From contig NZ_CP015124.1 of NCBI RefSeq assembly GCF_001678945.1, positions 2,642,001 to 2,706,000 on the forward strand: DNA of 64,000 nt. Reading direction: 5' to 3'. The stretch comes from Phaeobacter gallaeciensis. GTDB taxonomy: Bacteria > Pseudomonadota > Alphaproteobacteria > Rhodobacterales > Rhodobacteraceae. Below are positions 1 through 64,000 of this stretch, piece by piece. A model generated the notes under the pieces. The model did not search any database. It was not told where the DNA came from and was given only the letters and a program-made list of their open reading frames with translations. The translations under genes were made by a program, and so were the position numbers. Each line of letters opens with the position of its first letter. Positions within the stretch are counted from its first letter, which is position 1.

Positions 1-255
1 ATCAGCGATCGCCTGTTGCATGGCGATATGGGCATAGGCAGCCCCTGGCCCCATGAAGCGCAGGGTGCGCTTGTCCACATGTTCGGCAGGATCGATTTTC
101 AGCGTGCCGGCCACCTGGCTGCGAAAGCCGTGTTCGGCCATTTCAGGGCTGGCTACGATACCGGATTTCCCGGCCTTGAGCGATGCAAGAACCTCTTCGG
201 CTGTGTTGCCGATCGAGGAGACGATGCCAAGACCGGTGACGACGACGCGACGCAT
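1..255 (-). CDS. fabB: Beta-ketoacyl-ACP synthase I, N-terminal part (cut by window edge)
   Basis: The first 85 codons are visible and read MRRVVVTGLGIVSSIGN, the typical start of a KAS I/II enzyme, followed by a stretch ending in RFMGPGAAYAHIAMQQAIAD as in FabB. The enzyme elongates acyl-ACP with malonyl-ACP in cytoplasmic fatty-acid synthesis, including the unsaturated branch begun by FabA. The active-site Cys and His lie beyond the window edge and cannot be checked. The start ATG is preceded by AGGGAGTG. In relatives fabB directly follows fabA; here a DUF4062 gene separates them, so fabB may need its own promoter in the 159 bases upstream. The assignment is secure, although KAS II cannot be fully excluded from the fragment. 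Confidence 0.9.
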   Translation of the reverse strand, partial: MRRVVVTGLGIVSSIGNTAEEVLASLKAGKSGIVASPEMAEHGFRSQVAGTLKIDPAEHVDKRTLRFMGPGAAYAHIAMQQAIAD

Positions 256-414
256 AGGTGCACTCCCTTAATAGCTTTTGTCTTACTAGGCCGTGCAGGG
301 CATGGGTGCAAGATGGGTTGGGGGGGGTGAGCGAGAGCAAGAACCAGATCTTAGCGAGGCCGGTGCCGGGTAAGTTCCTTAAACAGTCTAACGGTGTTGC
401 GGGACATTCCGCCA

Positions 415-1629
415 TCACTGGAGCGTTTCATGGTCGGATCCTACAGACAAAATCGCGGCCAGTGCCGTATCAACACTCTTTGATGCGTCCGACAGAAAGT
501 CCAAGAGATCAATCGTTGCTGCACGTACGCGCCGCTTGCCTTGGTTAAGCTTGGAAGTCATTCTAGGTATTGATGTTATTGATTCCTGAAAACTGGAGAC
601 TTGTCCGTGAACGGTGTTCAAAACTGATTTAATAGAGGTAAGTTCGCGAGTAAGTCCTGTTATATCCTGCTGGTTGCTCAGACCATCCTGGCTTGAGATC
701 AGGATCGCATGTTGCATTCCGCTTATGGCTGAGGAAAAGTAACGCCTCGCATCCGGAATGCGAGTGTCAAGAACCCCCGCATACCGCTGCATTTCGTTTG
801 CTGTTTCCTCTATTATTGCTTTGGCCACCCTCTGATCTCTGCGAGCGTCTCCGGTGGATTGCAGATTTTCTATTTCACTTGTTTTGTCTGTTAAGTGAAG
901 GCCAAATGCCTCAGTTTCTTGGGCCATAGTATTCAGCGTGTCTGTGAAGTTATCGAGTGCCTCAAAAACAATTTCGGATAAATCAAACAGGCCAATGTCT
1001 TCATCGAACAAAATTGGCTCACTTTCGGAGTTCGCCGTATCCGAAATGCCGTTCTTTTCGGTGGTCTCAGGAGCGTTGGGTGAGTTTTCAATCGCGTCGG
1101 CGTGAGCAAGGCGATCTATTGCTTGCGTCAGTGCGGCTACTACGAGAGTCTTTAAGCTATCGTGGCTGTCAAAGTCACTGTAGATTCCGAGGCTGCTGAT
1201 TTTCTCCTTGAACTCAGCTACCTTCAAAAACTGTTCTGCTTCTATGGGAGCTTCTGATTTTCTCGGGTCTTTGAAGTACATTAAAATTTCTGGACCGTTT
1301 TTTCCGTTCTTTTTTCTGCCGTAGGCGTTAAAGAACTCTTCTTCCGTTCCTGACTTGTATTTCTCGGTTTCTCTCCCGAAACGGCTGCACAGTATTCCGA
1401 TGAATATGTCATATTCATCGCCGACTTGAGTGTTGATTATTTCTTGTGGGTGATTTCCAATTTGTGAAACCACGTTTTGTTCCCAGCGGATAGGCCTAAG
1501 TAAAAATCCTGATTTTAAGCCGGTAACTTGGTTGACTAGATCCAAGGCATCCTGAACTACGTCGCGTTCCGCAGAAACATCAGATGGGGAGGAGATAAAT
1601 ACTTCGTAAATTTTTATGTCTTTTGCCAT
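415..1629 (-). CDS. DUF4062-domain protein, possible TIR-like signalling or defence protein
   Basis: A 404-residue protein. Residues 8-100 carry the DUF4062 pattern: YEVFISSPSDV near 8-18, RPIRWE at 45-50, DIFIGILCSRFG at 74-85 and SGTEEEF at 93-99. DUF4062 is related to TIR/SEFIR-like folds and often sits at the N-terminus of STAND-type or other conflict-system proteins. Here it is followed by an acidic linker (about 190-220) and a long helical, probably coiled-coil C-terminus (220-400), without a visible NTPase or nuclease domain. The start has a good AAGGTG site. The gene is AT-richer than both neighbours and splits fabA from fabB, which points to acquisition by transfer. The biochemical activity is not known; a role in phage defence is inference only. 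Confidence 0.75.
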   Translation of the reverse strand: MAKDIKIYEVFISSPSDVSAERDVVQDALDLVNQVTGLKSGFLLRPIRWEQNVVSQIGNHPQEIINTQVGDEYDIFIGILCSRFGRETEKYKSGTEEEFFNAYGRKKNGKNGPEILMYFKDPRKSEAPIEAEQFLKVAEFKEKISSLGIYSDFDSHDSLKTLVVAALTQAIDRLAHADAIENSPNAPETTEKNGISDTANSESEPILFDEDIGLFDLSEIVFEALDNFTDTLNTMAQETEAFGLHLTDKTSEIENLQSTGDARRDQRVAKAIIEETANEMQRYAGVLDTRIPDARRYFSSAISGMQHAILISSQDGLSNQQDITGLTRELTSIKSVLNTVHGQVSSFQESITSIPRMTSKLNQGKRRVRAATIDLLDFLSDASKSVDTALAAILSVGSDHETLQ

Positions 1630-1824
1630 ATTTCACCTTATGGTATAGTGATGATTCTTTTTAAGTGGTCGTCTCGACATTCACAAGTCACACCGACGTT
1701 GGGACGTATTCAGGGCGGCTGTGTCAACGCTCAGAGTGTCGCTTCTGCTCGTCTTACCGGTGTCTGGGTTTTGTATTTGGTTGTGGCCTTCCGGTCCCCA
1801 AGCTGGCTGAGCGTGTACTTTTCC

Positions 1825-1850
1825 AAAAAAAAGAGGCCCCGCGGGGCCTC
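1825..1850 (-). terminator. Intrinsic terminator downstream of fabA
   Basis: A perfect self-complementary GAGGCCCC/GGGGCCTC stem (1833-1850) is followed, reading leftward, by eight U (the A-run at 1825-1832). It should end fabA transcription before the DUF4062 gene, so fabB is probably no longer co-transcribed with fabA. Confidence 0.85.
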
Positions 1851-1895
1851 CTGATCGTCTAACCTGATTGTGACTGGGGTCAGCCGTCGCGGGCC

Positions 1896-2405
1896 TCAGC
1901 CCTCGCTCAGAACCACCCGCATGTCCTTGACCTGATAGATCTCTTCGCCATCGGCCTCCACCGTGCCGTCGGCAACGCCCATGGTCAGGCGGCGGGTCTG
2001 CATCGCCTTTTTGAAATCCACCTTGTAGGTCAGCATCTTGCGGTCGGGGCGGACCATGCCGGTTAGCTTCACTTCGCCGACGCCCACGGCCATGCCCCGG
2101 CCCTTCCAGCCGCGCCAGCCGAGGTTAAAGCCGGTGAGCTGCCACAACCCGTCCAGACCCAGACAACCGGGCATGATCGGGTTGCCGGGGAAGTGGCATT
2201 CGAAGAACCACAGGTCCGGGGTGATGTCGAATTCCGCAAGGATGTGGCCCTTGCCGTGGCTGCCGCCGTCGGCGCTCACTTCGGTGATGCGGTCCATCAT
2301 CAGCATCGGCGGCGCGGGCAGCTGGGCATTGCCCGGGCCGAACAGCTCGCCTCGGGCGCATTTCAGCAAATCTTCTTTGTCAAAGCTGCTCGGGTAGTCG
2401 GCCAT
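1896..2405 (-). CDS. fabA: 3-hydroxydecanoyl-ACP dehydratase/isomerase
   Basis: A 169-residue protein, normal FabA length. The start chosen is MADYPSSF; longer versions would run into the upstream regulatory region. The hot-dog-fold signature [17 protein letters not shown] places the catalytic His at 71 and Asp at 85. FabA dehydrates 3-hydroxydecanoyl-ACP and isomerises trans-2 to cis-3-decenoyl-ACP, the entry into unsaturated fatty acids, which FabB then elongates. The gene is divergent from irr, a common alphaproteobacterial arrangement. A strong terminator lies 46 bases past the stop. Confidence 0.95.
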
Positions 2406-2628
2406 GCTGGCGGTGCTCCTGCTGAGGTGTCTGTTTTCAATCTGGCCTCCTGTAGCATCGGCCCTGCGGGTCCTGCAAGGGTTCTGCATCTGTCCCGTCC
2501 ATGTGCTGCCCATGTGCTGCGGGGGCTTTGCGCGGGGCGCGGTGCAAGACGCCGCAGGGGAATCCATTTGAAAATCCCCCCCCGTTGCCCCTATATATAC
2601 GGTCAGCAACGCGAGGCAGGATCTGCAC

Positions 2629-3057
2629 ATGACGCCAAACAGCGAAGATCTGGCAACCAACTGGCTGGGACAGGCCGGTCTGCGCCCGACCCGGCAACGG
2701 GTGGCGCTGGCTGAACTGCTGGTCGGGGATGGCAAGCATCGCCATGTCACCGCCGAAAGCCTGTTCGAAGCCGCCAAGGACAAGGGCGCGGCCGTGTCGC
2801 TGGCCACCGTCTACAACACGTTGCGCGCCTTTTGCGAGGCGGGCGTGCTGCAGGAGATCACGGTGGACGGGTCGAAAAGCTATTTCGACACCAACACCCA
2901 TGACCACCCGCATTACTACTGGGAGCAGGAAGGCCGCGTCAGCGATGCGCCCTCGGATCAGCTGGTGATCCAGAGCCTGCCCGAGGCGCCCGAAGGCATG
3001 GAGATCGCATCGGTCGATGTGGTGGTCCGCCTGCGCAAGAAGGCCGATCACGGCTGA
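2629..3057 (+). CDS. irr: Irr-type iron response regulator, Fur superfamily
   Basis: A 142-residue Fur-superfamily repressor. The N-terminal winged helix includes [14 protein letters not shown] and [12 protein letters not shown], the DNA-recognition region; the dimerisation part contains [16 protein letters not shown], the His-rich segment typical of Irr rather than Fur. In alphaproteobacteria Irr responds to haem status and controls iron and haem genes by binding ICE boxes. It is divergent from fabA across 223 bases. The stop codon region overlaps the convergent LysR gene by 10 bases. No clear ICE box was recognised by eye in the intergenic region. The family assignment is firm; the split into Irr subgroups is not. 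Confidence 0.9.
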
Positions 3058-3974
3058 TCGTCTGATTCTCTTTCCGTAGCGTCCTTTTTGAATGCCTGCG
3101 TCAGCGCAGGCATCGCCCGCGCGGTGAGCGAGTTCGGCGCCGGGTCTGCGTGGCAGGTCAGCACGACTGGCTCCACCGCCTGCGGCGCGGCCAGCGGGCG
3201 GGCGATCAGTGGCAGTCCTTCATAGCTGTGATCCGATTGCGGCAGGCTGTAGGCCAGCCCGATGCCTTCGCCGCTGGCGGCTAGGCTGCGCAAAAGTTCC
3301 AGAGAGGCGGCGCGATGGGCGATGGCGGGCACCAGCCCTGCGCCGCGAAACAGCCGCATCATATGAGCAATCGACAAGCCTTCGCGCGACAGGATCAGCG
3401 GCTGGCTCGCGAGGTCGTCAAGGCTGACCTCAGCCCGGGCGGCCAGCGCATGATCCGGCGGCATCAGCGCCTGTGGCGTGACGCGATAAAGCTCCTGCCG
3501 GGTGAAGCTGGAATCAAGCCCCAGATCCCAGGTCAGCGCCAGATCGCAGGCGCCGGACAGCTGCGCTGCGATCAGATCCTCGAAATCGCTCTCCAACAGG
3601 TCCAGCTCCACCCCCGGCAGGGTCTGGCGCAGCACCCGCAGGGCGCGCGGCAGCAGAAAAGGCGCAAGATCACGGAAACATCCGAGCACCAGCCGTCCCT
3701 GCGGTGCAGCACCGGTGCCCGCGTGTTCCAGCCGCGCGGCCTCCGACAACAGCGCCTCGGCTGCGGTGACAAACTCGCGCCCTTGCGGCGTCAGTGCCAG
3801 CGCCGCGCCTTTTCTGCGCAGGAACAATACCCGGCCCAGATGTGCCTCGATCCGGGCCAGCGCGGCGGACAGGGCGGGCTGGCTGACATGCAGCGCCGAC
3901 GCCGCACCCGACAGGCTGCCGTGGCGGGCGATGGCGGTGACATATTCATAGTGGCGCAGAGTGAGGTATAACAT
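3048..3974 (-). CDS. LysR-family transcriptional regulator
   Basis: A 308-residue protein with the usual LysR layout: an N-terminal winged HTH (residues about 5-63, HGSLSGAASALHVSQPALSA and RIEAHLGRVLFLRRKG) and a C-terminal periplasmic-binding-like effector domain from about 90. It is divergent from the phytanoyl-CoA-dioxygenase-like gene at 4070 with 95 bases between, the arrangement in which a LysR protein usually controls its neighbour. The effector is unknown. Its 3' end overlaps irr by 10 bases tail to tail. Confidence 0.9.
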   Translation of the reverse strand: MLYLTLRHYEYVTAIARHGSLSGAASALHVSQPALSAALARIEAHLGRVLFLRRKGAALALTPQGREFVTAAEALLSEAARLEHAGTGAAPQGRLVLGCFRDLAPFLLPRALRVLRQTLPGVELDLLESDFEDLIAAQLSGACDLALTWDLGLDSSFTRQELYRVTPQALMPPDHALAARAEVSLDDLASQPLILSREGLSIAHMMRLFRGAGLVPAIAHRAASLELLRSLAASGEGIGLAYSLPQSDHSYEGLPLIARPLAAPQAVEPVVLTCHADPAPNSLTARAMPALTQAFKKDATERESDDQP

Positions 3975-3986
3975 GTTCCGAAGGGT

Positions 3987-4001
3987 ATATTAGAAAGATA
4001 T
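3987..4001. promoter_or_regulatory. Candidate LysR operator
   Basis: In the divergent intergenic region the sequence ATAT-TAGAAAG-ATAT forms a short dyad that contains the T-N11-A pattern of LysR sites. It lies 13 bases upstream of the LysR start and 69 bases before the dioxygenase-like gene. Recognised by pattern only. Confidence 0.35.
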
Positions 4002-4069
4002 GATTTGAAATTATGTTCTAGCCAGATCAACTTTGCCAGCAGCAAGACGTCCAATAAGGGAGACGAAAG

Positions 4070-4867
4070 ATGGTGCATCCGCTGATCACCGAAGAGCAGG
4101 TCGAAGCCTACCAGCGCGACGGGGTGGTGATGATCAAGGGCCTGTTCAAGGATCAGGTCGATCTGCTGCGAAAGGGGGTAGAGGCCAATATGGCAGAGCC
4201 GGGCCCCTATGCGTCCAACAACGAAAAGAAGGGCCAGACCGGGCGTTTCTTTGACGACTACTGCAACTGGACACGGATTTCCGAGTTTGACGAAGCGATC
4301 AAGGCCTCGCCAGTGGCCGAGGTTGCGGCCGATCTGATGCGCTCTGACCGGGTGCAGATGTTCCACGATCACGTGCTGGTCAAGGAACCGGGCACCTCGA
4401 TGGCCACGCCCTGGCACCAGGATGGCCCCTATTACTTTGTCGAGGGCCAGCAGACGATCAGCTTCTGGTCGCCGCTGGATCCCGTGCGGGAGGCGTCGCT
4501 GCGCTGCGTCGCCGGATCGCATGCCTGGGAAAAGGAAGTGCTGCCCACCCGCTGGGTCTCGGAAGAGGGGTTCTTTGCCGACGAGGGCCAGTACATGCCG
4601 GTGCCCGATCCCGATGCCGAAGGCATGCGGGTCATGGAGTGGGAGATGGAGCCCGGCGACGCCGTTGCCTTCAACTATCGCACGCTGCATGGCGCGCGCG
4701 GTAATACCGCAGATCAGCGCCGCCGTGCCTTTTCCCTGCGGCTGGTGGGCGACGATGCACGTTATGTCGAACGCCCCGGCCCGACCTCACCGCCGTTTCC
4801 GGGGCATGACATGCAGCCGGGCCAGCGCCTGCGCGAGGATTGGTTCCCGGTGCTGTTGCAGCGGTAG
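4070..4867 (+). CDS. Phytanoyl-CoA dioxygenase family protein, Fe(II)/2-oxoglutarate type
   Basis: A 265-residue protein of the PhyH family. The Fe(II) facial triad is visible as WHQD (His116, Asp118) and LHGA (His207), and Arg218/219 after it can bind 2-oxoglutarate. Such enzymes hydroxylate aliphatic or small organic substrates with O2 and 2-oxoglutarate. The start has AAGGGAG 7 bases upstream. It stands alone opposite a LysR gene and is probably its target. The substrate cannot be told from the sequence; the family also includes ectoine hydroxylase and halogenase relatives, but no specific signature for these was seen. Confidence 0.85.
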   Translation: MVHPLITEEQVEAYQRDGVVMIKGLFKDQVDLLRKGVEANMAEPGPYASNNEKKGQTGRFFDDYCNWTRISEFDEAIKASPVAEVAADLMRSDRVQMFHDHVLVKEPGTSMATPWHQDGPYYFVEGQQTISFWSPLDPVREASLRCVAGSHAWEKEVLPTRWVSEEGFFADEGQYMPVPDPDAEGMRVMEWEMEPGDAVAFNYRTLHGARGNTADQRRRAFSLRLVGDDARYVERPGPTSPPFPGHDMQPGQRLREDWFPVLLQR

Positions 4868-4883
4868 CAAGACTGGCCCCGAC

Positions 4884-5564
4884 CTATCGCGGGACAGGGC
4901 AATCCGTTTTCGACTTGGGACGATAGCCGGGATCGATGGGGTAGAAATCGTTTCGGCGGTAGCTCCACGCCATGAAACCTCCATCAACGATAGCAATGGC
5001 ATGGCGGGGTGCCCAAGGGCTGTAGATGGCCGTTCGAACAGATGACCACAGGCTGCGCGTTTCCAGGCAGGTCGCGCCAAGTTCAGTCGCGCGCTTAGCT
5101 ATCCGGGTTTGCACCTCACTGTTCATGAGCCAAAGGCTGACGAGAGTCGCCATTGAGATTGGGGCCACCAGAGCGACATGGGCCAGATCAAGCGCCTTGG
5201 TCTTGACGCCAATGACGAGCAAGACAGCACTGACACCTCCTGTTGCGAGCCAGGTCAGTGTCGTTGCGCCCAGCGGCAGGTTCAGTTCCCGGGCGGTTTC
5301 AAGATGGAAGGATGCAGAGAACAGCCAATAGGGTGGGAACAAAAGGCCAAGAAACGCCCCAAACGCACCCAATTGCAGTGCGCCCCATAGGGCCGAGAGC
5401 AGGCTGAATTGCAGCATGAAGGATGCGGATAATGGAAGAGCGGACTTCCTGCGCCGGGCACGCACGTAGGCAATGATGGGCCAGCCCCACCAGAGGGCGA
5501 TAATGAGCACACCTAAAATGAGCAAACCTAAAATGGCTGGCAGAGCCAGTATCACCTCGGTCAA
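4884..5564 (-). CDS. Hypothetical membrane protein
   Basis: A 226-residue protein that I do not recognise. Four hydrophobic segments are seen, roughly residues 5-33, 48-80, 98-120 and 127-145, with a basic RARRRK loop after the first. The C-terminal 75 residues are soluble, with two Trp-rich patches (SLWSSV and GGFMAWSYRRND). It is convergent with the dioxygenase-like gene, 16 bases from its stop, and lies 10 bases from the next leftward gene at 5575, so the two leftward genes may be co-transcribed. No function is proposed. Confidence 0.7.
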   Translation of the reverse strand: MTEVILALPAILGLLILGVLIIALWWGWPIIAYVRARRRKSALPLSASFMLQFSLLSALWGALQLGAFGAFLGLLFPPYWLFSASFHLETARELNLPLGATTLTWLATGGVSAVLLVIGVKTKALDLAHVALVAPISMATLVSLWLMNSEVQTRIAKRATELGATCLETRSLWSSVRTAIYSPWAPRHAIAIVDGGFMAWSYRRNDFYPIDPGYRPKSKTDCPVPR

Positions 5565-5574
5565 TTACGTGTCC

Positions 5575-6441
5575 TCAGAACCACTGCCCCGGCTCCATCA
5601 ACCCCAGATCCAGCAACTGGCGCGAATGCCATTCGAACGGGGTGGAATTGTGCCAGCGGAAGCTGTGGATATCGAACGAAGAGCCGGGATTGCGTTTCAG
5701 CGCCTTGGCGGTGCGGAAGGAACAGATGGCTGCCGTCAGGTTGTGATGCCAGGGGCAGGAATAGGTGTTGTATTCGTCGATATTGAAAGTGTGGTTCGGC
5801 TGTAACTCCAGGTCGGGTCTGGCCCGGAACAGAGAGATCCGGTCGATCTTGCGGCTGGCCTGCGGGATGTGTTCCTCGTGGCGCCAGCGCACACCGCCGA
5901 AAAAGTCGAGCTGTCGCTCCTCGGGGCTGCTTTTGGCGCCAATGTAGCGGGACTGCGCATAGTACCCCGACTTATCCAGGTAGGCATTGGCCAGCGACAC
6001 GGCGTTGGGATGAGCCTCAAGATCACCTGCATAGAGGTCGATCACATAGGTCAGCATCGCCGCGCGCTTTTCCTCTGTGTGAAAGGTCAGCATTTCCGCG
6101 ACAGTCCGCGTTTCGCAAAACGGGAAGAACAGGTATTCCGCGTTGTAGCAGTAGTAGAGCCAGCATCCGGGGCTTGCGGTGCGGATCACCTTGTTGATTG
6201 CGGCAAAGACGGTTTCGGGCACGCTGCAGTCAAACGGCACCCGGTGCACCCGGTTTTTCACATCCCCCGGCAGGTCAAAGGCATCGGGGATCAGGGCGAT
6301 CACCTCGGCAAAGCCGCTTTGCAGGTGGTGGCGCAGGGTGGTGCCGATTTCCACGTCATCTTCGAAAAAGATCAGCGCGACGGGCCCCTTGATCAGCAGC
6401 GCCGACTGCTGCTCAAGAAAATCGTCGAGGGAAGAATACAT
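5575..6441 (-). CDS. Glycosyltransferase-family-2-like protein with degenerate active-site motif
   Basis: 288 residues from the MYSSLDDF start, which has an AGGAG about 13 bases upstream; an ATG 30 bases earlier with GGGAG is an alternative. The middle carries WLYYCYNAEYLFFPFCETR, which resembles the segment of GT2-like proteins in which DADE holds the metal and sugar nucleotide; here it reads YNAE, so the usual Asp ligands are missing. A C-terminal HNLTAAICSFRTAKAL-RNPGSSFDIHSFRWH region is rich in His and Trp. It may be an inactive relative or use another mechanism. The fold assignment is from memory of the family and moderate. It is divergent from miaB. Confidence 0.5.
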   Translation of the reverse strand: MYSSLDDFLEQQSALLIKGPVALIFFEDDVEIGTTLRHHLQSGFAEVIALIPDAFDLPGDVKNRVHRVPFDCSVPETVFAAINKVIRTASPGCWLYYCYNAEYLFFPFCETRTVAEMLTFHTEEKRAAMLTYVIDLYAGDLEAHPNAVSLANAYLDKSGYYAQSRYIGAKSSPEERQLDFFGGVRWRHEEHIPQASRKIDRISLFRARPDLELQPNHTFNIDEYNTYSCPWHHNLTAAICSFRTAKALKRNPGSSFDIHSFRWHNSTPFEWHSRQLLDLGLMEPGQWF

Positions 6442-6572
6442 CACGGCGGTCTGCTCCTGCCTTTCTGGCATTTGCTCCCAAAATCGGGTAAGTGCGCCTG
6501 CATTGCAAGCGGCGTCATTTCCCAGTATGGCAGGCCGCTGATCCCTATGTCCGGCTGGAAGGCAACGAACCC

Positions 6573-7898
6573 ATGAGCGCCCCCAAGAAGCTGTTTATCA
6601 AGACCTACGGCTGTCAGATGAATGTCTATGACAGCGAACGCATGGCCGAGGCGCTGGGCGGGCAGGGCTATGTCGAGACGAAATCGGCGGATGATGCCGA
6701 CATGATCCTGCTGAACACCTGCCACATCCGGGAAAAGGCCGCCGAAAAGGTCTATTCCGAGCTGGGCCGGTTCAAGGGGCTGAAGGCGGAAAAACCGGAT
6801 CTGAAGATCGGCGTTGCGGGCTGCGTTGCGCAGGCCGAGGGCGAAGAGATCATGCGCCGTCAGCCGCTGGTCGATCTGGTGGTCGGACCGCAAAGCTATC
6901 ACCGCCTGCCAGAGATGGAGAGCAAGGCGCGCGCGGGGGAGAAGGTGCTCGACACCGATTTCCCCGAAGAAGACAAATTCGAAAAGCTCAAGAACCGCCC
7001 CAAGGCCAAACGTGGCCCGACGGCCTTCCTGACAGTGCAGGAGGGCTGCGACAAGTTCTGCGCCTTCTGCGTGGTGCCCTATACCCGTGGTGCCGAAGTC
7101 TCCCGCCCCGTGTCCCGCATCATCGGTGAGGCGCAGGAACTGGTGGAGCGCGGCGTGCGCGAGATCACGCTGCTGGGTCAGAACGTCAACGCCTACCACG
7201 GCGAGGGGCCGAATGGCGCCGACTGGACCCTGGCGCAGCTGATCTGGGAGCTGGACAAGATTGACGGGCTGGAGCGCATCCGCTTTACCACCTCGCATCC
7301 GAACGACATGATGGATGACCTGATCGAGGCGCATGGCACCTGCAAAAAGCTGATGCCTTATCTGCACTTGCCCGTGCAGGCCGGATCGGACCGGATCCTG
7401 AAACGGATGAACCGCAGCCATACCGCCGAAAGCTATATCCGCCTGATCGAACGCATTCGCGCCGCGCGGCCGGATATCCTGATCTCGGGCGATTTCATCG
7501 TTGGCTTCCCGGAAGAGACCGAAGAGGACTTTCAGGCCACGCTCGACCTGATCGAGGAAGTGAAATACGGCACCGCCTATTCCTTCAAATACTCGACCCG
7601 TCCGGGCACCCCGGCGGCCGAGCGCGCGCAGGTAGAAGCTGCGGTGGCGGATGAACGCCTGCAGCGGCTGCAGGCCCTGCTGACCCGCCAGCAGCGCGAG
7701 GTGCAGGACAGCATGGTCGGGCGTGAGGTTGGCGTGTTGTTCGAAAAGGCGGGCCGTCTGCCCGGGCAGATGGTGGGCAAATCCGACTATCTGCACGCGG
7801 TCCATGTGGCCGATTGCGACCGCGCCATCGGCGATCTGGCGCGGGTGCGCATCGTGTCCTCGGGGGCAAATTCGCTGGCCGGTGAACTGATCGGCTGA
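6573..7898 (+). CDS. miaB: tRNA-2-methylthio-N6-dimethylallyladenosine synthase
   Basis: 441 residues from MSAPKKLF. The N-terminal UPF0004 domain has Cys14, Cys50 and Cys84 for the auxiliary 4Fe-4S cluster; the radical-SAM motif CDKFCAFC (Cys159, Cys163, Cys166) follows, and a TRAM domain ends the protein (about 375-438). MiaB adds a methylthio group to isopentenyl-A37 of tRNAs that read UNN codons. An earlier ATG at 6492 would overlap the divergent gene's promoter and lacks family-like sequence, so the later start is preferred. It commonly lies upstream of phoH-ybeY-lnt; here two small envelope genes intervene. Confidence 0.95.
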
Positions 7899-8169
7899 CC
7901 ATTTCCTCGGGCCTCTGCAGCCTTTCATCACCTCGCTCCTTTGGCGCGGGGTGAGTCTTTATTGCATCCATTTTGTGGACAGTTTTAAGAAATTTGTTTG
8001 AGTGTTGGGGAAATCCGCATAGTTTTGGGAAAAAATAGGCTCCGCCAAGGGGCAATAGGCTGAAAAGTTGTGTAGTTTATTGTTTATACATGGATTGATG
8101 CTGTTACCGTGAGGCTTAACGCTCGTGGTGGCATGCTCCCGGGGGGACTTAGGTGAAGGATATCTGGTT

Positions 8170-8748
8170 GTGCTGAATTTCAAGTTGAGAAAAGCAGGCG
8201 CTTTGCTGGCCGCTGCCACGGTCGCATTCAGTCTGGCAGGGGCGTCTGTTCAGGCGCAGGATACGCAGACACGCACTGTTGTCGGGGAACGCTATGTGCC
8301 GACCATCTGGGTTGATCCGGATGGCTGTGAACATTGGGTGATGGACGATGGCGCCGAAGGTTACATGACACCGCATGTCACACCGGACGGCAAACCTGTG
8401 TGTCGTCCCGGTCTGCTGTGCGGTATGATGCCGACGGATCAGTTCTTTGCCACGGACAAGCATTTCATCAACGCGGCAGGCCGCAAGCGCCTGACGGAAT
8501 TCTTCCAGAAGACAAAACCGAGCACACGGTATTTCGTGATTGCCGGTCACACCGACAGCCGCGCCTCGGATGAATACAATATCGGCCTGTCGCAACGCCG
8601 GGCCAATGCGGTGGCTCAGGTCGCACGATCTGCCGGTGCGCGGGTTGGTGATATCCGCGCCTACGGCGAACGTGATCCGCGCGTTCCCAATACCAGCGCG
8701 GCCAATATGGCGCAGAACCGTCGCGTCGAAATCTATTGTGTGCGCTAA
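8170..8748 (+). CDS. OmpA-family peptidoglycan-binding envelope protein
   Basis: 192 residues from a GTG start that has AAGGAT 8 bases upstream and leads straight into a signal peptide (LRKAGALLAAATVAFSLAGASVQAQ); an ATG 45 bases earlier adds residues without a secretion signal. Residues about 38-78 hold the block IWVDPDGCEHWV...TPDGKPVC; the rest is an OmpA C-terminal domain with FVIAGHTDSRASDEYNIGLS-RRA and the closing NRRVEIY. It probably anchors to peptidoglycan in the periplasm. The lipoprotein 13 bases downstream repeats the same Cys/Trp block, so the two likely act together. Confidence 0.8.
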   Translation: MLNFKLRKAGALLAAATVAFSLAGASVQAQDTQTRTVVGERYVPTIWVDPDGCEHWVMDDGAEGYMTPHVTPDGKPVCRPGLLCGMMPTDQFFATDKHFINAAGRKRLTEFFQKTKPSTRYFVIAGHTDSRASDEYNIGLSQRRANAVAQVARSAGARVGDIRAYGERDPRVPNTSAANMAQNRRVEIYCVR

Positions 8749-8761
8749 GGGGGATTACAGC

Positions 8762-9067
8762 ATGACCATTCTCAAAGGGGCCGCTGCTCTGTGCCTTGCG
8801 CTTTCGGTTGCTGCGTGTACCGATGTCACCGACAAGACTCGCGACCAGAACATTTTTGACGGCAAAAGCGGCGATCTTTCGCAGCTGACTGCCGGTATCT
8901 GGGTCGATCCGCAGGGCTGTGAACACTGGATCATCGATGACGGTGTCGAAGGCTATGCCGACCTGCGCCGTACGCCGGATGGCAAACCGGTCTGTAACAG
9001 CGAATTGCCGCGTAATGTGGCGACTGGCCCGTTCAAGTCCGGTTCCACCTATGGCGACCCGCTGTAA
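8762..9067 (+). CDS. Small lipoprotein sharing the CEHW/PDGKPVC block with its upstream neighbour
   Basis: 101 residues. The N-terminus is a lipoprotein signal with the lipobox LSVAAC, so the mature chain starts at Cys19 and would be anchored by its lipid. Residues about 45-80 (IWVDPQGCEHWIIDDGVEG, then TPDGKPVC) closely match the block in the preceding OmpA-like protein, including two Cys that could pair. The start follows GGGGGATTACAGC. It is translated from the same message as the OmpA-like gene, ends before a strong terminator and has no recognised enzymatic motif. The function is unknown; a partner of the OmpA-like protein is inferred. Confidence 0.75.
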   Translation: MTILKGAAALCLALSVAACTDVTDKTRDQNIFDGKSGDLSQLTAGIWVDPQGCEHWIIDDGVEGYADLRRTPDGKPVCNSELPRNVATGPFKSGSTYGDPL

Positions 9068-9094
9068 GCGCATCAAACGATTTTAAGAACAATG

Positions 9095-9126
9095 CAGCCG
9101 CCCGTCTCTGGGCGGCTGTTTTCTTT
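9095..9126 (+). terminator. Intrinsic terminator after the lipoprotein gene
   Basis: CAGCCGCCC (9095-9103), a six-base loop, GGGCGGCTG (9110-9118) and then TTTTCTTTT. A nine-base-pair perfect stem. Confidence 0.9.
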
Positions 9127-9257
9127 TGCCGTTCTGACCCCGTCCGTATTGTGTCAGCCCATTTTTGTTTCAACCGTGTGAATTTTGCCGGGCTGCGCTT
9201 GCACCGGGCGCGCGGCAGAGGCACATTGAAGGAAACCGCAAGCCAGAGGAATAGAGA

Positions 9258-10271
9258 TTGGTCACCAGCGCCCCGCCGTCGTCGTCCCACCCCCATCCCG
9301 ACACCGCACATGAAGTGCTGCTGGAATTTCCTGACAATCGCCTGCTGATCGACCTCTGTGGGGAATACGACCGCAATATCGCCGATATCGAACAGAAGCT
9401 GGGCGTGCAGATCCTGCGCCGGGGCAATCTTTTGTCGGTGATGGGCGAGGAAGCAAGCCGCGAACAGGCCGCAGCGGTTCTGACTGCGCTCTATGATCGG
9501 CTGGAAACAGGCCGTAGCGTAGAAAGCGCCGATGTGGATCGCGAATTGCGCATGGGGCCGTCGGATCAGACCGATCCGGGCGGCCAGTTGGAAATGTTCA
9601 GTGGCGGCAAGGTCGAAATCAAGACCCGCAAGAAGCTGGTGGAGCCGCGCACCGACGCGCAGAAGGCCTATGTGCAGGCCCTATATGAACACGAGCTGGC
9701 ATTCGGCATCGGCCCGGCCGGCACCGGCAAGACCTATCTGGCTGTCGCGGTCGGGGTCAGCATGTTCATCACTGGACAGGTGGACAAGATCATCCTCTGC
9801 CGTCCTGCTGTTGAGGCGGGCGAACGGCTCGGCTTCTTGCCTGGCACCCAGGAGGAAAAGGTCGATCCCTATATGCAGCCGCTTTATGACGCGCTGAATG
9901 ACTTCCTGCCCGGCAAGCAACTGGCCAAGCTGAAGGAAGAGAAGACGATCGAGATCGCGCCGCTGGCATTTATGCGGGGGCGCACGCTTTCGAATGCCTT
10001 TGTGGTGCTGGACGAGGCGCAGAACGCCACCACCATGCAGATGAAGATGTTCCTGACCCGCCTTGGCGAAGGTTCGCGCATGGTGATCACCGGCGACCGC
10101 AGCCAGGTCGACCTGCCGCGCGGCGTGCCGTCTGGCTTGGCGGATGCGGAGCGCTTGCTGAGCAGCATTCCCAAGATCAGTTTCAACTATTTCACCGCCC
10201 GCGATGTGGTGCGTCACCCACTGGTGGCGGCGATCATCGAAGCCTATGACGCGGATGTTCCGGCAATCTGA
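9258..10271 (+). CDS. phoH: PhoH-family ATPase (YbeZ-like)
   Basis: 337 residues. The Walker A GPAGTGKT lies near 152-159 and Walker B VVLDEAQNAT near 250; the N-terminal 110 residues form the KH-like part seen in PhoH/YbeZ. The start is a TTG with AGAGGA seven bases upstream; no in-frame ATG fits the family length. PhoH-like proteins are RNA-associated ATPases and partners of the YbeY endoribonuclease, whose gene follows after 60 bases. Together with corC and lnt they form the classic alphaproteobacterial operon for RNA quality control and the envelope. Confidence 0.92.
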   Translation: MVTSAPPSSSHPHPDTAHEVLLEFPDNRLLIDLCGEYDRNIADIEQKLGVQILRRGNLLSVMGEEASREQAAAVLTALYDRLETGRSVESADVDRELRMGPSDQTDPGGQLEMFSGGKVEIKTRKKLVEPRTDAQKAYVQALYEHELAFGIGPAGTGKTYLAVAVGVSMFITGQVDKIILCRPAVEAGERLGFLPGTQEEKVDPYMQPLYDALNDFLPGKQLAKLKEEKTIEIAPLAFMRGRTLSNAFVVLDEAQNATTMQMKMFLTRLGEGSRMVITGDRSQVDLPRGVPSGLADAERLLSSIPKISFNYFTARDVVRHPLVAAIIEAYDADVPAI

Positions 10272-10331
10272 TCCCGGCGCCCTGCGCCGGGTCCGTGATG
10301 TCGGACCCCAGCGGATATGTGAAAGCGACAG

Positions 10332-10844
10332 ATGACATTAGAGATTTACACCGAAGACAGCCGCTGGGATGCGGTTGCGCTTGAGGCGCTGGCGGAGCGG
10401 TCCATCGGCGCTGCGCTTGCGCATTTTGATCTGGAGGCCGAGGAGTGCGAGATTTCCCTGCTGGCCTGCGACGATGCGCGCATCGCGGATCTGAACGCAG
10501 AATTCCGTGAAAAGCCGACCCCGACCAATGTGCTCAGCTGGCCAGCCGAGGAACTCTCTGCTGAGGAGCCGGGTGGCGCGCCCTTGCCGCCAGAGACTGA
10601 TTTTACGGGCGAGATTTCGCTGGGTGACATTGCCATTGCCTATGAAACCTGCGCCCGTGAGGCTGAGGAAGCGGGCAAACCGCTGGCAGATCACCTCTGT
10701 CATCTGCTTGTTCACGGAGTGTTGCATCTTTTGGGTTACGATCACATTCGCGACCCCGACGCCACACTTATGGAGGGGCTGGAGGTCGAGATACTTGGCA
10801 AACTGGGTATCGATAACCCATATACGGTAAATGGAAGCCCCTGA
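10332..10844 (+). CDS. ybeY: Endoribonuclease YbeY, rRNA maturation factor
   Basis: 170 residues. The metal site H-x3-H-x5-H is visible as His128, His132 and His138 within HGVLHLLGYDH; the upstream NVLSWP segment is also typical of the family. YbeY is a single-strand-specific zinc-dependent endoribonuclease involved in 16S rRNA 3'-end maturation, ribosome quality control and sRNA regulation. It lies between phoH and corC in the usual order. Confidence 0.95.
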   Translation: MTLEIYTEDSRWDAVALEALAERSIGAALAHFDLEAEECEISLLACDDARIADLNAEFREKPTPTNVLSWPAEELSAEEPGGAPLPPETDFTGEISLGDIAIAYETCAREAEEAGKPLADHLCHLLVHGVLHLLGYDHIRDPDATLMEGLEVEILGKLGIDNPYTVNGSP

Positions 10845-10867
10845 ACGGGGCATATTGGATAGGATAA

Positions 10868-11767
10868 ATGGGCGACATAGAAGGCAGTTCTAACGCAGCG
10901 CATGGCGCGCTGCATATGAAGAGTGAGGCCATAGAGGCCACGGAACACGCGGAAAAGACCGGACTGTTGGGGCGTATTTTCGGCTCCCTGTCGGCCTCTG
11001 CCACGACGGAGGAACAGGAAGAGCAGCAAGACGCTGTCTCCGAGGTTCAGCCACATGGCATGATCAATCTGCGCCGGATGCGGGTTGAAGACGTTGCTAT
11101 CCCCTCGGCCGAGATCGTGGCCGTCCCCGTGACAATCGAAAGCGACGATCTGGTGCAGGTATTCCGCGACAGCGGCTTTACCCGAGTCCCGGTTTACGAG
11201 GGCACGCTGGACACGCCGCTTGGCTTTGCTCACCTCAAGGATTTTGCCCTGACCCATGGGTTCAACTGCGGGGCGGAGCCGTTCAATCTGCGCGAGATGC
11301 TGCGCCCGCTGCTGTTTGTGCCACCGTCCATGCCCATCGGGGTGCTTCTGGCCAAGATGCAGGCCGAACGTCGGCACATGGCGCTGGTGATCGACGAATA
11401 TGGCGGTGTTGATGGTCTGGTGACCATCGAAGACCTCATTGAGCAGGTCATCGGTGAGATCGAGGACGAACACGACACCGGCGAGGATCAGACCTGGTTT
11501 CGGGAAAAATCTGGCTGCTATATCGCCCAGGCCCGCACGCCACTGGATGAATTTGAGGCCGAGATCGGCCAGTCGCTGACCAATCACGACGATGTCGACG
11601 AAGAAGAGATCGACACGCTGGGTGGACTGGTCTTCATGCTGTCGGGCCGGGTGCCCGCCCGCGGTGAGGTGATCGTGCACCCGGACGGGCCTGAGTTCGA
11701 AATCATGGATGCCGATCCCCGTCGGATCAAACGGCTGCGGGTACTGGTGCCCAACGCTGCGGAATGA
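10868..11767 (+). CDS. corC: CorC/HlyC-type CBS-domain protein
   Basis: 299 residues. Residues about 60-190 hold two CBS domains (MRVEDVAIPSAEIVAV and ALVIDEYGGVDGLVTIEDLIEQVIGEIEDE), followed by a CorC/HlyC C-terminal domain from about 205 (LGGLVFMLSGRVPARGE). It is the cytosolic YbeX/CorC type, without the DUF21 membrane domain. YbeX/CorC has been linked to Mg/Co homeostasis and ribosome assembly. Its last four bases overlap the start of lnt, indicating coupled translation. Confidence 0.9.
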   Translation: MGDIEGSSNAAHGALHMKSEAIEATEHAEKTGLLGRIFGSLSASATTEEQEEQQDAVSEVQPHGMINLRRMRVEDVAIPSAEIVAVPVTIESDDLVQVFRDSGFTRVPVYEGTLDTPLGFAHLKDFALTHGFNCGAEPFNLREMLRPLLFVPPSMPIGVLLAKMQAERRHMALVIDEYGGVDGLVTIEDLIEQVIGEIEDEHDTGEDQTWFREKSGCYIAQARTPLDEFEAEIGQSLTNHDDVDEEEIDTLGGLVFMLSGRVPARGEVIVHPDGPEFEIMDADPRRIKRLRVLVPNAAE

Positions 11768-13272
11768 CGAAGGTTTCCGGTCTGCGCAGCAGGTTGGGGC
11801 GGCTAGCACCCCATTTGCCAGTCCTTGCGCTGGCCTTTGGCTTTGGCGCGCTCATGTCGCTGGCGCTGGCCCCCAATCAGATGCTCTGGACCGTGCCAAT
11901 TGCACTGGCGGTGATTGGCGCCTTTGCCCTGCGGGCGCAGACGTCCTGGTCTGGCGCCATGTTGGGCTGGGCCTTTGGGCTTGGGTATTTCGCTTTTGGC
12001 CTGTCGTGGATCGTTGAACCCTTTCAGGTGGATGCGCAGCGGCACGCCTGGATGGCGCCCTTTGCCCTTGTGTTTCTGGCCGGTGGTCTGGCGCTGTTCT
12101 GGGGCGCCGCCTTTGCCGGGGCCGTGCGGTGGAGCAGGGGGGCGGCGCGGGTCACCCTGCTGATTGCCTTCTGGAGCCTTGCAGAATTTGCCCGCGCCTA
12201 TCTTCTGACGGGGTTTCCCTGGGCCGCTTTCGGACAGTTCTGGATTGATACGCCCGCAGCGCAGCTGCTGCCGTGGATTGGCCCGCAGGGGCTGGCGGTG
12301 CTGACGCTTGCCGCGTTTCTACCGCTGGCGCTGCTGCGCTCTAGCCCCGCGCGGGCGGTCCTGCCCGGTGGTGCGCTTGTGGCTCTGGTGGCGCTGCTGC
12401 CGTCTCCTCCCGAGGTCGAACTGACGGATCACAGGGTGCGCTTGGTGCAGCCCAATGCGCCGCAGCACCAGAAATGGCACCCGGATCTGCGGTGGGATTT
12501 CGTGCGCCGCGCCATGGGTTTTAACGCCCAAGGCCCGCGTCCTGATATGATCATCTGGCCGGAAACCGCGGTGCCGCAGTTGTTGAACTATGCCGGCAAT
12601 ACGCTGGAGGCGATCCTTGAGCAGGCGCCGGGCGTGCCGCTCTTGCTGGGGATCCAGCGCGAAGAAGGCGGCGCCTATTTCAATTCGGCTGCTCTGATCA
12701 GCGCCGATGGTTCTGCCGGGCAGATCTATGACAAGGCACATCTGGTGCCGTTCGGGGAATACGTGCCCTTTGGCGATCTGATGGCGCGGTTCGGATTCCA
12801 TGGATTGGCCTCTCAGGCCGGTGCGGGCTATGCTGCGGGACCCGGCGCGCGGCTGATGGATCTGCCTATCGGCAAGGCATTGCCGCTGATCTGTTACGAG
12901 GCAGTCTTCCCGCAGGATGTGAACGCCGCCCCCGATCGCCCGGACATGTTGGTGCAGATCACCAATGATGCCTGGTTCGGCACTCGTTCGGGGCCCTATC
13001 AGCATCTGGTGCAGGCGCGGATGCGGGCCGCAGAGCAGGGGCTGCCGATGCTGCGCGCCGCCAATACCGGTATTTCCGGCGTGATTGACCCCTATGGGCG
13101 CCTTGGCCCGTCGCTGCCCTTGGGGGAGGCTGGCTATGTGGATGTGATCCTGCCCGCGGCGCTTCCCGCGACCCCTTACAGCGGCACCGGGGACTGGCCG
13201 GTGCTGATCCTGCTGCTGGGGCTGGCAGGTGCGGCGCTGCGCCGCGGCGGAAATATGCAGGCGCGTTCATAG
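11764..13272 (+). CDS. lnt: Apolipoprotein N-acyltransferase
   Basis: 502 residues. About seven N-terminal hydrophobic segments (residues 18-210) lead into a nitrilase-fold periplasmic domain with the catalytic triad Glu267 (WPETAVP), Lys324 (DKAHLVPFGEYVPF) and Cys377 (LICYEAVFP), and a final C-terminal membrane helix. Lnt adds the third acyl chain to the N-terminal Cys of lipoproteins at the inner membrane, for instance that of the lipoprotein encoded at 8762. The gene overlaps corC by four bases. Confidence 0.96.
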   Translation: MTKVSGLRSRLGRLAPHLPVLALAFGFGALMSLALAPNQMLWTVPIALAVIGAFALRAQTSWSGAMLGWAFGLGYFAFGLSWIVEPFQVDAQRHAWMAPFALVFLAGGLALFWGAAFAGAVRWSRGAARVTLLIAFWSLAEFARAYLLTGFPWAAFGQFWIDTPAAQLLPWIGPQGLAVLTLAAFLPLALLRSSPARAVLPGGALVALVALLPSPPEVELTDHRVRLVQPNAPQHQKWHPDLRWDFVRRAMGFNAQGPRPDMIIWPETAVPQLLNYAGNTLEAILEQAPGVPLLLGIQREEGGAYFNSAALISADGSAGQIYDKAHLVPFGEYVPFGDLMARFGFHGLASQAGAGYAAGPGARLMDLPIGKALPLICYEAVFPQDVNAAPDRPDMLVQITNDAWFGTRSGPYQHLVQARMRAAEQGLPMLRAANTGISGVIDPYGRLGPSLPLGEAGYVDVILPAALPATPYSGTGDWPVLILLLGLAGAALRRGGNMQARS

Positions 13273-13337
13273 CTGCTCAACCTCTGGCCGGTAAAAGCAT
13301 TGACGACAACCGTCTTCCCACGTAGGTAGTTTCGGTT

Positions 13338-13385
13338 CCTCCCACAACGGCTTCCTGGCGTGGCGAGGCGAAACCAAATGGAGCA
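13338..13385 (+). promoter_or_regulatory. SAM/SAH riboswitch before metK
   Basis: The RNA reads CCTCCCAC, AACGGCTTCC, TGGC, GTGGCGAGG, then a linker and TGGAGCA. CCTCCCAC (13338-13345) pairs with GTGGCGAGG (13360-13368, one bulged base) to form P1, and CTTCC in the loop (13351-13355) can pair with the GGAG Shine-Dalgarno at 13380-13383 to make the pseudoknot. Core CACAACGGCTTCCTGGCGTG and downstream TGGAGCA match the SAM/SAH riboswitch known upstream of metK in Rhodobacterales. Ligand binding should hide the ribosome site eight bases before the metK ATG and so repress synthesis of SAM synthetase. Confidence 0.9.
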
Positions 13386-13391
13386 CTTTTC

Positions 13392-14573
13392 ATGACCCGC
13401 AAGCACTATATTTTCACTTCGGAATCCGTTTCCGAGGGCCACCCGGATAAGGTCTGTGACCGGATTTCCGATGCCGTTCTGGACGCCTTTCTGGCGGAAG
13501 AGCCAGAAGCGCGTGTCGCGGCAGAGACCTTTGCCACAACCAATCGCGTTGTGATCGGGGGCGAGGTGGGTCTGTCCGACCAGGACAAACTGCACGATTA
13601 CATGGGCAAGATCGACGAGATCGCCCGCGCCTGCATCAAGGACATCGGCTACGAGCAGGACAAGTTCCACCACGAGACCGTGGAAATCACCAACCTGCTG
13701 CATGAACAGTCCGCTCATATCGCGCAGGGTGTCGATTCGGCCGAGAACAAGGACGAAGGTGCTGGCGACCAAGGCATCATGTTCGGCTTTGCCACCAATG
13801 AAACCGACGCGCTGATGCCCGCGCCGATCCAGTTCAGCCACGCGATTCTGCGCCGCCTTGCCGAAGTGCGCAAGAACGGCACCGAACCTGCACTGGGTCC
13901 CGATGCCAAATCGCAGCTGTCCATCAATTATGAGAACGGCAAGCCGGTGGGCGTCAACTCGCTGGTGCTGTCGACCCAGCATCTGGACGAGTCGCTGACA
14001 TCCGACGATATCCGCCAGATCGTGGAACCCTATATCCGCGAGACCCTGCCCGAGGGCTGGCTGACCGCAGAAACCATCTGGCACGTAAACCCGACCGGCA
14101 AGTTCGTGATCGGCGGCCCCGATGGCGATGCCGGCCTCACCGGCCGCAAGATCATCGTCGACACCTATGGCGGTGCGGCCCCGCATGGCGGCGGCGCTTT
14201 CTCGGGCAAGGATCCGACCAAGGTTGACCGTTCGGCGGCCTATGCTGCGCGCTATCTGGCCAAGAACGTCGTTGCCGCTGGGATGGCCGACAAATGCACC
14301 ATCCAGCTGTCTTATGCGATTGGCGTGTCTCAGCCGTTGTCGATCTATGCTGACACCCACGGCACCGGCGACGTCGCGCCTGAGGCGATTGAAAAAGCCA
14401 TTGGTCAGGTGATGGATCTCAGCCCGCGCGGCATCCGCTCGCATCTGGGCCTCAACAAGCCGATCTATCAGCGCACCGCAGCCTATGGTCACTTTGGCCG
14501 CGAACCCGATGCCGATGGCGGCTTCAGCTGGGAACGCACTGATCTGGTCGAGGCGCTGAAAAAGGCCGTCTGA
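13392..14573 (+). CDS. metK: S-adenosylmethionine synthetase
   Basis: 393 residues. Signatures include [12 protein letters not shown] near the N-terminus, the [10 protein letters not shown] hexapeptide region and [19 protein letters not shown]. The enzyme makes SAM from methionine and ATP in the cytoplasm. Its Shine-Dalgarno GGAG is part of the riboswitch pseudoknot, so translation is likely controlled by SAM level. A terminator follows the stop, so the gene is a single transcription unit or the end of the lnt operon. Confidence 0.97.
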
Positions 14574-14599
14574 TCCGGTCAGGCAGTGTATTGCAAAAC

Positions 14600-14630
14600 G
14601 GGGGCGGGCCACGGGGCCTGCCCCTTTTTT
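14600..14630 (+). terminator. Intrinsic terminator after metK
   Basis: GGGGCGGGCC, a short loop and GGCCTGCCCC with one G-U pair, followed by TTTTTT (14625-14630). Confidence 0.85.
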
Positions 14631-14732
14631 GATCCGCGACTGGTGTAGGGCGCAGGGCTTGAGCTACGCGCCGGGGCCGAACTAGTCTTTTCCGGCGGGG
14701 AATGCCCTTCGCGCAAAGGAAGCCATGTCCAT

Positions 14733-15404
14733 ATGAACCGTTCATCCCTGCCTATATTCTCGCTGCTTTGCCTTGTGATGCTGGCATTGCCGTTACACCT
14801 GCTGGCCAGGGAGCCCCTGCCGCAGAAATTTCGCATCGACGGCGAGGCCTTGGTGTTTGACACCGAAACCGACATCACCGGCGCGGCGTCCGAGATCACC
14901 CCCGAGGACATCGACGCCTTTCGCAGCATCCTGGCAGACAACCCGCAGGTCACCGAGGTGCGGCTGAACAGTGGTGGCGGCAGTGTCTATGCCGGGGCCG
15001 AGATCGCATGGATCGTCATGGACCATGGGCTGAATACTTCGGTCGATGGCGAATGTGTCAGCGCCTGTGTCGATATCTTCCTGGCCGGGCAGCGGCGGCG
15101 CATGATGCTGGGGTCCAAGATCGGGTTTCATCAGCGCAGTTGGGCGCCGGAAGCGGTGCAAAGTTATTATCGGGAATGGCGCGATGACGAAGATTGGGCC
15201 ACCCCTTTTGAATTCGGCTCCTGGATCTATCAGGACACTCAGGAGGAAATCTACGAACAGCTGACCTATCTGGTATCGCGCGGGGTCGATCCGGCCTTTG
15301 CGATTGAAACCATGCGGGTGCGCCCCAATGCCGAATGGTACCCGTCCCGCTTGCGACTGGTGGCTGCCGGAGTGTTGCGGGAACAGGCGCCGCAGGATCA
15401 GTAG
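14733..15404 (+). CDS. Periplasmic ClpP/crotonase-fold protein
   Basis: 223 residues with an N-terminal signal peptide or anchor (SLPIFSLLCLVMLALPLHLLA). The region LNSGGGSVYAGAEIAWIVMDHGLNTSV, then ECVSACVDIFLAG and GSKIGFHQ resembles ClpP-like serine proteases (COG3904-type): a glycine-rich oxyanion segment, Ser110 in the nucleophile position and His133. It could be a periplasmic or membrane-associated peptidase, but two Cys flank the Ser and no catalytic Asp is obvious, so activity is uncertain. It has its own upstream region and lies between metK and trmB. Confidence 0.65.
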   Translation: MNRSSLPIFSLLCLVMLALPLHLLAREPLPQKFRIDGEALVFDTETDITGAASEITPEDIDAFRSILADNPQVTEVRLNSGGGSVYAGAEIAWIVMDHGLNTSVDGECVSACVDIFLAGQRRRMMLGSKIGFHQRSWAPEAVQSYYREWRDDEDWATPFEFGSWIYQDTQEEIYEQLTYLVSRGVDPAFAIETMRVRPNAEWYPSRLRLVAAGVLREQAPQDQ

Positions 15405-15535
15405 CACCGGGACAGCTCTCTTGACCCGCAGGGCGGCTTGCGGCAGATGGACGCCCAGCATTCGCCCGCCTGCGCCTGTTAATGGCGAAACGCAAGATCG
15501 GGCGTCGAAACACCGGCAATGAAAAGGCCCGTCCG

Positions 15536-16300
15536 ATGTCTGATGACAAGAAAACCAGCTCTGCCAGCCACCCGGCGCGGACCGATGCGGCCGACAAACA
15601 CGCCAGCGGCGCGCCCTGGCGCAATTTCTATGGCCGTTTCAGCGGCAAGACCCTGAAGGACAGCCAGCGACGTTATCTGGACGAGGACCTCGGGGCGCTG
15701 TCGCCCGGGGCCGTGGGCTGGGATGAAAACCCGGAGCGCAATCCGCTGGATCTGCAGGCGCTGTTTGGCGGTCGCGATGTCTGGCTCGAGGTCGGCTTTG
15801 GTGGCGGCGAACATCTGGTACATCAGGCCCAGAACAACCCAGGAGTCGGCATCATCGGTGCCGAACCCTTTATCAACGGGGTGGCCATGCTGCTGGGCAA
15901 GATCCGTAAGGCAAATGCGGATAATATCGCGGTGCATCCCGGCGATGCGCGCGATCTGATGGATGTGCTGCCCGAAGCGTCGATTTCGCGCGCCTTCCTG
16001 CTCTATCCCGATCCCTGGCCTAAGAAACGCCATCATCGCCGCCGTTTTGTGACCCAGGAACATTTGGAGCCGCTGGCCCGCTGCCTGAAACCCGGCGCGA
16101 TTTTCCGGGTGGCGACGGATATTCCTGATTACGTCCGCCAGACCCTGGAAGAAGTGCCAAAAGCGGGCTTTGAATGGCTGGCCGAGCGCCCTGCCGACTG
16201 GCGCGAGCCCTGGGACGACTGGATTTCTACCCGATACGAGCAAAAGGCCCTGCGAGAGGGGCGCACGCCGCATTACCTGACCTTCCGCCGCCTTGGCTGA
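15536..16300 (+). CDS. trmB: tRNA (guanine-N7)-methyltransferase
   Basis: 254 residues from MSDDKKTSS, preceded by AAAAGG; an in-frame ATG 54 bases earlier has no ribosome site. The SAM-binding motif LEVGFGGGEHLVHQA and the TrmB hallmark DPWPKKRHHRRR are clear. The enzyme methylates G46 to m7G in tRNA. The product contains a SAM-dependent enzyme close to metK, but there is no evidence of co-transcription. Confidence 0.94.
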   Translation: MSDDKKTSSASHPARTDAADKHASGAPWRNFYGRFSGKTLKDSQRRYLDEDLGALSPGAVGWDENPERNPLDLQALFGGRDVWLEVGFGGGEHLVHQAQNNPGVGIIGAEPFINGVAMLLGKIRKANADNIAVHPGDARDLMDVLPEASISRAFLLYPDPWPKKRHHRRRFVTQEHLEPLARCLKPGAIFRVATDIPDYVRQTLEEVPKAGFEWLAERPADWREPWDDWISTRYEQKALREGRTPHYLTFRRLG

Positions 16301-16415
16301 TATCGGGGTGATATGGGCGTGATCTTGCGCTGATCGGCGCTGGACCGGATCACGGCAATTCGTTACCGATAGCGGAAACAAAAGCATTCGCGACACTCTG
16401 ACAAAGGAAGCCTTC

Positions 16416-17762
16416 ATGTCCGGACACGGTACGCCTACCCCGATGATCTCTCACCGTGCCGACCCGCTGGCAGGCGTGGCCAAGGTGCCGGGCGACAAGT
16501 CGATTTCGCACCGGTCCCTGATCCTTGGCGCCATGGCCGTGGGCGAAACCCGGATTTCGGGACTTTTGGAGGGCGAGGACGTGCTGGACACGGCCAAGGC
16601 GATGCAGGCCTTCGGGGCCGAGGTCATCAACCATGGCGGCGGAAAGTGGTCGGTCTTTGGTGTCGGTGTCGGCGGTTTTGCCGAGCCGGACAATGTGATC
16701 GACTGTGGCAATTCCGGCACCGGCGTGCGGCTGATCATGGGCACTATGGCGACCTCGCCGATTTCCGTGACCTTCACCGGCGATGCCAGCCTCAACAAAC
16801 GCCCGATGGCGCGGGTGACCGATCCGCTGGCCCTGTTCGGCGCGCAGGCGGTGGGCCGCTCTGGCGGGCGGCTGCCGATGACCATCGTCGGGGCGGCGGA
16901 TCCGGTGCCGGTGCGCTATGTGGTGCCGGTGCCCTCGGCGCAGGTGAAATCGGCTGTTCTGCTGGCAGGGCTCAACGCGCCGGGGCAGACCGTGGTGATC
17001 GAGAAGGAAGCCACCCGCGATCATACCGAGCGGATGCTTGAAGGGTTCGGCGCCGAGATTACCACCGAAGAGACGGAAGAGGGCCGGGTCATCACCCTCA
17101 CTGGTCGGCCCGAGCTGAAACCGCAGGTGATCGCGGTGCCGCGCGATCCATCCTCCGCCGCCTTCCCGGTTTGCGCGGCGCTGATCACGCCCGGATCGGA
17201 CGTGCTGGTGCCAGGTATTGGCCTCAACCCGACCCGCGCGGGACTGTTCACGACCCTGCGCGAGATGGGCGCGGACCTCACTTATGAAAACGAGCGGGTC
17301 GAGGGCGGTGAGCCGGTTGCCGATCTGCGGGCGCGCTACTCCCCCTCCATGCAGGGGATCGAGGTGCCGCCTGAACGCGCCGCCTCGATGATCGATGAAT
17401 ACCCGGTGCTCTCCGTCGTTGCCTCCTTTGCACGGGGCGAGACGATGATGGCGGGCGTCAAAGAGCTGCGCGTCAAGGAAAGCGACCGGATCGACGCCAT
17501 GGCGCGGGGCCTGCGGGCCAATGGCGTTGCCGTCCGTGAAGGCGACGATTGGTGGGCTGTGATGGGCCTTGGCCCCGAAGGCGTACCCGGCGGCGGCACC
17601 TGCGAGAGTTTCCTTGATCACCGGATCGCCATGTCCTTCATGGTGATGGGCATGGCGGCGCAAAACCCGGTCTCCGTTGATGATGGCGGCCCGATTGCGA
17701 CCTCCTTCCCGATCTTCGAGCCGCTGATGACCGCGCTTGGCGCCAAGTTCACCCACGCTTGA
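16416..17762 (+). CDS. aroA: 3-phosphoshikimate 1-carboxyvinyltransferase (EPSP synthase)
   Basis: 448 residues. The motifs [17 protein letters not shown] near the start, [11 protein letters not shown] around residues 100-110 and [13 protein letters not shown] near 350 identify EPSP synthase. It joins shikimate-3-phosphate and PEP in the chorismate pathway. GDKSISHR and NSGTGVRL match the class II (long) form pattern less than they match the conventional alphaproteobacterial AroA; I do not call a class. AAAGGAAG precedes the ATG. cmk follows after 21 bases and rpsA after that, a conserved order. Confidence 0.96.
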
Positions 17763-17783
17763 GATTTCGGAGCGCTTTGCAAC

Positions 17784-18398
17784 ATGACCACCCGTTTCAC
17801 CATCGCCATCGACGGCCCGGCAGCAGCGGGCAAAGGCACGATCTCCAAAGCGGTCGCCGCGCATTTCGGTTTTGCCCATCTGGACACGGGCCTGTTGTAC
17901 CGGGCTGTCGGGGCGCGGGTGTTGGCTGGCGATAAACCACTTGAGGCCGCGCAGTCTCTGGTCGCTGCCGATCTGGAGGCCGAGGGGCTGCGCACGGCCG
18001 AGGTGGCCCAGGCCGCATCGAAAGTGGCGGTGATCGCCGAGGTCCGTCAGGCCCTAGTAGATTTCCAGCGCAGCTTTGCCCGCCGGGCCGGGGGCGCGGT
18101 GCTGGACGGGCGCGACATCGGCACGGTGATCTGCCCGGATGCCGAGGCGAAACTCTTTGTCACCGCCAGCGCCGAGGTCCGCGCCCGCCGCCGGTTCCTG
18201 GAGCTGAGCGAAAACGGATCGGACAGCGATTACGACACCGTTCTGGCTGATGTGAAGGCCCGGGACGAACGCGACATGAACCGCAGCGAGGCGCCGCTGA
18301 AGCCTGCGGATGATGCGGTGGTGATCGACACCAGCGATCTGAGCATCGAAGCCGCTATCGCGGCGGCCATTGCTGCGATCAAGGACCGGCAAGGCTGA
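17784..18398 (+). CDS. cmk: Cytidylate kinase
   Basis: 204 residues. The P-loop [15 protein letters not shown] lies at residues about 10-24, followed by [12 protein letters not shown] (CMP binding) and [14 protein letters not shown]. The enzyme phosphorylates CMP and dCMP for nucleic-acid synthesis. It sits between aroA and rpsA, as in many proteobacteria. Confidence 0.95.
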
Positions 18399-18704
18399 CC
18401 GGAAACGGGGGAGGCGGCGGCTGTTTCCACCGCCAATAGCCGGGGCGCATCCTTGTCGTGACAGGGATGCCGAGTCCATTTCCCCTTGCCAGCAAGGGGG
18501 AATCTGCTTATACGGCCCCTGTCGAAAGAGATGCGAAAACGCACCACGGACAGTCTGAGCAGGGTCGGGGCAACCTCCGGCCCTTTGTGTTTGTTTGCTC
18601 CAGACGGTTCAGATGCGTGATCTCAGACCGACCAACCCATTCAGACCGGCGGAGACAACCGCATGGCCAGCTAAATAAGATATGTAAAGGAAATCCGAGA
18701 CCAC
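18399..18704 (+). other. rpsA leader region with an inverted repeat
   Basis: A 306-base gap without a supportable gene. It contains the near-perfect inverted repeat TTCCCCTTGC / GCAAGGGGGAA at 18480-18502, with a two-base loop and no T-run, and ends in a likely ribosome site AAAGGAAAT before rpsA. It presumably holds the rpsA promoter and leader. Ribosomal protein S1 is autoregulated in other bacteria, but no known leader structure was identified. Confidence 0.4.
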
Positions 18705-20384
18705 ATGGCTCAGAACACATCGATGGAGGAATTCGAAGCCCTCCTGAACGAAAGCTTCGAAATGGACACACCCGATGAGGGGTCCGTTGTTAAAGGCAAG
18801 GTCATCGCAATCGAAGCGGGCCAGGCCATCATCGACGTCGGCTACAAAATGGAAGGCCGCGTTGATCTGAAAGAATTCGCAAATCCTGGTGAAACTCCCG
18901 AAATCGCCGTTGGCGATGAAGTGGAAGTCTTCCTGCGCTCGGCTGAAAACGCCCGTGGCGAAGCTGTCATCTCCCGCGAGATGGCGCGCCGCGAAGAAGC
19001 ATGGGATCGCCTGGAAAAAGCATACGCAGACGATGCCCGCGTCGAAGGCGCGATCTTCGGCCGCGTCAAAGGCGGCTTCACTGTCGACCTCGGCGGCGCC
19101 GTGGCCTTCCTGCCCGGTTCGCAAGTTGACGTGCGCCCCGTGCGCGACGCCGGCCCGCTGATGGGTCTGAAACAGCCCTTCCAGATCCTGAAAATGGACC
19201 GTCGCCGTGGCAACATCGTTGTCTCCCGTCGCGCCATCCTGGAAGAATCGCGTGCCGAACAGCGTGCAGAAGTCATCGGCAAACTGTCCGAAGGCGATGC
19301 GGTTGACGGCGTGGTCAAGAACATCACCGAATACGGTGCGTTTGTTGACCTCGGCGGCGTTGACGGCCTGCTGCACGTCACCGACATGGCATGGCGCCGT
19401 GTGAACCACCCCTCCGAGATCCTGTCGATCGGCGAAACCGTCAAGGTTCAGGTCATCAAGATCAACAAAGAGACCCACCGTATCTCCCTCGGCATGAAGC
19501 AGCTGCAGGAAGATCCGTGGGATCTGGTTGGCGCCAAGTTCCCGCTGGGTTCGGTCCACAAGGGTCGCGTCACCAACATCACCGATTACGGTGCATTTGT
19601 TGAGCTGGAGCCCGGTGTCGAAGGTCTGGTCCACGTCTCCGAGATGTCCTGGACCAAGAAGAACGTGCACCCCGGCAAGATCGTTTCGACCTCGCAGGAA
19701 GTCGACGTCATGGTTCTGGAAATCGACGGCGCCAAGCGTCGCGTGTCCCTGGGCCTCAAGCAGACCATGCGCAACCCGTGGGAAGTCTTTGCTGAGACCC
19801 ACCCCGAGGGCACCGAAGTCGAAGGCGAAGTCAAGAACATCACCGAATTCGGTCTGTTCATCGGCCTCGAAGGCGACATCGACGGCATGGTTCACCTCTC
19901 CGACCTCAGCTGGGACGAGCGTGGCGAAGATGCGATCCAGAACTACCGCAAAGGCGACATGGTTTCGGCCGTTGTCTCCGAAGTGGACGTTGAAAAAGAG
20001 CGTATCTCCCTGTCGATCAAAGCCCTGGGCGGCGACAAGTTCGCCGAAGCCGTGGGCGGCGTGAAGCGTGGCTCGATCGTGACCGTCGAAGTGACCGCCA
20101 TCGAAGACGGTGGCATCGAAGTGGAATACGAAGGCATGAAGTCCTTCATCCGCCGCTCCGACCTGTCGCGTGACCGTGCCGATCAGCGCCCCGAGCGTTT
20201 CTCGGTTGGTGACAAGATCGACGTCCGCGTGACCAACGTTGACAGCAAGACCCGCCGTCTGGGTCTGTCGATCAAGGCACGCGAGATCGCGGAAGAGAAA
20301 GAAGCAGTGGAACAGTATGGCTCCTCGGATTCCGGCGCATCGCTGGGCGACATCCTGGGCGCAGCGCTGAAGACCGGCGACTGA
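18705..20384 (+). CDS. rpsA: 30S ribosomal protein S1
   Basis: 559 residues with six S1 repeats, for example KNITEYGAFVDLGGVDGLLHV, TNITDYGAFVELEPGVEGLV and KNITEFGLFIGLEGDIDGMV in the middle of the protein. S1 binds mRNA and helps initiation on weak Shine-Dalgarno sites. Its codon choice differs visibly from neighbours (very regular, high-expression bias). In many relatives ihfB follows directly; here a 1.5-kb gene lies in between. Confidence 0.97.
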   Translation: MAQNTSMEEFEALLNESFEMDTPDEGSVVKGKVIAIEAGQAIIDVGYKMEGRVDLKEFANPGETPEIAVGDEVEVFLRSAENARGEAVISREMARREEAWDRLEKAYADDARVEGAIFGRVKGGFTVDLGGAVAFLPGSQVDVRPVRDAGPLMGLKQPFQILKMDRRRGNIVVSRRAILEESRAEQRAEVIGKLSEGDAVDGVVKNITEYGAFVDLGGVDGLLHVTDMAWRRVNHPSEILSIGETVKVQVIKINKETHRISLGMKQLQEDPWDLVGAKFPLGSVHKGRVTNITDYGAFVELEPGVEGLVHVSEMSWTKKNVHPGKIVSTSQEVDVMVLEIDGAKRRVSLGLKQTMRNPWEVFAETHPEGTEVEGEVKNITEFGLFIGLEGDIDGMVHLSDLSWDERGEDAIQNYRKGDMVSAVVSEVDVEKERISLSIKALGGDKFAEAVGGVKRGSIVTVEVTAIEDGGIEVEYEGMKSFIRRSDLSRDRADQRPERFSVGDKIDVRVTNVDSKTRRLGLSIKAREIAEEKEAVEQYGSSDSGASLGDILGAALKTGD

Positions 20385-20417
20385 CCTTCAGAGATTTCTC
20401 TGTTCTGACAATCTGGA

Positions 20418-20446
20418 AAGCCCCGCAATTTGCGGGGCTTTTCTGT
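20418..20446 (+). terminator. Intrinsic terminator after rpsA
   Basis: AAGCCCCGCAA (20418-20428), a three-base loop and GCGGGGCTT (20432-20440), then TTCTGT. Confidence 0.85.
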
Positions 20447-20581
20447 GTTCTGGGGCATGGAAAGGTGACAGTCCGGAGCGTGGGTTAGTAAAATTCCACG
20501 CAATCTCCTTTTGGTTGTAGTGATGTCTAAATGTCTTTGGTTGAGACTGCAGCGAACGAATTCAGCTTCAGGAGTAGAGAC

Positions 20582-22135
20582 ATGACCACATTTTCCGGCC
20601 TTTCTATTGTCAATAATTCCGCCCTTACACTGATTAATGCCTCAGCCAGCGACAGGGGCGCTCAGGCCCGGGTCGAATCGGGTGATCAAGGGACGGCCTG
20701 GGGCGTGGACAGGCTGAACACCATTGCGAAAGCAGAGAATGACTATCAAGCTGAGAAACTCCAAACCGGGATAGATACCCGGAAAAAATTAAACGCCCAA
20801 GACTCAAGCAAGAACAGCGCGGCCCGGAGTAGAATTCTCGCCGAGCATTACCGCAAACTGGCGGCCAATATGGCGGCGGCCCTCGACAAACTTGGCGGTC
20901 AGAGCCGATCTTCTGCCGGAACAGTTGTCGCCTTGTTCAAGACCCCGGACTCCGATGCGCTAAGCATTGTTAGCGGCAAAACCGTCAGAAATGTTTCCTC
21001 CCAAAATGAAGCCTCTTTTGCCATTCGTGCCAGCACAGTTAAGGGGGTTTACACGCGAGGTGGGAATGATGCCATCAGTATTGAAGCTGATTGGGTGGAA
21101 TCCGTATACACAGATCGAAGTAGCGGCCTACACGCCAAGAAAACCAAATCTGGCGATACTGTACTCGGATGGCACTCAAAAACAGTCAGCAATGATGCGG
21201 TCGCCATCAAGGCCAAGCGCGTAAGTAGTGTGTACACCAAAGGCGGCAATGATGCGATTGCGATCGAAACCGACTTGGTGAAGGCCGTCTATGCGGGCGA
21301 GGGGAGCGATTCCGTAGCAATTCGCGCTGGGGTTGTAAATGGTGTATACAGCGGCGATGGCCATGACACCATATCCGTTGATGCTGGAATTGGTGGGACA
21401 GCCGTAACGAAGTTCGGAGCCACCTATATAGGGATCTCCGAAGTTACCAGCTATACCCGAGCAGGAACGGCGGAGGAACGCGTAAAGCAGGCAAGACTGG
21501 GCTATGCGCAGAGAGCGGATATCAACGCAGGGGCAGGGGATGATTTCATTTCAGTCACGGTTGAGGAAGCCCTGACGATTGATGGTGGTACTGGCAATGA
21601 TACCATTGCGATTGGCGGTGGAACTGTCGGGATGAGTGTTCGATTTGACTCAGGCCATGACACCGTTCAGGTGGCGCGCGGCGCCGAATTCGTACTGCGG
21701 GTCGAAGAAAATGGCCCGTATACTGTGAAGAAAGACGGAAACGACCTGATCGTTACGCACGCCGGTGGGTCAGTAACAATCAAAGACTATGAACAGGCTT
21801 CGGCAATTGCCGTAAGAGGCAGATATGCGGCAAGTGAAGACGAAATTAATGACCTGCTCAGTCCTGAGGAAGCCCAGCGAACTATCGCTTTTGGTGCTGA
21901 ACAGAAAGCCAAGCTGCGGGAGGAGCGTACGGCCAAGATTGAGAGTTTTGTGGCTGATGGTGATACCATGGAGCTCGCCAAGAAAAGCATCGATATTCCC
22001 GAGCGCGTCACTGTGCCAAAGGACGCGGATGCGCAGCCGAGGCGCTGGGAAGATACTCTGTCTTCCCCGCCAATGGCATATGGTATTGTGATGTTTCATC
22101 TGGACCCCAAGGAACCTGTCGATCAGAAGATTTGA
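20582..22135 (+). CDS. Repeat-rich, RTX-like or beta-helical protein, probably acquired
   Basis: 517 residues from the ATG that has AGGAG seven bases upstream (20570-20574); an earlier ATG at 20531 lacks one. Residues about 135-270 contain a degenerate 20-24-residue unit of the form GGNDAI-x-I-x(3)-V-x-x-VY (for example GGNDAIAIETDLVKAVYAG), and a later GGTGNDTIAIGGGT resembles a single RTX turn. There is no Sec signal; type I export is possible. A helical, charged N-terminus (to about 120) and C-terminus flank the repeats. The gene is AT-richer than rpsA and ihfB, between which it lies. I do not recognise a described family. Confidence 0.7.
   Translation: MTTFSGLSIVNNSALTLINASASDRGAQARVESGDQGTAWGVDRLNTIAKAENDYQAEKLQTGIDTRKKLNAQDSSKNSAARSRILAEHYRKLAANMAAALDKLGGQSRSSAGTVVALFKTPDSDALSIVSGKTVRNVSSQNEASFAIRASTVKGVYTRGGNDAISIEADWVESVYTDRSSGLHAKKTKSGDTVLGWHSKTVSNDAVAIKAKRVSSVYTKGGNDAIAIETDLVKAVYAGEGSDSVAIRAGVVNGVYSGDGHDTISVDAGIGGTAVTKFGATYIGISEVTSYTRAGTAEERVKQARLGYAQRADINAGAGDDFISVTVEEALTIDGGTGNDTIAIGGGTVGMSVRFDSGHDTVQVARGAEFVLRVEENGPYTVKKDGNDLIVTHAGGSVTIKDYEQASAIAVRGRYAASEDEINDLLSPEEAQRTIAFGAEQKAKLREERTAKIESFVADGDTMELAKKSIDIPERVTVPKDADAQPRRWEDTLSSPPMAYGIVMFHLDPKEPVDQKI
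20990..21400 (+). repeat. Degenerate coding repeats of the VY/GGNDAI type
   Basis: At least five units, each about 60-72 bases, encode alternating VxxVY and NDAIxI/SDSVAI/HDTISV blocks. The units differ in most third positions, so they are an old protein-level repeat, not a recent tandem DNA duplication. Confidence 0.65.
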
Positions 22136-22417
22136 TCTCAACATGAGATTTTCTTTCTAATTTTGATGTCTCTGAACCCCGGGTCTGAGCGGGCGGCGAA
22201 TCAGGTCCGGGCGCAGGCCGTCGGCGGCGCGAAACCGGGGCTGGGCGGCGGCAAACTGCCCTATGAGCAGCAAATGGCTGGTTTTACAAAGCAATTTCGT
22301 GCAATCTCCTCAGATATGGAGATTGGCGACGCCTGTTTTTGTTCCCGGCGCGCCGATTTTTTCCTATAGTCGGGAACACTCGACAAAGGATTGCGTTGGC
22401 TTGGGAGGGCAGAAAGG

Positions 22418-22702
22418 ATGATCCGCTCTGAACTGATTCAGAAGATTGCAGACGAAAACCCGCACCTGTATCAGCGGGACGTCGAAAGGATCGTGAACAC
22501 GGTATTTGAGGAAGTGACCGATGCGATGGCCCGGGGTGACCGGGTCGAGCTGCGCGGCTTTGGCGCTTTTTCGGTGAAAAAGCGCGATGCGCGGGTTGGT
22601 CGCAATCCCCGTACCGGCGAAACGGTCCATGTTGAGGAAAAACATGTGCCGTTCTTCAAGACTGGAAAGCTCTTGAGGGACCGTCTGAACGGAAAGGCTT
22701 AA
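22418..22702 (+). CDS. ihfB: Integration host factor beta subunit
   Basis: 94 residues from [15 protein letters not shown], with AGAAAGG before the ATG. The HU/IHF family arm [22 protein letters not shown], with the intercalating Pro region, is clear. IHF bends DNA sharply for transcription, recombination and replication. The 282 bases upstream hold no supportable gene. The stop is followed directly by the lapA-like gene. Confidence 0.95.
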
Positions 22703-23053
22703 ATGCGCTATATTCGTTATGCCATCCTGGCTTCGCTTGGGATCATTCTGGTCTCGGTGAGCCTTGCGAACCGCTCTGTCGTGGAGCTGAAGCTGATGCC
22801 AACCGCCCTGGCGGAACTGGTGGGTTGGAACCCGGGCATCGCCCTGCCGCTGTTTGTCGTGGTTCTGGGCGGCGTTGCCGCTGGTCTGGTGATTGGCTTC
22901 ATCTGGGAATGGCTGCGCGAGCACAAGCACCGCCGCGAGGTCGGTAACCAGACCCGCGAGGTGAAGAAACTTTCCCGCGAAGTGCAGAAGCTGAAAAAGC
23001 AAAAGCACGAAGGCAAAGACGAAGTTCTGGCATTGCTGGACGACTCGGTCTGA
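22703..23053 (+). CDS. LapA-domain (DUF1049) inner-membrane protein
   Basis: 116 residues beginning at the base after the ihfB stop. Two transmembrane helices are visible (about 4-22 and 45-68), followed by a charged coiled coil rich in Lys/Glu ([20 protein letters not shown]). LapA partners LapB in controlling LPS synthesis in enterobacteria, and genes of this type lie beside ihfB widely. Whether this homologue has the same role in Rhodobacterales is not established. Confidence 0.85.
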
Positions 23054-23057
23054 TCTG

Positions 23058-23705
23058 ATGGCTGCTGACATCCGGGTAAAGGTCTGCGGCCTCAGCACGC
23101 CGCAGGACGTCGATTGCGTGGCGCGTGCGGGCGCGGCCTACGCGGGCTTTGTCTTCTTCGAAAAATCACCACGCAACGTCTCTTATGAAACCGCGGCAAC
23201 CCTGGCCGCAGCGGCGCCTGTCGGCTTGTGCAAGGTTGCCCTGACGGTCAACGCGGGCGATGCGGAGCTGGACGCGCTGACAGAGGCCGTGCCGCTGGAC
23301 ATGTTGCAGCTGCACGGCAAGGAAACGCCCCAGCGCGTGGCCGAGGTCAAGGCGCGCTACGGCCTGCCTGTGATGAAGGCCATCGGGGTGGCTGACGCGG
23401 CGGACCTGGCGCAGATTGATATTTACTCCGATGTGGCTGACCAACTGCTGATCGATGCCAAACCGCCCAAGGGCGCTGACCTTCCGGGCGGCAACGGGCT
23501 TGCCTTTGACTGGCGCCTGCTGGCCGGGCGCAAGTACTGGCGCAAGCCCTGGATGCTGGCTGGCGGTCTGACCCCGGACAACGTCGCCGAGGCGATCCGC
23601 ATGACCGGTGCCCGTCAGGTTGATGTGTCCTCGGGCGTTGAAAGTGCCCCCGGCGTCAAGGATGCGGACCTGATCCGCGCCTTTGTGGAGCACACAACGG
23701 GTTAA
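23058..23705 (+). CDS. trpF: Phosphoribosylanthranilate isomerase
   Basis: 215 residues. The TIM-barrel pattern [12 protein letters not shown] with catalytic Cys10/11 at the start and the C-terminal phosphate-binding [15 protein letters not shown] with the catalytic Asp identify TrpF. It converts PRA to CdRP in tryptophan synthesis. trpB follows 163 bases later on the same strand, while trpA is about 8 kb away on the opposite strand. Confidence 0.95.
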
Positions 23706-23868
23706 GCCCAGGTTGGCGACGGGCTTGCGGCTACCGGAGCTGCGTCCCGGCTTCGTGCCGATCATCCCGGTGACTTTACCGCAGATGGCGCGATTCCTGT
23801 CTGGTGTCTCTTTACCCGTCGCCTGCTGCGCTATACTCAGAAGCAGTGCCGCGCAGAGAGGAACAATC

Positions 23869-25128
23869 ATGGCCGAAGATCTTTTCAACAGCTTCATGAA
23901 CGGGCCCGACGAAAAGGGTCGCTTTGGCATTTTCGGCGGGCGTTTCGTCAGTGAAACGCTGATGCCGCTGATCCTCAGCCTTGAAGAGGAATACGACCGG
24001 GCCAAGGACGACCCGACCTTCTGGGCCGAAATGGACGATCTGTGGAAAAACTACGTGGGCCGTCCCAGCCCGCTGTATTTTGCGGAGCGCCTGACCAATC
24101 ATCTGGGCGGCGCCAAGATCTATATGAAGCGGGACGAGCTGAACCACACCGGCGCCCACAAGGTGAACAACGTGCTGGGTCAGATCCTGCTGGCCCGCCG
24201 CATGGGCAAGACCCGGATCATCGCCGAAACCGGTGCCGGTCAGCACGGCGTCGCCACCGCGACTGTCTGCGCCAAGTTCGGCCTGAAATGTGTGGTCTAC
24301 ATGGGCGCGCATGATGTCAAACGTCAGGCCCCGAACGTGTTCCGCATGCGTCTGCTGGGCGCCGAAGTGATTCCGGTGACTTCGGGCCGGGGCACGCTGA
24401 AGGATGCGATGAACGATGCGCTGCGCGACTGGGTGACCAACGTGCGCGATACCTTCTACTGCATCGGCACCGTGGCAGGCCCGCACCCCTATCCGGCGAT
24501 GGTGCGCGATTTCCAGTCCGTGATCGGCAAGGAAGTGCGCTGGCAGCTGGCCGAGCAGGAAGGCGAAGGCCGCCTGCCTGATACGCTGGTTGCAGCCATT
24601 GGCGGCGGTTCGAACGCGATGGGGTTGTTCTACCCGTTCCTGGACGACAAGAGCGTTGGCATTATCGGCGTCGAGGCTGGCGGCAAGGGCGTTGACGAGA
24701 AGATGCAGCATTGTGCCTCGCTCACCGGCGGTCGCCCAGGCGTGCTGCACGGCAACCGCACTTACCTCTTGCAGGATGACGATGGTCAGATCCTCGAGGG
24801 CTTCTCGATCTCTGCGGGTCTGGATTATCCCGGCATCGGCCCGGAGCACGCTTGGCTGCATGACACGGGGCGCGCCGAATATGTGTCGATCACCGACAAG
24901 GAAGCGCTGGAGGCGTTCCAGCTGTCCTGCGCAATGGAGGGAATCATCCCGGCGCTGGAGCCGAGCCACGCGCTGGCCCATGTGATGAAGATCGCGCCGA
25001 CCCTGCCCAAGGACCATATCATCGTGATGAACATGTGCGGTCGCGGCGACAAGGACATCTTCACGGTGGCGCGCCATCTGGGGTTTGACATGTCCGACAC
25101 CGAAGAGGGGCGCGATCTGGAAGACTGA
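23869..25128 (+). CDS. trpB: Tryptophan synthase beta chain
   Basis: 419 residues from [10 protein letters not shown], with GAGAGGA upstream; longer in-frame starts run through the intergenic region after trpF. The PLP lysine is Lys98 in [13 protein letters not shown], and the phosphate loop [10 protein letters not shown] is present. TrpB condenses indole, delivered from TrpA, with serine. The large N-terminal insert-free form matches TrpB1. A terminator follows the stop. Confidence 0.97.
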
Positions 25129-25161
25129 TCCAGATCTCCTGATCTATCTGTAAACACAGGA

Positions 25162-25190
25162 AAAGAGCTGCCATTTGGCGGCTCTTTTTT
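25162..25190 (+). terminator. Intrinsic terminator after trpB
   Basis: GAGCTGCC, an ATTT loop and GGCGGCTC with one G-U pair, then TTTTTT. Confidence 0.85.
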
Positions 25191-25352
25191 CGTTTTCGGG
25201 GCCATAAACCCAGGTTTATGCGCCCTAAACCAACCGCAGTCCGGCCAGAATTTAAACCTCTGTCGAATGGTTCTTGCCGGGTCGAGCGGTTCAGTCTGGG
25301 TCGAGGCGGCTGAAAACCCACCGCCAACGTGATCAATAAAAGGAAGATCCTG

Positions 25353-25733
25353 ATGAACCGCGTACTTCTGACCAGCACCGCAATCCTCTTGGGCCTTGCA
25401 GCGACCACCTATGCCTCTACCGAGACAGGCTCGGGCGAGCAGAACCAGAATTCCTACGAGCACGCCTATCAGAACCAGAACCAGCATCAGAACCAAAATG
25501 AGCATGCCTATGCCTATGGGAAGTCCGATGATGCGGGTGAAGACGACCACGGCGAAGGCCATGGAGAGGGCCACGGCGAGGGCGGCGAAGGCCACGGTGA
25601 AGGTGGCGAGGGCCATGGCGGTGAAGGTCACGGTGGCGAGGGCCACGGTGGTGAAGGCCATGGCGGTGAGGGTCACGGCGGCGGTGGCGAAGGCCACGGT
25701 GGTGAAGGAAACGGTGGCGAAGGTCACGACTAA
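25353..25733 (+). CDS. Secreted His/Gly/Glu-rich repeat protein
   Basis: 126 residues. Signal peptide MNRVLLTSTAILLGLAATTYA, a Gln/Asn-rich segment (YQNQNQHQNQNEHAYAY), then about 70 residues of tandem GEGHG / GHGGE units with over ten His. The start has AAGGAAG upstream. The composition suggests an intrinsically disordered, periplasmic or extracellular metal-binding polypeptide, for instance for Ni, Cu or Zn; this is inferred from composition only. A related acidic Gly/Asp-rich protein and a membrane LuxR-type regulator follow. Confidence 0.65.
   Translation: MNRVLLTSTAILLGLAATTYASTETGSGEQNQNSYEHAYQNQNQHQNQNEHAYAYGKSDDAGEDDHGEGHGEGHGEGGEGHGEGGEGHGGEGHGGEGHGGEGHGGEGHGGGGEGHGGEGNGGEGHD
25560..25730 (+). 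repeat. Short tandem coding repeat of the GGTGAAGGCCACGGC type
   Basis: About ten near-identical 12-18-base units code for GEGHG and GHGGE. Unit-number changes by slippage would keep the frame, as all unit lengths are multiples of three. Confidence 0.75.
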
Positions 25734-25820
25734 CCCGACGCGCGTCCCTTAAGCGCACCCAAGGCGCCTGTGGAGCATCCGTCCCAACGCTCCATTTCCC
25801 CCCGGCGCCTCACAAGGTTC

Positions 25821-25860
25821 AACCGCGGTATTTTCTGCCTGATACCGCGGTTGAGCTTTT
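25821..25860 (+). terminator. Terminator-like hairpin after the His/Gly-rich gene
   Basis: AACCGCGGTAT (25821-25831), a ten-base loop and ATACCGCGGTT (25842-25852), an eleven-base-pair perfect stem, followed by GAGCTTTTC. The T-run is short and set back. Confidence 0.6.
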
Positions 25861-25933
25861 CTGCCGATCAGTGGCATTGTCCCACAAGGCCCCTATCGAA
25901 CCGTCCATTTTCACTCAAAGGAGGACACAGCCC

Positions 25934-26413
25934 ATGCGCCGCCGGATCGCTCACGTCCTCTTTGTGCTTGTCATGTTGCTGGTCCAGCCGGGCGTCGCCT
26001 TGGCCGACCCCTTCACGGATAGAATTACCGATCAGCTGCGCAGTCAGGGCTATGGCGAGATCGTGGTGACGCGGACTTTCCTTGGCCGCTACAGGATCGT
26101 GGCCACAACCGACCGGATCGAGCGCGAGATCATTGTGAACCCCGGCACCGGTGAGATCCTGCGCGATTACATCGAAGACAAGGATGACGACAGCGCCAGC
26201 AGCGGTCTTTTCAGTCTGTTTGATCGCCTTGGTGGCGAAGACGGAGACAGCGACGGGGATGATGTCGGCGAAGACGGAGATGACGATGGCGGCAACGGCG
26301 ATGGTCCCGGCGCGGGCGGCCACGGCGGTCATGGGGGTGACGGACAGGGTGGCGAAGGGCAGGGCGGCTCCGGTGAAGGTGGCGATGGCGAAGGCGGGGA
26401 CGGTGATGACTGA
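25934..26413 (+). CDS. Secreted PepSY-like protein with acidic Gly/Asp-rich tail
   Basis: 159 residues from the ATG preceded by AAAGGAGG. A signal peptide (RRRIAHVLFVLVMLLVQPGVALA) leads into a 55-residue folded part (ITDQLRSQGYGEIVVTRTF to NPGTGEILRDY), which has the layout of a single PepSY domain. The last 80 residues are nearly all Gly, Asp, Glu and Ser, with GGDGEGGDGDD at the end, and could bind cations. The gene is 45 bases upstream of the LuxR-type gene and probably co-transcribed with it. The role is unknown; PepSY domains elsewhere inhibit peptidases or sense the envelope. Confidence 0.65.
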   Translation: MRRRIAHVLFVLVMLLVQPGVALADPFTDRITDQLRSQGYGEIVVTRTFLGRYRIVATTDRIEREIIVNPGTGEILRDYIEDKDDDSASSGLFSLFDRLGGEDGDSDGDDVGEDGDDDGGNGDGPGAGGHGGHGGDGQGGEGQGGSGEGGDGEGGDGDD

Positions 26414-26458
26414 TCATGGGCCGGGCGCGCCTGTGCTGACTAAACGCAGGGCAGCCGC

Positions 26459-26944
26459 ATGAAGACGGGTTGGTTTCTTCCCGTTCTGGTATTGGTGCAG
26501 GGCATTTGCGCCACGTTCTTTGTTTCCGATATTGCGCTTACGGTGCTGGGGCTGCGGTCCCGTCCGATCAGTTGGCAGACCCGCGAATTTCTGGAAATCG
26601 GCGCCGCACTGGGGCTCGTGCTGGGGGTGGTGCTGGGCTGGATTGCCTACCGGCGCAGCCAGCAGCGGGTGCGCGCCGTCGAGGAAAGCCTGCGCCTGAT
26701 GCAATCCGCCTTCAAGGATCACCTAGAGGAACGGTTCTGCGCCTGGGGTCTGACCCCGGCCGAACGCGATGTGGCGCTGTTTTCCCTCAAGGGCCTCAGC
26801 CTTTCGGAAATCGCAGAGCTGCGCCAAACCTCGGACGGCACAGTCAAGGCGCAGAGCAATGCCATCTACCGCAAGGCCGGGGTCAGCGGGCGCACACAGC
26901 TGCTGAGCCTGTTCATTGAGGATCTGATGAGCGACGGTGACTAG
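26459..26944 (+). CDS. Membrane-anchored LuxR-type HTH regulator
   Basis: 161 residues. Two hydrophobic helices (about 5-30 and 46-65, EIGAALGLVLGVVLGWIAY) are followed by a short coiled coil and a LuxR-type HTH at about 95-155 (LTPAERDVALFSLKGLSLSEIAELRQTSDGTVKAQSNAIYRKAG). There is no receiver or autoinducer domain, so it probably senses the membrane or a periplasmic partner and binds DNA from the membrane. The partner could be one of the two small secreted proteins encoded just upstream. Targets are unknown. Confidence 0.8.
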   Translation: MKTGWFLPVLVLVQGICATFFVSDIALTVLGLRSRPISWQTREFLEIGAALGLVLGVVLGWIAYRRSQQRVRAVEESLRLMQSAFKDHLEERFCAWGLTPAERDVALFSLKGLSLSEIAELRQTSDGTVKAQSNAIYRKAGVSGRTQLLSLFIEDLMSDGD

Positions 26945-27313
26945 TCAGACACTGTGGGCCTTCAGAACCTCAAGCGGAACGATGTCCAGCGCCCGCTGGT
27001 GGGTGCCTCGCAGGTTCACCTGCGGCGCGCAGCCTTCGTCGGCAGCCTGCAGGAACCGGGCGGCACAGAGGCACCAGCAATCGCCGGGTTTCAGCCCCTT
27101 GAACTGGAATTCGGGTCGCGGCGTGCTGAGATCATTTCCGACGTATTTCGAATAGGCGAGGAACTCTGCCGTCATCACCGCGCAGACGGTATGGCTGCCC
27201 TGATCCGCCGCGCAGGTGTTGCAGGCGCCATCGCGGAAAAAGCCGGTCATCGGATCGGTGGAGCAGGGCTGAAGCGCCTCTCCCAGAACGTTGATGCTGT
27301 CGTCTTTTTCCAT
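26945..27313 (-). CDS. DUF2237 family protein
   Basis: 122 residues matching the COG3651/DUF2237 pattern: NVLGEALQPCSTDPMTGFFRDG, then HTVCAVMTAEFLAYSKYVGNDLSTPRPEF and GDCWCLCAARF. Six or more conserved Cys suggest metal or cluster binding, but the function of the family is not established. The stop lies at the base after the convergent LuxR-type gene. It is 10 bases downstream of the serine hydrolase gene and likely in one operon with it. Confidence 0.85.
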   Translation of the reverse strand: MEKDDSINVLGEALQPCSTDPMTGFFRDGACNTCAADQGSHTVCAVMTAEFLAYSKYVGNDLSTPRPEFQFKGLKPGDCWCLCAARFLQAADEGCAPQVNLRGTHQRALDIVPLEVLKAHSV

Positions 27314-27323
27314 GCGGGTCTCC

Positions 27324-28487
27324 CTATAATGCGCGGGCGATCTGTCGAAACATCTCGATATTAGCGCGGTTTACGCCCTTGTCGCGGAATTTTCTGTCTG
27401 CTGCCGTGCTGACGATCACCACGTCCCGGTCCTGGTCGATATAGATGTATTGGCCATAGACACCGCGGGCGAGGAATTCGCCGTCATGGGCGCCGATGGG
27501 GACCCACCATTGATAGCCATATCCGATCTTACCCTCCTTGGTCGGAGCAGAGGGGCGGGTCGAGGCGGCGATCCAGTCGGCAGGCACGATCTGCTGTCCG
27601 TTGTACCGGCCGTCCTGTTCTATCAACAGACCGAACCGGGCATAATCGCGGGTGGTGATGTTGAGCCCGCCCAGCACGAAAGCCACGCCGTCGCCATCGG
27701 TCACGTAATAGGGTGCCTGTTCCAGCCCCAGCGGGGTGATGATCTTTTCCGACAGGAGGTCCGGAATGCTGCGTCCGGTGGCGCCCCGGATCACCATGCC
27801 GATCACATGGGTGTCGATCGACACATATTGCCAGGTGCTGCCCGGAGCGGCGAAGCGGTCCTTCAGATCGGCAGCGAACTGGTCCAGCGCCCCGCCCAAT
27901 GCGATCTCGCGGCCCATGCGGTTAATGTCGGAATCATAATCCAGGTAATCCTCGTCAAAGGTGACGCCGCTGGCCATGTTGAGCACGTTACGGATGCTGG
28001 CGCCGTCATAGGCGCTGCCCGTCAGTAGCGGCGCGTATGTGGTGACCGGATCGTCGAGCGAGGCAATCGCGCCTTCCTTCAGCAGGATCCCAAACAGCGC
28101 CGACAGATAACTTTTTGCCACCGACCAGGAAATCCGCCGGTCCGTCTCAGCAGTGCCAAGGTGATAGCTTTCGTGCCGGATCTTCCCGTCCTTCAGCACC
28201 AGAAGAGAGGTCACGGCGCGGGCATTGATCCAGTCGCCCGCTCCGGCGGGCAGGGTCATCGCCTCTCCTGTGGCAAGGGGTACGACGGGCCCGTCGCCGC
28301 GCGACACCGGCCGGGTCAGAAAGGCGCCCTCCATGTTGGAGAAATTCGCAACGATCCTGTCTTCGGCAAACAGCGAATTCACCGCCCAGAGGCGCATGAT
28401 TTCGTCCCGTTTCCACAGGCCTGCCGCCAGCAAGACAACGGCTGCAATGGCCAGGATACGCCCGGCTATCCGCATGAGTTTGCGCAT
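27324..28487 (-). CDS. Serine hydrolase of the beta-lactamase/esterase family
   Basis: 387 residues from the ATG with GGGGAGGAAAG upstream; a 75-residue Arg-rich extension further upstream is out of character and was rejected. An N-terminal membrane anchor or signal (residues 5-25) is followed by a class C beta-lactamase-like domain with Ser122-x-x-Lys125 in SWSVAKSYL and a later YVSID in the Tyr position. Such proteins are mostly esterases or peptidases rather than true beta-lactamases. It is anchored in the inner membrane with its active domain in the periplasm. Substrate unknown. Confidence 0.85.
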   Translation of the reverse strand: MRKLMRIAGRILAIAAVVLLAAGLWKRDEIMRLWAVNSLFAEDRIVANFSNMEGAFLTRPVSRGDGPVVPLATGEAMTLPAGAGDWINARAVTSLLVLKDGKIRHESYHLGTAETDRRISWSVAKSYLSALFGILLKEGAIASLDDPVTTYAPLLTGSAYDGASIRNVLNMASGVTFDEDYLDYDSDINRMGREIALGGALDQFAADLKDRFAAPGSTWQYVSIDTHVIGMVIRGATGRSIPDLLSEKIITPLGLEQAPYYVTDGDGVAFVLGGLNITTRDYARFGLLIEQDGRYNGQQIVPADWIAASTRPSAPTKEGKIGYGYQWWVPIGAHDGEFLARGVYGQYIYIDQDRDVVIVSTAADRKFRDKGVNRANIEMFRQIARAL

Positions 28488-28560
28488 GTCTTTCCTCCCC
28501 TTTACGGTCAGCCTAGCCGCCGGGGTGAGTCCGCGCAAAGCGGACGCAACGGAAAGCAGC

Positions 28561-29253
28561 CTACTTGAACTTGTCCACCAGACGCTCAAGCGGGGAGCGG
28601 TTGTCCTGTGTCTCGGGGGCTTTGTCCGCCTGCTTTTCCGCCTTGGCCTGCTTCTCCTGCCCCTTGGGCGAAGTGGAGCTGCGTGGCGGCGCGGTGCGCA
28701 GGGCAACCGCATTCATGAATTTGCCGCCGTCCCCTTTGGCCAGCGATGCTGCGCCGTCGGAAATGCCGCGCATTAAATCGTCGAGCCAGTCTTCGTCCGC
28801 CTTGGGGAAATCGCGTAGCACATAACCTGCCACGGCGTCCTTATGGCCGGGATGACCAATGCCCAGACGCACGCGGGCGTAGTCTGCGCCGATATGGGCG
28901 TGGATCGAGCGCAGCCCGTTGTGGCCCGCGTGGCCACCGCCCTGTTTGATGCGCGCCTTGCCGGGAGCCAGGTCCAGTTCGTCATGCAGCACGGTGACAT
29001 CCGCTGGTGTCAGCTTGTAGAACCGCATGGTTTCCCCGACGGACTGGCCGGAATTGTTCATGAAGGTCTGCGGCTTCAGCAGCAGCACTTTTTCACCGCC
29101 CAGGGTGCCTTCGCAGATCTGTCCCTGGAATTTCGACTTCCAAGGGGAAAATCCGTGGTCTTCGGCGATCCGGTCCAGCGCCATGAAGCCGATATTGTGC
29201 CGGTTTCTTTCGTATTTGGCGCCGGGGTTCCCCAGTCCGACAAAGAGTTTCAT
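28561..29253 (-). CDS. pth: Peptidyl-tRNA hydrolase
   Basis: 230 residues. The motifs GLGNPGAKYERNRHNIGFM (with Asn10 and catalytic His19), KPQTFMNNSGQSV and GHAGHNGLRSIHAHIG are all present. Pth recycles peptidyl-tRNA released during translation. The protein has a Lys/Ala-rich C-terminal extension of about 40 residues (KEQ/KAEKQADKAPETQ) beyond the normal 190. rplY lies upstream on the same strand, the usual pairing, with a terminator-like hairpin between. Confidence 0.96.
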   Translation of the reverse strand: MKLFVGLGNPGAKYERNRHNIGFMALDRIAEDHGFSPWKSKFQGQICEGTLGGEKVLLLKPQTFMNNSGQSVGETMRFYKLTPADVTVLHDELDLAPGKARIKQGGGHAGHNGLRSIHAHIGADYARVRLGIGHPGHKDAVAGYVLRDFPKADEDWLDDLMRGISDGAASLAKGDGGKFMNAVALRTAPPRSSTSPKGQEKQAKAEKQADKAPETQDNRSPLERLVDKFK

Positions 29254-29349
29254 GGGCTCTCTCGCTGTTTGCAGATCTTTGCCTGATACATGCCTGCTGC
29301 GCGCCGGGAAATCCAGTGCCGGGGCCCGTCGACGGTTTTCGGTGTGGCA

Positions 29350-29379
29350 AAAGAAAACGGAGCCCGAAAAGGGCTCCGT
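29350..29379 (-). terminator. Intrinsic terminator after rplY
   Basis: Reading leftward, ACGGAGCCC, a five-base loop and GGGCTCCGT form a nine-pair stem followed by TTTCTTTT. It lies between rplY and pth, so pth may depend on read-through or its own promoter. Confidence 0.85.
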
Positions 29380-29408
29380 TCCTTGATCCTGCCAATGTGG
29401 CGTAGATC

Positions 29409-30035
29409 TTATTCTTCTGCGGCTTCTTCCGCTTCGCCTTCTTCCTCGTCGTCCGAGGCAGCCAGGCCAGCAGGTGCTGCGATGTTCGCAATCACGAAGT
29501 CGCGGTCGATGGTCGGCTTGGTGCCGTTCGGAAGGTCAATCGACGAGATGGTGACGGTGTCACCGATCTGCAGCTCGGAGATGTCCACGACGAGCTTCTC
29601 CGGAATATCGCCAGCGGTCACGACCAGTTCCACCTCGGGGCGGACGACGGACAGCATGCCGCCTTTTTTGATTCCGGGTGCAACGTCTTCACCGACGAAC
29701 TCAACCGGGATGAACAGGTTGATCTTGGTGGTGCGGCGCAGGCGCATCAGGTCAAAGTGAGTCGGCAGGTCCTTGACCACGTCACGCTGGACGTCGCGGC
29801 AGATGACGCGGACGTCTTCCTGACCTTCAACCTTCAGGTTCCACAGAGTGGACTTGAAGCGACCGGCTTTCAGCTTTTTGAACAGCTCGTTAAAGGGGAT
29901 CTGGATCGCAATGGGATCAACGTCACCACCAAAAACAACACCAGGAACCATGCCAGCGCGACGCGCTGCGCGAGCGGCGCCCTTGCCCGTCCCCGCACGT
30001 TCCTGGCAAACGAGATCAGGAATCTCTCCAGCCAT
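29409..30035 (-). CDS. rplY: 50S ribosomal protein L25 (CTC form)
   Basis: 208 residues, the long two-domain CTC form. The N-terminus reads [21 protein letters not shown] as in L25/CTC, and a beta-rich TL5-like C-domain follows, ending in an acidic tail [12 protein letters not shown]. It binds 5S rRNA. Regular, highly biased codon use is consistent with strong expression. It is upstream of pth. Confidence 0.95.
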
Positions 30036-30148
30036 TTTAATTCTCCAATATGTTAGGGCGGGATGCCTCCAAGGCTGTCACCCCGCGTGAAGCCGCGCGT
30101 ATAGCGGAGAATCCCCGCAATGCAAAGCTTAAAAATCGCTGCCGGAGA

Positions 30149-31315
30149 TCAGTCCTGCCAGCGCCCTTCGAACCCTTCGGGGACCAGCAGGTTATGACGG
30201 CCAAGATCCGCCACGTTGCGCTCGCCGCACAGGGCCATTGTGGTGTCCAGCTCTTTCTGGATGACTTCCAGAGCAGTTGTCACACCCTTCTGCCCCATGG
30301 CACCCAGGCCATAGACAAAGGCGCGGCCTATCATGGTGCCCTTGGCCCCCAGCGCCAGCGCCTTCAGGACGTCCTGACCTGAGCGGATACCACTGTCCAG
30401 ATGCACTTCGACCTCGTCGCCGACAGCATCCATGATCTGCGGCAGCATCCGGATCGAGCTGAGCGCCCCGTCCAACTGGCGCCCGCCGTGGTTGGAGACA
30501 GTGATGGCATCGGCGCCGACCTTGGCGGCCATCTTGGCGTCCTCGGCGTCCAGGATCCCCTTCAGGATCACCTTGCCGCCCCACATTTCCTTCAGCTTTT
30601 CGATCTTGCCCCAGTCGAGCGAGGGGTCGAATTGCTCGGCCGTCCAGGCGCCCAACGAAGACGCGTCGGAAATGCCTTCGACGTGGCCGACGATATTGCC
30701 GAACTCGCGGCGCTTGGCGCCCAGCATTTCGATGCCCCAAGCCCATTTCGTCATCAGGTTGGCGATGGTCTTGGGTGTCAGTTTCGGTGGTGCGGAAAGA
30801 CCGTTTTTCAGGTCCTTGTGGCGCTGCCCAAGGATCTGAAGGTCCAGCGTGATCACCAGCGCCGAACATTTGGCCGCCTTGGCACGTTCGATCAGGCGCC
30901 GCACGTAATCCTCGTCTTTCATGGTATATAGCTGGAACCAGAAGGGTTTGGTGGTCGCCTCCGCCACGTCCTCGATCGAGTTGATCGACATTGTCGACAG
31001 GGTAAAGGGCACACCAAAGGCCTCGGCGGCGCGGGCGGCTTTGATTTCACCATCGGCATGCTGCATGCCGGTCAGGCCGACGGGCGCCAGTGCCACGGGC
31101 ATCGCAACGTCCTGGCCGATCATTTGGCTGGCGGTGGAGCGGCCGGACATATCAACGGCCACGCGCTGGCGCAGGCGGATCTGTTCAAAATCCGAGGTGT
31201 TCTCGCGGAACGTCTGCTCGGTCCAGCTGCCGCTTTCGGCGTAGTCGTAAAACATCCGGGGAACGCGGCGTTCGTAGATGCGCTTCAGGTCGTTGATATT
31301 GGTGATAACAGGCAC
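30149..31315 (-). CDS. lldD: L-lactate dehydrogenase, FMN-dependent alpha-hydroxy-acid oxidase family
   Basis: 388 residues. The family pattern is clear: FYDYAESGSWTEQTFREN near the start, FQLYTMKD, and the FMN-binding SNHGGRQLDGALSSI with the catalytic His around residue 270. It oxidises L-lactate (or a similar 2-hydroxy acid) to pyruvate and feeds electrons to the quinone pool or oxygen. The gene is alone; two perfect palindromes lie 88 and 117 bases upstream. Other 2-hydroxy-acid oxidases of the family (mandelate, glycolate) cannot be ruled out. Confidence 0.85.
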   Translation of the reverse strand: MPVITNINDLKRIYERRVPRMFYDYAESGSWTEQTFRENTSDFEQIRLRQRVAVDMSGRSTASQMIGQDVAMPVALAPVGLTGMQHADGEIKAARAAEAFGVPFTLSTMSINSIEDVAEATTKPFWFQLYTMKDEDYVRRLIERAKAAKCSALVITLDLQILGQRHKDLKNGLSAPPKLTPKTIANLMTKWAWGIEMLGAKRREFGNIVGHVEGISDASSLGAWTAEQFDPSLDWGKIEKLKEMWGGKVILKGILDAEDAKMAAKVGADAITVSNHGGRQLDGALSSIRMLPQIMDAVGDEVEVHLDSGIRSGQDVLKALALGAKGTMIGRAFVYGLGAMGQKGVTTALEVIQKELDTTMALCGERNVADLGRHNLLVPEGFEGRWQD

Positions 31316-31402
31316 CGGTTCGTCCTCGCCCTAGTGGTGGTCAGGATTGTTTACCAATTTCACCCTGCTGGCGCAATGATGGCCTGCGCAAATTGTCTGT
31401 CG

Positions 31403-31414
31403 GTAAAATTTTAC
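31403..31414. promoter_or_regulatory. Perfect palindrome upstream of lldD, candidate operator
   Basis: GTAAAATTTTAC is a perfect 12-base palindrome in the AT-rich divergent gap between lldD and the hybrid kinase. No matching regulator gene is adjacent. Confidence 0.4.
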
Positions 31415-31431
31415 GGTATATTTATTGTAGA

Positions 31432-31445
31432 AAACCTATAGGTTT
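31432..31445. promoter_or_regulatory. Second perfect palindrome in the same gap
   Basis: AAACCTATAGGTTT is a perfect 14-base palindrome 17 bases from the first. Both may be regulator sites for lldD or for the kinase gene. Confidence 0.4.
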
Positions 31446-31538
31446 CAAAACAAGACGTCGAAATCTTGCAGGGTAGCCGTATTTCTGGCGCCATTTGAGG
31501 CCGGCTCAGGGCGGTGTCTGTATGGGTTTGGGCGATTA

Positions 31539-32840
31539 TTGAAACGTACGAACCGATTGAGGCATGTCATTTCGACAGTGAACCGCAATTCCGAACCCAG
31601 GTTGCCCGCAACAGCAACAACTGCCGATCTGCGCCTTGCACTTGAGCAGGAACGGGCCGCTCGGCAGGAGGCCGAAGCGGCCAACCAGGCCAAGTCGGCC
31701 TTCCTGGCAGTGATGAGCCATGAAATCAGGACGCCGTTGAACGGCGTTCTGGGCATGGCCGAGGTGCTGGCCGACAGCGGCATGCGCGAGGATCAGAAAC
31801 AGGCGCTTGATACCATCGCTGACAGCGGCAATCTGTTGCTGACCATCGTCAATGACATTCTGGATCTCTCCAAGGTCGAAGCGGGTAAGCTTGAACTGGA
31901 GATGATGCCAACCTGCGTGACTGAGGTATTTCACTCCCTCTGCCGCCAGTTTCGCCCCCGGGTCGAAGCAAAGGGCCTGTCCTTTACCAGCGTGCTGAGC
32001 GGGCTGATGGCCCGCGAAGAGGTCTGGGCTGAACTGGATCCGACGCGGCTTACTCAGGTTTTGGGCAATCTTCTGGCCAATGCGCTGAAGTTCACTTCCG
32101 AAGGGGCCGTAACCTTTACCGTGCATGCGCGGGAGGTAACAAACGGCTGTGTGGCGCTGGATTTCAGAATCCGCGATACCGGCAGTGGCATCCACGCGGC
32201 GCAGCACAAGAAACTATTCAGTCCCTTTGCTCAGGCCGAGGTCAGCGTGAACCGGCTGCATGGCGGGACCGGGCTGGGGCTGGTGGTGGCGCAGCAGATC
32301 TGCCGGGAAATGGGCGGCGGGATCGATTTCACCAGTGCAGCCGGGGAGGGCAGCGAATTCCATGTCTCACTGGTGTTGCAAAGCACCGAACCCAGTGCGG
32401 AGGATCCGGCGCAGGACGAACTGGACTGGAGCAATGAGGTGTTGCAGCGTCACCGCTGGCGGGTTCTGGCGGCTGAGGACAATCTGACCAATCAACTGGT
32501 CCTGCGCCACCTGCTGAAGGAGTTCGATCTGGATCTGACCATTCTGCCGGATGGCGCCGAGCTCTGTGCGCTCTGGCGGGCGGGTGGCGCTGATCTGATC
32601 CTGATGGACGTGAACATGCCCGTTATGGACGGTGTTGCCGCAACCAGTGAGATCCGCCGCGCCGAACGTGAAGAGGGGTGTGCGCCGGTGCCGATCATTG
32701 CCATTTCGGCCAATGCGATGGCGCATCAGATCGAGGGCTATCTGGCGCAGGGCATGACGGCGCATGTGGCCAAACCAACCCGCAAATCCGACCTTGTTGC
32801 GGCAATGGCGCGCGCGCTTGCCGGGAGCAGCCTGCCCTGA
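31539..32840 (+). CDS. Hybrid sensor histidine kinase without sensor domain
   Basis: 433 residues from a TTG start that has no convincing ribosome site; a GTG 39 bases later is an alternative. The order is a short coiled coil (30-55), DHp with the phospho-His61 in MSHEIRTPLNG, a HATPase domain (NLLANALKF, DTGSGIHAA, GTGLGL), and a receiver with Asp357 in LILMDVNMPVMDG. No PAS, GAF, transmembrane or HPt domain is seen. It is cytoplasmic and must be coupled to an input by another protein. No partner response regulator gene is in the window. Confidence 0.88.
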   Translation: MKRTNRLRHVISTVNRNSEPRLPATATTADLRLALEQERAARQEAEAANQAKSAFLAVMSHEIRTPLNGVLGMAEVLADSGMREDQKQALDTIADSGNLLLTIVNDILDLSKVEAGKLELEMMPTCVTEVFHSLCRQFRPRVEAKGLSFTSVLSGLMAREEVWAELDPTRLTQVLGNLLANALKFTSEGAVTFTVHAREVTNGCVALDFRIRDTGSGIHAAQHKKLFSPFAQAEVSVNRLHGGTGLGLVVAQQICREMGGGIDFTSAAGEGSEFHVSLVLQSTEPSAEDPAQDELDWSNEVLQRHRWRVLAAEDNLTNQLVLRHLLKEFDLDLTILPDGAELCALWRAGGADLILMDVNMPVMDGVAATSEIRRAEREEGCAPVPIIAISANAMAHQIEGYLAQGMTAHVAKPTRKSDLVAAMARALAGSSLP

Positions 32841-32843
32841 CCT

Positions 32844-32876
32844 ACCTGATCCGCAAACGCGGATCAGGTTGTTGTT
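32844..32876 (+). terminator. Intrinsic terminator after the hybrid kinase
   Basis: ACCTGATCCGC (32844-32854), an AAAC loop and GCGGATCAGGT (32859-32869), an eleven-pair stem, followed by TGTTGTTCT. It faces trpA tail to tail. Confidence 0.8.
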
Positions 32877-32888
32877 CTGAAGGAGGCG

Positions 32889-33680
32889 TCAGGCGGCGTG
32901 GGCGCCATCCGACAGCGATTTCACAAAGGCCAGAACTTCTTCCACCGGTTTTCCGGCTGCGATCTGGCTGACGATGGCGCTGCCGACTACGGCACCGTCC
33001 GAAATCGACGCGATATTGCGCGCCTTTTCCGGGGTATTGATGCCAAAGCCCACGATCACCGGCAGGTCGGTGGCGGCCTTGATGCGCGCCACCTCCGGTC
33101 CGACATCGCCTGCTTCTGCCTCGGCTGCGCCGGTGATGCCGGTGATGGAGACGTAATAGACAAAGCCCGAGGTGTTCTGCAGCACCCGCGGCAGGCGTTT
33201 GTCATCGGTGGTGGGCGTCGCAAGGCGAATGAAGTTCAGCCCGGCCGCTTGGGCGGGAATGCACAGCTCATCGTCTTCTTCCGGGGGCAGGTCGACCACG
33301 ATCAGCCCGTCGATCCCGGCGGCCTTGGCGTCGGTCAGAAATTTATCGACGCCGCGGTTATAGATCGGGTTGTAATAGCCCATCAGCACGATCGGCGTGG
33401 TGTCGTCACCTTTGCGGAATTCCGCGGCCAGCTGCAGGGTACGTTCCAGGGTCATCCCGGCGTCCAGCGCCCGTTGCCCGGCCAACTGAATGGTGGGCCC
33501 ATCCGCCATCGGATCGGTAAAGGGCAGGCCCAGTTCGATAATGTCGACCCCGGCGGCAGGCAGTCCCTTGACCACCTCCAGCGCGGTGTCGAAATCCGGA
33601 TCTCCGGCCATGACATAGGAGACGAAAGCTTTCTTTCCGGCGGCCGAAAGCTCGGCGAATTTGGCGTCAATGCGGGTCAT
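32889..33680 (-). CDS. trpA: Tryptophan synthase alpha chain
   Basis: 263 residues. The catalytic Glu49 ([16 protein letters not shown]) and Asp60 are present, as is the VVDLPPEE segment. TrpA cleaves indole-3-glycerol phosphate and passes indole to TrpB. It is about 8 kb from trpFB and on the opposite strand, with its own upstream region. Confidence 0.96.
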
Positions 33681-33775
33681 GATCGGGCCTTGTTTGTGAT
33701 GTCCGCTCTGGTGTGCCGAATGTTCTGCCGGAAATCAATCCCAAGCCACATCAACCCTGCAGCACATGCCCCAGA

Positions 33776-34267
33776 TCACAGCGGAAAATGCCAGCGCAGA
33801 TGCAGGGAATTTACGCCGGGATTGATATCGGCGGTCGAAGCATTGGATTTATGCGACAGGGACAGCGACAGGGCGGTTCCGTTGGCAAAGCTGCGTCCGA
33901 CGCCTGCCATGCTGCGGATCTCGAAGGTTGACCCCAGATCGTTCAGCGCCACGCTTTCGAAATAGGCGCCCGGCAGGACGCTGGCCTCGATGAACCAGGA
34001 TTGGCCCAGATCCCATTTGCCCGCCACACCGGCGCCGATGAAGAGGTCTCCGGTCTCCTGCACGTCCAGGGCAGCACCGAAACGGGCGGAAAAGATGCCC
34101 TTTTCGTAAAACGCGTTGTGCCGGTAATCCAGCGACACAAGCGCGCTGTTTTCCGAACCGGGCCGGGAAAATTCGGAGTATCCGATCCCGACAGATAGTT
34201 CGCGGTCCTGCGCGGCGGCAGCGCCTGCGGACAAAAGGACGGCGGTCAGGGCAGCAATGTATTTCAT
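33776..34267 (-). CDS. PagL-like lipid A deacylase/outer-membrane beta-barrel protein
   Basis: 163 residues from MKYIAALTAVLLSAGAAAAQ, a clear signal peptide; the chosen ATG is preceded by GAGTGAG. The mature part has alternating hydrophobic strands and ends in Phe-Pro-Leu after LHLRWHFPL, as an outer-membrane barrel. LSLSHKSNAS near the C-terminus matches the His-Ser pair of PagL (lipid A 3-O-deacylase), which removes the 3-O-acyl chain in the outer membrane. The glutamate completing the PagL triad is not certain. It may thus modify lipid A; the family call is moderate. Confidence 0.65.
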   Translation of the reverse strand: MKYIAALTAVLLSAGAAAAQDRELSVGIGYSEFSRPGSENSALVSLDYRHNAFYEKGIFSARFGAALDVQETGDLFIGAGVAGKWDLGQSWFIEASVLPGAYFESVALNDLGSTFEIRSMAGVGRSFANGTALSLSLSHKSNASTADINPGVNSLHLRWHFPL

Positions 34268-34478
34268 CGTCTCACTCAGCATCAGGAGAATTGGGTGACC
34301 GGGACATGGGTATTGAAGTCCGTTTGCAACAGGAAAATCAAGACAATGATAGCGGCCGTGATATGGCGTGAACGGGGCGGCCGGGGCTGATGACAATGGT
34401 TGCTGCGGGACCATGACCGCTTGCGCCACCGCCCAATGCTGCCTAGAAGCGGCTCCCAAGTGGCATCAGGAGGCCGGT

Positions 34479-35576
34479 ATGGGCTTTAAAATGGGAATCG
34501 TCGGTCTGCCCAATGTTGGTAAGTCGACATTGTTCAACGCATTGACGAAAACAGCCTCGGCGCAGGCAGCGAATTTTCCGTTCTGCACGATCGAGCCGAA
34601 TGTGGGCGAGGTCGGGGTGCCCGATGCGCGCCTTGATAAGCTGGCAGCCGTCGCGGGATCGAAACAGATCATCCCGACACGGATGACATTCGTGGACATC
34701 GCCGGCCTCGTCAAAGGCGCCTCCAAGGGCGAAGGGCTGGGCAACCAATTCCTGGCCAATATCCGCGAAGTGGACGCCATCGCCCATGTGCTGCGCTGTT
34801 TCGAAGACGGCGATGTGACCCACGTCGAAGGGCGCGTCGATCCGGTGGCCGATGCTGAAACCATCGAAACCGAACTGATGCTGGCCGACCTGGAAAGCAT
34901 CGAGAAACGCCGTGCGGGCCTCGTGCGCAAGCTGAAGGGCAATGACAAGGAGGCCCAGCAGCAGGATCGCCTTCTGGCCGACGCCCAGGCAATGCTGGAA
35001 GAGGGCAAACCCGCGCGCCTCGTCGAGGTTGACGCCGAAGATGCCAAGGCTTGGCGGATGCTGCAGCTGCTGACCACCAAACCGGTGCTTTATGTCTGCA
35101 ACGTCGGCGAATCCGAATCCGTTGAAGGCAACGAATATTCGGCCAAAGTGGCAGAAATGGCAGCGGCACAGGGCAATGCCCATGTGATTATCTCGGCCCA
35201 GATCGAAGAGGAAATCAGCCAGCTGGATCCCGAAGAAGCAGAGATGTTCCTTGAGGAAATGGGCCTCAGCGAAGCTGGGCTCGACCGTCTGATCCGCGCG
35301 GGCTACGAGCTGCTGCATCTGGAAACCTATTTCACCGTCGGCCCGAAAGAGGCCCGCGCCTGGACCATCCGCGCGGGCACCTCGGCACCGCAGGCCGCAG
35401 GCGTCATCCACGGCGATTTCGAAAAAGGTTTCATCCGGGCAGAAACCATCGCCTATGAGGATTTCATCGCCAACAATGGCGAACAGGGCGCCAAGGAAGC
35501 CGGCAAGATGCGCGCCGAGGGCAAGGCCTATATCGTCAAGGATGGCGACGTGCTGCATTTCCTGTTTAACACCTGA
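34479..35576 (+). CDS. ychF: Redox-regulated ATPase YchF, Obg-family
   Basis: 365 residues from MGFKMGIVG, with AGGAGG upstream; a longer start adds 37 Cys-rich residues foreign to the family. GLPNVGKST at 9-17 is the P-loop, [19 protein letters not shown] the switch II region and the NVGE motif replaces NKxD, in line with ATP preference. A TGS domain ends the protein. YchF binds ribosomes and acts in stress responses. A strong terminator follows. Confidence 0.95.
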
Positions 35577-35604
35577 ACACCCGGTATGCCCACGAAGATC
35601 GCAG

Positions 35605-35635
35605 CGCCCGCCAGTATCCCTGGCGGGCGTTTTTC
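35605..35635 (+). terminator. Intrinsic terminator after ychF
   Basis: CGCCCGCCAG (35605-35614), a five-base loop and CTGGCGGGCG (35620-35629), then TTTTTCT. A ten-pair perfect stem. Confidence 0.9.
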
Positions 35636-35787
35636 TGTGCACCTTTACTGACTGGCGTCTCAACCGCGGGCGGGGAGAAGCCATGAAAAACAGCGATTTC
35701 AAGGGGTTCTTGGATTTTCCAAGAAAATGCCCGTCGTTTCAAGAATGCCCTTGTATATCCGATAGTTGCTGGGCTATACGCGTCGAC

Positions 35788-35877
35788 GGAGACGTGGCCG
35801 AGTGGTCGAAGGCGCTCCCCTGCTAAGGGAGTAGGCCCGGAAGGGTCTCGAGGGTTCGAATCCCTTCGTCTCCGCCA
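35788..35877 (+). tRNA. tRNA-Ser, anticodon GCU
   Basis: A 90-base class II tRNA. The acceptor GGAGACG pairs with CGTCTCC before the discriminator G and an encoded CCA. The anticodon stem-loop CTCCC-CTGCTAA-GGGAG has anticodon GCT, followed by a long variable arm (TAGGCCCGGAAGGGTCTCG) and the T-arm AGGG-TTCGAAT-CCCT. It reads AGC/AGU. Serine tRNA genes are common integration targets; the scarred region just downstream fits this. Confidence 0.97.
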
Positions 35878-36177
35878 TTACCCAAGAAATCATGGGAAAC
35901 GGCGATTAGGGAAGCCTACCCGCCAGCATACCGCTAACAGGTTCACGCTTGGACACGACGTGAAGCAACGGCTTCGGCATGTGCGAAATCGTGAGAAATC
36001 TGGACCGGTCGTTCTGCGACTATGCTTTCGGAAGTTGGTCTTTAGCTGCTTTATATAGCTGTTCGGGTAGGTCTCGCCAGATTGATCTAACCCTGTCTGC
36101 CCGCAGAGGTTCAATCTGAAGGTAGCCATTGTGTCTCTGCATCTTCGGTTCCCTAAAGGGAGCCATATTGTGTTTTT
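35878..36177. other. Gene-free scar region after tRNA-Ser
   Basis: 300 bases between the tRNA 3' end and the in-frame remainder of the truncated acyl-CoA dehydrogenase. They hold no supportable gene. On the minus strand, 36020-36140 can be read as a short segment (HNGYLQIEPLRADRVRSIW) that might be the end of a mobile-element gene, but the match is not recognisable. The base composition is less GC-rich than the surroundings. Probably a remnant of an insertion or a deletion. Confidence 0.45.
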
Positions 36178-36546
36178 GATGAGAGGTTTGGCGCAAAGAA
36201 GGTCTGCGGACTTGCGGAAAACCAGCTGGTGCAGGGGTTGCCTGGCGACAGTCAGGCCGAGCTGGCCGCTGCCCGCGCGCTGGTCCGGGATGCGGCGCGC
36301 ACGTATGACGCAACCGGGGCTGCGGTGCTGGAAGCCTCTTGTGCCAAATACTTCTGCACTGAAATGGCGGGCCGGGTTGCAGACCGCGCGGTGCAGGTGC
36401 ATGGCGGCGCCGGCTACATGGCCGAATACGCCATCGAAAGACTGTACCGAGACGCGCGGCTGCTGCGCATTTACGAAGGTACCAGCCAGATCCAGCAGAT
36501 CATCATTGCCCGCAACATCGTGAAGGCCGCAAAAGACCGCATGTAA
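36178..36546 (+). pseudogene. C-terminal fragment of an acyl-CoA dehydrogenase
   Basis: About 122 codons match only the last third of an acyl-CoA dehydrogenase, from ERFG--KV-LAENQLVQ through AARALVRDAARTYDATGAAVLEASCAKYF, AVQVHGGAGYMAEYAIERLYRD and the closing YEGTSQIQQIIIARN, the FAD-binding C-terminal helices. Upstream the frame closes at 36154-36156 and family sequence stops; the catalytic Glu region is missing. A normal gene is about 380 codons. It was therefore cut at its 5' end, most likely by an event at the tRNA-Ser gene. The thiolase gene 20 bases downstream looks like its old operon partner. Translation from a GTG at 36229 would only give a fragment. Confidence 0.85.
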
Positions 36547-36566
36547 GCGGCAGGGAAGGAAAGAAT

Positions 36567-37778
36567 ATGTTTGAAGACGTCGTAATTTGCGAACCGGTCC
36601 GCACGCCGGTTGGCCGTTTCGGAGGCCAGTTCCGCGACCTGCACGCCCATGAGTTGGGCCGCATGGTGATCGAAGGCCTCTTGGCGCGCACCGACCTGCC
36701 GGGTGATCGCGTGGACGAGGTGATCTTCGCCCAATGCTACCCATCGATGGATGCGCCGGCGCTGGGCCGTGTGGTGGGGCTGGATGCCGGTCTGCCGATC
36801 AGCATTGGCGGCTATCAGATCGATCGCCGCTGCGGCTCTGGCCTGCAGGCGGTGATCAACGCAGTAATGCAGGTGGCGACCGGAGGGTCTTCGCTGGTGA
36901 TCGCAGGCGGCGCCGAGTCGATGTCGAATGCGCCCTTCTATTCGACCAAGGGTCGCTGGGGCATCAAGGGCACCGCGATGGTGTTCGATGATGCGCTGGC
37001 GAAGGGACGTGTGACGGCAGGCGGGATCAACCACCCGGTGCCGGGGGGCATGCTGGAAACCGCCGAGAACCTGCGCCAAGAATACAATATCGGCCGCGAG
37101 GAACAGGATGCCTTTGCGGTGGAAAGCCATCGCCGCGCGGTGGCGGCGCAGGACGGCGGGCTGTTCGATGATGAAATCATTCCGGTGTCCGTCAAAAGCC
37201 GCAAGGGCGAAGAGACTTTCTCGAAGGATGAGCATCCGCGCCCCGAGGCCACGATGGAGAGCATGGCCAAGCTGCGCCCGATCCGGGGCGGTATCGACAG
37301 TCAGGCGACGGTCACGGCGGGCAATGCCTCTGGTCAGAACGACGGCGCCTCGGCGGCGATCATCACCACCCGCGCCATTGCGGAGGAACTGGGGCTCAAG
37401 GCCTATGCCCGGATCAAGTCCTGGGCCGTGGCCGGTGTCGGTCCCGAGGTCATGGGCATCGGCCCGGTGCCGTCGGTGGCCAAGGCGCTGGACCGTGCGG
37501 GTATGGCGCTGAAGGACATCGACCTGATCGAACTCAATGAAGCCTTCGCGGCGCAGGTTCTGGCCTGCACCCGTGAATGGCAATTCGCCGACAGCGATTT
37601 TGAGCGAATGAACGTCAATGGCTCGGGCATTTCGCTGGGGCACCCGGTGGGTGCGACCGGCGGACGGATCATGGCTGGGCTGCTGCGCGAGATGCACCGC
37701 CGCGATGCGCTGTATGGGGTTGAAACCATGTGCATCGGTGGCGGTCAGGGTCTGGCCGCGATCTTTGAAAAGGTCTGA
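36567..37778 (+). CDS. Acetyl-CoA C-acetyltransferase (thiolase)
   Basis: 403 residues. The nucleophile is Cys89 in DRRCGSGLQAV; the second Cys and His lie in NVNGSGISLGHPVGATGGR (about 350-365) and MCIGGGQG (about 389). Thiolases catalyse the last step of beta-oxidation or condense two acetyl-CoA. The start has GGAAGGAAAG upstream. It follows the truncated acyl-CoA dehydrogenase, so the operon promoter may have been lost and expression is uncertain. Substrate chain length cannot be read from the sequence. Confidence 0.9.
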   Translation: MFEDVVICEPVRTPVGRFGGQFRDLHAHELGRMVIEGLLARTDLPGDRVDEVIFAQCYPSMDAPALGRVVGLDAGLPISIGGYQIDRRCGSGLQAVINAVMQVATGGSSLVIAGGAESMSNAPFYSTKGRWGIKGTAMVFDDALAKGRVTAGGINHPVPGGMLETAENLRQEYNIGREEQDAFAVESHRRAVAAQDGGLFDDEIIPVSVKSRKGEETFSKDEHPRPEATMESMAKLRPIRGGIDSQATVTAGNASGQNDGASAAIITTRAIAEELGLKAYARIKSWAVAGVGPEVMGIGPVPSVAKALDRAGMALKDIDLIELNEAFAAQVLACTREWQFADSDFERMNVNGSGISLGHPVGATGGRIMAGLLREMHRRDALYGVETMCIGGGQGLAAIFEKV

Positions 37779-37814
37779 CCGGGCCGCGCTTTGCGCCTGA
37801 TCTTAAAACGGACA

Positions 37815-37843
37815 GGGCCGCTCTGGCTGGAGCGGCCCTTTTT
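37815..37843 (+). terminator. Intrinsic terminator after the thiolase
   Basis: GGGCCGCTC (37815-37823), a six-base loop and GAGCGGCCC (37830-37838), followed by TTTTT. Confidence 0.9.
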
Positions 37844-37860
37844 CGTGTGTGGAGTAGGTG

Positions 37861-37895
37861 ACAGAAACGGCCGCCCCGATGTACTGGGACGGCCG
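37861..37895 (-). terminator. Intrinsic terminator after the alcohol dehydrogenase gene
   Basis: Reading leftward, CGGCCGTCCC and GGGGCGGCCG pair with a single mismatch around an eight-base loop, and TTTCTGT follows. Facing the thiolase terminator. Confidence 0.7.
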
Positions 37896-37916
37896 CAGGG
37901 TCTGTCAGCCCGTTGG

Positions 37917-39008
37917 TCAGTCGTTGTTCAGCATGATCACGTTGCGCCGCGCGTTGCCGGCCATGGTGTCGGCAAAGGCCTCGTTCACCTGATCCAGCGT
38001 CCAGCGCCCGGTGATCAGCTCGTCCAGCTTCAGGCGGCCCTGCTGGTAGAGGTCCACGATCCAGGGAATGTCGCGCTTGATCACCACGTCGCCCATTTTC
38101 GAGCCGAGGATTTTCTGCCCCGCGTCCGCCATCACAAGCGGCGAATAGCTCGCGTTAGAGCCGAAATGCGGCATGCCGACCATGACGATCTTGCCGTTGT
38201 GGGCAAGGTAACGGGGCGCCTGATCATAGACCGCAGCGACACCGACCGTCACCAGCACCGCATCTGCGCCGCGCCCGTCCAGCAGCGCCTTCACCTCCTT
38301 GAAGGGTTTGCCTTCGGCCAGCACACCATGGGTGGCGCCAAAGGCTTTGGCGTCTTCCAGTTTGGCGGGGTTCATGTCGACCGCGACGATGCGGCGGGCG
38401 CCAGCGATACGGGCGCCCTGAATGGCATTGAGGCCGACACCGCCCGCGCCGATCACCACCACGTCGTCACCGGGGCGGACATTGGCGGTATTGATCGCGG
38501 CGCCGACGCCGGTGATCACGCCGCAGGAGATCAGCGAGGCCGCATCTTTCGGCATGTCGGCGGGGATCTTCACGATCTGGCTTTGATCCACGACCACCTT
38601 TTCGGCAAAGGCGCCGGTGAAAACCGCCTGCCAGACCGGGTCGCCTTCGGTCGTGGTGATCGGGCCCTCGGCCGGATCGCCCGGTTCTTCGCAGACGGTC
38701 GGATGGCCCTGGCCGCAGGACGGGCAGGTACCGCAGGAACGGATCAGGGTAACGGCCACGCTGTCGCCTTCGGCAAAACCTTTGACGCCCACGCCGACAG
38801 CGGTGACGATGCCAGCAGCCTCGTGCCCGAAGACCGCGGGAACGGCGCCGCCAAACCCCCCCTGCCACAGCGAGATGTCTGAATGGCAGACAGCCACGGC
38901 ATCAATCTTCACCTCGACTTCACCCAGTTCGGGTGCGCGCAGTACCACCTCCTCGATCACAAGGGGCTCTCCGTGTTTGTGGCAAACGGCGGCTTTGACT
39001 TTGGTCAT
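37917..39008 (-). CDS. Zinc-dependent alcohol dehydrogenase
   Basis: 363 residues of the MDR zinc alcohol dehydrogenase family (COG1062-like). Catalytic zinc ligands are Cys41 in VCHSDIS and His62/Glu63 in GHEAAG; the structural zinc site is Cys92, Cys95, Cys98 and Cys106 (CGTCPSCGQGHPTVC). The NAD-binding GAGGVGLNAIQGARIAGA follows, with an acidic/basic discriminator DMNPAKLE favouring NAD. The enzyme interconverts alcohols and aldehydes. It lies alone with an AT-rich upstream region that includes GCAATCTAATTA, resembling the MarR-type boxes at 40732 and 41433. Confidence 0.88.
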   Translation of the reverse strand: MTKVKAAVCHKHGEPLVIEEVVLRAPELGEVEVKIDAVAVCHSDISLWQGGFGGAVPAVFGHEAAGIVTAVGVGVKGFAEGDSVAVTLIRSCGTCPSCGQGHPTVCEEPGDPAEGPITTTEGDPVWQAVFTGAFAEKVVVDQSQIVKIPADMPKDAASLISCGVITGVGAAINTANVRPGDDVVVIGAGGVGLNAIQGARIAGARRIVAVDMNPAKLEDAKAFGATHGVLAEGKPFKEVKALLDGRGADAVLVTVGVAAVYDQAPRYLAHNGKIVMVGMPHFGSNASYSPLVMADAGQKILGSKMGDVVIKRDIPWIVDLYQQGRLKLDELITGRWTLDQVNEAFADTMAGNARRNVIMLNND

Positions 39009-39205
39009 GGGAGGTCCTTTCGGTCTGTCGTGTCATGCGCGGGCAGCGCGGATTTCCGTATGTACATGAAGCTGTCGATTGCAGTGGCGCGCGGTCTTGG
39101 TTTGGATATCCGCGAAACGGAACATGCAAAGCTTCTCCTCTTTCGCAAATTTTAGGGTGCCATGGTGATTGTTAGCAATCTAATTAAACCACGTGACGCA
39201 ACGGA

Positions 39206-40579
39206 CTATGCAAAGATCAGCAGCGCAACGGTCAGGATCGACATGGCAAGCGTACCATATGCGAGGTTCCAGCGCAGACCGACGCGGGCGGGATCTTCAT
39301 CGATCATGCGCGCCGACAAGCGGACCGAGGCCGAAAACGGCGTTACGTTCACCACGATGGACCAGATCGACACCATGGTAACCGCAACCGCGAGCGGGCT
39401 GATGGCCAATGGCGTCAGGTTCGGCAGCGTGCCCGCCAGGATGGTGACCGAGATGATCGGGCTGACGCCCACCATCGACAGCAGATAGGCGATCCAGCCC
39501 GCCAGCGCCAGAACCGCACCGCTGCCAAGTCCGAGGGCGACGATGGTCTGACCAAGGGCATTGGTGTCGATCAGCGGTAGCACCAGAACACCCAGAAAGG
39601 CCGAGGTTGTGAACAGGCCGATTTCGGAGCGCATGCTGGGCAATCCGGGGAGCAGCCCGGTCACGGTGGCTCGGGCGGTGCCGGTGAGCGCCGGAAGCGC
39701 GCCCTCATGCCAGCGCTGGATCGCCATCCAGCCAAGGGAGACCAGCGGCAAGCACAGAAGCAGCGCCTGAATGAGTGTAACGCCGAGTATTACGGAGACG
39801 CCCCAGGAAAACGACGGCACGAAGATTACCATCCCCATCAGGGGCAGCAATCCGGCAAGGGAGGGCGCCTCGGGCAGGCCCGGAAGCACCCGGCGCGGAT
39901 AGCTCATCCGGTCGATCCCCCAGCCCAAAAGCAGCATCACCACCGCCAGCGGCAGTGAATAGATGACGATCTGCCCATAGGCGACGCTGGGAATGGCCGC
40001 AGTGATCAGTGCCATGGTGACGGTCATCGGCGACCACATCGGAAGCGAGGAAAACCCGCGCATCATGGCCAGCGTCATGCGGCGGCGGCGGATGCCCGCG
40101 ATGCGCTTTTGCTCGTCGGTTTCGCCGGGAGATACACCCTTGGCGATCATTGTCCCCAAGAGGCCGATGGTCGAGAAATTCAAGAGGATGCCAAATACCG
40201 CCGCGCCGAAGGTCAGGACCAGATAGCGGCGGCCCGGGCGCTGGTTCACCAGGATCTCGCCCGAGCGCAGGATCAGCGGTGAGCTGTTCGCGGCGAACTG
40301 AAGGAAGCTGAGCGAGGTGAGGAAAAAGGCGAAGAACGCGGCCCGGTCGATGGCAGTGGAGGCGCGGGCAAGATTAAAGGTGCCTTGGCTGACCTCATAA
40401 AGCGGCAGCGCGATGCACAGTGAAAGGAGGATTAAAGCGACTTTGGACAGGCCGCGCAGCTCCAGCGCCAGAAAGCCCAGGATCCCCACGAGCTCCATCA
40501 GCCGCAGAGCGGGCGCATCGGTAAAGATTTCACCGATGGCCCCGATGCTGACAAGAAGAAGAAAAGCGGATGACAGCAT
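39206..40579 (-). CDS. Putative ion or organic-anion permease
   Basis: 457 residues with about 11-12 transmembrane helices and no signal for a specific family. The segment IRRRRMTLAMMRGFSSLPMWSPMTVTMALI and VGVSPIISVTILAGTLPNL near the C-terminus look like the two inverted halves of an IT-superfamily (ArsB/NhaD/DASS-type) carrier, but no signature was decisive. It is divergent from the MarR regulator at 40820, and its promoter region contains one copy of the MarR-type box, so it may be part of the same regulon. Substrate unknown. Confidence 0.65.
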   Translation of the reverse strand: MLSSAFLLLVSIGAIGEIFTDAPALRLMELVGILGFLALELRGLSKVALILLSLCIALPLYEVSQGTFNLARASTAIDRAAFFAFFLTSLSFLQFAANSSPLILRSGEILVNQRPGRRYLVLTFGAAVFGILLNFSTIGLLGTMIAKGVSPGETDEQKRIAGIRRRRMTLAMMRGFSSLPMWSPMTVTMALITAAIPSVAYGQIVIYSLPLAVVMLLLGWGIDRMSYPRRVLPGLPEAPSLAGLLPLMGMVIFVPSFSWGVSVILGVTLIQALLLCLPLVSLGWMAIQRWHEGALPALTGTARATVTGLLPGLPSMRSEIGLFTTSAFLGVLVLPLIDTNALGQTIVALGLGSGAVLALAGWIAYLLSMVGVSPIISVTILAGTLPNLTPLAISPLAVAVTMVSIWSIVVNVTPFSASVRLSARMIDEDPARVGLRWNLAYGTLAMSILTVALLIFA

Positions 40580-40731
40580 TATTGGGCGCTGTATCGTGAC
40601 GGCGAGGTTTGCTTGGCCATCTTGTCAGAACTCCTCAGAGCTGTGCGGGTTAGAGTGGTGCAGCTCCGTGCGAGAGCTGCCTCCGCCGGTTGCGGAAGCA
40701 GAGCCAAAGCCTTTTGCTTAGGGTATTTATC

Positions 40732-40755
40732 TTGCAAATAATAATCAAGCTAATT
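40732..40755. promoter_or_regulatory. Candidate MarR operator box 1
   Basis: A 24-base element starting TTGCAAATAAT and ending CAAGCTAATT matches 20 of 24 positions of the element at 41433-41456, in the same orientation to the next gene. TTTGCCAAG follows downstream of both (40762-40770 and 41458-41466). It lies 64 bases before the MarR start and in the promoter of the divergent permease, as an autoregulatory site would. Confidence 0.6.
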
Positions 40756-40819
40756 ACCTTTTTTGCCAAGCGGTCGCGCGGGCGGGCGGGGGGAGATTGG
40801 CGAAGTATGGGGCGGCAGT

Positions 40820-41284
40820 ATGACCAAAAGCGATAAGGCAACCACGGCTCGCAATGAAGGGGTCTCGGGCCCGGTGTTTCAGGATATCGCGCGGTTTCGC
40901 GGCATTCTGTTTGACGGGTTATTGCGGCCGCACGACATCACCATGGCGCAGGGTTGGGCGGTGCTCAGCCTCATGCGAGAGGCTGGTCAGCGGCAGGCGG
41001 ATCTTGCGGCCAAGCTGGACATCGGGCCAGTGACCACTTCCAAACTGATCGACCGGTTGGAGGCACGCGGCTTTGTTGAACGGCGCGCCGATCCCGGCGA
41101 CCGGCGGTCGAAACGGATCTTTGCAACAGACAAGGCGCACCAGCTGATGGATATCATGACCGAGACGCAGCGCCAGGTGGATACCATCGCCAATACAGGG
41201 ATCGAACCGGAAGAGCTGGTCACCGCCATGAAGGTGCTGGCGAAGATGCGGCAGAACCTCAAGGCGTCGATGACGCGGGATTGA
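40820..41284 (+). CDS. MarR-family transcriptional regulator
   Basis: 154 residues from MTKSDKATT; an ATG 57 bases upstream adds only Gly/Arg-rich sequence without a ribosome site. The winged HTH is clear: GQRQADLAAKLDIGPVTTSKLIDRLEARGFVERRADPGDRRSKRIF. MarR proteins usually repress and respond to small aromatic or acyl-CoA-like ligands. It is divergent from the permease and upstream of the enoyl-CoA hydratase pair; the shared box at 40732 and 41433 points to self-control and control of that pair. Confidence 0.9.
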   Translation: MTKSDKATTARNEGVSGPVFQDIARFRGILFDGLLRPHDITMAQGWAVLSLMREAGQRQADLAAKLDIGPVTTSKLIDRLEARGFVERRADPGDRRSKRIFATDKAHQLMDIMTETQRQVDTIANTGIEPEELVTAMKVLAKMRQNLKASMTRD

Positions 41285-41432
41285 GGCGGGTCAGGATCTG
41301 GTCTTTAGGCTGGGCTCAACCCGGGCAATGCACGGGCTCCGCTGGCCGCGGCTCCTTCCACCGTACAAGTCGATTGCCCCGACCGCCTGTGACGCGTGCC
41401 TTCGCCTCGGACCTTCTTGGGACGGGACGAAT

Positions 41433-41456
41433 TTGCAATTAATTACCAGGCTAATT
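41433..41456. promoter_or_regulatory. Candidate MarR operator box 2
   Basis: Begins TTGCAATTAAT and ends CAGGCTAATT; 20 of 24 positions equal box 1. It lies 96 bases before the enoyl-CoA hydratase start and contains AATTA...TAATT half-sites. Confidence 0.6.
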
Positions 41457-41551
41457 GTTTGCCAAGTATCTATTCGGCCTTATAAGGGCGCTAACGCGCC
41501 CGGTCCGGTGCAGACCGGACCGGCATCCTTTGCAATGCGACGGGAGAAAAC

Positions 41552-42322
41552 ATGTCTTTGGTGCTCATCGAACGCCCCGGTGACCGGGTTGGTGTGATCC
41601 GGCTCAACCGCCCCGAACGGCGCAACGCGCTGTCGACCGAATTTCGGGCGGAAATCGCCAAGGCGGTGACTGAACTGGACGCCGACCCCGGGATCCGGTG
41701 CATCGTGATGACGGGCGATGAAAAGGCCTTTGCCGCCGGGGCGGATCTGGCCGAGCTGGCCGAGGTCCGGCCGATGCAGGAGGTCTTCGACCGTCTGGGT
41801 GCTGTCAAACGCGCGCTTGAAGCGTCGAATACCCCCGTCATCGCAGCGGTGCGTGGCATGGCGCTGGGCGGCGGCTGTGAGATGGCGATGATGTGCGACA
41901 TCATCATTGCAGGCGACACCGCCAAATTCGGCCAGCCGGAAATCAAGGTGGGCATCATGCCCGGCGCCGGAGGCACCCAGAAGATCCTGCGCACGGCAGG
42001 CAAGGCCAAGGCGCTGCGTTACATTCTGACAGGCGATCTGTTCCCGGCGGATGTGGCGTTGGACCTGGGCATCGTCTCAGAAGTGGTGCCGGATGCCGAG
42101 GTGATGGACACGTCGCTTGCCATGGCCAAGAGGATCGCCGCCCAGCCTGCCAAGGCGGTGCAGGCGATCCGTGACGCGGTGCGCGAGGGGGCGAATACGC
42201 CGCTGGATACCGCGCTCATGCTGGAGAACCGCCTGTTCCAGATGCTGTTTTCCACTGACGATCAAAAAGAGGGAATGCGCGCCTTTCTTGAAAAACGCGC
42301 CCCTGAGTTCAAAGGACAATAA
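41552..42322 (+). CDS. Enoyl-CoA hydratase
   Basis: 256 residues of the crotonase family. The two catalytic glutamates are Glu110 (GGGCEMAMMCD) and Glu130 (GQPEIKVGIMPGAGG). It hydrates trans-2-enoyl-CoA to the 3-hydroxyacyl-CoA. The start has GACGGGAG. The dehydrogenase for the next step starts three bases after the stop, so the two act in sequence. The pair resembles the PaaF/PaaH-type couples of aromatic and short-chain acyl-CoA breakdown, but no other paa gene is in the window. Confidence 0.92.
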   Translation: MSLVLIERPGDRVGVIRLNRPERRNALSTEFRAEIAKAVTELDADPGIRCIVMTGDEKAFAAGADLAELAEVRPMQEVFDRLGAVKRALEASNTPVIAAVRGMALGGGCEMAMMCDIIIAGDTAKFGQPEIKVGIMPGAGGTQKILRTAGKAKALRYILTGDLFPADVALDLGIVSEVVPDAEVMDTSLAMAKRIAAQPAKAVQAIRDAVREGANTPLDTALMLENRLFQMLFSTDDQKEGMRAFLEKRAPEFKGQ

Positions 42323-42325
42323 GTG

Positions 42326-43819
42326 ATGGTTTATGCATTCGACGATATCAAAAAGGTTGGCGTGATCGGCGCCGGGCTCATGGGGGCGGGCATCGCGCAG
42401 GTGCTGGCGACCGTGGGCTATGACGTGGTGCTGAACGACATGAACGCCGAGGCGCTGGCCAAGGCGAAGACCGATATCGAAGGCCGCATCGACCGTATGG
42501 TCGAAAAGGGCAAGCTGGAGGCGGACGCCGCCGCTGCGGCCAAGGGGCGGCTGACCACCTCTGGCGATCTGACATCCCTTGCGGATACGCAGATGGTGAT
42601 CGAAGCCATCATCGAACGGCTCGACATCAAACAGAGCCTGTTTGCCGAACTTGAAGGCATCGTCAGCGCGGACTGCATTCTTGCGTCGAACACCTCCTCG
42701 CTCTCCATCGCATCGATTGCGAAGAACTGCGAAAACCGCGCCCGCGTGGTGGGCATGCACTTCTTCAACCCGGTGCCGCTGATGAAGCTGGTCGAGGTGA
42801 TCGGCGGCGCGGCCACCGATGCGGGAGTTGTCGATGCGACCTATGAAATGGGCAAGGCGATGGGCAAGGAGCCGGTGATCGCCAAGGATGGACCCGGCTT
42901 CATCGTGAACCTGGGTGGGCGGGCCTATTACACCGAAGGTCTGCATATCGAGGCCGAAGGCGTCGCCCCGCCTGAGCAGATCGACCGCATCATGAAGATG
43001 GCAGGCGGCTTCCGGATGGGCCCGTTCGAGTTGATGGATCTCACCGGCATCGACACCAACTTCCCGGTCTCGACCTTCATCTTCAACGGCTACCATAGCG
43101 ATGCGCGCCTGCGCACCACGCCGCGCCATGGTTATATGGTTGAAGCGGGGCTGCTGGGGCGCAAGGTGGGGCGCGGTTTCTACGACTACGCGCAGGACCT
43201 GCCCAAGCTGCCGACCCCGCCCGAAGCCGGACCAAAGACCCCGCTGACCGCAGTTCTGCCGGAACGCTCGGATGCCTTTGCGCCGCTGGTGGAAAAGGGC
43301 CTCAGCGCGGCTGAGGATGACGGCAAGGCGCCGATCCTGGTCAGCCCGCTTGGCGAGGATTGCACCAGCACCGTTGCCCGCCTTGGCCTTGACCCCAAAC
43401 GAACCGTTGCAGTGGACCTGAGCGCGGTCGAACGCGGGATCGTTACCGTGATGACCGCCCCTGGCGGCTCGGATGTGCTGGAGGCGGTGACCACCTGGCT
43501 GGCGGGCGCGGGCCTGCATGTCGAGGTCATCAAGGACAGCCCCGGCTTTGTTGCACCGCGTATCATTTCGATGATCGTGAACCTGTGCTGCGAGATGGCG
43601 CAGATCGGCGTCGGCAGCCCCGAGGATCTGGGCAAGGCTATGACCATGGGACTCAACTACCCGTTCAACCCGCTGGAGTATGGCGACAAGGTCGGCGCAG
43701 ACCGGGTGCTGTCGATCATGGAAGGGCTGCAATCCACGACAGGGTCGGAACGCTACCGCCCCAGCCTCTGGCTGAAACGCCGCGCGCTTCTGGGTCTGTC
43801 GCTCAGCACCGCGGACTGA
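42326..43819 (+). CDS. 3-hydroxyacyl-CoA dehydrogenase, long two-domain form
   Basis: 497 residues from the ATG (a GTG lies three bases upstream). N-terminal Rossmann motif KVGVIGAGLMGAGIAQ, then SNTSSLSIASIA and the catalytic His in GMHFFNPVPLMKLVEV; the first C-terminal 3HCDH domain follows, then a second one (FVAPRIISMIVNLCCEMAQIGVG), as in PaaH/Hbd-type 500-residue enzymes. It oxidises 3-hydroxyacyl-CoA with NAD. It is translationally close to the hydratase. Confidence 0.92.
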   Translation: MVYAFDDIKKVGVIGAGLMGAGIAQVLATVGYDVVLNDMNAEALAKAKTDIEGRIDRMVEKGKLEADAAAAAKGRLTTSGDLTSLADTQMVIEAIIERLDIKQSLFAELEGIVSADCILASNTSSLSIASIAKNCENRARVVGMHFFNPVPLMKLVEVIGGAATDAGVVDATYEMGKAMGKEPVIAKDGPGFIVNLGGRAYYTEGLHIEAEGVAPPEQIDRIMKMAGGFRMGPFELMDLTGIDTNFPVSTFIFNGYHSDARLRTTPRHGYMVEAGLLGRKVGRGFYDYAQDLPKLPTPPEAGPKTPLTAVLPERSDAFAPLVEKGLSAAEDDGKAPILVSPLGEDCTSTVARLGLDPKRTVAVDLSAVERGIVTVMTAPGGSDVLEAVTTWLAGAGLHVEVIKDSPGFVAPRIISMIVNLCCEMAQIGVGSPEDLGKAMTMGLNYPFNPLEYGDKVGADRVLSIMEGLQSTTGSERYRPSLWLKRRALLGLSLSTAD

Positions 43820-43842
43820 CAGGCGCGAATACTGCGAACGAC

Positions 43843-43866
43843 GGGCGCGCTGGATCAGGCGCGCCC
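43843..43866. terminator. Hairpin between convergent operons
   Basis: GGGCGCGC (43843-43850) pairs with GCGCGCCC (43859-43866) around TGGATCAG. The stem lies between the dehydrogenase and the convergent flavoprotein gene, but neither side has a good T-run, so termination is uncertain. Confidence 0.4.
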
Positions 43867-45228
43867 GGCAAGATACCCCAAAGTCACCGCCGCCAGCAGC
43901 CCGTTGCCCGATAGATAACCGCTGTCGCCGGTGCCCGAAACGCCGCAGGCCGCGCCGCCCACGGCATGAAGGTTGTCAAAACTTCCACCCGCCGCGCGGC
44001 GCACCCGGGTCGTTGCGGGATCGACCTCTAGCCCGCCTTGGGTATGGAACAGCGCGCCGGTGACCTTCACCGCGTGATAGGTTGGGCGCAGTGGCGGGGT
44101 CTGCCCGCTCCAGAGTCTGCCAAAGGCGTCCGTGCCCTCGTTGGGTATATCGCCAATGGTATTGGCCAGCGCATCTGCGGGCAGGCCAGCCGCCTTGGCA
44201 AGCTCTGCAATGCTTTCACCGGCTAGCACCGCGCCTTGCTTTTCTGCGTTCTTGAAATCCTCGAACTGCCGCGCCACGGCGGCGATGCGACTGTCGAACA
44301 CCACCCAGGCGGTGCCGCCCGGCTGCGCCAGTACGGCGCGGGCTGCCTCGGAATAGCCCTGCGCCTCGTTCCAGAACCGTTTGCCCTGGCAATTCACCTG
44401 CATGCCGCCTTCGGTGATGGTGGCCCAGGTAATCAGGATGCCATGCGGATGCGCGACATTACCGTGCCCCTGATAGGCGCCCAGATGGGCGGTCGCTGCG
44501 CCCAGAGCCTGCCCCCAGGCCACGGCCTCGCCGCGGTTGCCGTCATGGCCGAACCAGACCGCATTGTCGATCTCTGCCATATGGGTGGAGACCATGGTGC
44601 GATTGCCACCAAAGCCGTTGCAGGCGAGGATCAGCCGCGCGCAGCCGATGGTTTCTGTACTGTCATCGGGCAGCTGCAACTGGGCGCCAAAGATGCGGTT
44701 TTCCTTCGAATAGAGTCTGATTGCGCGGCGATTGCAGATCAGCGGCACATCCAGCGTTTCGATCCGGGCGCGCAGGGCGTCGATCAGTTCCTGCCCGGAA
44801 CGGGTCGGCAGCCCGTGCATGCGGCGGCGGCTGTGGCCGGGGTAGTCAAAGTCGGTGACCAGTGAAAACGGCAACCCGTGATCGCGGGCCAGCCATTCGA
44901 TCACCGGCGCCGCCGTGCTGGCCATGCTGGCGACCAGATCCGGATCGTTTTCATCATGGGCCTTGGCCTGAATGTCCTGCGCAAACCGCTCTGCGTTGTC
45001 CTGGATGCCTGCCTCGGTCTGAAACTGCGTGCCCGCAGCGGGGATCAGACCGGCGCTGAGCGCGGTGGAACCCGATGGTACGGCGTCGGCCTCGACCAGC
45101 AGAACTTCCTGTCCTGCCTCATGGGCGGCCAGGGCGGCCACCATCCCCGCAGCGCCCGCCCCGATGATCAGGGTTTCGACCGTCAGGTCAAAGGATGCGG
45201 GTGGTTCAGCGACATCAGGACTTGCCAT
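43855..45228 (-). CDS. FAD-binding fumarate-reductase/ketosteroid-dehydrogenase-type oxidoreductase
   Basis: 457 residues from MASPDVAEPP, overlapping the upstream lyase gene by 14 bases, with GGAAAG as ribosome site. The FAD Rossmann motif LIIGAGAAGMVAALAAHEAG (residues about 21-40) and the C-terminal GGLEVDPATTRV...GVSGTGDSGYLSGNGLL place it in the FAD_binding_2 family. Such enzymes reduce or introduce C=C bonds next to a carbonyl or carboxylate. It is the last gene of the leftward operon. It could reduce an unsaturated dicarboxylate made in the pathway; this is inference. Confidence 0.8.
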   Translation of the reverse strand: MASPDVAEPPASFDLTVETLIIGAGAAGMVAALAAHEAGQEVLLVEADAVPSGSTALSAGLIPAAGTQFQTEAGIQDNAERFAQDIQAKAHDENDPDLVASMASTAAPVIEWLARDHGLPFSLVTDFDYPGHSRRRMHGLPTRSGQELIDALRARIETLDVPLICNRRAIRLYSKENRIFGAQLQLPDDSTETIGCARLILACNGFGGNRTMVSTHMAEIDNAVWFGHDGNRGEAVAWGQALGAATAHLGAYQGHGNVAHPHGILITWATITEGGMQVNCQGKRFWNEAQGYSEAARAVLAQPGGTAWVVFDSRIAAVARQFEDFKNAEKQGAVLAGESIAELAKAAGLPADALANTIGDIPNEGTDAFGRLWSGQTPPLRPTYHAVKVTGALFHTQGGLEVDPATTRVRRAAGGSFDNLHAVGGAACGVSGTGDSGYLSGNGLLAAVTLGYLAGRA

Positions 45229-46075
45229 CGAACCGCTTTCCAAGGGCCAGCATTCCAGGTGTTCCAATGGCCGCGTTCAGCCCGTCGAAATCGTGCATCC
45301 GGTCGGAAAATGGCTTGTTAGAGCCTGATTCTTTCAGGCTGGCATAGTAATTCTGCGCGGTCATCGCCAAGGCGCGAACGATGCCACCGGGGAAGATCAC
45401 GATGTCGAAGCCCATGTCCTGAAGGGTCGTGGCCGAGGAAATCGGCGTGGCTCCGCCTTCGACCATATTCGCCAGCAGCGGCACCTTGCCTTTGAAGGTC
45501 GCCGCGATCTTTGCCAGCTCGTCACTGTCGCGCGGGGCCTCGATGAACAGCACGTCGGCGCCTGCCTCGATGTAGCTACCGGCCCGGTCGATGGCGGCAT
45601 CAAATCCTTCGACGGCGATGGCATCGGTGCGGGCAATGATCAGCGTGTCCTGACGGCGGGCATCGGCCATGGCGGCGATCTTGCCCGACATCTCGGTCTT
45701 GGAGATCAGCGATTTGTCGGACAGGTGGCCGCATCTTTTGGGATAGCTCTGGTCTTCGACCTGAAGGGCGGCAGCACCTGCACGTTCATAGCTTTGCATG
45801 GTGCGCCGTGCATTGAGCGCGTTGCCAAAGCCGGTGTCGGCATCCATGATCACCGGCAGGTCGGTGCGATCCGCGATCAACGCCATGGTATCTGCCATCT
45901 CCGAGGCGGTGGTGAGACCGATATCGGGGCGGCCAAGGCGGGTGTAGGCCACCGCGGCCCCCGACAGGTATAGGGCCTCGAACCCGGCATCGGTGGCCAG
46001 CGCGGCCGTCAGGCCATCGTAGACACCGGGGGCCAGCAGGATCTCGGGCGAGGTCAGGCGCTTGCGCAGGCTCAT
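45215..46075 (-). CDS. Isocitrate lyase/PEP mutase family lyase, methylisocitrate- or dimethylmalate-lyase-like
   Basis: 286 residues. The catalytic loop KRCGH (Lys113 to His117 with Cys115) and the metal aspartates DAD (78-80) are those of carbon-carbon lyases (methylisocitrate, 2,3-dimethylmalate and oxaloacetate lyases), not of phosphonomutases. The expected reaction is retro-aldol cleavage of a 2-substituted malate into pyruvate or glyoxylate plus a second acid. It overlaps its upstream neighbour by four bases. In this operon, with a LeuC/LeuD-like hydratase opposite, a dimethylmalate-lyase-like role is attractive but not shown. Confidence 0.85.
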   Translation of the reverse strand: MSLRKRLTSPEILLAPGVYDGLTAALATDAGFEALYLSGAAVAYTRLGRPDIGLTTASEMADTMALIADRTDLPVIMDADTGFGNALNARRTMQSYERAGAAALQVEDQSYPKRCGHLSDKSLISKTEMSGKIAAMADARRQDTLIIARTDAIAVEGFDAAIDRAGSYIEAGADVLFIEAPRDSDELAKIAATFKGKVPLLANMVEGGATPISSATTLQDMGFDIVIFPGGIVRALAMTAQNYYASLKESGSNKPFSDRMHDFDGLNAAIGTPGMLALGKRFDGKS

Positions 46076-46674
46076 GACGTGCCTCCCAGCAGTGTCACTG
46101 CCTCGGCGCAGGTCATGATCTCCGTCACCGAGCCGAGAGATTTCAGAGTGGCCTCGTGCACGTCGTCCTTGAAGGCCGCGCAGCCATCCGACAGCAGGAT
46201 AGTGTGGATATCGCGCAGGTGGGCATCGCGGACGGTGCTGGCAACGCCGCCATTGGTGACGATACCGCCGATGATCAGCGAGTCGATCTTCATCGCCCGC
46301 AGGATATATTCAAGACGGGTCTGATATAGTGCCGAATAGGCCACCTTTTCCACCGTGAAATCGGCCGGAGCCAGAGTATCGACAAGGCTGTGCCCAAAGC
46401 TGCCCGGTTCAAAATCGCCCTTGGTCAGAAAGGGGCGCAGCTTTTTCAGGTGTGGCGAGATCAGCGGCTCCCGACCACGACCCGGCACCAGCGTGAACTG
46501 GGCCGAGATATAACTCCCCCCGGCCTTGGTCAGTGCGGTTTTCACCGGCGCGATCCGGTTCGGAAGGGCCTTGATGCTGTCGGCGCCCTGACCCGCACGG
46601 CCATAGGCACCCTCGGGGTGCAAAAAGTCGTTTTGCAGGTCAATTGTCAGCAGGGCAGTGGAGGAGGGGGTCAT
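46072..46674 (-). CDS. Isochorismatase-fold protein lacking the catalytic cysteine
   Basis: 200 residues of the isochorismatase superfamily. Asp12 (TIDLQNDF) and Lys110 (FTVEKVAYSALY) are in place, but the position that carries the nucleophilic Cys in amidases (TNxCV) reads TNGGV, so Gly143 replaces Cys. The DNA is unambiguous here (GTCACCAATGGCGGCGTT). Cys-less members include true isochorismatases (vinyl-ether hydrolysis), so it may cleave an enol ether or act non-catalytically; an amidase role would be unexpected. It overlaps both neighbours by four bases. Confidence 0.8.
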   Translation of the reverse strand: MTPSSTALLTIDLQNDFLHPEGAYGRAGQGADSIKALPNRIAPVKTALTKAGGSYISAQFTLVPGRGREPLISPHLKKLRPFLTKGDFEPGSFGHSLVDTLAPADFTVEKVAYSALYQTRLEYILRAMKIDSLIIGGIVTNGGVASTVRDAHLRDIHTILLSDGCAAFKDDVHEATLKSLGSVTEIMTCAEAVTLLGGTS

Positions 46675-48737
46675 GCGCTGGCCCTTTCGATCAGTGTATT
46701 GCCGTAGGCGTCGACTTTGCCGACGAGCCCGGGTTCGATCAAGACGGTGGTGTCGGGCTGCTCCAGAATGGCCGGACCCGCGATTTCGGCGCCGACGGGC
46801 AGGGCCAGCCGGTCATAGAGGCTGGTTTCGTGCCAGATGCCGTCGAAATGCACCTGCCGGGTGCCCCGGAAGGCCTGCTCGGTACTGCCGCCCTTGGGTG
46901 CTAGCGTTGCCAGATCGAACCGCGGACGGCGGCCTGTGATGGCCGAGCGCAGGTTGATCACCCGCCGGGTGCCGTTTTCCAGAAGTCGACCGTAGGTGGC
47001 GCGATAGGCCGCATCAAAGGCATCGGCGATCTGCGCCTCGGTCGGCGGTGTCACGACGCCGTTTTCAACGGTGACCGGCAGGGTGACGGGCACCGTGTGG
47101 GTCTGCCCGAGATAGGCCATATCAAGGGTGAATTCGGTGTCGCGCCGCTCGAAATGGGTGCGCGCTGCGTCCAGTGTGGCCAGCCCGCTGTCGACGTGGC
47201 TTTGCATGAACCCGGTCAGGCTTTGCAGGTCGATACCGGCCAGGACCGAATTGATAGTCTGCACGAAATCTTGCCGCATATCGGCGATCACGCAGCCCAT
47301 CGCCGAGGTCACGCCGGGATAGCGCGGTACGATGGCGCGGGCGAGACCGACCTCGGCCAGCATGGCGCCCGAATGCAGCGCGCCGCCACCGCCAAAAGGC
47401 ATGAAGGCAAAACGTTCGGGATCAAAGCCGCGCTCGATAGAGACCAGTCTGAGCGCTCCGGCCATACGGCTATTGGCAACGCGCAGGATCGCCTCGGCGG
47501 CTTGCAGTGCATCCATGCCCAGCGGACGCCCGACGTGTTCCAGGATCGCAGCCTTGGCGGCCTCGACATCCAGCCGGTCCAGCTTACCGCCGATGGGATT
47601 GTCGGGATCGATGCGGCCCAGAACGACATTGGCATCGGTCACGGTGGGGCGGGTGTTGCCCTGACCATAGGCCACTGGGCCGGGAGTGGAGCCGGCGCTT
47701 TCCGGTCCGATGTTCAGCAGGCCACCCTTGTCGACCCAGGCAATCGAGCCGCCGCCCGCGCCGATAGTGGTGATTTCGATCATCGGGGAGCGGACCACCA
47801 TGCCGAAATCGATCGAGGTTTGCGGCGACAGCATGGATGTGCCCTTGGCGATCAGGCTGACATCAAAGGAGGTGCCGCCCATGTCGCCGGTGATGACATC
47901 TGGAAATCCGGCCGCTTCGGCAATGTATCCGGCTGCGATGACACCGGCCGCCGGGCCGGACAGAGCAGTGCGGACCGGCAGTTTTGCCGCCGTGTCCACA
48001 TCCATCACGCCGCCATTGGACTGGACGATCATGAATTCCCCGGCGAACCCGCCTTCCTTCAGCGCGGTTTCGAGCCGCGCCAGATAACCCGAGACTTCGG
48101 GTTGCAGATAGGCATTGAGCGCGGTCGTGGAAAAACGTTCGAATTCCCGGATTTCTGGCAGGATCTCCGAAGATGCCGAAACATGCGCATTGGGCCACAT
48201 CTCGCGCACGGCAGAAACGGCGGCGCGTTCGTTTTCGCCATTGGCATAGCTGTTGGCAAAGAGGATCGCGCAGGCAAGGCAGCCTTCGTCGATCAGTTGC
48301 TGAGCTGCGGTGCGCACCGCGTCCAGATCGACCGGCGTGCGCACGGTGCCATCGGCCAGTGTGCGCTCCGGCACCTCCAGCCGCAGGGCGCGGTCCACCA
48401 CCGGAGTGAAGTTCCCCCGCAGACCCCAGGTGCGCGGGCGATCGCGGCGGCGCATCTCCAGAACGTCACGTAGGCCCATTGTGGTTATCACCCCGATCCG
48501 GGCGCCCTTACGCTCGAGCAGCGCATTGGTGCCTGCGGTGGTTCCGTGCACCACCACCGAGACGGTCGAAAGATCATCGACGCGGGAATTGATCCCGGAG
48601 AGGAAGCCGCCGGATTGGTCCGGGCGCGTGGTGGGTACCTTGGCGACTTCGGCGGTGCCGGTGGCTTCGTCCAGAACGAAGATATCGGTGAAGGTGCCGC
48701 CGACATCGACGCCGATCATGCGGTTGCTGCTGGTCAT
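46671..48737 (-). CDS. hyuA: Hydantoinase/5-oxoprolinase family, A subunit
   Basis: 688 residues. The N-terminal ATPase-like phosphate loop IGVDVGGTFTDIFVLDE, GAGGGSIAWVDKGG and FGGGGALHSG are typical of HyuA. With HyuB it forms ATP-dependent hydrolases that open cyclic amides (N-methylhydantoin, 5-oxoproline, caprolactam) or, in the related acetone carboxylases, activate a ketone. It overlaps hyuB and the next gene by four bases each. The substrate here is unknown. Confidence 0.9.
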   Translation of the reverse strand: MTSSNRMIGVDVGGTFTDIFVLDEATGTAEVAKVPTTRPDQSGGFLSGINSRVDDLSTVSVVVHGTTAGTNALLERKGARIGVITTMGLRDVLEMRRRDRPRTWGLRGNFTPVVDRALRLEVPERTLADGTVRTPVDLDAVRTAAQQLIDEGCLACAILFANSYANGENERAAVSAVREMWPNAHVSASSEILPEIREFERFSTTALNAYLQPEVSGYLARLETALKEGGFAGEFMIVQSNGGVMDVDTAAKLPVRTALSGPAAGVIAAGYIAEAAGFPDVITGDMGGTSFDVSLIAKGTSMLSPQTSIDFGMVVRSPMIEITTIGAGGGSIAWVDKGGLLNIGPESAGSTPGPVAYGQGNTRPTVTDANVVLGRIDPDNPIGGKLDRLDVEAAKAAILEHVGRPLGMDALQAAEAILRVANSRMAGALRLVSIERGFDPERFAFMPFGGGGALHSGAMLAEVGLARAIVPRYPGVTSAMGCVIADMRQDFVQTINSVLAGIDLQSLTGFMQSHVDSGLATLDAARTHFERRDTEFTLDMAYLGQTHTVPVTLPVTVENGVVTPPTEAQIADAFDAAYRATYGRLLENGTRRVINLRSAITGRRPRFDLATLAPKGGSTEQAFRGTRQVHFDGIWHETSLYDRLALPVGAEIAGPAILEQPDTTVLIEPGLVGKVDAYGNTLIERASA

Positions 48738-50428
48738 TGGGTCACCTCTTTCCAGGCCGGGCCATAGGTTTCGGTCGCTGCGTCAGGGCTCATCAACCCG
48801 CCTGCCACATCGCGGGCGACATCGGCTGCCGGGCGCTGTGACGCCGGGCCGTAGCCGCCGCCGCCTGGGGTATCGAGCCGCACTGACTGGCCGCGCTCCA
48901 GCTTGATTCCAACCATTTTCGAGGCCATCGGCGGGTGATGCCAGCCATCTGCCTGCTCGTAGGAAAAGACATTGAGCGCAGCATCGCCGCCGCCAGCCGC
49001 GCCCTTGGGCGCAAAGCGGCCACGTTCACCGAAGAGGAAGGCGGTGGCGCTTTCCTCCAGTACTTCAATTTCATAGGTCGCGCCCATGCCGCCCCGATGC
49101 ATGCCGGGGCCTGCGCTGTCTGGGCGCAGGGCCCATTGCTTGAACATCACCGGATAGGCTGCCTCAAGGATTTCCATCGGCGGGATTGTCGCGGTCGAAA
49201 TTGGCGCATTGCCGTGATTCAGCCCGTCGCCTTCGATGGAGCCGCCATGGCCGCCGCCGTAAAAGCTGAACATGACCCAGGGCTGACCATTGGCGCGTTT
49301 GCCGGAAATCGACAGGGCGTTGATGGTGCCATAGGCATTGGCGACGACGCGATCCGGCGCCGCCTGTGAGGCCGCGGCAAAGATCACGTCAACCATGCGC
49401 AGGATCGTTTCGGTGTAGCCGCCGACCGGCGCCGGGAAGGGCGCAGACAGCAGCGATCCATCGGGGATCTTCACCTCGATCGGGCGCATTACGCCAGAGT
49501 TCGCAGGCAGGGACGGGAAGATATGCTTGATCGCCACATAGGCGGTTGCGACCGCCGTCGGCAGTGCAATGTTCACCGGGCCTGCGCAGCGGTCTGCCGT
49601 TCCTGTGAAATCCAGCGTCATCCGGTCATCATTGATCTCCAGCGCGACTTTGATTGCCAGCGGCGTATCGGTGATGCCATCATTGTCGAGGAAATCCTCG
49701 GCCTCCCAGCGACCGTCGGGCAGTTCACTCAGCTCCGAACGCATCAGCGCTTCGGCACGGTCCTGCAAGGCATCAAGGGCCGCGCGCACGGTTTCGGCGC
49801 CATATTCGGCCAGCAATTCATCAAGACGTTTCACGCCCAGATCCAGCGCTCCCAGCTGACCGTTCAGATCGCCCTGCGCCGATTGCGGCAGACGGGTGTT
49901 GCGCATCAGAATGTCGGTGATGTCGGTTTGGATCTTGCCTGCCTTGGCCAGCCGGACCGGCGGCAGGACAAAGGCCTCCTGAAAGGCATCGGTGGCAGCG
50001 GGGTTGTAGTTGCCCGGCACCGCGCCGCCCACATCGTGCCAATGTCCGACCGAGGCGAGATAGCAGAACAGTTTGCCATCGTGGAAATAGGGCCGCACTA
50101 GCCGCATGTCGCTGAGGTGGGTGCCGCCCAGATGCGCATCGTTGAAAATATAGATGTCGCCGTCTTCCAGGTCGCCGTTTTCGGCGGCCTTTTCGATGAC
50201 GGCCTTCACCGCAAAGGACATCACCCCGACAAAGATTGGCAGGCCGGATTTGCCCTGTACCAGAGTGTCGCCCGACACCGCGTGATAGAGGCCGTGCGAT
50301 GCGTCATGGGCCTCGGCGATGATTGGGTTGAAGGCGGCGCGAAACAGAGTGGCATCCATTTCATCCGCGATTTGCTCCATCCGTCCGGCCAGCACGGCCA
50401 GCGTGATCGGGTCTATCTCTTTGGTCAT
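48734..50428 (-). CDS. hyuB: Hydantoinase/5-oxoprolinase family, B subunit
   Basis: 564 residues. N-terminal ITLAVLAGRMEQIADEMDATLFRAAFNPIIAEAHDASHGLY, then YIFNDAHLGGTHLSDMRLVRP and the central FYGGGHGGSIEGDGLNHGNA are hallmarks of HyuB. C-terminal LDTPGGGGYGPASQRP is also typical. It is the partner of HyuA; their stop and start codons overlap (ATGA), as do those of the fused tautomerase gene before it. Confidence 0.9.
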   Translation of the reverse strand: MTKEIDPITLAVLAGRMEQIADEMDATLFRAAFNPIIAEAHDASHGLYHAVSGDTLVQGKSGLPIFVGVMSFAVKAVIEKAAENGDLEDGDIYIFNDAHLGGTHLSDMRLVRPYFHDGKLFCYLASVGHWHDVGGAVPGNYNPAATDAFQEAFVLPPVRLAKAGKIQTDITDILMRNTRLPQSAQGDLNGQLGALDLGVKRLDELLAEYGAETVRAALDALQDRAEALMRSELSELPDGRWEAEDFLDNDGITDTPLAIKVALEINDDRMTLDFTGTADRCAGPVNIALPTAVATAYVAIKHIFPSLPANSGVMRPIEVKIPDGSLLSAPFPAPVGGYTETILRMVDVIFAAASQAAPDRVVANAYGTINALSISGKRANGQPWVMFSFYGGGHGGSIEGDGLNHGNAPISTATIPPMEILEAAYPVMFKQWALRPDSAGPGMHRGGMGATYEIEVLEESATAFLFGERGRFAPKGAAGGGDAALNVFSYEQADGWHHPPMASKMVGIKLERGQSVRLDTPGGGGYGPASQRPAADVARDVAGGLMSPDAATETYGPAWKEVTQ

Positions 50429-50991
50429 GGGTTTGCCTTTGTTTCAGCGATATCGTTCCAGACGTCCTGCCGGGTGAGACGCCCGTCCACCACTTCGAAG
50501 CGGTCGATGAACCGGATGCCGCTGAAGGGGGTGCCATCCGGCCATTCGCCCGACAGGGTGCCGCGGCAATAGACAACGGCGGCGTCCTGCGGCGATTGCA
50601 GCGCTTCGAAGCCCTCGTATGTCTTGGTGACGAAATTGTATCGGGGCTTTGCCCATTCGATCAGCTCTTCCAGCGTCGTCATCGGGGCGGTGCCGGGGAA
50701 CGTCATGGAGAAGCCGGGAGCCAGCAGCGCCCGGGCCGTGTCTATCTCTCGCGCTTCCATCGCGGTCAGGTAGTTGCGCACCAGAGATACCGGATCGGGC
50801 AGGGCGGGGGCGGGGCTGCGATGCGCGCCACCGCGCATGTAGCCCGCAGGATCCAGCTCATGAATCATAACGGTGACGGCCTCGGGCGGGGCGGGCACGA
50901 CGATTCGCACCGCGTTGGTCAGCGCCGCGCACAGCCGCGTTTTCTCGTCTGCGCTATATCCCTGCATCACGTGGAGTTCGATGACGGGCAT
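50425..50991 (-). CDS. 4-oxalocrotonate-tautomerase and SnoaL-like domain fusion
   Basis: 188 residues from MPVIELHVMQGYSADEKTRL, whose Pro2 becomes the N-terminal catalytic proline of 4-OT tautomerases after Met removal. An AAAAGGAG lies upstream; a longer reading adds AT-rich, unrelated sequence. Residues about 1-62 are the tautomerase domain, 75-185 a SnoaL/NTF2-like domain (LVRNYLTAMEAREIDTARALLAPGF to FIDRFEVVDGRLTRQDVWNDI). The pair could shift a double bond and shape a substrate pocket in one chain. It is the first gene of the leftward operon, facing the GntR regulator. Confidence 0.75.
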   Translation of the reverse strand: MPVIELHVMQGYSADEKTRLCAALTNAVRIVVPAPPEAVTVMIHELDPAGYMRGGAHRSPAPALPDPVSLVRNYLTAMEAREIDTARALLAPGFSMTFPGTAPMTTLEELIEWAKPRYNFVTKTYEGFEALQSPQDAAVVYCRGTLSGEWPDGTPFSGIRFIDRFEVVDGRLTRQDVWNDIAETKANP

Positions 50992-51020
50992 GAAGTCTCC
51001 TTTTCTAAATTGGTATCTTT

Positions 51021-51062
51021 TGTAATACAGATTAATTGCTGCGCATAGGTCAAATATTTTGA
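51021..51062. promoter_or_regulatory. Candidate GntR operators in the divergent promoter
   Basis: TGTAATACA (51021-51029) is a perfect nine-base palindrome and TCAAA-TAT-TTTGA (51050-51062) an inverted repeat. Both lie in the AT-rich gap between the tautomerase-fusion gene and the GntR gene, where a HutC-type regulator would control both operons. Confidence 0.5.
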
Positions 51063-51132
51063 ACATCTGTGAATAGATTTGTTGCTTTTGAAAAAACCAT
51101 TGCTAGGCTTGAGAGGCAGTGAAAGGAGAAAT

Positions 51133-51948
51133 ATGGGACAGAATCTGGCATCTTCCGCAAGCAAAGGTCTGCCTGAAGGGGGCAAGGCGCAGCGTGTCTT
51201 TTTGCATCTGCATCAAGAGATTACCCGTGGTGTCTACGCGCCGGGGAGCGTGCTGCCGGGTGAGCAGAAGCTGGCCGCGACTCTGGGCGTGTCCCGTGTC
51301 ACTGTGCGTCGGGCGCTAGATGTGCTGGAGAAGGACGGGCTGGTTGAGCGCCGTGTCGGATCCGGCACAACGGTCTGCGCGCAGAAGTCCAGTCCTTCGA
51401 TGGCGGCGGACTTCAGTACCCTGATGCCGCAGTTGGTTGAAATGGGGCAGAACACCACTGCACGGCTGCTCTCCTTCAGCTATGGCGCTGCGCCCGGCGG
51501 CGTTGCCGAGGCGCTGGGCCTTGGGGCTCAGGTACGGGTTCAAACAGCGGTACGCCTGCGTCTGGTTGAAAATGAACCTTTCTCCCATCTGACCACATGG
51601 GTGCCGGAAGAAATCGCGCAGAATTACACAGAGGCTGAACTGGCCACGACGCCACTGTTCCGCCTTCTGGAGCGCTCGGGCGTCAAAGTCGATTCCGCCC
51701 ATCAGACGGTCAGCGCGACGCTGGCCTCTCCGGAAGTTGCCGAAACGCTGGGTGTTCGGATCGGCGCGCCGCTCTTGTCCCTCGACCGGGTTGTGCGCGA
51801 CGAGGAAGGCCGCGGGGTCGAATACCTTGCCGCGCTCTACCGGCCTGACATGTTCCGGCTTGAGATGTCGCTGAACCACGTCGGCGTGGGCGAAACCCGC
51901 CATTGGGAGCCGGTGATCAATCCGGCCCGCAAAGAGGCAGCCGAATGA
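51133..51948 (+). CDS. GntR-family regulator, HutC/UTRA type
   Basis: 271 residues from the ATG with GAAAGGAG. The winged HTH (VFLHLHQEITRGVYAPGSVLPGE, then LGVSRVTVRRALDVLEKDG) is followed from about 100 by a UTRA ligand-binding domain (RLLSFSYGA to YLAALYRPDMFRLEM). HutC-type proteins sense pathway substrates or intermediates, such as urocanate in HutC. It is the first gene of the rightward operon, its stop overlapping the LeuC-like start as ATGA, and is divergent from the catabolic genes, so it probably controls both. Confidence 0.9.
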   Translation: MGQNLASSASKGLPEGGKAQRVFLHLHQEITRGVYAPGSVLPGEQKLAATLGVSRVTVRRALDVLEKDGLVERRVGSGTTVCAQKSSPSMAADFSTLMPQLVEMGQNTTARLLSFSYGAAPGGVAEALGLGAQVRVQTAVRLRLVENEPFSHLTTWVPEEIAQNYTEAELATTPLFRLLERSGVKVDSAHQTVSATLASPEVAETLGVRIGAPLLSLDRVVRDEEGRGVEYLAALYRPDMFRLEMSLNHVGVGETRHWEPVINPARKEAAE

Positions 51949-53342
51949 CTGCCCCGCAGACCCTGTTCGACAAGCTCTGGGCTGCGCATGAGATCATGCG
52001 ACGCGACGATGGCATGTCCCTCCTGTGGGTGGACCGGCATCTGGTGCACGAAGGCTCGCACCACGCCTTTGCCAAGCTGGCGCAGCGGGGCCTGAAAGTG
52101 GCCGAACCTGATCTGACCTTTGCGGTGGTCGATCACTATGCGCCAACACGACCGGGCGCTGTCGCGCCCGATATCCGCCGGATGATCGACACTCTGGGCC
52201 AGAATGCACGGGCACAGGGCCTCCGGCTGTTCGATCTGCACGATCCGGGGCAGGGCATTGTGCATGTGCTTGGTCCCGAGCAGGGGCTGACGCTGCCTGG
52301 ACTACTGATCAACTGCGGGGATAGCCATACCTCCACTCACGGGGCGCTTGGGGCTTTGGCCTTTGGCGTCGGGGCGACCGAAGTCGCCCATATTCTGGCA
52401 ACCCAAACGATCTGGCAGCGTCGGCCCAAGACCATGCGGATTTCGGTCAATGGCGCCCTTGGCGCTGGTGTCACGGCCAAGGATCTTGCACTGCACTGGA
52501 TCGCCGAACTGGGCGCGGATGGCGCCAGGGGTCACGCAATCGAATACGCGGGCAGCGCGGTTGAGGCGTTGAGCATCGAAGGTCGCCTGACCCTGTGCAA
52601 TCTCAGCATCGAGGGTGGTGCCCGGCTGGGTCTGATCGCGCCGGATCAGATCACTTTCGACTATCTGAAAGGGCGCAATTTCGCCCCGAAGGGTGCCGCC
52701 TGGGAGGCTGCTCTGGCGGATTGGCAGAAGCTCTACAGCGATGCGGAGGCCATCTTCGATCAGGAGGTTGCAATCGAAGCCGCAGAGATCGCCCCGACGG
52801 TGACCTGGGGTACTTCTCCGGAAGAGGCGCTGCCGATCACTGGCCGTGTACCGCGCCCGGCAGACCTGCCCGGAGGAAAGCAGGGTCAGGCGCGTGCGAC
52901 GCTCGATTACATGGGCCTTGAAGCAGGGATGCCGCTTGAGGACATCGCGGTTGATCAGGTGTTCATCGGCTCCTGCACCAATGGCCGGATCGAGGATCTG
53001 CGCCTCGCGGCCAAGGTTCTGGCGGGACGCCAGGCCAAGGTGCCCGGTCTGGTGTCGCCGGGGTCCGCCGTTGTCAAGAAACAGGCCGAGGCTGAAGGGC
53101 TGGCGCAGATCTTTACCGATGCGGGCCTGGAATGGGCCGATGCCGGCTGTTCCATGTGTGTGGGCATGAATGGTGATCTGGTCGAGGCAGGCAAACGCTG
53201 CGCCTCCTCCACCAACCGGAATTTCCGCGGGCGGCAAGGACGCGGCGCGCGGACCCATCTGATGAGTCCCGCCATGGTCGCCGCCGCCGCCGTTACCGGA
53301 CATCTTGCCGATGTGCGCCCGCTGCTGGAGGGCCGGTCATGA
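51945..53342 (+). CDS. Aconitase-fold hydratase large subunit, LeuC-like
   Basis: 465 residues from MTAPQTLFDKLW. The 4Fe-4S ligands are Cys344 (IGSCTNGRIEDL) and Cys402/Cys405 (AGCSMCVGM); NCGDSHTSTHGALGALAFGVGATEV and NRNFRGRQGRG are further family motifs. LeuC/dimethylmaleate-hydratase-type enzymes add water to an unsaturated dicarboxylate. The neighbours (lyase, hydantoinase, TRAP) argue against leucine synthesis, as no leuA or leuB is nearby. Its small subunit gene overlaps it by four bases. It is an alternative aconitase-fold hydratase, not proven for any substrate. Confidence 0.85.
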   Translation: MTAPQTLFDKLWAAHEIMRRDDGMSLLWVDRHLVHEGSHHAFAKLAQRGLKVAEPDLTFAVVDHYAPTRPGAVAPDIRRMIDTLGQNARAQGLRLFDLHDPGQGIVHVLGPEQGLTLPGLLINCGDSHTSTHGALGALAFGVGATEVAHILATQTIWQRRPKTMRISVNGALGAGVTAKDLALHWIAELGADGARGHAIEYAGSAVEALSIEGRLTLCNLSIEGGARLGLIAPDQITFDYLKGRNFAPKGAAWEAALADWQKLYSDAEAIFDQEVAIEAAEIAPTVTWGTSPEEALPITGRVPRPADLPGGKQGQARATLDYMGLEAGMPLEDIAVDQVFIGSCTNGRIEDLRLAAKVLAGRQAKVPGLVSPGSAVVKKQAEAEGLAQIFTDAGLEWADAGCSMCVGMNGDLVEAGKRCASSTNRNFRGRQGRGARTHLMSPAMVAAAAVTGHLADVRPLLEGRS

Positions 53343-53929
53343 GCGGGTGGAGCAAGATCGAAGGCCGGGCGGTGGCGCTGGCGCAGGAGAATGTGGACAC
53401 GGACCAGCTGATCCCGGCGCGGTTCATGTCGGCGCCGCGCAGCGAGGGGTATGGCCAATTTCTGCTGCACGATGCGCGTCAGGATGACGACGTGCATGTG
53501 CTGAACCTGCATCCCGGCGCCTCGGTGCTCGTGACGCGGCGCAATTTCGGCAGCGGTTCCAGCCGCGAGGCTGCCGTTTATGCGCTGGTGGATTTCGGGA
53601 TCAAGGCAGTCTTCGCCCCCAGTTTTGGCGACATCTTTTCTGGCAACGCCGTCAACAACGGCCTGCTGCCCGCACGCCTGCCAGAAGAACAGATCGAGGC
53701 GCTGATCAGCGCTATCGGCAGCAATGATGTGGCGGCCACCGTCGATCTGGCTGCTGGCCGTGCCAGCATCGCCGGGCAGGAGGTCTCTTTCGAGATTGAC
53801 CCCGTCTGGCAGCAAAAACTGGTCAACGGTTGGGACGACATCGACCTGACCGCTCAGCACCAAGAACGGATTTCAACGTTTCGGGCGGCCCGTGCTTCTC
53901 AGCACCCATGGGCTTGGCCCGCGACGTAA
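53339..53929 (+). CDS. Aconitase-fold hydratase small subunit, LeuD-like
   Basis: 196 residues. NVDTDQLIPARFM and FGSGSSREAAVYALVDFGIKAVFAPSFGDIF give the swivelling-domain family. It completes the active site of the large subunit with the substrate-binding Arg (SSRE). The start codon overlaps the large-subunit gene by four bases. The C-terminus, about 25 residues after QQKLVNGWDDIDLT, is somewhat longer than in LeuD. Confidence 0.85.
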   Translation: MSGWSKIEGRAVALAQENVDTDQLIPARFMSAPRSEGYGQFLLHDARQDDDVHVLNLHPGASVLVTRRNFGSGSSREAAVYALVDFGIKAVFAPSFGDIFSGNAVNNGLLPARLPEEQIEALISAIGSNDVAATVDLAAGRASIAGQEVSFEIDPVWQQKLVNGWDDIDLTAQHQERISTFRAARASQHPWAWPAT

Positions 53930-54011
53930 GACGGCAACGGGCCCCGCTGGGGGCCGGGGCCACAACCAAAGGGGCGTCACAAGGCACCCCATCACCAGGG
54001 AGAAAGACAAA

Positions 54012-55010
54012 ATGAAGCACAGTATGATTGGTGCAGTCCTTGTCACCACGGCGATGACCTCGGCTGCCTTTGCCGAAGACACGCTGACCGCCGTACACGC
54101 CTTTCCGGAATCGCTGATCTACACCAAATCCTTCCTTGAATTCGTCGACAAGGTGAACGCGGCGGGTGAAGGTGTCGTCAATATCGAGGTCCGTGGCGGC
54201 CCCGAGGCCATCGGCATGTTCCAGCAGCCGGACGCCGTGCGTTCGGGCGTTGTGGACATGGTCTACACACCGGGCAGCTTCTACGCCGGCGCCCTGCCGG
54301 AAAAAGACGCGCTTGTGACCTCAAACCTGACGGCGGTAGAAACCCGCGCCAATGGCGGTCTGGAACTGATTGACCAGATCCACCAGGAAAAGATGGGCGT
54401 CAAATACCTCGGCTGGTTCGACTCGGGAGTCTGCTACAACCTGTGGACCCGCAATGAGCCGAAGCTGGACGCCGACGGCAACCTTGATGTGTCCGGTCTG
54501 AAACTGCGCGGCAATGCGGTCTACAACGCATTCTTCACCGAATATCTGGGCGCGCAGGTGATCGACCTGCCTACCACCGAAGTCTATTCGGCGCTGGAGC
54601 GTGGCGTGGTGGATGCGACCGGTTGGACCCAGATCGGCCTGATCGATCTGAAGTGGAACGAATTCCTGAACTACCGGATCGAACCCTGCTTCTTCTCGAC
54701 CGACCTTGGCACCATCGTGAATCTCGACAAGTGGAACAGCCTGTCCGAGGAATCGCGCAAGATCCTGCAGGATGTCGCAATCGCCCACGAGGCGGAAAGC
54801 GCCGCCAAACTGGGTGCCCTGCGCGACGCGGATTTCGCGGCCCTTGAAGAGGCCGGCATGAAAGTCGTGACCTTGGAAGGTGACGCCGCCGACGCCTATC
54901 TGGCGGCCGCCACGCAGAAAACCTGGGACCGCATGAAGGGCCTGATGGCCGACAGCCCCCAGGGAGACGGCAACTACGACAAGCTGATCGAGCTGTTCTA
55001 CGACAAGTAA
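54012..55010 (+). CDS. dctP: TRAP transporter substrate-binding protein DctP
   Basis: 332 residues from the ATG with GGGAGAAAG. Signal peptide KHSMIGAVLVTTAMTSAAFA, then the DctP-type binding fold with GPEAIGMFQQPDAVRSGVVDM and YNAFFTEYLGAQVIDLPTTEVYSALERGVVDATGW, which holds the conserved Arg/ligand region. Such proteins bind organic acids with a carboxylate and hand them to DctQM in the inner membrane. It lies 82 bases past the LeuD-like gene; a small CCCC/GGGG hairpin at 53940-53955 may modulate expression. Confidence 0.9.
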   Translation: MKHSMIGAVLVTTAMTSAAFAEDTLTAVHAFPESLIYTKSFLEFVDKVNAAGEGVVNIEVRGGPEAIGMFQQPDAVRSGVVDMVYTPGSFYAGALPEKDALVTSNLTAVETRANGGLELIDQIHQEKMGVKYLGWFDSGVCYNLWTRNEPKLDADGNLDVSGLKLRGNAVYNAFFTEYLGAQVIDLPTTEVYSALERGVVDATGWTQIGLIDLKWNEFLNYRIEPCFFSTDLGTIVNLDKWNSLSEESRKILQDVAIAHEAESAAKLGALRDADFAALEEAGMKVVTLEGDAADAYLAAATQKTWDRMKGLMADSPQGDGNYDKLIELFYDK

Positions 55011-55076
55011 ACAGCCACGGGACGGCACGCCGGATCGCGGGTCCGGCGTGCCGTCTGCCTTTGGAAAGGATGAGAA

Positions 55077-55583
55077 ATGGCAATGGTCGGAAAGCTCTAT
55101 CAAGGCTTCCTATATGCGATGGCGGGCATCGCGGGGTTCATGCTGGTCTGGCTGATGATTTCGGTCACCCTGTCCGTGGTGATGCGCAATGCTGGGCTTC
55201 AGCCCTTTGCCTGGCTTTTCACCTCATCCGAATACGCCATTTTGTACATGACCATGATGGGCGCCCCCTGGTTGGTGCGGGAAAAGGGCCATGTGCATAT
55301 CGAACTGATCACCGCTGCATTGCCCGCAGAGGTGCGCCGGGTGGTCAGCCGTCTTGTGGCCGCGCTTTGTGTTCTGGTGTCGGTGATCCTGGCCTGGAAG
55401 GGCGCAGAGCTGTTTCTGGGCAATATCGCGCGCAACGATCTGGACGTGCGCGCCTACTACTTTCCGAAATGGATCCTGACGATCGCCTTTCCGGTCAGCT
55501 TTGGACTGATGGCGATTGAATTTTCCCGTTTCGTATTTGGCAGCGACCTGATGCATTCGGGCGAAGCGGGGATACACGAATAA
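55077..55583 (+). CDS. dctQ: TRAP transporter small permease DctQ
   Basis: 168 residues with four membrane helices (about 12-36, 45-65, 90-110, 133-153). It matches the small TRAP membrane subunit by size, by the helix pattern and by position between dctP and dctM. The start follows GGAAAGG. Its TAA overlaps the ATG of dctM by one base. Confidence 0.9.
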   Translation: MAMVGKLYQGFLYAMAGIAGFMLVWLMISVTLSVVMRNAGLQPFAWLFTSSEYAILYMTMMGAPWLVREKGHVHIELITAALPAEVRRVVSRLVAALCVLVSVILAWKGAELFLGNIARNDLDVRAYYFPKWILTIAFPVSFGLMAIEFSRFVFGSDLMHSGEAGIHE

Positions 55584-56890
55584 TGGAATGGTTTGAATCA
55601 CTGGCCCTGCTGCTGGGCTCGATCCTGGTTCTGATGGCCATCGGCATGCCGGTCGCTCTTGCCTTTCTGGCGGCCAATATCGTCGGGGCCTGGTTTTTCA
55701 TGGGCGGGGCCAAGGGGATCACGCTGCTGCTCAACAACGGGTTTGGCGGGCTGACGAACTATGCGCTGGTGCCGATCCCGCTGTTCCTGCTGATGGGAGA
55801 GGTCTTCTTTCACACTGGCCTTGGGGCACGGATGTTCAATGCCATCGACAGGCTTCTGGGTAAGCTGCCCGGGCGGTTGTCTTATGTGACTGTGCTGGGC
55901 GGGACAGCGTTTTCGACGCTGTCCGGCTCCTCCATGGGCTCGACCGCGCTGCTGGGCAGCCTAATGGTGCCCGAGATGACCAGCCGCGGATACAAGAAGC
56001 ACATGTCGATCGGGCCAATCCTGGGCACCGGTGGTCTGGCGATCATCATTCCGCCCTCTGCTTTGGCGGTGCTGCTGGCGACGCTCGCCCGCATCGACGT
56101 CGGCGCGCTGCTGATCGCGGGGATCCTGCCGGGGCTGGTGTTGGCCAGCTTTTATATCTGTGTCATCTATCTGCAGACCCGCATCGACCCGACCGCTGCC
56201 CCTGCCTATGAGGTTGAGACGCTCACCATCGGTGAAAAGGCGCGGCTGCTGTTCGGAGACGTCCTGCCCATGCTGTCGGTCATGGTTCTGATCGTCATCG
56301 GCATGGTTGGTGGGCTGATCACCCCGTCCGAGGCCGCCGCCTTTGGCGCGCTTGGGGTCCTGATCCTTGCCATTCTGTTTCGCTGTCTCAGCTGGGAGGC
56401 GATGAAGAAGTCCGTCGTCGGCGCGCTGCGAGTGACGCTGATGGCCTATCTGATCGTGTTCGGCTCAGCCACTTTCAGCCAGCTGCTGGCCTTTTCCGGT
56501 GCCTCCAGCGGGCTGATCCGCTGGGCGACTTCCTTTGATCTGGCGCCGGTTGCGATGCTGTTGGTGATGTTCTGTGTGCTGCTGCTGCTGGGCATGTTCA
56601 TGGAGCAGATCTCGATGATGCTGCTGACCGTGCCGATCTTCTTTCCGCTGGCGGCCTCGCTGGGGTTCGATCCGATATGGTTCGGTTTGATCATCCTGCT
56701 GGCGTTGGAGATCAGCTTCACCACGCCACCCTTCGGACTGTTGCTTTTCGTGATGAAAGGGGTGGCGCCCAAGGATACCACGATGCGCGACATCTACATG
56801 TCCGCCTTTCCCTATATGGCCTGCTCGATGCTGCTGGTCGCCTTGCTGATCCTGTTTCCTCAGCTGGCGCTGTGGCTGCCGGGGCTGTGA
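55583..56890 (+). CDS. dctM: TRAP transporter large permease DctM
   Basis: 435 residues with about 12 membrane helices. GGTAFSTLSGSSMGSTALLGSLMVPEM and ITPSEAAAFGALGVL are DctM signatures, and TPPFGLLLFVMKGVA near the C-terminus repeats the inverted topology. It forms the Na-driven translocation channel with DctQ. It closes the rightward operon; a strong terminator follows. Confidence 0.94.
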   Translation: MEWFESLALLLGSILVLMAIGMPVALAFLAANIVGAWFFMGGAKGITLLLNNGFGGLTNYALVPIPLFLLMGEVFFHTGLGARMFNAIDRLLGKLPGRLSYVTVLGGTAFSTLSGSSMGSTALLGSLMVPEMTSRGYKKHMSIGPILGTGGLAIIIPPSALAVLLATLARIDVGALLIAGILPGLVLASFYICVIYLQTRIDPTAAPAYEVETLTIGEKARLLFGDVLPMLSVMVLIVIGMVGGLITPSEAAAFGALGVLILAILFRCLSWEAMKKSVVGALRVTLMAYLIVFGSATFSQLLAFSGASSGLIRWATSFDLAPVAMLLVMFCVLLLLGMFMEQISMMLLTVPIFFPLAASLGFDPIWFGLIILLALEISFTTPPFGLLLFVMKGVAPKDTTMRDIYMSAFPYMACSMLLVALLILFPQLALWLPGL

Positions 56891-56955
56891 CTGCTTTGCC
56901 AAAGCACGGAAAGCCATGGGGCAAATTGCTGTGAGCATCGGATCGTAGAAATGGA

Positions 56956-56998
56956 AACGCTGCCAGCATGTGTTGCTGGCAGCGTTCTTCGTTTTCAT
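56956..56998. terminator. Intrinsic terminator between dctM and the RTX gene
   Basis: AACGCTGCCAGCA (56956-56968) and TGCTGGCAGCGTT (56974-56986) form a perfect thirteen-pair stem with a five-base loop, followed rightward by CTTCGTTTTC. It can serve the TRAP operon and perhaps also the convergent RTX gene. Confidence 0.85.
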
Positions 56999-57020
56999 TG
57001 CTCCGCCCGGGGCGGTGAGG

Positions 57021-58703
57021 TCAGAGCGCGAACCAGTCTGCCTCTGCCGCATCGGTGCCAAGGACCTTGATCACAAAGTCTGCATTTCCATCACCGTCCA
57101 CATCGCCCGCGATGCGCTGGAAATCACCACGATCCGCCGCACGAAGTTCCCCTGCGGTGCCGCTGAAGTGAGCACTGCCGATAAAGGTAAAGGCGTCGTC
57201 CTCTTCAGTGGAGCTGTCAGCGTCGATCCGGTCCAGTCGGATGATATCGAGATCGTCGCTCGCGAAATCGGCGATAGTGTCGGTCCCTCTCGGACCCGAA
57301 AGCCGGAAAAAGAAATCGTCGGCTCCGTCGCCACCGGTCAAAAGGTCGGCGCCGCGGCCGCCCCGCAGGATGTCATCGCCCGCGCCACCGTCCATGGTAT
57401 CGTCACCAGCGCCGCCGTTCAGTTTGTCGGACCCGCGACCACCAAACAGCTTGTCGTTGCCGCCACCGCGGACCAGCACATCGTCGCCAAACCCACCCCG
57501 CACAACGTCATTGCCCGCGCCACCTTCGAGGCTGTCATCGCCAAGGTTGCCTTTCAGCGTGTCGTTGCCTTCGCCGCCGTCAATCAGATCGTCGCCTTCG
57601 TGGCCAAGGACCAGATCATCACCGCCCCAGGAGGCGATGTAGTCGGCGTAGGAACTACCCTCGATGACGTCGTCGGTCGCCTCTGGCGCAGCGATTTCCG
57701 TGGTGCCGACGTATTCGTGCAGCACGTAGATGGCTTCGCGGGCGTCTTCCACCGACTGCGCCCAGTCGTTGATCCCGGCTGCCGAGCCTTCGGCCATTTC
57801 ATAGCTCTCGCCATCGGCAGAGAGTGTCATGTACTCGTCCACCCAGTCCTTGCCGGTACCAACGTCATTGACGCCGTCGCCGTTGCGGTCCTTGCCCCAG
57901 ATCACGTCCAGCAGTGTACGCTGCACTGCCTCAAGGTCGGAGGGATCTCCGTCCATGTCCTGGTACCACTGGACCCAGGCATCTCCATAGGTGGCGATGC
58001 GGTCATAGTCAAAGGTCTCTGCGCTGCCATTGGTAAAGCCGAAATAGTCGATTGTCTGAGTGTCGCCGGAACCGGTGACTTCGTTCACCCCCATGAAGGT
58101 ATGCGCGGTGAGCGTCGCGTCCATGCTGACCGGGTGGAACTTGGAAAAGACACCGGCCAGCAGCCCGGTGGGGTTCCAGCCCGCGTTCATCAGGTCGATC
58201 AGCGATTGCGGAATGTTCCCGGCGACATTCGCCTGAACCTCGGTCCAGCTTGTTGCGCCGCCTGCGGTCATGATCAGCTTGTAAAGCGCGAGGTTCTCGC
58301 GTGGGGAATCGATCAGGACACCGTCCACCATGATGCGGCCCGACGCATCAGTCGTGATCTCGGTTCCGGCGTTGATCTTGCCAAGCGCCTCTTCCAGAGC
58401 GGATTCGACTACCTGATCGGGCGAGCGCATAATGTTTGCCCGCTCCATCTCGATTTCCTGGATGTAATCCAGCTGGTCAGCTGGGACTTCGTATTCGCCT
58501 TCTCCGCCTTCGACGAGGTGGATCGGAAAGGTCTCGCCGGTTTCAGGATTATAGCCGATCGGCACGATCTGGCCGTTCTCATCCAGCACCGGTTCACCGT
58601 TGCCGCCTCCATCACTTGGGTCAAGATCCCGGGTCAGCACCCAAAGATCACCATATAAGTCGCCTTGAGCGGCGCCGCCGGAAGTTGAAACTGAATCTGC
58701 CAT
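57021..58703 (-). CDS. RTX calcium-binding protein with serralysin-type C-terminus
   Basis: 560 residues from MADSVSTSGG, with GGAG upstream. There is no Sec signal. Residues about 400-505 hold around nine nonapeptide repeats of the GGxGxDxLx type (for example GGAGNDVVRGGFGDDVLV, GGAGDDTMDGGAGDD), which fold into a calcium beta-roll. They are followed by a peptidase-M10/serralysin-type C-terminal domain (DTIADFASDDLDIIRLD) and a closing NADFVIKVLGTDA. The N-terminal 390 residues have no recognised enzyme motif. Type I secretion is expected, but no ABC/MFP/TolC genes are adjacent. Confidence 0.85.
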   Translation of the reverse strand: MADSVSTSGGAAQGDLYGDLWVLTRDLDPSDGGGNGEPVLDENGQIVPIGYNPETGETFPIHLVEGGEGEYEVPADQLDYIQEIEMERANIMRSPDQVVESALEEALGKINAGTEITTDASGRIMVDGVLIDSPRENLALYKLIMTAGGATSWTEVQANVAGNIPQSLIDLMNAGWNPTGLLAGVFSKFHPVSMDATLTAHTFMGVNEVTGSGDTQTIDYFGFTNGSAETFDYDRIATYGDAWVQWYQDMDGDPSDLEAVQRTLLDVIWGKDRNGDGVNDVGTGKDWVDEYMTLSADGESYEMAEGSAAGINDWAQSVEDAREAIYVLHEYVGTTEIAAPEATDDVIEGSSYADYIASWGGDDLVLGHEGDDLIDGGEGNDTLKGNLGDDSLEGGAGNDVVRGGFGDDVLVRGGGNDKLFGGRGSDKLNGGAGDDTMDGGAGDDILRGGRGADLLTGGDGADDFFFRLSGPRGTDTIADFASDDLDIIRLDRIDADSSTEEDDAFTFIGSAHFSGTAGELRAADRGDFQRIAGDVDGDGNADFVIKVLGTDAAEADWFAL

Positions 58704-58927
58704 AACCGTCTCCATCGTTAAGCACGCCCTGGTGCTGTCGCATTTAACGTTGGCCAGTGTATGCAAGCGCAGTCGCTACACTTTGATCGATATCATCTTT
58801 GAGTGGAAATTCTGTCGGCACAGTCCATAGCCTGATTCGCTGACGGCATTTGCACCAGCTTTTCTTACCAGCGCTGCGCCGATGGCAGCGGCTGGCAATT
58901 GCTGGGCTGGTGCGATTGGGCTGGGGG

Positions 58928-60172
58928 TCAACCCAGTTTACGCCATTCCTGTTGCGCGCCCATGCCTTGCCCCGGGGCAGCGGCGGCCCGTCCAGCGGCC
59001 TCTCCGGTCGCAAAGGCGGTGCCCATCACCCGAATAGAGGCATAGGCCATCGGATCGGCGCCGATGGTGCGCCCGGCGAAATAGAGGTTATCCACGCCCT
59101 TGGCGCGCAAGGCGTCCAGCGGGATGGAGGCACACCCGGTTCCGCCTACGGGGGTATAAATCGGTTGTCCGGGGACCGTGTGATCCTCCATTGGCCAAGC
59201 CGCCTTGGCCACCTCGTCGTCGCGCTGGCGCCCGGTGGCAATATCTTCTCCGGTCAGTTCATAACGGGCTGCTGGGTGGCGGCTTTCCCGGATGCCGATC
59301 TGCGGGCCGGTCTGCACCAGATAGGCGTTTTCAAACCCAGGCACATCAGAACGCAGCAGCGCGACATAGTCGTGTGCCGCTTCGCGCGCGGCGCGTTCGG
59401 CCGTGCTGAAACTGGCGGAACTCAGATCTGGCATCGGGTGGTCGAACATCATCCACCACATCTCACCGGTGTTGGGTACTTCGGTGTAGATGCCGCCGTC
59501 ATCGCGAGCAGAGGGCCAGCGTCCATTGCGCCTGTAGCGTGCAAAGGCTGCCTTGATGGCCTCGCGGTCTATTGGCTGTGACCGGTCACGCCCGGCGATC
59601 CGAATGGGTGCTGAGATTGCCTGCAGGTTGCCGTTGGTATCCCCGGTGCGGCAGGGAATACCGGCGACCAATGACAGGTTGGCATCTCCGGTGGCATCCA
59701 CAAATGCCTCGGCCACCACCCGGGTTCGCCCGTCCATACCGGCCAATGTCACCGCTTCGATACGATCCGACGTGCGTGTCACAGCCGCCACGCGGGTATG
59801 GAGCAACACGTCAACGCCCTGCGCCGCCAGCACCCGGTCTAGTGCCAGTTTGACCGCTTCTGGTTCCAGAAGGATGATCCAGTTGAGCGTCGTCGGCGAT
59901 TGAAACGGTGCGCAATCCAGCCCGAGGTTGCGCAGCTCATCCAGGACCAGATCGGCTACCCCTCCTACGACTTTGATGGGCTCAGGCCCCTGCTGATAAA
60001 AACCGCAGTAGGCCAGCACCTGTGCGTTGGTCGCGGCGCCGCCAAGGAAACCGTATTTTTCGACCAGTAGGACCCGCGCCCCGGACTGGGCCGCGCCAAG
60101 TGCGGCACCAACCCCCCCTGCGCCGCCCCCTGCGATGACGACATCATAGTCGCTTTCGGGTTTTGCCATCAT
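58928..60172 (-). CDS. FAD-dependent oxidoreductase, FAD_oxidored (PF12831) family
   Basis: 414 residues from the ATG whose last base pair overlaps the permease stop (ATGA). The N-terminus YDVVIAGGGAGGVGAALGAAQSGARVLLVEK and NAQVLAYCGF, then VDATGDANLSLVAGIP and a C-terminal LYFAGRTIGADPMAYASIRVMGTAFATG define the family. It contains an FAD and often a 4Fe-4S-adjacent Cys, but no cluster motif is plain here. It is the last gene of a leftward ABC-transport operon, so it probably oxidises the imported compound. Substrate unknown. Confidence 0.8.
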   Translation of the reverse strand: MMAKPESDYDVVIAGGGAGGVGAALGAAQSGARVLLVEKYGFLGGAATNAQVLAYCGFYQQGPEPIKVVGGVADLVLDELRNLGLDCAPFQSPTTLNWIILLEPEAVKLALDRVLAAQGVDVLLHTRVAAVTRTSDRIEAVTLAGMDGRTRVVAEAFVDATGDANLSLVAGIPCRTGDTNGNLQAISAPIRIAGRDRSQPIDREAIKAAFARYRRNGRWPSARDDGGIYTEVPNTGEMWWMMFDHPMPDLSSASFSTAERAAREAAHDYVALLRSDVPGFENAYLVQTGPQIGIRESRHPAARYELTGEDIATGRQRDDEVAKAAWPMEDHTVPGQPIYTPVGGTGCASIPLDALRAKGVDNLYFAGRTIGADPMAYASIRVMGTAFATGEAAGRAAAAPGQGMGAQQEWRKLG

Positions 60173-60969
60173 GTCCGCCACCCCAGCAGGCGCCGTTCGA
60201 TAAACCCGATCACTGCGCTGGTGATGACGCCCAGAAGCGACAGGATCACCACGCCAGCGAACAGCCGTTCCAGATCATAAAGCGAGCCCGCTTCGAGGAT
60301 ATAGGCCCCGATGCCATATTCCGCGCCCAGCATTTCTGCCGCGACCAGAAGGATGATGGCGATGGCAAGGCTGATGCGAAGACCGGACAGGATCCCCGGC
60401 ATGGCGCCCGGCAGGACGATCTTGCGCACGATGGACCACCAGGACAGGCCAAAGCTTTGCCCCATGCGGATCAGCGTGCGGTCGACGTTGTCGACCGCGC
60501 TGTAGGTAGCGACCACCGTGGGGGTGAATGTGCCAAAGGCGATCAGCGCATATTTCGATCCTTCTCCAATCCCGAACCAGATCACGAAAAGCGGCAGCAG
60601 CGCGATTTTCGGAATGGGGAATATGGCCGCAACCAGCGGCACCAGCCCGGAGCGGATGTAGGAAAACAGGCCGATCAGCACCCCGATACAGATACCAAGG
60701 CAGGCGCCGATGGCAGCGCCAACCGCCAGACGGGTCAGCGACGGGCTAAGGTGTTTGAACAGCATGCCGCTGTCATACAGCTCCCGGAAGGTATCCAGCA
60801 CGTCCGAGGGGCGCGGCAGGGTCAGGGCGGAAATCCAACCCGTGCGGGTGCCCCATTCCGCCAGCAGGATCAGGGCGACAAAAACGGCCACGCCGACCCA
60901 GCGACGTGAGTGCGGCGCAAAACCACCGCCCCGGAATGCGACGGGTTTTTCTTGTGTCATGTCAGACAT
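60169..60969 (-). CDS. ABC transporter permease, SsuC/TauC type
   Basis: 266 residues. Six membrane helices and the EAA-like loop SWWSIVRKIVLPGAMPGILSGLRISLAIA are typical of the nitrate/sulfonate/taurine family permease. An N-terminal tail of 25 residues is cytoplasmic. It overlaps both the ATPase gene (by eight bases) and the oxidoreductase gene. Confidence 0.88.
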   Translation of the reverse strand: MSDMTQEKPVAFRGGGFAPHSRRWVGVAVFVALILLAEWGTRTGWISALTLPRPSDVLDTFRELYDSGMLFKHLSPSLTRLAVGAAIGACLGICIGVLIGLFSYIRSGLVPLVAAIFPIPKIALLPLFVIWFGIGEGSKYALIAFGTFTPTVVATYSAVDNVDRTLIRMGQSFGLSWWSIVRKIVLPGAMPGILSGLRISLAIAIILLVAAEMLGAEYGIGAYILEAGSLYDLERLFAGVVILSLLGVITSAVIGFIERRLLGWRT

Positions 60970-61729
60970 GGATCAGCTCCGCATCTGCAGCCCGCGCCTC
61001 TTCGCGCATTAGCTGCCACAGGTGTTTCTGGTGGGCATCAAGATCAGCATCGCCAAAGGCGCGCTCGGACAGGGGTTTGTCGATTTCGACGATCTCCCGG
61101 ATCTGGCCGGGGCGGCGCGACAGAACCACGACCTTGTGGCCTAGTCGGACCGCTTCGGCCAAGTTGTGCGTCACGTAGACGGCAGTGAACGGCTGGCGCA
61201 TCCAGAGATCGACCAGATCGTCCATCAACAATTCACGGGTCTGGCTGTCGAGCGCAGAAAGAGGTTCATCCATCAGCATCACGGCGGGCTTAACCGCAAG
61301 GGCACGTGCGATTGCGACGCGTTGCTTCATGCCACCCGACAGTTGCTTGGGCAGGGCCTGGGAGAAATCGCTGAGCTTGGTGCGGGCCAGCACATCGTCG
61401 ATAATCCGCTTTGCCTCGGCGCCCTTGATGCCGTGGTCCTCCAGCACCAGCGAGATATTCCCCGAGACGCTGCGCCACGGCAGCAGGGCGAAATCCTGAA
61501 AGATATAGGTGAGCGGGTTTAGGCACCCCTCGGGCGGTGTGCCCAGTTGCAGAACCTGGCCCTTACTGGGGCGCTCAAGCCCGCCGATAAAGCGCAAGAG
61601 GGTGGATTTACCGCATCCCGACGGTCCCACGATGCAAACGATCTGCCCGTCCGCGATGTCGAGAGAGATATCCCGCATCACTTCGAAATCGTTATAGGAA
61701 TGGCTGATGCCGTCCAGACGGATGTCCAT
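60962..61729 (-). CDS. ABC transporter ATP-binding protein, SsuB/TauB type
   Basis: 255 residues from MDIRLDGISH, with AAAGGACAG upstream. Walker A GPSGCGKST, Q-loop (IFQDFALLPWRSV), signature LSGGMKQRVAIARAL and Walker B VMLMDEPLSALD are intact, and VTHNLAEAVRLG gives the switch His. It powers uptake with the permease and the binding protein encoded around it. Confidence 0.93.
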   Translation of the reverse strand: MDIRLDGISHSYNDFEVMRDISLDIADGQIVCIVGPSGCGKSTLLRFIGGLERPSKGQVLQLGTPPEGCLNPLTYIFQDFALLPWRSVSGNISLVLEDHGIKGAEAKRIIDDVLARTKLSDFSQALPKQLSGGMKQRVAIARALAVKPAVMLMDEPLSALDSQTRELLMDDLVDLWMRQPFTAVYVTHNLAEAVRLGHKVVVLSRRPGQIREIVEIDKPLSERAFGDADLDAHQKHLWQLMREEARAADAELIHV

Positions 61730-61807
61730 GCGCTGTCCTTTGACTACAGGAGAAGGACGGGCGCCCCGCAAAAAGCAAGGCGCCCGGAAGAACGTACAAG
61801 GCGTGGC

Positions 61808-62821
61808 TTAGGCGCCCAGCGTTTTGACGTAGGAATCGTCGACCAGCGTGTCGAGCGTGATATCGCCATCGACAAGACCCTCGGACTGGAACCAGCTCAG
61901 CTGGTCCTGAACGCTGGCGATATTCAGCTCCGCACCCTGGCTCAGCCGCATGGTGCCATTGATGATCGAGGGAGCCGCCTTTTCGCGGGGACGGTCTGTG
62001 TAGACGTATTTGTGGATCAGATCGACCATCTCGTCCTGATCTGCAGTGCCATCGATCATGGCTGCGGCATAATCATCGACCCCGCGCGAGAAGCCCTGAA
62101 GGAAGCTTTCGGTCAGTCCGCGTTCCTTGGCCGCGTTATTGGCCGAGGTGAAGACAGTGGTCACCTGGTAGTCGGGAATGTAGTCCGACACGTTGCCCAC
62201 CATGTGCCAGGCACCGGCGGCCGCCAGCGGTTTGGCGATATGGGGCACGATGGACCAGCCATCGACCTGGCCCGATTTCATCGCGCCGATAATCGCGCCG
62301 ACCTTTTGCAGCGGCGTAAAGCTGAGGTTGATGCCTTCGGCAGCGGCCATTTTGGCGCCCATGTAGTGGAAGGACGAGCCGGCCTGTGTGACGGCGTATT
62401 TCTTGCCGTCCAGGTCCTTCAGCGTCTTGATACCGGCCTGATAAGAGGCATCCGAGATCAGGTACTTCTGTCCGTCGATGCCGTCCTCTTCGGTCAGGGC
62501 GCCGCCGATCACCTTGATCGCGCCCTTGTCCGCGAGGCTGATCAGCCCGCCGGAAATGGCGGTTACGGCATAATCCACATCGCCCGATGCGATGGCCACG
62601 GCCATCGGCTGCGCGGCCTGGAAGAACTCCAGTTCCACATCCAGCCCGGCATCCGCGAAATAGCCGCGCTCCTGCGCGATAAAGCTGGCAGAATGCGAGG
62701 TGAAGCGCAGCGCGCCCACCTTGATTTTCTTGTTCTGGGCCAGCGCAGGGGCGGCAAGCCCCGTCGCGGCCACGGTTCCGCCCATCAGGGCCAATGCCTT
62801 ACGTCGATTGAGTTTCATCAT
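61808..62821 (-). CDS. ABC transporter substrate-binding protein, NMT1/SsuA type
   Basis: 337 residues. The N-terminus MMKLNRRKALALMGGTVAA resembles a Tat signal (NRRKALALMGG) with cleavage after APALAQ. The body is of the SsuA/TauA/NMT1 fold (KVGALRFTSHSASFIAQERGYFADAGLDVELEFF). It collects a small anionic compound, possibly an aromatic acid, sulfonate or thiamine-precursor-like molecule. It has its own gap of 78 bases before the ATPase gene. Ligand unknown. Confidence 0.88.
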   Translation of the reverse strand: MMKLNRRKALALMGGTVAATGLAAPALAQNKKIKVGALRFTSHSASFIAQERGYFADAGLDVELEFFQAAQPMAVAIASGDVDYAVTAISGGLISLADKGAIKVIGGALTEEDGIDGQKYLISDASYQAGIKTLKDLDGKKYAVTQAGSSFHYMGAKMAAAEGINLSFTPLQKVGAIIGAMKSGQVDGWSIVPHIAKPLAAAGAWHMVGNVSDYIPDYQVTTVFTSANNAAKERGLTESFLQGFSRGVDDYAAAMIDGTADQDEMVDLIHKYVYTDRPREKAAPSIINGTMRLSQGAELNIASVQDQLSWFQSEGLVDGDITLDTLVDDSYVKTLGA

Positions 62822-62846
62822 GATCTTCCTCCCTTATAGATCAGTG

Positions 62847-63512
62847 TTACGCCTTCAGATCTGCTCCGATCTCTTCCTTCAGCAGGGCCAAAGCCGTGGT
62901 TTCGTCTCTGTCCAGAACCGCATCAAGCAGCGCTTTTTGCCGGGCCTTGCGAGCGGCCCAGTTCAGCTTGCCTTCGCGCAGCAGCGCCAGCCTAAAGCGG
63001 CGGCTCTGGTCGAAGAACTTGCGCTGCAAATCGATCAGGCGCGGGCTGTCGCAGGCCGCGATCAATGCCGTGGCAAAGGCGCGGCAGGCATCATCCCATT
63101 CCAGCGCCGTCAGATCGTCCGGGGTCGTGGCTACGGCGGCCTCGGCCTTTTGCAGGGCGTGATGGGCGGCAACGACCTGCCCCTCCCAGGCGACATCTCC
63201 CAATGCGATCGCGCGCGACAGGGCGATGCTTTCAATTTCCTGCCGGACAAGTTGAATGTCGCGCAGGTCGTCCTCGGTCGCCGAGGTGACGCGAAACCCG
63301 CGCTGCGCGGCGCCTTCGACCAGACCTTCAGAGGACAGGATGCGCAGGGTTTCCCGCATGGAATGGTTGGAGCCACCGTAGCGGCTGCGCAGCTCATTCA
63401 GCTTCAGCTTCTGATCCGGCAGCAGGGTGCCGAACGCGATGTCCTTCCGTAGCGAGGACGCCAGCAGTTCGACGATGGTGCTGTCTTCATTTTTCTTGCC
63501 AGAGAAGATCAT
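62847..63512 (-). CDS. GntR-family regulator, FCD/FadR type
   Basis: 221 residues from MIFSGKKNED; an ATG 18 bases upstream is possible, but GGAATGAA suits the later one. The HTH is unusual in its first half (LASSLRKDIAFGTLLPDQKLKLNELRSRYG) and then normal (SNHSMRETLRILSSEGLV). An all-helical FCD domain follows (LVRQEIESIALSRAI, DDACRAFATALIAACDSPRLI) with the metal-binding Asp/His pattern partly visible. It is the first gene of the transport operon and divergent from the shikimate-dehydrogenase-like gene, so it likely regulates both. Confidence 0.88.
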   Translation of the reverse strand: MIFSGKKNEDSTIVELLASSLRKDIAFGTLLPDQKLKLNELRSRYGGSNHSMRETLRILSSEGLVEGAAQRGFRVTSATEDDLRDIQLVRQEIESIALSRAIALGDVAWEGQVVAAHHALQKAEAAVATTPDDLTALEWDDACRAFATALIAACDSPRLIDLQRKFFDQSRRFRLALLREGKLNWAARKARQKALLDAVLDRDETTALALLKEEIGADLKA

Positions 63513-63528
63513 TTCATTCCATATACGC

Positions 63529-63547
63529 AAAAATGTTGGATATTTTT
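63529..63547. promoter_or_regulatory. Inverted repeat in the GntR/AroE-like divergent promoter
   Basis: AAAAAT (63529-63534) and ATTTTT (63542-63547) flank seven bases, in the AT-rich 84-base gap between the two divergent genes. A plausible site for the FCD-type regulator. Confidence 0.35.
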
Positions 63548-63596
63548 AAAAGTGCCTCACATTACTGTCAACCTTCAACTTTCGGAGCGCCGCATT

Positions 63597-64000
63597 ATGG
63601 ACATCTCAGGGACGACCAAGCTGCTGCCGATTATCGGTGCCCCCGTCGCGGGGGTGGTGTCGCCGCCGGGTATGAACGACTGGTTTCGCACCCGCGGTAT
63701 CGACTGCCGAATGCTGCCCCTGGACGTTCCGGCCCCTGTGCTGACCGAGTTCTGGACGCTGCTGCGCGCCTCCGAGACGTTTCTGGGCTGCTCGATCACC
63801 TATCCGCACAAACAGGCGGCCTTTCAGGAAGCGGACCGGGTGACGGACCGGGCCGGGCGCATCAGGGCCGTGAATACCCTGCGCCGTGAGGGCGATGTGC
63901 TTGTTGGCGACATGACGGATGGGCTGGCCCTTATGGAGGCGCTGCGCGTTTCTGGGGTGCCGGTTGCTGGTCGGTCGGCGCATATCATGGGGGCAGGCGG
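63597..64000 (+). CDS. Shikimate/quinate dehydrogenase family protein, N-terminal part (cut by window edge)
   Basis: The visible 134 residues start MDISGTTKLLPIIGAPVAG and contain the AroE family motif GCSITYPHKQAAF, with the substrate Lys, then AVNTLRREGDVLVGDMTDG, where Asp binds the substrate, and a GAGG that begins the NADP-binding fold at the window edge. GGAG lies about ten bases upstream. It deviates from AroE (ITYPHK in place of VTVPHK, MTDG in place of NTDG), so a catabolic quinate/shikimate-like role is likelier than the biosynthetic one. It is divergent from the GntR-ABC-FAD operon. Confidence 0.75.
   Translation, partial: MDISGTTKLLPIIGAPVAGVVSPPGMNDWFRTRGIDCRMLPLDVPAPVLTEFWTLLRASETFLGCSITYPHKQAAFQEADRVTDRAGRIRAVNTLRREGDVLVGDMTDGLALMEALRVSGVPVAGRSAHIMGAG

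What the first reader, a model, noticed from the sequence alone, without database searches (positions are those of the whole stretch)
415..1850. DUF4062 gene and terminator inserted between fabA and fabB
fabA and fabB are normally adjacent behind irr. Here an AT-richer DUF4062 gene lies between, with the fabA terminator in front. The protein joins DUF4062 to a long helical tail with no NTPase, an uncommon simple layout. Lone DUF4062 genes in variable spots are candidate conflict-system effectors.
Basis: partly seen in the sequence, partly recalled or inferred. Interest (0 to 1): 0.6.

Follow-up and report, generated by a model that had tools for sequence, protein, structure and literature searches.

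The report
Swappable antiphage NADase gene between fabA-fabB
Between two fatty-acid synthesis genes of a marine bacterium sits a single foreign gene that probably kills phage-infected cells by destroying NAD+, and its relatives keep different genes, several of them defence-like, in the same slot.

Summary
A lone 404-aa DUF4062 gene (415-1629, minus; GC 45.7%, GC3 46.7%) lies between fabA and fabB, behind fabA's terminator. DUF4062 was identified in 2026 as a TIR-like NADase domain, the killing part of the Swarozyc abortive-infection system (PMC13174449, preprint). By profile the domain matches the solved Swarozyc protein KpSwz (E 3.7e-20) and human TEP1 (E 8e-6). Its Glu98 aligns with both catalytic glutamates and is kept in every relative with a residue there. 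The helical tail is not KpSwz's portal-binding domain as far as sequence shows, so the trigger is unknown.

The bigger finding is the site. In 80 named Roseobacteraceae loci plus two genus mates, fabA-fabB is either a tight operon (21-60 nt) or split by 0.4-8 kb of cargo that is nearly always different. In the window's clade the slot lies between fabA's terminator and a conserved promoter-like box before fabB. Homology to sister genomes stops within about 20 bp of the same two points. All four genomes of this genus differ in cargo: DUF4062, a caspase-like protein, an AAA ATPase, and a PD-Lambda-5-like fragment. One Cognatishimia locus is a natural empty slot. Elsewhere the cargo is mixed. Phage defence is untested.

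The parts
415..1629 (-). DUF4062 (TIR-like NADase) protein, 404 aa, single gene
   Evidence: ORF; Pfam PF13271; PADLOC PDC-S60 N-terminal match E 2.5e-39; profile match to KpSwz E 3.7e-20 and TEP1 E 8e-6
1096..1629 (-). DUF4062/TIR-like domain, residues 1-178
1336..1338 (-). codon of Glu98, predicted catalytic glutamate (KpSwz E97 / TEP1 E1008 equivalent)
   Evidence: alignments; E in 33 of 34 sequences, the other a gap; invariant in A3
418..996 (-). helical tail, residues 212-404, putative sensor/oligomerisation part with conserved PR(MA)xSxLNxAKRR motif
   Evidence: alignments; helices in the low-confidence AF2 model; no solved relative
1634..1639 (-). ribosome-binding-site-like AAGGTG before the DUF4062 ATG
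   Evidence: read directly
1824..1852 (-). fabA intrinsic terminator (stem GAGGCCCCGCGGGGCCTC plus T run), left edge of the slot
   Evidence: same stem in sisters and a similar one in empty site L093
283..312 (-). conserved promoter-like box of fabB, CTTGCACC...CCTAGTAA with 17-nt spacing, right edge of the slot
328..1822 (.). cargo segment: about 1.5 kb without counterpart in any sister genome
   Evidence: homology with G295, G296 and G297 ends at 1823-1827 on one side and 321-327 on the other
1896..2405 (-). fabA
   Evidence: Pfam FabA E 2.7e-44
1..255 (-). fabB, 5' part, continues outside the window
   Evidence: ketoacyl-synt; full 409 aa in L043

Best explanation
The gene encodes a self-contained abortive-infection effector of the Swarozyc kind. 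In an infected cell the helical tail recognises a phage product or assembles on it, which aligns the DUF4062 domains; these then hydrolyse NAD+ using Glu98, so the cell stalls or dies before phage are released. The gene is one of many interchangeable cargoes of a chromosomal slot between fabA and fabB. In this clade the slot is bounded by fabA's terminator and fabB's own promoter, so a cargo can be inserted or replaced by recombination in the flanking core genes without disturbing fatty-acid synthesis. Shown here: gene, domain, catalytic-residue alignment, foreign composition, slot boundaries, cargo variability. Taken from the literature: NADase and antiphage activity of DUF4062 proteins. Inferred: that this protein is active, what triggers it, and exchange by homologous recombination, perhaps with gene transfer agent particles.
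For: Domain: Pfam DUF4062; KpSwz 10wc_A E 3.7e-20 and human TEP1 11gz_A E 8e-6 by a 15-sequence profile. Glu98 aligns with the alanine that replaces E97 in the KpSwz E97A construct and with the TEP1 Glu at chain position 115, which fits E1008 if the 220-residue chain is 894-1113; it is kept in 33 of 34 sequences, the other being a gap. Literature: KpSwz needs E97 and its auxiliary domain for defence and depletes NAD+ on infection (PMC13174449). Mobility: 10 of 295 family genomes have any relative and 5 have the full-length form; the four other family copies sit alone between unrelated core genes (beside clpB, rimO, hisD, thyX) with GC 0.43-0.47 in GC-richer surroundings. A full-length match also lies in another class. 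Slot: 31 tight operons, 35 occupied and 10 short gaps among 76 loci. Homology to three genus mates ends at 1823-1827 and 321-327. The fabB box occurs in 38 of 42 split loci against 27 of 7400 random stretches. Genus mates carry a caspase-like protein (PF00656 E 5.7e-14), an AAA ATPase, and a PD-Lambda-5_A-like fragment (E 7.5e-32) in the same slot.
Against: No activity or phage test exists for this protein. Its tail has no detectable similarity to the KpSwz portal-binding domain: the KpSwz match ends near residue 204 and the tail profile finds nothing significant. The single-sequence structure model is poor (pLDDT 45), so the TIR fold rests on sequence profiles. There are no defence genes next to it, and the slot's cargo across the family is mostly not defence. 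Human NWD1, NWD2 and NPHP3 contain DUF4062 yet showed no NADase activity in the same preprint, so the domain alone does not guarantee catalysis.
Confidence: 0.72

Rival explanations
1. A DUF4062 NADase controlled by a host signal such as stress or envelope damage rather than by phage; a regulatory or programmed-death enzyme whose tail senses a cellular state.
For: The tail differs from the known phage-portal sensor. Other Roseobacteraceae fuse DUF4062 to a HisKA plus receiver module, so DUF4062 can be wired to other inputs. The slot also carries many non-defence genes.
Against: Patchy distribution, low GC and a different location in each genome look like a defence gene rather than a housekeeping regulator. 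The other cargoes in the genus are mostly defence-like.
Confidence: 0.13
2. A DUF4062 protein that has lost catalysis or acts as a scaffold or decoy, as for human NPHP3 or NWD1, with another function.
For: Several human DUF4062 proteins showed no NADase activity (PMC13174449).
Against: Glu98 and the surrounding SGTxxEF motif are conserved in every close relative; the reading frame is intact.
Confidence: 0.08
3. The cargo is neutral foreign DNA caught in a tolerant gap, and the defence-like content of the genus is chance.
For: Family-wide the slot takes anything, including alkaline phosphatase, DMSP lyase, aldehyde dehydrogenase and nuclease-like genes.
Against: The open reading frame keeps a conserved architecture and active site at 45-49% identity to full-length relatives elsewhere, which means selection on the protein somewhere.
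Confidence: 0.07

Closest known systems
Swarozyc (KpSwz), DUF4062 NADase antiphage protein, Klebsiella pneumoniae (PMC13174449; PDB 10wc, 11cq, 11cv)
   Same: Single protein; N-terminal DUF4062/TIR-like domain with the catalytic Glu, then a C-terminal auxiliary part; no NTPase; patchy horizontally moved gene.
   Different: Tail is about 190 aa and predicted helical, with no detectable similarity to the HTH/winged portal-binding KpSwz auxiliary domain; not next to known defence genes; trigger unknown.
PADLOC candidate PDC-S60
   Same: N-terminal 170 residues match at E 2.5e-39.
   Different: The PDC-S60 profile is 906 positions long; the remaining roughly 730 are absent here.
TEP1 DUF4062 domain (human vault protein; PDB 11gz)
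   Same: TIR-like NADase domain with the catalytic Glu aligned.
   Different: TEP1 is a large NACHT-WD40 protein; shared domain only.
Core defence hotspots of Pseudomonas aeruginosa, cDHS1/cDHS2 (PMC10250203)
   Same: Variable immune genes between fixed core genes, occupied in most isolates.
   Different: The fabA-fabB slot holds mostly 0.4-8 kb (cDHS medians 26 and 6 kb), lies between a terminator and a promoter where relatives have an operon, and its cargo is mostly not defence family-wide.

Membership tests
DUF4062 / TIR-like NADase family | Sequence match to the DUF4062 profile over the curated cut-off | tested here: met
   37.7 bits against 24.7
DUF4062 / TIR-like NADase family | Catalytic glutamate equivalent to KpSwz E97 / TEP1 E1008 | tested here: met
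   Glu98 in profile alignments, conserved in 33 of 34 sequences, the other a gap
DUF4062 / TIR-like NADase family | TIR-like beta-alpha fold | tested here: inconclusive
   AF2 on the single sequence gave pLDDT 45; support is only by profile match to solved KpSwz and TEP1
DUF4062 / TIR-like NADase family | NAD+ hydrolysis | not testable with these tools
   needs an enzyme assay
Swarozyc antiphage system | DUF4062 plus non-NTPase C-terminal auxiliary domain in one protein | tested here: met
   only DUF4062 over a curated Pfam cut-off in the 404 aa; conserved tail in relatives
Swarozyc antiphage system | HTH/winged portal-binding auxiliary domain as in KpSwz | tested here: not met
   KpSwz alignment stops near residue 204; tail profile has no significant solved relative
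Swarozyc antiphage system | Abortive infection with NAD+ depletion on phage challenge | not testable with these tools
   needs phage experiments
Core-gene-flanked accessory hotspot | Same core neighbours with different cargo in different genomes | tested here: met
   35 occupied of 76 loci, nearly all different; four of four genus genomes differ
Core-gene-flanked accessory hotspot | Empty site observed | tested here: met
   L093, 129-bp gap with terminator then promoter box; tight operons in 31 loci
Core defence hotspot | Cargo mainly defence systems | tested here: inconclusive
   defence-like in all four genus members, the AAA ATPase only weakly; family-wide mixed
Integrase or transposon-borne island | Recombinase, terminal repeats or tRNA site | tested here: not met
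   no recombinase-like ORF in the 1.5-kb segment, no flanking repeats of at least 14 nt

The most novel reading that the evidence does not exclude
The gap between fabA's terminator and fabB's promoter is an exchange slot in which marine roseobacters swap immune and niche genes by homologous recombination in the flanking core genes, possibly delivered by gene transfer agents. The DUF4062 protein in it is a Swarozyc-like NADase with a new class of phage sensor, which must ignore the portal of the host's own gene transfer agent.
Probability: 0.25. Interest if true: 0.75.

Novelty: new variant of a known kind. Interest (0 to 1): 0.52.

Why it matters
It places a newly recognised family of NADase defence proteins in a marine bacterium with a different sensor, and points to a compact, easily searched place for finding new single-gene defence systems in Roseobacteraceae: the fabA-fabB gap. 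Because the slot is bounded by a terminator and a promoter, it makes a testable case of how bacteria exchange single genes between essential genes without harming them.

Tried and rejected
Closest relatives of the full protein in named genomes, viral contigs and phages: none; plasmid hits cover only the DUF4062 domain. Tail fused to other N-terminal effectors: not seen in 295 family genomes apart from one weak hit. A transposon, integron or island origin was rejected: no repeats and no recombinase. An antitoxin partner was considered and rejected: no credible second ORF within the 1.5 kb. The idea that the insertion splits a working operon was rejected for this lineage, because terminator and promoter also occur without cargo (L093). 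A first pattern for the fabB box used the wrong spacing and found nothing. The slot as a pure defence hotspot was rejected at family level. An error of mine: one family search used wrong coordinates and failed.

Full report
Observation. The window carries fabA (2405-1896, minus), an intrinsic terminator (1852-1831 plus a T run), a 404-aa ORF (1629-415, minus) and the start of fabB (255, minus), with irr divergent at 2629-3057. The ORF matches Pfam DUF4062 at 37.7 bits, above its cut-off of 24.7, and is the only DUF4062 gene of the single-contig 4.06-Mb genome. Its GC is 0.457 and GC3 0.467, against 0.59-0.64 and 0.78-0.85 for neighbouring core genes. No other Pfam or NCBIfam family passes its cut-off. 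In PADLOC the first 178 residues match candidate PDC-S60 at E 2.5e-39.

What the protein is. A 2026 preprint (PMC13174449) shows that DUF4062 is a TIR-like NADase domain. In bacteria it is the executioner of an abortive-infection system named Swarozyc; the Klebsiella protein KpSwz needs E97 and its auxiliary domain, and is activated by a phage portal protein. I built a profile from 15 divergent DUF4062 domains found here. It finds KpSwz (10wc_A, E 3.7e-20) and human TEP1 (11gz_A, E 8e-6) among solved structures. In the KpSwz alignment, Glu98 of our protein lies opposite an alanine at chain position 84. The preprint states that the solved construct starts at residue 15 and carries E97A, so this alanine is most simply the replaced catalytic residue (an offset of 13, one extra residue before position 15). 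In TEP1, Glu98 lies opposite the Glu at chain position 115; if the 220-residue chain ends at 1113 as in the construct 886-1113, that is E1008, the catalytic residue named in the preprint. Both offsets are my reading of the alignments. Glu98 is kept in 33 of 34 sequences, the other having a gap there. A KpSwz-like relative (L163) has the sequence SYTEKEYDYA with Glu at the KpSwz position. I take NADase activity as likely but not shown.

The tail. Residues 212-404 are predicted helical, but the model is poor (pLDDT 45). The tail is shared with full-length relatives G239 (48% overall identity), G053 (44%) and G200 (26%), more weakly with G243 (27%), and with one genome of another class of the phylum (G774, E 3.8e-65 over the full length). 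A motif around PR(MA)xSxLNxAKRR is invariant or nearly so among four of them. The KpSwz similarity does not reach into it, and the tail profile has no significant solved relative. Membership in DUF4062 is met; identity with the KpSwz type of Swarozyc is not, because its sensor domain is absent. 'Works like Swarozyc' stands as the best explanation.

Mobility. Any relative occurs in 10 of 295 family genomes and the full-length form in 5. The other four family copies lie alone beside clpB, rimO, hisD and thyX (gene names from reading the neighbouring translations), with GC 0.43-0.47 while the core genes beside them are about 0.6. The gene therefore seems to move as a single unit and land in different places.

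The site. I compared the fabA-fabB gap in 80 named loci, of which 74 could be measured, plus the window's genome and genus mate G297: 31 have a gap of 21-60 nt with only a ribosome-binding site, 10 have 77-216 nt, and 35 have 403 nt or more. The state follows the fabA+fabB tree only partly: 13 changes between tight and split against 24 in shuffles, lowest 17, so it has switched repeatedly. In split loci a promoter-like box (CTTGCACC, 17-nt spacing, TAcTAA or similar) precedes fabB in 38 of 42 by a relaxed pattern, against 27 of 7400 random stretches of the same loci; none of the 31 tight operons has it, but their gaps are too short to hold it. In the window it lies at 312-283. A GC-rich stem plus T run follows fabA in 16 of 42 split loci by a strict test, including all those near Pseudophaeobacter. 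The terminator edge is therefore shown for this clade and a few others, whereas the promoter edge is general. The L093 locus (Cognatishimia) has terminator and promoter box with nothing in between: a natural empty site.

Boundaries. Against genus mates G295, G296 and G297, nucleotide homology (83-88%) ends at window 1823-1827 on the fabA side and 321-327 on the fabB side; against L061 and L093 it resumes at 314 and 312. The exchanged segment in the window is therefore about 328-1822 and contains only the DUF4062 gene.

Cargo. In the genus: DUF4062 (window); a caspase-like protein (G295, PF00656 E 5.7e-14); an AAA ATPase with a weak PDC-S59 match (G297); and in G296 a convergent PD-Lambda-5_A-like C-terminus (E 7.5e-32) on a contig end, with a chemotaxis receptor on the fabB side. 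In the wider family: an AbiC/AbiP-like protein (L071), an HNH nuclease (L103), SNase-like genes, PhoX, DMSP lyase, aldehyde dehydrogenase, sulfotransferase, regulators and many unknowns. The slot is thus a general accessory site with a defence-like bias in this genus; four genomes are too few to test that bias.

How cargo might move. No repeats and no recombinase mark the segment. Conserved flanks with non-homologous centres fit homologous recombination in fabA and fabB. The genome carries the GTA_TIM gene of a gene transfer agent, and such particles carry short genomic fragments; their involvement is a suggestion only. Because KpSwz is triggered by a portal, whether this protein ignores the portal of the host's own gene transfer agent is a natural question.

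Limits. GTDB species representatives were sampled, so within-species swaps were not seen. The 80 loci are those closest in FabA and include draft metagenome genomes. The operon/split labels rest on sequence, not RNA. The organism names are those of the records; I infer the genus Pseudophaeobacter because locus L058 is the same contig stretch as G295. The key functional source is a preprint.

Noticed in passing
L008, L009, L010, L012 (genomes G197, G141, G168, G200): Proteins of about 490-540 aa in which a DUF4062 domain with the catalytic Glu follows a response-regulator receiver region; a Pfam scan of the L008 protein confirmed HisKA plus receiver. DUF4062 appears wired to two-component signalling.
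   Followed up: partly
L050:5372-6781 (G295, also L058): Caspase-like 469-aa single gene in the fabA-fabB slot of a sister genome, with an unassigned C-terminal half.
   Followed up: partly
L135:10522-11316: A DMSP-lyase-family gene as cargo of the fabA-fabB slot in a Rhodobacteraceae metagenome genome.
   Followed up: no
L071:10619-11485 and L103:10515-11570: AbiC/AbiP-like protein in Shimia marina and HNH nuclease in Mesobacterium in the same slot: further defence-like single genes.
   Followed up: no
plasmid records NC_006569.1, NZ_CP015231.1, CP038202.1: The fabA region lies on a large secondary replicon in Ruegeria pomeroyi DSS-3 and some Tritonibacter and Paracoccus.
   Followed up: no
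window 13336-13385 (+): SAM/SAH riboswitch directly before a gene at 13392 that reads like metK.
   Followed up: no
window 20531-22135 (+): 534-aa protein with internally repeated GGNDAISI-type units, RTX-like by eye.
   Followed up: no

What the first reader, a model, noticed from the sequence alone, without database searches (positions are those of the whole stretch)
43855..56890. Divergent catabolic island combining hydantoinase, tautomerase fusion, aconitase-fold hydratase, KRCGH lyase and a TRAP importer
Six leftward genes overlap by 4-14 bases each (tautomerase-SnoaL, hyuB, hyuA, isochorismatase-fold, ICL/PEPM lyase, FAD oxidoreductase); rightward a HutC-type regulator, LeuC/LeuD-like pair and DctPQM follow. 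Opening of a cyclic amide or imide, double-bond shift, hydration and retro-aldol cleavage to pyruvate plus a short acid would make a complete pathway. The last two steps have the same enzyme types as dimethylmaleate hydratase and dimethylmalate lyase of nicotinate fermentation, but a hydantoinase/tautomerase entry with TRAP uptake is, to my knowledge, not a described set. The substrate is open.
Basis: partly seen in the sequence, partly recalled or inferred. Interest (0 to 1): 0.78.

Follow-up and report, generated by a model that had tools for sequence, protein, structure and literature searches.

The report
Probable cyclic-imide breakdown gene cluster
A block of twelve genes that recurs in many marine and soil bacteria looks like a complete, so far undescribed route for taking up a small nitrogen-ring acid and cutting it into a keto acid plus glutarate; break-down products of chlorophyll and heme are the best guess for the food.

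Summary
The island is real. Six leftward genes overlap by 4-14 bases; rightward, regulator, LeuC and LeuD overlap by 4, then DctPQM. It is conserved: all 12 genes stand together in 51 of 80 named loci, while flanks vary. LeuCD is a second copy.

Relatives reduce it to a core: HyuB-HyuA-isochorismatase-fold protein, PrpB-like lyase, and a LeuCD- or HacAB/DmdAB-type hydratase, with interchangeable importers. The tautomerase domain is optional. The isochorismatase-fold protein has lost the cysteine nucleophile (invariant glycine), so it is not an ordinary amidase.

New clue: in 11 of 67 loci with room, the operon continues with a glutaryl-CoA dehydrogenase, in 9 of them followed by a CaiB CoA-transferase; ten of 13 in-cluster dehydrogenases form one clade apart from housekeeping copies. 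The lyase's acid product is therefore probably glutarate, not a short acid. Working back gives a (2-carboxyethyl)-substituted maleate, naturally reached from a maleimide or succinimide. Hematinic acid (chlorophyll/heme product) fits best, yielding pyruvate plus glutarate. Families, conservation and the glutarate link are shown; ring opening, order and substrate are inferred. The paper searches made found no such pathway.

The parts
43855..45228 (-). FAD_binding_2 oxidoreductase, flavocytochrome c / urocanate-reductase-like; proposed C=C forming dehydrogenase of the saturated (succinimide/succinate) form
   Evidence: Pfam/NCBIfam/PDB; present in 71 of 80 named loci; start ATG 45228
45215..46075 (-). 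ICL/PEPM-superfamily lyase, PrpB-like, KRCGH loop (113-117), Arg234 at the place of PrpB Arg241
   Evidence: present in 79 of 80 named loci
46072..46674 (-). isochorismatase-fold protein without the catalytic cysteine (TNGGV), Asp and Lys kept
   Evidence: predicted fold (mean pLDDT 83, some blocks 59-68) matches biuret/triuret hydrolase, RutB and maleamate amidase
46671..48737 (-). HyuA, hydantoinase/oxoprolinase ATP-dependent subunit
   Evidence: Pfam; best solved relative N-methylhydantoinase 448 bits
48734..50428 (-). HyuB, hydantoinase B/oxoprolinase
   Evidence: Pfam (559 bits); NCBIfam caprolactamase beta below cut-off
50425..50991 (-). 4-oxalocrotonate-tautomerase domain fused to a SnoaL-like domain; the tautomerase part is optional in relatives
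51011..51030 (-). probable GntR operator CTGTATTACAAAAGATACCA ahead of the leftward operon
   Evidence: palindrome TGTATTA..ATACA in 27 of 61 relatives' intergenic regions (first seen); window match with 3 mismatches, 0.18 expected per window, 14 of 100 shuffles had one
51133..51948 (+). GntR/HutC-type regulator with UTRA domain
51945..53342 (+). LeuC-like hydratase large subunit (paralogue of the higher-scoring LeuC elsewhere in the genome)
53339..53929 (+). LeuD-like hydratase small subunit, substrate loop PARFMSAPR
54012..55010 (+). DctP solute-binding protein of a TRAP importer
55077..55583 (+). DctQ small permease
   Evidence: position and synteny; no NCBIfam hit
55583..56890 (+). DctM large permease
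   Evidence: TIGR00786 above cut-off
41552..43819 (+). neighbouring enoyl-CoA hydratase and PaaH-like 3-hydroxyacyl-CoA dehydrogenase that could take crotonyl-CoA onward; not part of the conserved island
   Evidence: of the fetched loci only L158 has a full-length comparable dehydrogenase (44%) beside its cluster

Best explanation
A GntR-controlled catabolic island for a five-membered cyclic imide or lactam that carries a 2-carboxyethyl side chain. TRAP imports the acid (inferred). HyuAB opens the ring with ATP (inferred from family). The cysteine-less isochorismatase-fold protein removes the amide nitrogen, perhaps because a substituted maleamate supplies its own neighbouring carboxylate as nucleophile (inferred). 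The FAD enzyme makes the C=C when the saturated form is the starting point, and SnoaL/tautomerase places the double bond (inferred). LeuCD hydrates the resulting cis-maleate; the PrpB-like lyase splits the hydroxy acid into a 2-oxo acid (pyruvate if the substituent is methyl) and glutarate (glutarate supported by operon evidence in relatives). Glutarate goes through CoA-transferase and glutaryl-CoA dehydrogenase to crotonyl-CoA, by in-cluster copies in some lineages and by genes elsewhere in this genome. Hematinic acid, and its dihydro form, is the best substrate guess.
For: HYB-HYA-ISO together in 27 of 30, lyase in 24 of 30 and a LeuC-type hydratase in 20 of 30 regions from class- and phylum-level samples. 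A GCDH starts 74-119 bases behind FAD or lyase in 11 of 67 named loci with room, 9 of them followed by CaiB; also in the Tistrella operon HYB-HYA-ISO-GCDH-CaiB-LeuC-LeuD. The Tistrella GCDH scores 620 bits to solved GCDH 1sir, and the roseobacter-type copies are 66-71% identical to it; 14 of 15 in-cluster copies show SGYR and 15 of 15 YEGTHD. The Tistrella CaiB's best NCBIfam family is succinate-glutarate CoA-transferase, 533 bits, below the 750 cut-off. In-cluster GCDHs: 10 of 13 form one clade (99/92), apart from the other copies of G116 and G371. The lyase keeps the Arg that PrpB has and petal death protein lacks, as expected for a third carboxylate; PrpB's Leu-Ser near it is Gly-Gly. Own genome has GCDH (81%) and a CaiB (68%) elsewhere. 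HyuA's closest solved relative is N-methylhydantoinase. Hematinic acid is a known chlorophyll product (PMC12860425, passages) and ChuS heme product (PMC11442138, passages).
Against: GCDH was not found in the other 56 of the 67 loci with room, and GCDH is near-universal in the family (373 of 394), so its presence in a genome tests nothing. Three of 13 in-cluster GCDHs (L172, L137, L195) fall outside the clade. The CaiB score is below its family's cut-off, and L213 has CaiB without GCDH. Tistrella-type loci L195, L214 and L215 lack the lyase in the fetched stretch. No tetrapyrrole gene was seen in the six annotated regions. The heme-uptake locus beside this genome's CaiB is a genus trait only: 4 of 4 genus members, 0 of 10 others. 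A cysteine-less amidase step is unprecedented to my knowledge. Nothing was assayed.
Confidence: 0.5

Rival explanations
1. Homoaconitate version: the side chain is carboxyethyl but there is no methyl, so the hydratase makes homoisocitrate and the lyase gives glyoxylate plus glutarate.
For: Second cluster type uses a HacA-family hydratase with YMK or YMR in the small-subunit loop in 5 of 5 rows, where homoaconitase has YLRT (recalled). The glutarate evidence fits equally.
Against: No glyoxylate-using gene among the 12 genes or the neighbours annotated; no common natural imide of homoaconitate known to me; the loop KRCGH is the PrpB form rather than the ICL form KKCGH (PMC11982470 passages), though that paper also says the motif alone does not decide the substrate, and one row (L046) has KKCGH.
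Confidence: 0.15
2. One reading: a dimethylmaleate-like acid, hydrated to dimethylmalate and split to pyruvate plus propionate or another short acid.
For: Same two enzyme types as in nicotinate fermentation (recalled); the lyase shares NMxEGG and EAP with petal death protein; some variants add MmgE/PrpD-family proteins, a family that serves propionate use.
Against: Glutaryl-CoA dehydrogenase and CaiB in the operon of several relatives; the lyase keeps the PrpB Arg that petal death protein lacks.
Confidence: 0.15
3. Hydantoin route: HyuAB opens a 5-substituted hydantoin, the isochorismatase-fold protein acts as carbamoylase, and the racemases of some variants racemise the hydantoin.
For: Asp/Glu/hydantoin racemase-family genes in variants; nearest isochorismatase-fold relatives hydrolyse biuret, triuret or ureidoacrylate.
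Against: The cysteine those enzymes use is an invariant glycine here; no aminotransferase or ammonia-lyase among the 12 genes or in the annotated neighbours links an amino acid to the hydratase-lyase pair; racemase genes were matched in few loci.
Confidence: 0.12
4. Ordinary: a redundant leucine or citramalate isomerase that lies beside unrelated catabolic genes by chance.
For: LeuC and LeuD pass the NCBIfam leuC/leuD cut-offs.
Against: Separate, higher-scoring LeuC; linkage with HyuAB, lyase and ISO over many genera and two hydratase types; overlapping reading frames.
Confidence: 0.03

Closest known systems
Nicotinate fermentation end module (dimethylmaleate hydratase DmdAB + 2,3-dimethylmalate lyase), Eubacterium barkeri (recalled)
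   Same: aconitase-fold hydratase acting on a disubstituted maleate followed by an ICL/PEPM lyase giving a 2-oxo acid plus an acid
   Different: no B12 mutase, enamidase or molybdenum hydroxylase among the 12 genes; HyuAB entry; TRAP import; product probably glutarate instead of propionate
2-methylcitrate cycle (PrpD/AcnD + PrpB)
   Same: hydratase plus KRCGH lyase; PrpB Arg retained
   Different: no citrate synthase among the 12 genes; LeuCD replaces the aconitase-type hydratase; lyase scores 297 bits, below the prpB equivalog cut-off 354
Cyclic imide degradation by imidase and half-amidase (Blastobacter; recalled; only listed papers holding such words)
   Same: ring opening, then loss of the amide, then dicarboxylate use
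   Different: uses HyuAB (ATP type) and a cysteine-less isochorismatase-fold protein; adds hydratase, lyase, FAD enzyme
N-methylhydantoinase / 5-oxoprolinase / caprolactamase HyuAB family
   Same: both subunits full length and best matched to these
   Different: below the caprolactamase cut-offs (502 of 1000 and 311 of 1000 bits); substrate unknown
Maleamate amidase NicF/Ami and RutB/biuret hydrolases
   Same: fold; the Asp and Lys of that family are kept (their role recalled)
   Different: catalytic Cys replaced by invariant Gly

Membership tests
Isochorismatase-fold cysteine amidohydrolases (RutB, BiuH, TrtA, NicF) | same fold | tested here: met
   predicted model: Z 19.3, rmsd 3.5, 188 aligned to 6azn; NicF 3ot4 Z 17.9, rmsd 3.8, 180 aligned
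Isochorismatase-fold cysteine amidohydrolases (RutB, BiuH, TrtA, NicF) | catalytic cysteine nucleophile | tested here: not met
   TrtA Cys (Ser in the C162S entry 6xj4) aligns with Gly in TNGGV; Gly invariant in 13 of 13 and at least 95% of 50
PrpB 2-methylisocitrate lyase | KRCGH loop | tested here: met
   KRCGH at 113-117 in the window and in 10 of 11 rows; L046 has KKCGH
PrpB 2-methylisocitrate lyase | NCBIfam equivalog cut-off | tested here: not met
   TIGR02317 296.7 bits, cut-off 354.4
Leucine-pathway LeuCD | sequence family | tested here: met
   TIGR00170 616.2 over 560.25; TIGR00171 157.6 over 116.25
Leucine-pathway LeuCD | the genome's isomerase for leucine | tested here: inconclusive
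   a better-scoring second LeuC exists; function not assayed
Nicotinate-fermentation dimethylmaleate module | DmdAB-type hydratase | tested here: inconclusive
   window pair is of the bacterial LeuCD type; second cluster type is HacA / LeuD-DmdB family
Nicotinate-fermentation dimethylmaleate module | 2-methyleneglutarate mutase and enamidase present in the set | tested here: not met
   none of the 12 genes belongs to these families; the rest of the genome was not searched for them
HyuAB hydantoinase/oxoprolinase | Hydantoinase_A N, A, C and Hydantoinase_B domains | tested here: met
HyuAB hydantoinase/oxoprolinase | ATP-dependent cleavage of a cyclic amide or imide | not testable with these tools
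   needs enzyme assay
4-oxalocrotonate tautomerase | amino-terminal Pro after Met | tested here: met
   window; 47 of 54 rows of at least 175 aa begin Met-Pro, starts chosen by script; the domain is absent or decayed in several clusters
4-oxalocrotonate tautomerase | other catalytic residues (Arg11, Arg39; recalled) | not tested
   not examined beyond reading the alignment
Glutaryl-CoA dehydrogenase (in-cluster copies of relatives) | whole-protein similarity and conserved motifs | tested here: met
   Tistrella copy 620 bits to 1sir; YEGTHD in 15 of 15, SGYR in 14 of 15 in-cluster copies
Succinate-glutarate CoA-transferase (in-cluster CaiB of relatives) | NCBIfam NF052585 cut-off | tested here: not met
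   Tistrella copy: best family, but 533 bits against a cut-off of 750

The most novel reading that the evidence does not exclude
The island is the first gene set for growth on tetrapyrrole-derived imides: hematinic acid and dihydrohematinic acid, stable end products of chlorophyll, heme and bilin breakdown, are imported, opened by HyuAB, de-amidated by a cysteine-less isochorismatase-fold enzyme that lets the substrate's own carboxylate do the attack, hydrated as a homologue of methylaconitate and cleaved to pyruvate plus glutarate.
Probability: 0.28. Interest if true: 0.85.

Novelty: new variant of a known kind. Interest (0 to 1): 0.62.

Why it matters
If right, it supplies a missing catabolic route that is common in roseobacters and reaches rhizobia, azospirilla and paraburkholderias, ends in a defined product that can be assayed, and would give a biological sink for maleimides that geochemists use as chlorophyll markers. 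The cysteine-less isochorismatase-fold protein would be a case of substrate-assisted amide hydrolysis. Even if the substrate guess is wrong, the glutarate end point narrows the search sharply.

Tried and rejected
Presence or absence of GCDH over 394 genomes as a test: useless, 373 have it. Heme locus beside the own genome's CaiB as support: set aside as a genus trait. Searching the own genome for more operator copies: none at 2 mismatches, but the window's own site has 3, so the test is blind. Conserved flanking genes by all-against-all comparison of 61 loci: none in more than 8; my simple ORF caller often picks antisense frames in this GC-rich DNA, so tblastn was used instead. The first GCDH tree held three bad rows (two wrong frames, one wrong gene) and was replaced; that tree uses 13 of the 15 in-cluster copies (L149 and L160, near-copies of Marivita rows, left out) and 21 other copies picked by me. 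Papers: nothing held the gene combination (0 papers); two searches listed hematinic acid papers (titles, starts of abstracts), of which I read passages of two and saw no catabolic pathway there; one search listed 8 papers on dimethylmaleate hydratase or lyase that I did not open; one search found nothing on the PDB relative of DctP. Recalled, from no call: the role of PrpB Arg241, the ligand of 4mni, the species of 1sir, homoaconitase YLRT, the Gly of true isochorismatases, the Eubacterium pathway. Fast hydrolysis of substituted maleamic acids is from a reference title and two passages of a review plus recall.
Full report
What is there. Searches give the reading frames; their families. Leftward from 50991: tautomerase-SnoaL fusion, HyuB, HyuA, isochorismatase-fold protein (ISO), PrpB-like lyase, FAD oxidoreductase, overlapping by 4, 4, 4, 4 and 14 bases once starts are set. 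Rightward from 51133: GntR/UTRA regulator, LeuC, LeuD (overlaps of 4), DctP, DctQ, DctM. Another LeuC of the genome lies elsewhere and scores higher (797 against 616 bits).

Conservation. The fusion protein was found in 75 of 394 sampled genomes of the family at E 1e-15; 50 rows run from residue 1 or 2 to at least 182, most others match only the SnoaL part. Of 60 regions fetched around these hits, 45 hold at least 8 of the 12 genes at 50% identity and 33 hold all 12. Twenty more regions from weaker hits were not counted; about half hold only a SnoaL paralogue, while L094, L096, L097, L098, L101 and L104 hold clusters. Flanks differ from genome to genome. Sulfitobacter pontiacus carries the set on plasmids.

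What varies and what does not. Class- and phylum-level samples gave 26 of 385 and 8 of 398 genomes with ISO at E 1e-45, the window's genome counted in both; 30 further regions were fetched. HyuB-HyuA-ISO stand together in 27 of 30, the lyase is in 24, a LeuC-type hydratase in 20; L228 and L234 have ISO without HyuAB. Outside the roseobacter type the hydratase is mostly of the HacA / LeuD-DmdB kind (16 of those 20), and importers seen are branched-chain-type ABC, oligopeptide-type ABC and TAXI-TRAP. The tautomerase domain is missing or decayed in several clusters and a separate frame in L042; the FAD enzyme was not found in L094, L101, L158 and L197. Some variants add MmgE/PrpD proteins, Asp/Glu racemase-family or arylmalonate-decarboxylase-like proteins.

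The isochorismatase-fold protein. Its nearest solved relatives include cysteine amidases. The TrtA nucleophile, Cys162, aligns with a glycine in TNGGV; that glycine (142), Asp11 and Lys109 (numbering, one less than in the full protein) are invariant in 13 of 13 rows, the distant cluster type included. It therefore cannot use the usual thioester mechanism. True isochorismatases also have Gly there (recalled). A substituted maleamate needs less help, since its neighbouring carboxyl group attacks the amide (Kirby's work, seen as a reference title in PMC6384577, and as passages in PMC8198240). This is an inference.

The glutarate clue. In 11 of 67 named loci with at least 1.3 kb behind the last cluster gene (16%), a glutaryl-CoA dehydrogenase starts 74-119 bases downstream on the same strand: Marivita, Dinoroseobacter, Boseongicola, a Cohaesibacteraceae and other Paracoccaceae or unplaced alphaproteobacterial genomes, six of the eleven being Marivita or near-copies. 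A CaiB CoA-transferase follows in 9 of the 11; none was found in L172, and L176 ends about 430 bases on. The order HyuB-HyuA-ISO-GCDH-CaiB-LeuC-LeuD is one run in Tistrella, and L213 has CaiB, without GCDH, in the same place. The Tistrella dehydrogenase matches solved GCDHs at about 600-620 bits; the Tistrella transferase's top NCBIfam model is succinate-glutarate CoA-transferase, though below its cut-off, and its PDB relatives include succinate-hydroxymethylglutarate CoA-transferase. The other in-cluster copies are 66-71% (GCDH) and 50-54% (CaiB) identical to these. Genomes G116, G312 and G371 hold two GCDHs. In the tree (34 rows, chosen by me: 13 in-cluster, 21 others), 10 of 13 in-cluster copies form one clade with support 99/92; the other copies of G116 and G371 lie outside. 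L172, L137 and L195 do not join the clade. Against over-reading: 56 of 67 loci lack it, and GCDH is present in 373 of 394 family genomes anyway. The window's genome has both functions elsewhere.

Reading backwards. A lyase of this superfamily turns HOOC-C(OH)(R1)-CH(R2)-COOH into R1-CO-COOH and R2-CH2-COOH (established chemistry). If the acid is glutarate, R2 is CH2CH2COOH. The lyase keeps at position 234 the Arg that PrpB has and that petal death protein replaces by Tyr, while PrpB's Leu-Ser nearby is Gly-Gly (alignments; role of the Arg recalled): consistent with a third carboxylate on a longer arm. The pyruvate-binding Tyr, Ser and Arg named for PrpB in PMC11982470 (passages) are at Tyr36, Ser38 and Arg149 by my alignment. 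LeuCD-type enzymes act on cis acids, and opening a maleimide gives the cis form. With R1 methyl, the ring compound is hematinic acid; a saturated ring would need the FAD enzyme. PMC12860425 (passages) describes hematinic acid as a chlorophyll breakdown product of senescent leaves and related maleimides in sediments; PMC11442138 (passages) states that ChuS cleaves heme to a tripyrrole and hematinic acid. The window's genome has a HemS-family gene (ChuS belongs to that family by recall). With R1 hydrogen, the compound would be homoaconitate and the keto acid glyoxylate; this is not excluded.

Regulation. A palindrome TGTATTA-N-ATACA lies just ahead of the leftward operon in 27 of 61 relatives; the window has CTGTATTACAAAAGATACCA, with an imperfect second half, at 51011-51030. 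It is a probable GntR operator.

Shown: gene content, starts, conservation, core and variants, loss of the cysteine, GCDH/CaiB extension in relatives and its clade. Inferred: every enzymatic step, the order of steps, nitrogen release, glutarate as product in this strain, hematinic acid as substrate. Print search: in the held PMC library showed no such pathway in what they listed; most subscription journals and all preprints are outside that library.

Noticed in passing
window 36567-37778 and 41552-43819 (+): Thiolase, enoyl-CoA hydratase and PaaH-like 3-hydroxyacyl-CoA dehydrogenase stand beside the island and could carry crotonyl-CoA on; linkage not conserved in the fetched relatives.
   Followed up: partly
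L263 (own genome C1:2568000-2587900): The genome's best CaiB match to the in-cluster glutarate-type CoA-transferase sits right behind an exbD-tonB pair of a heme-uptake locus (HemS by Pfam, the other labels by eye); same in 4 of 4 genus members, in 0 of 10 other genomes.
   Followed up: yes
L053: Two MmgE/PrpD proteins, a second FAD enzyme and a second lyase stand beside the island.
   Followed up: no
L235:2600-17568: HyuB-HyuA-ISO with two distant CaiB matches, a distant PrpD match, a second isochorismatase-like protein and a protein that looks like a maleate isomerase: perhaps a related pathway (last two labels by eye).
   Followed up: no
L216:6066-10365, L228, L234: HyuB-HyuA-ISO alone (L216) and ISO without HyuAB (L228, L234) exist.
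   Followed up: no
L042, L087: Tautomerase and SnoaL as two overlapping matches in different frames (L042) and the tautomerase as a short remnant (L087): fusion and loss seen in one family.
   Followed up: partly
window 57021-58766 (-): Protein with RTX-type calcium-binding repeats next to the island.
   Followed up: no
window 58928-62821 (-): FAD_oxidored protein with a TauC/SsuC-like permease and an NMT1-like binding protein: another importer operon.
   Followed up: no
small hydratase subunits of L044, L046, L094, L097, L197 versus window LeuD: The substrate loop carries Met (FM or YM) in both hydratase types of this cluster, 10 of 11 rows, but Leu in the housekeeping LeuD and in the Azospirillum copy L196; possible convergence.
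   Followed up: no
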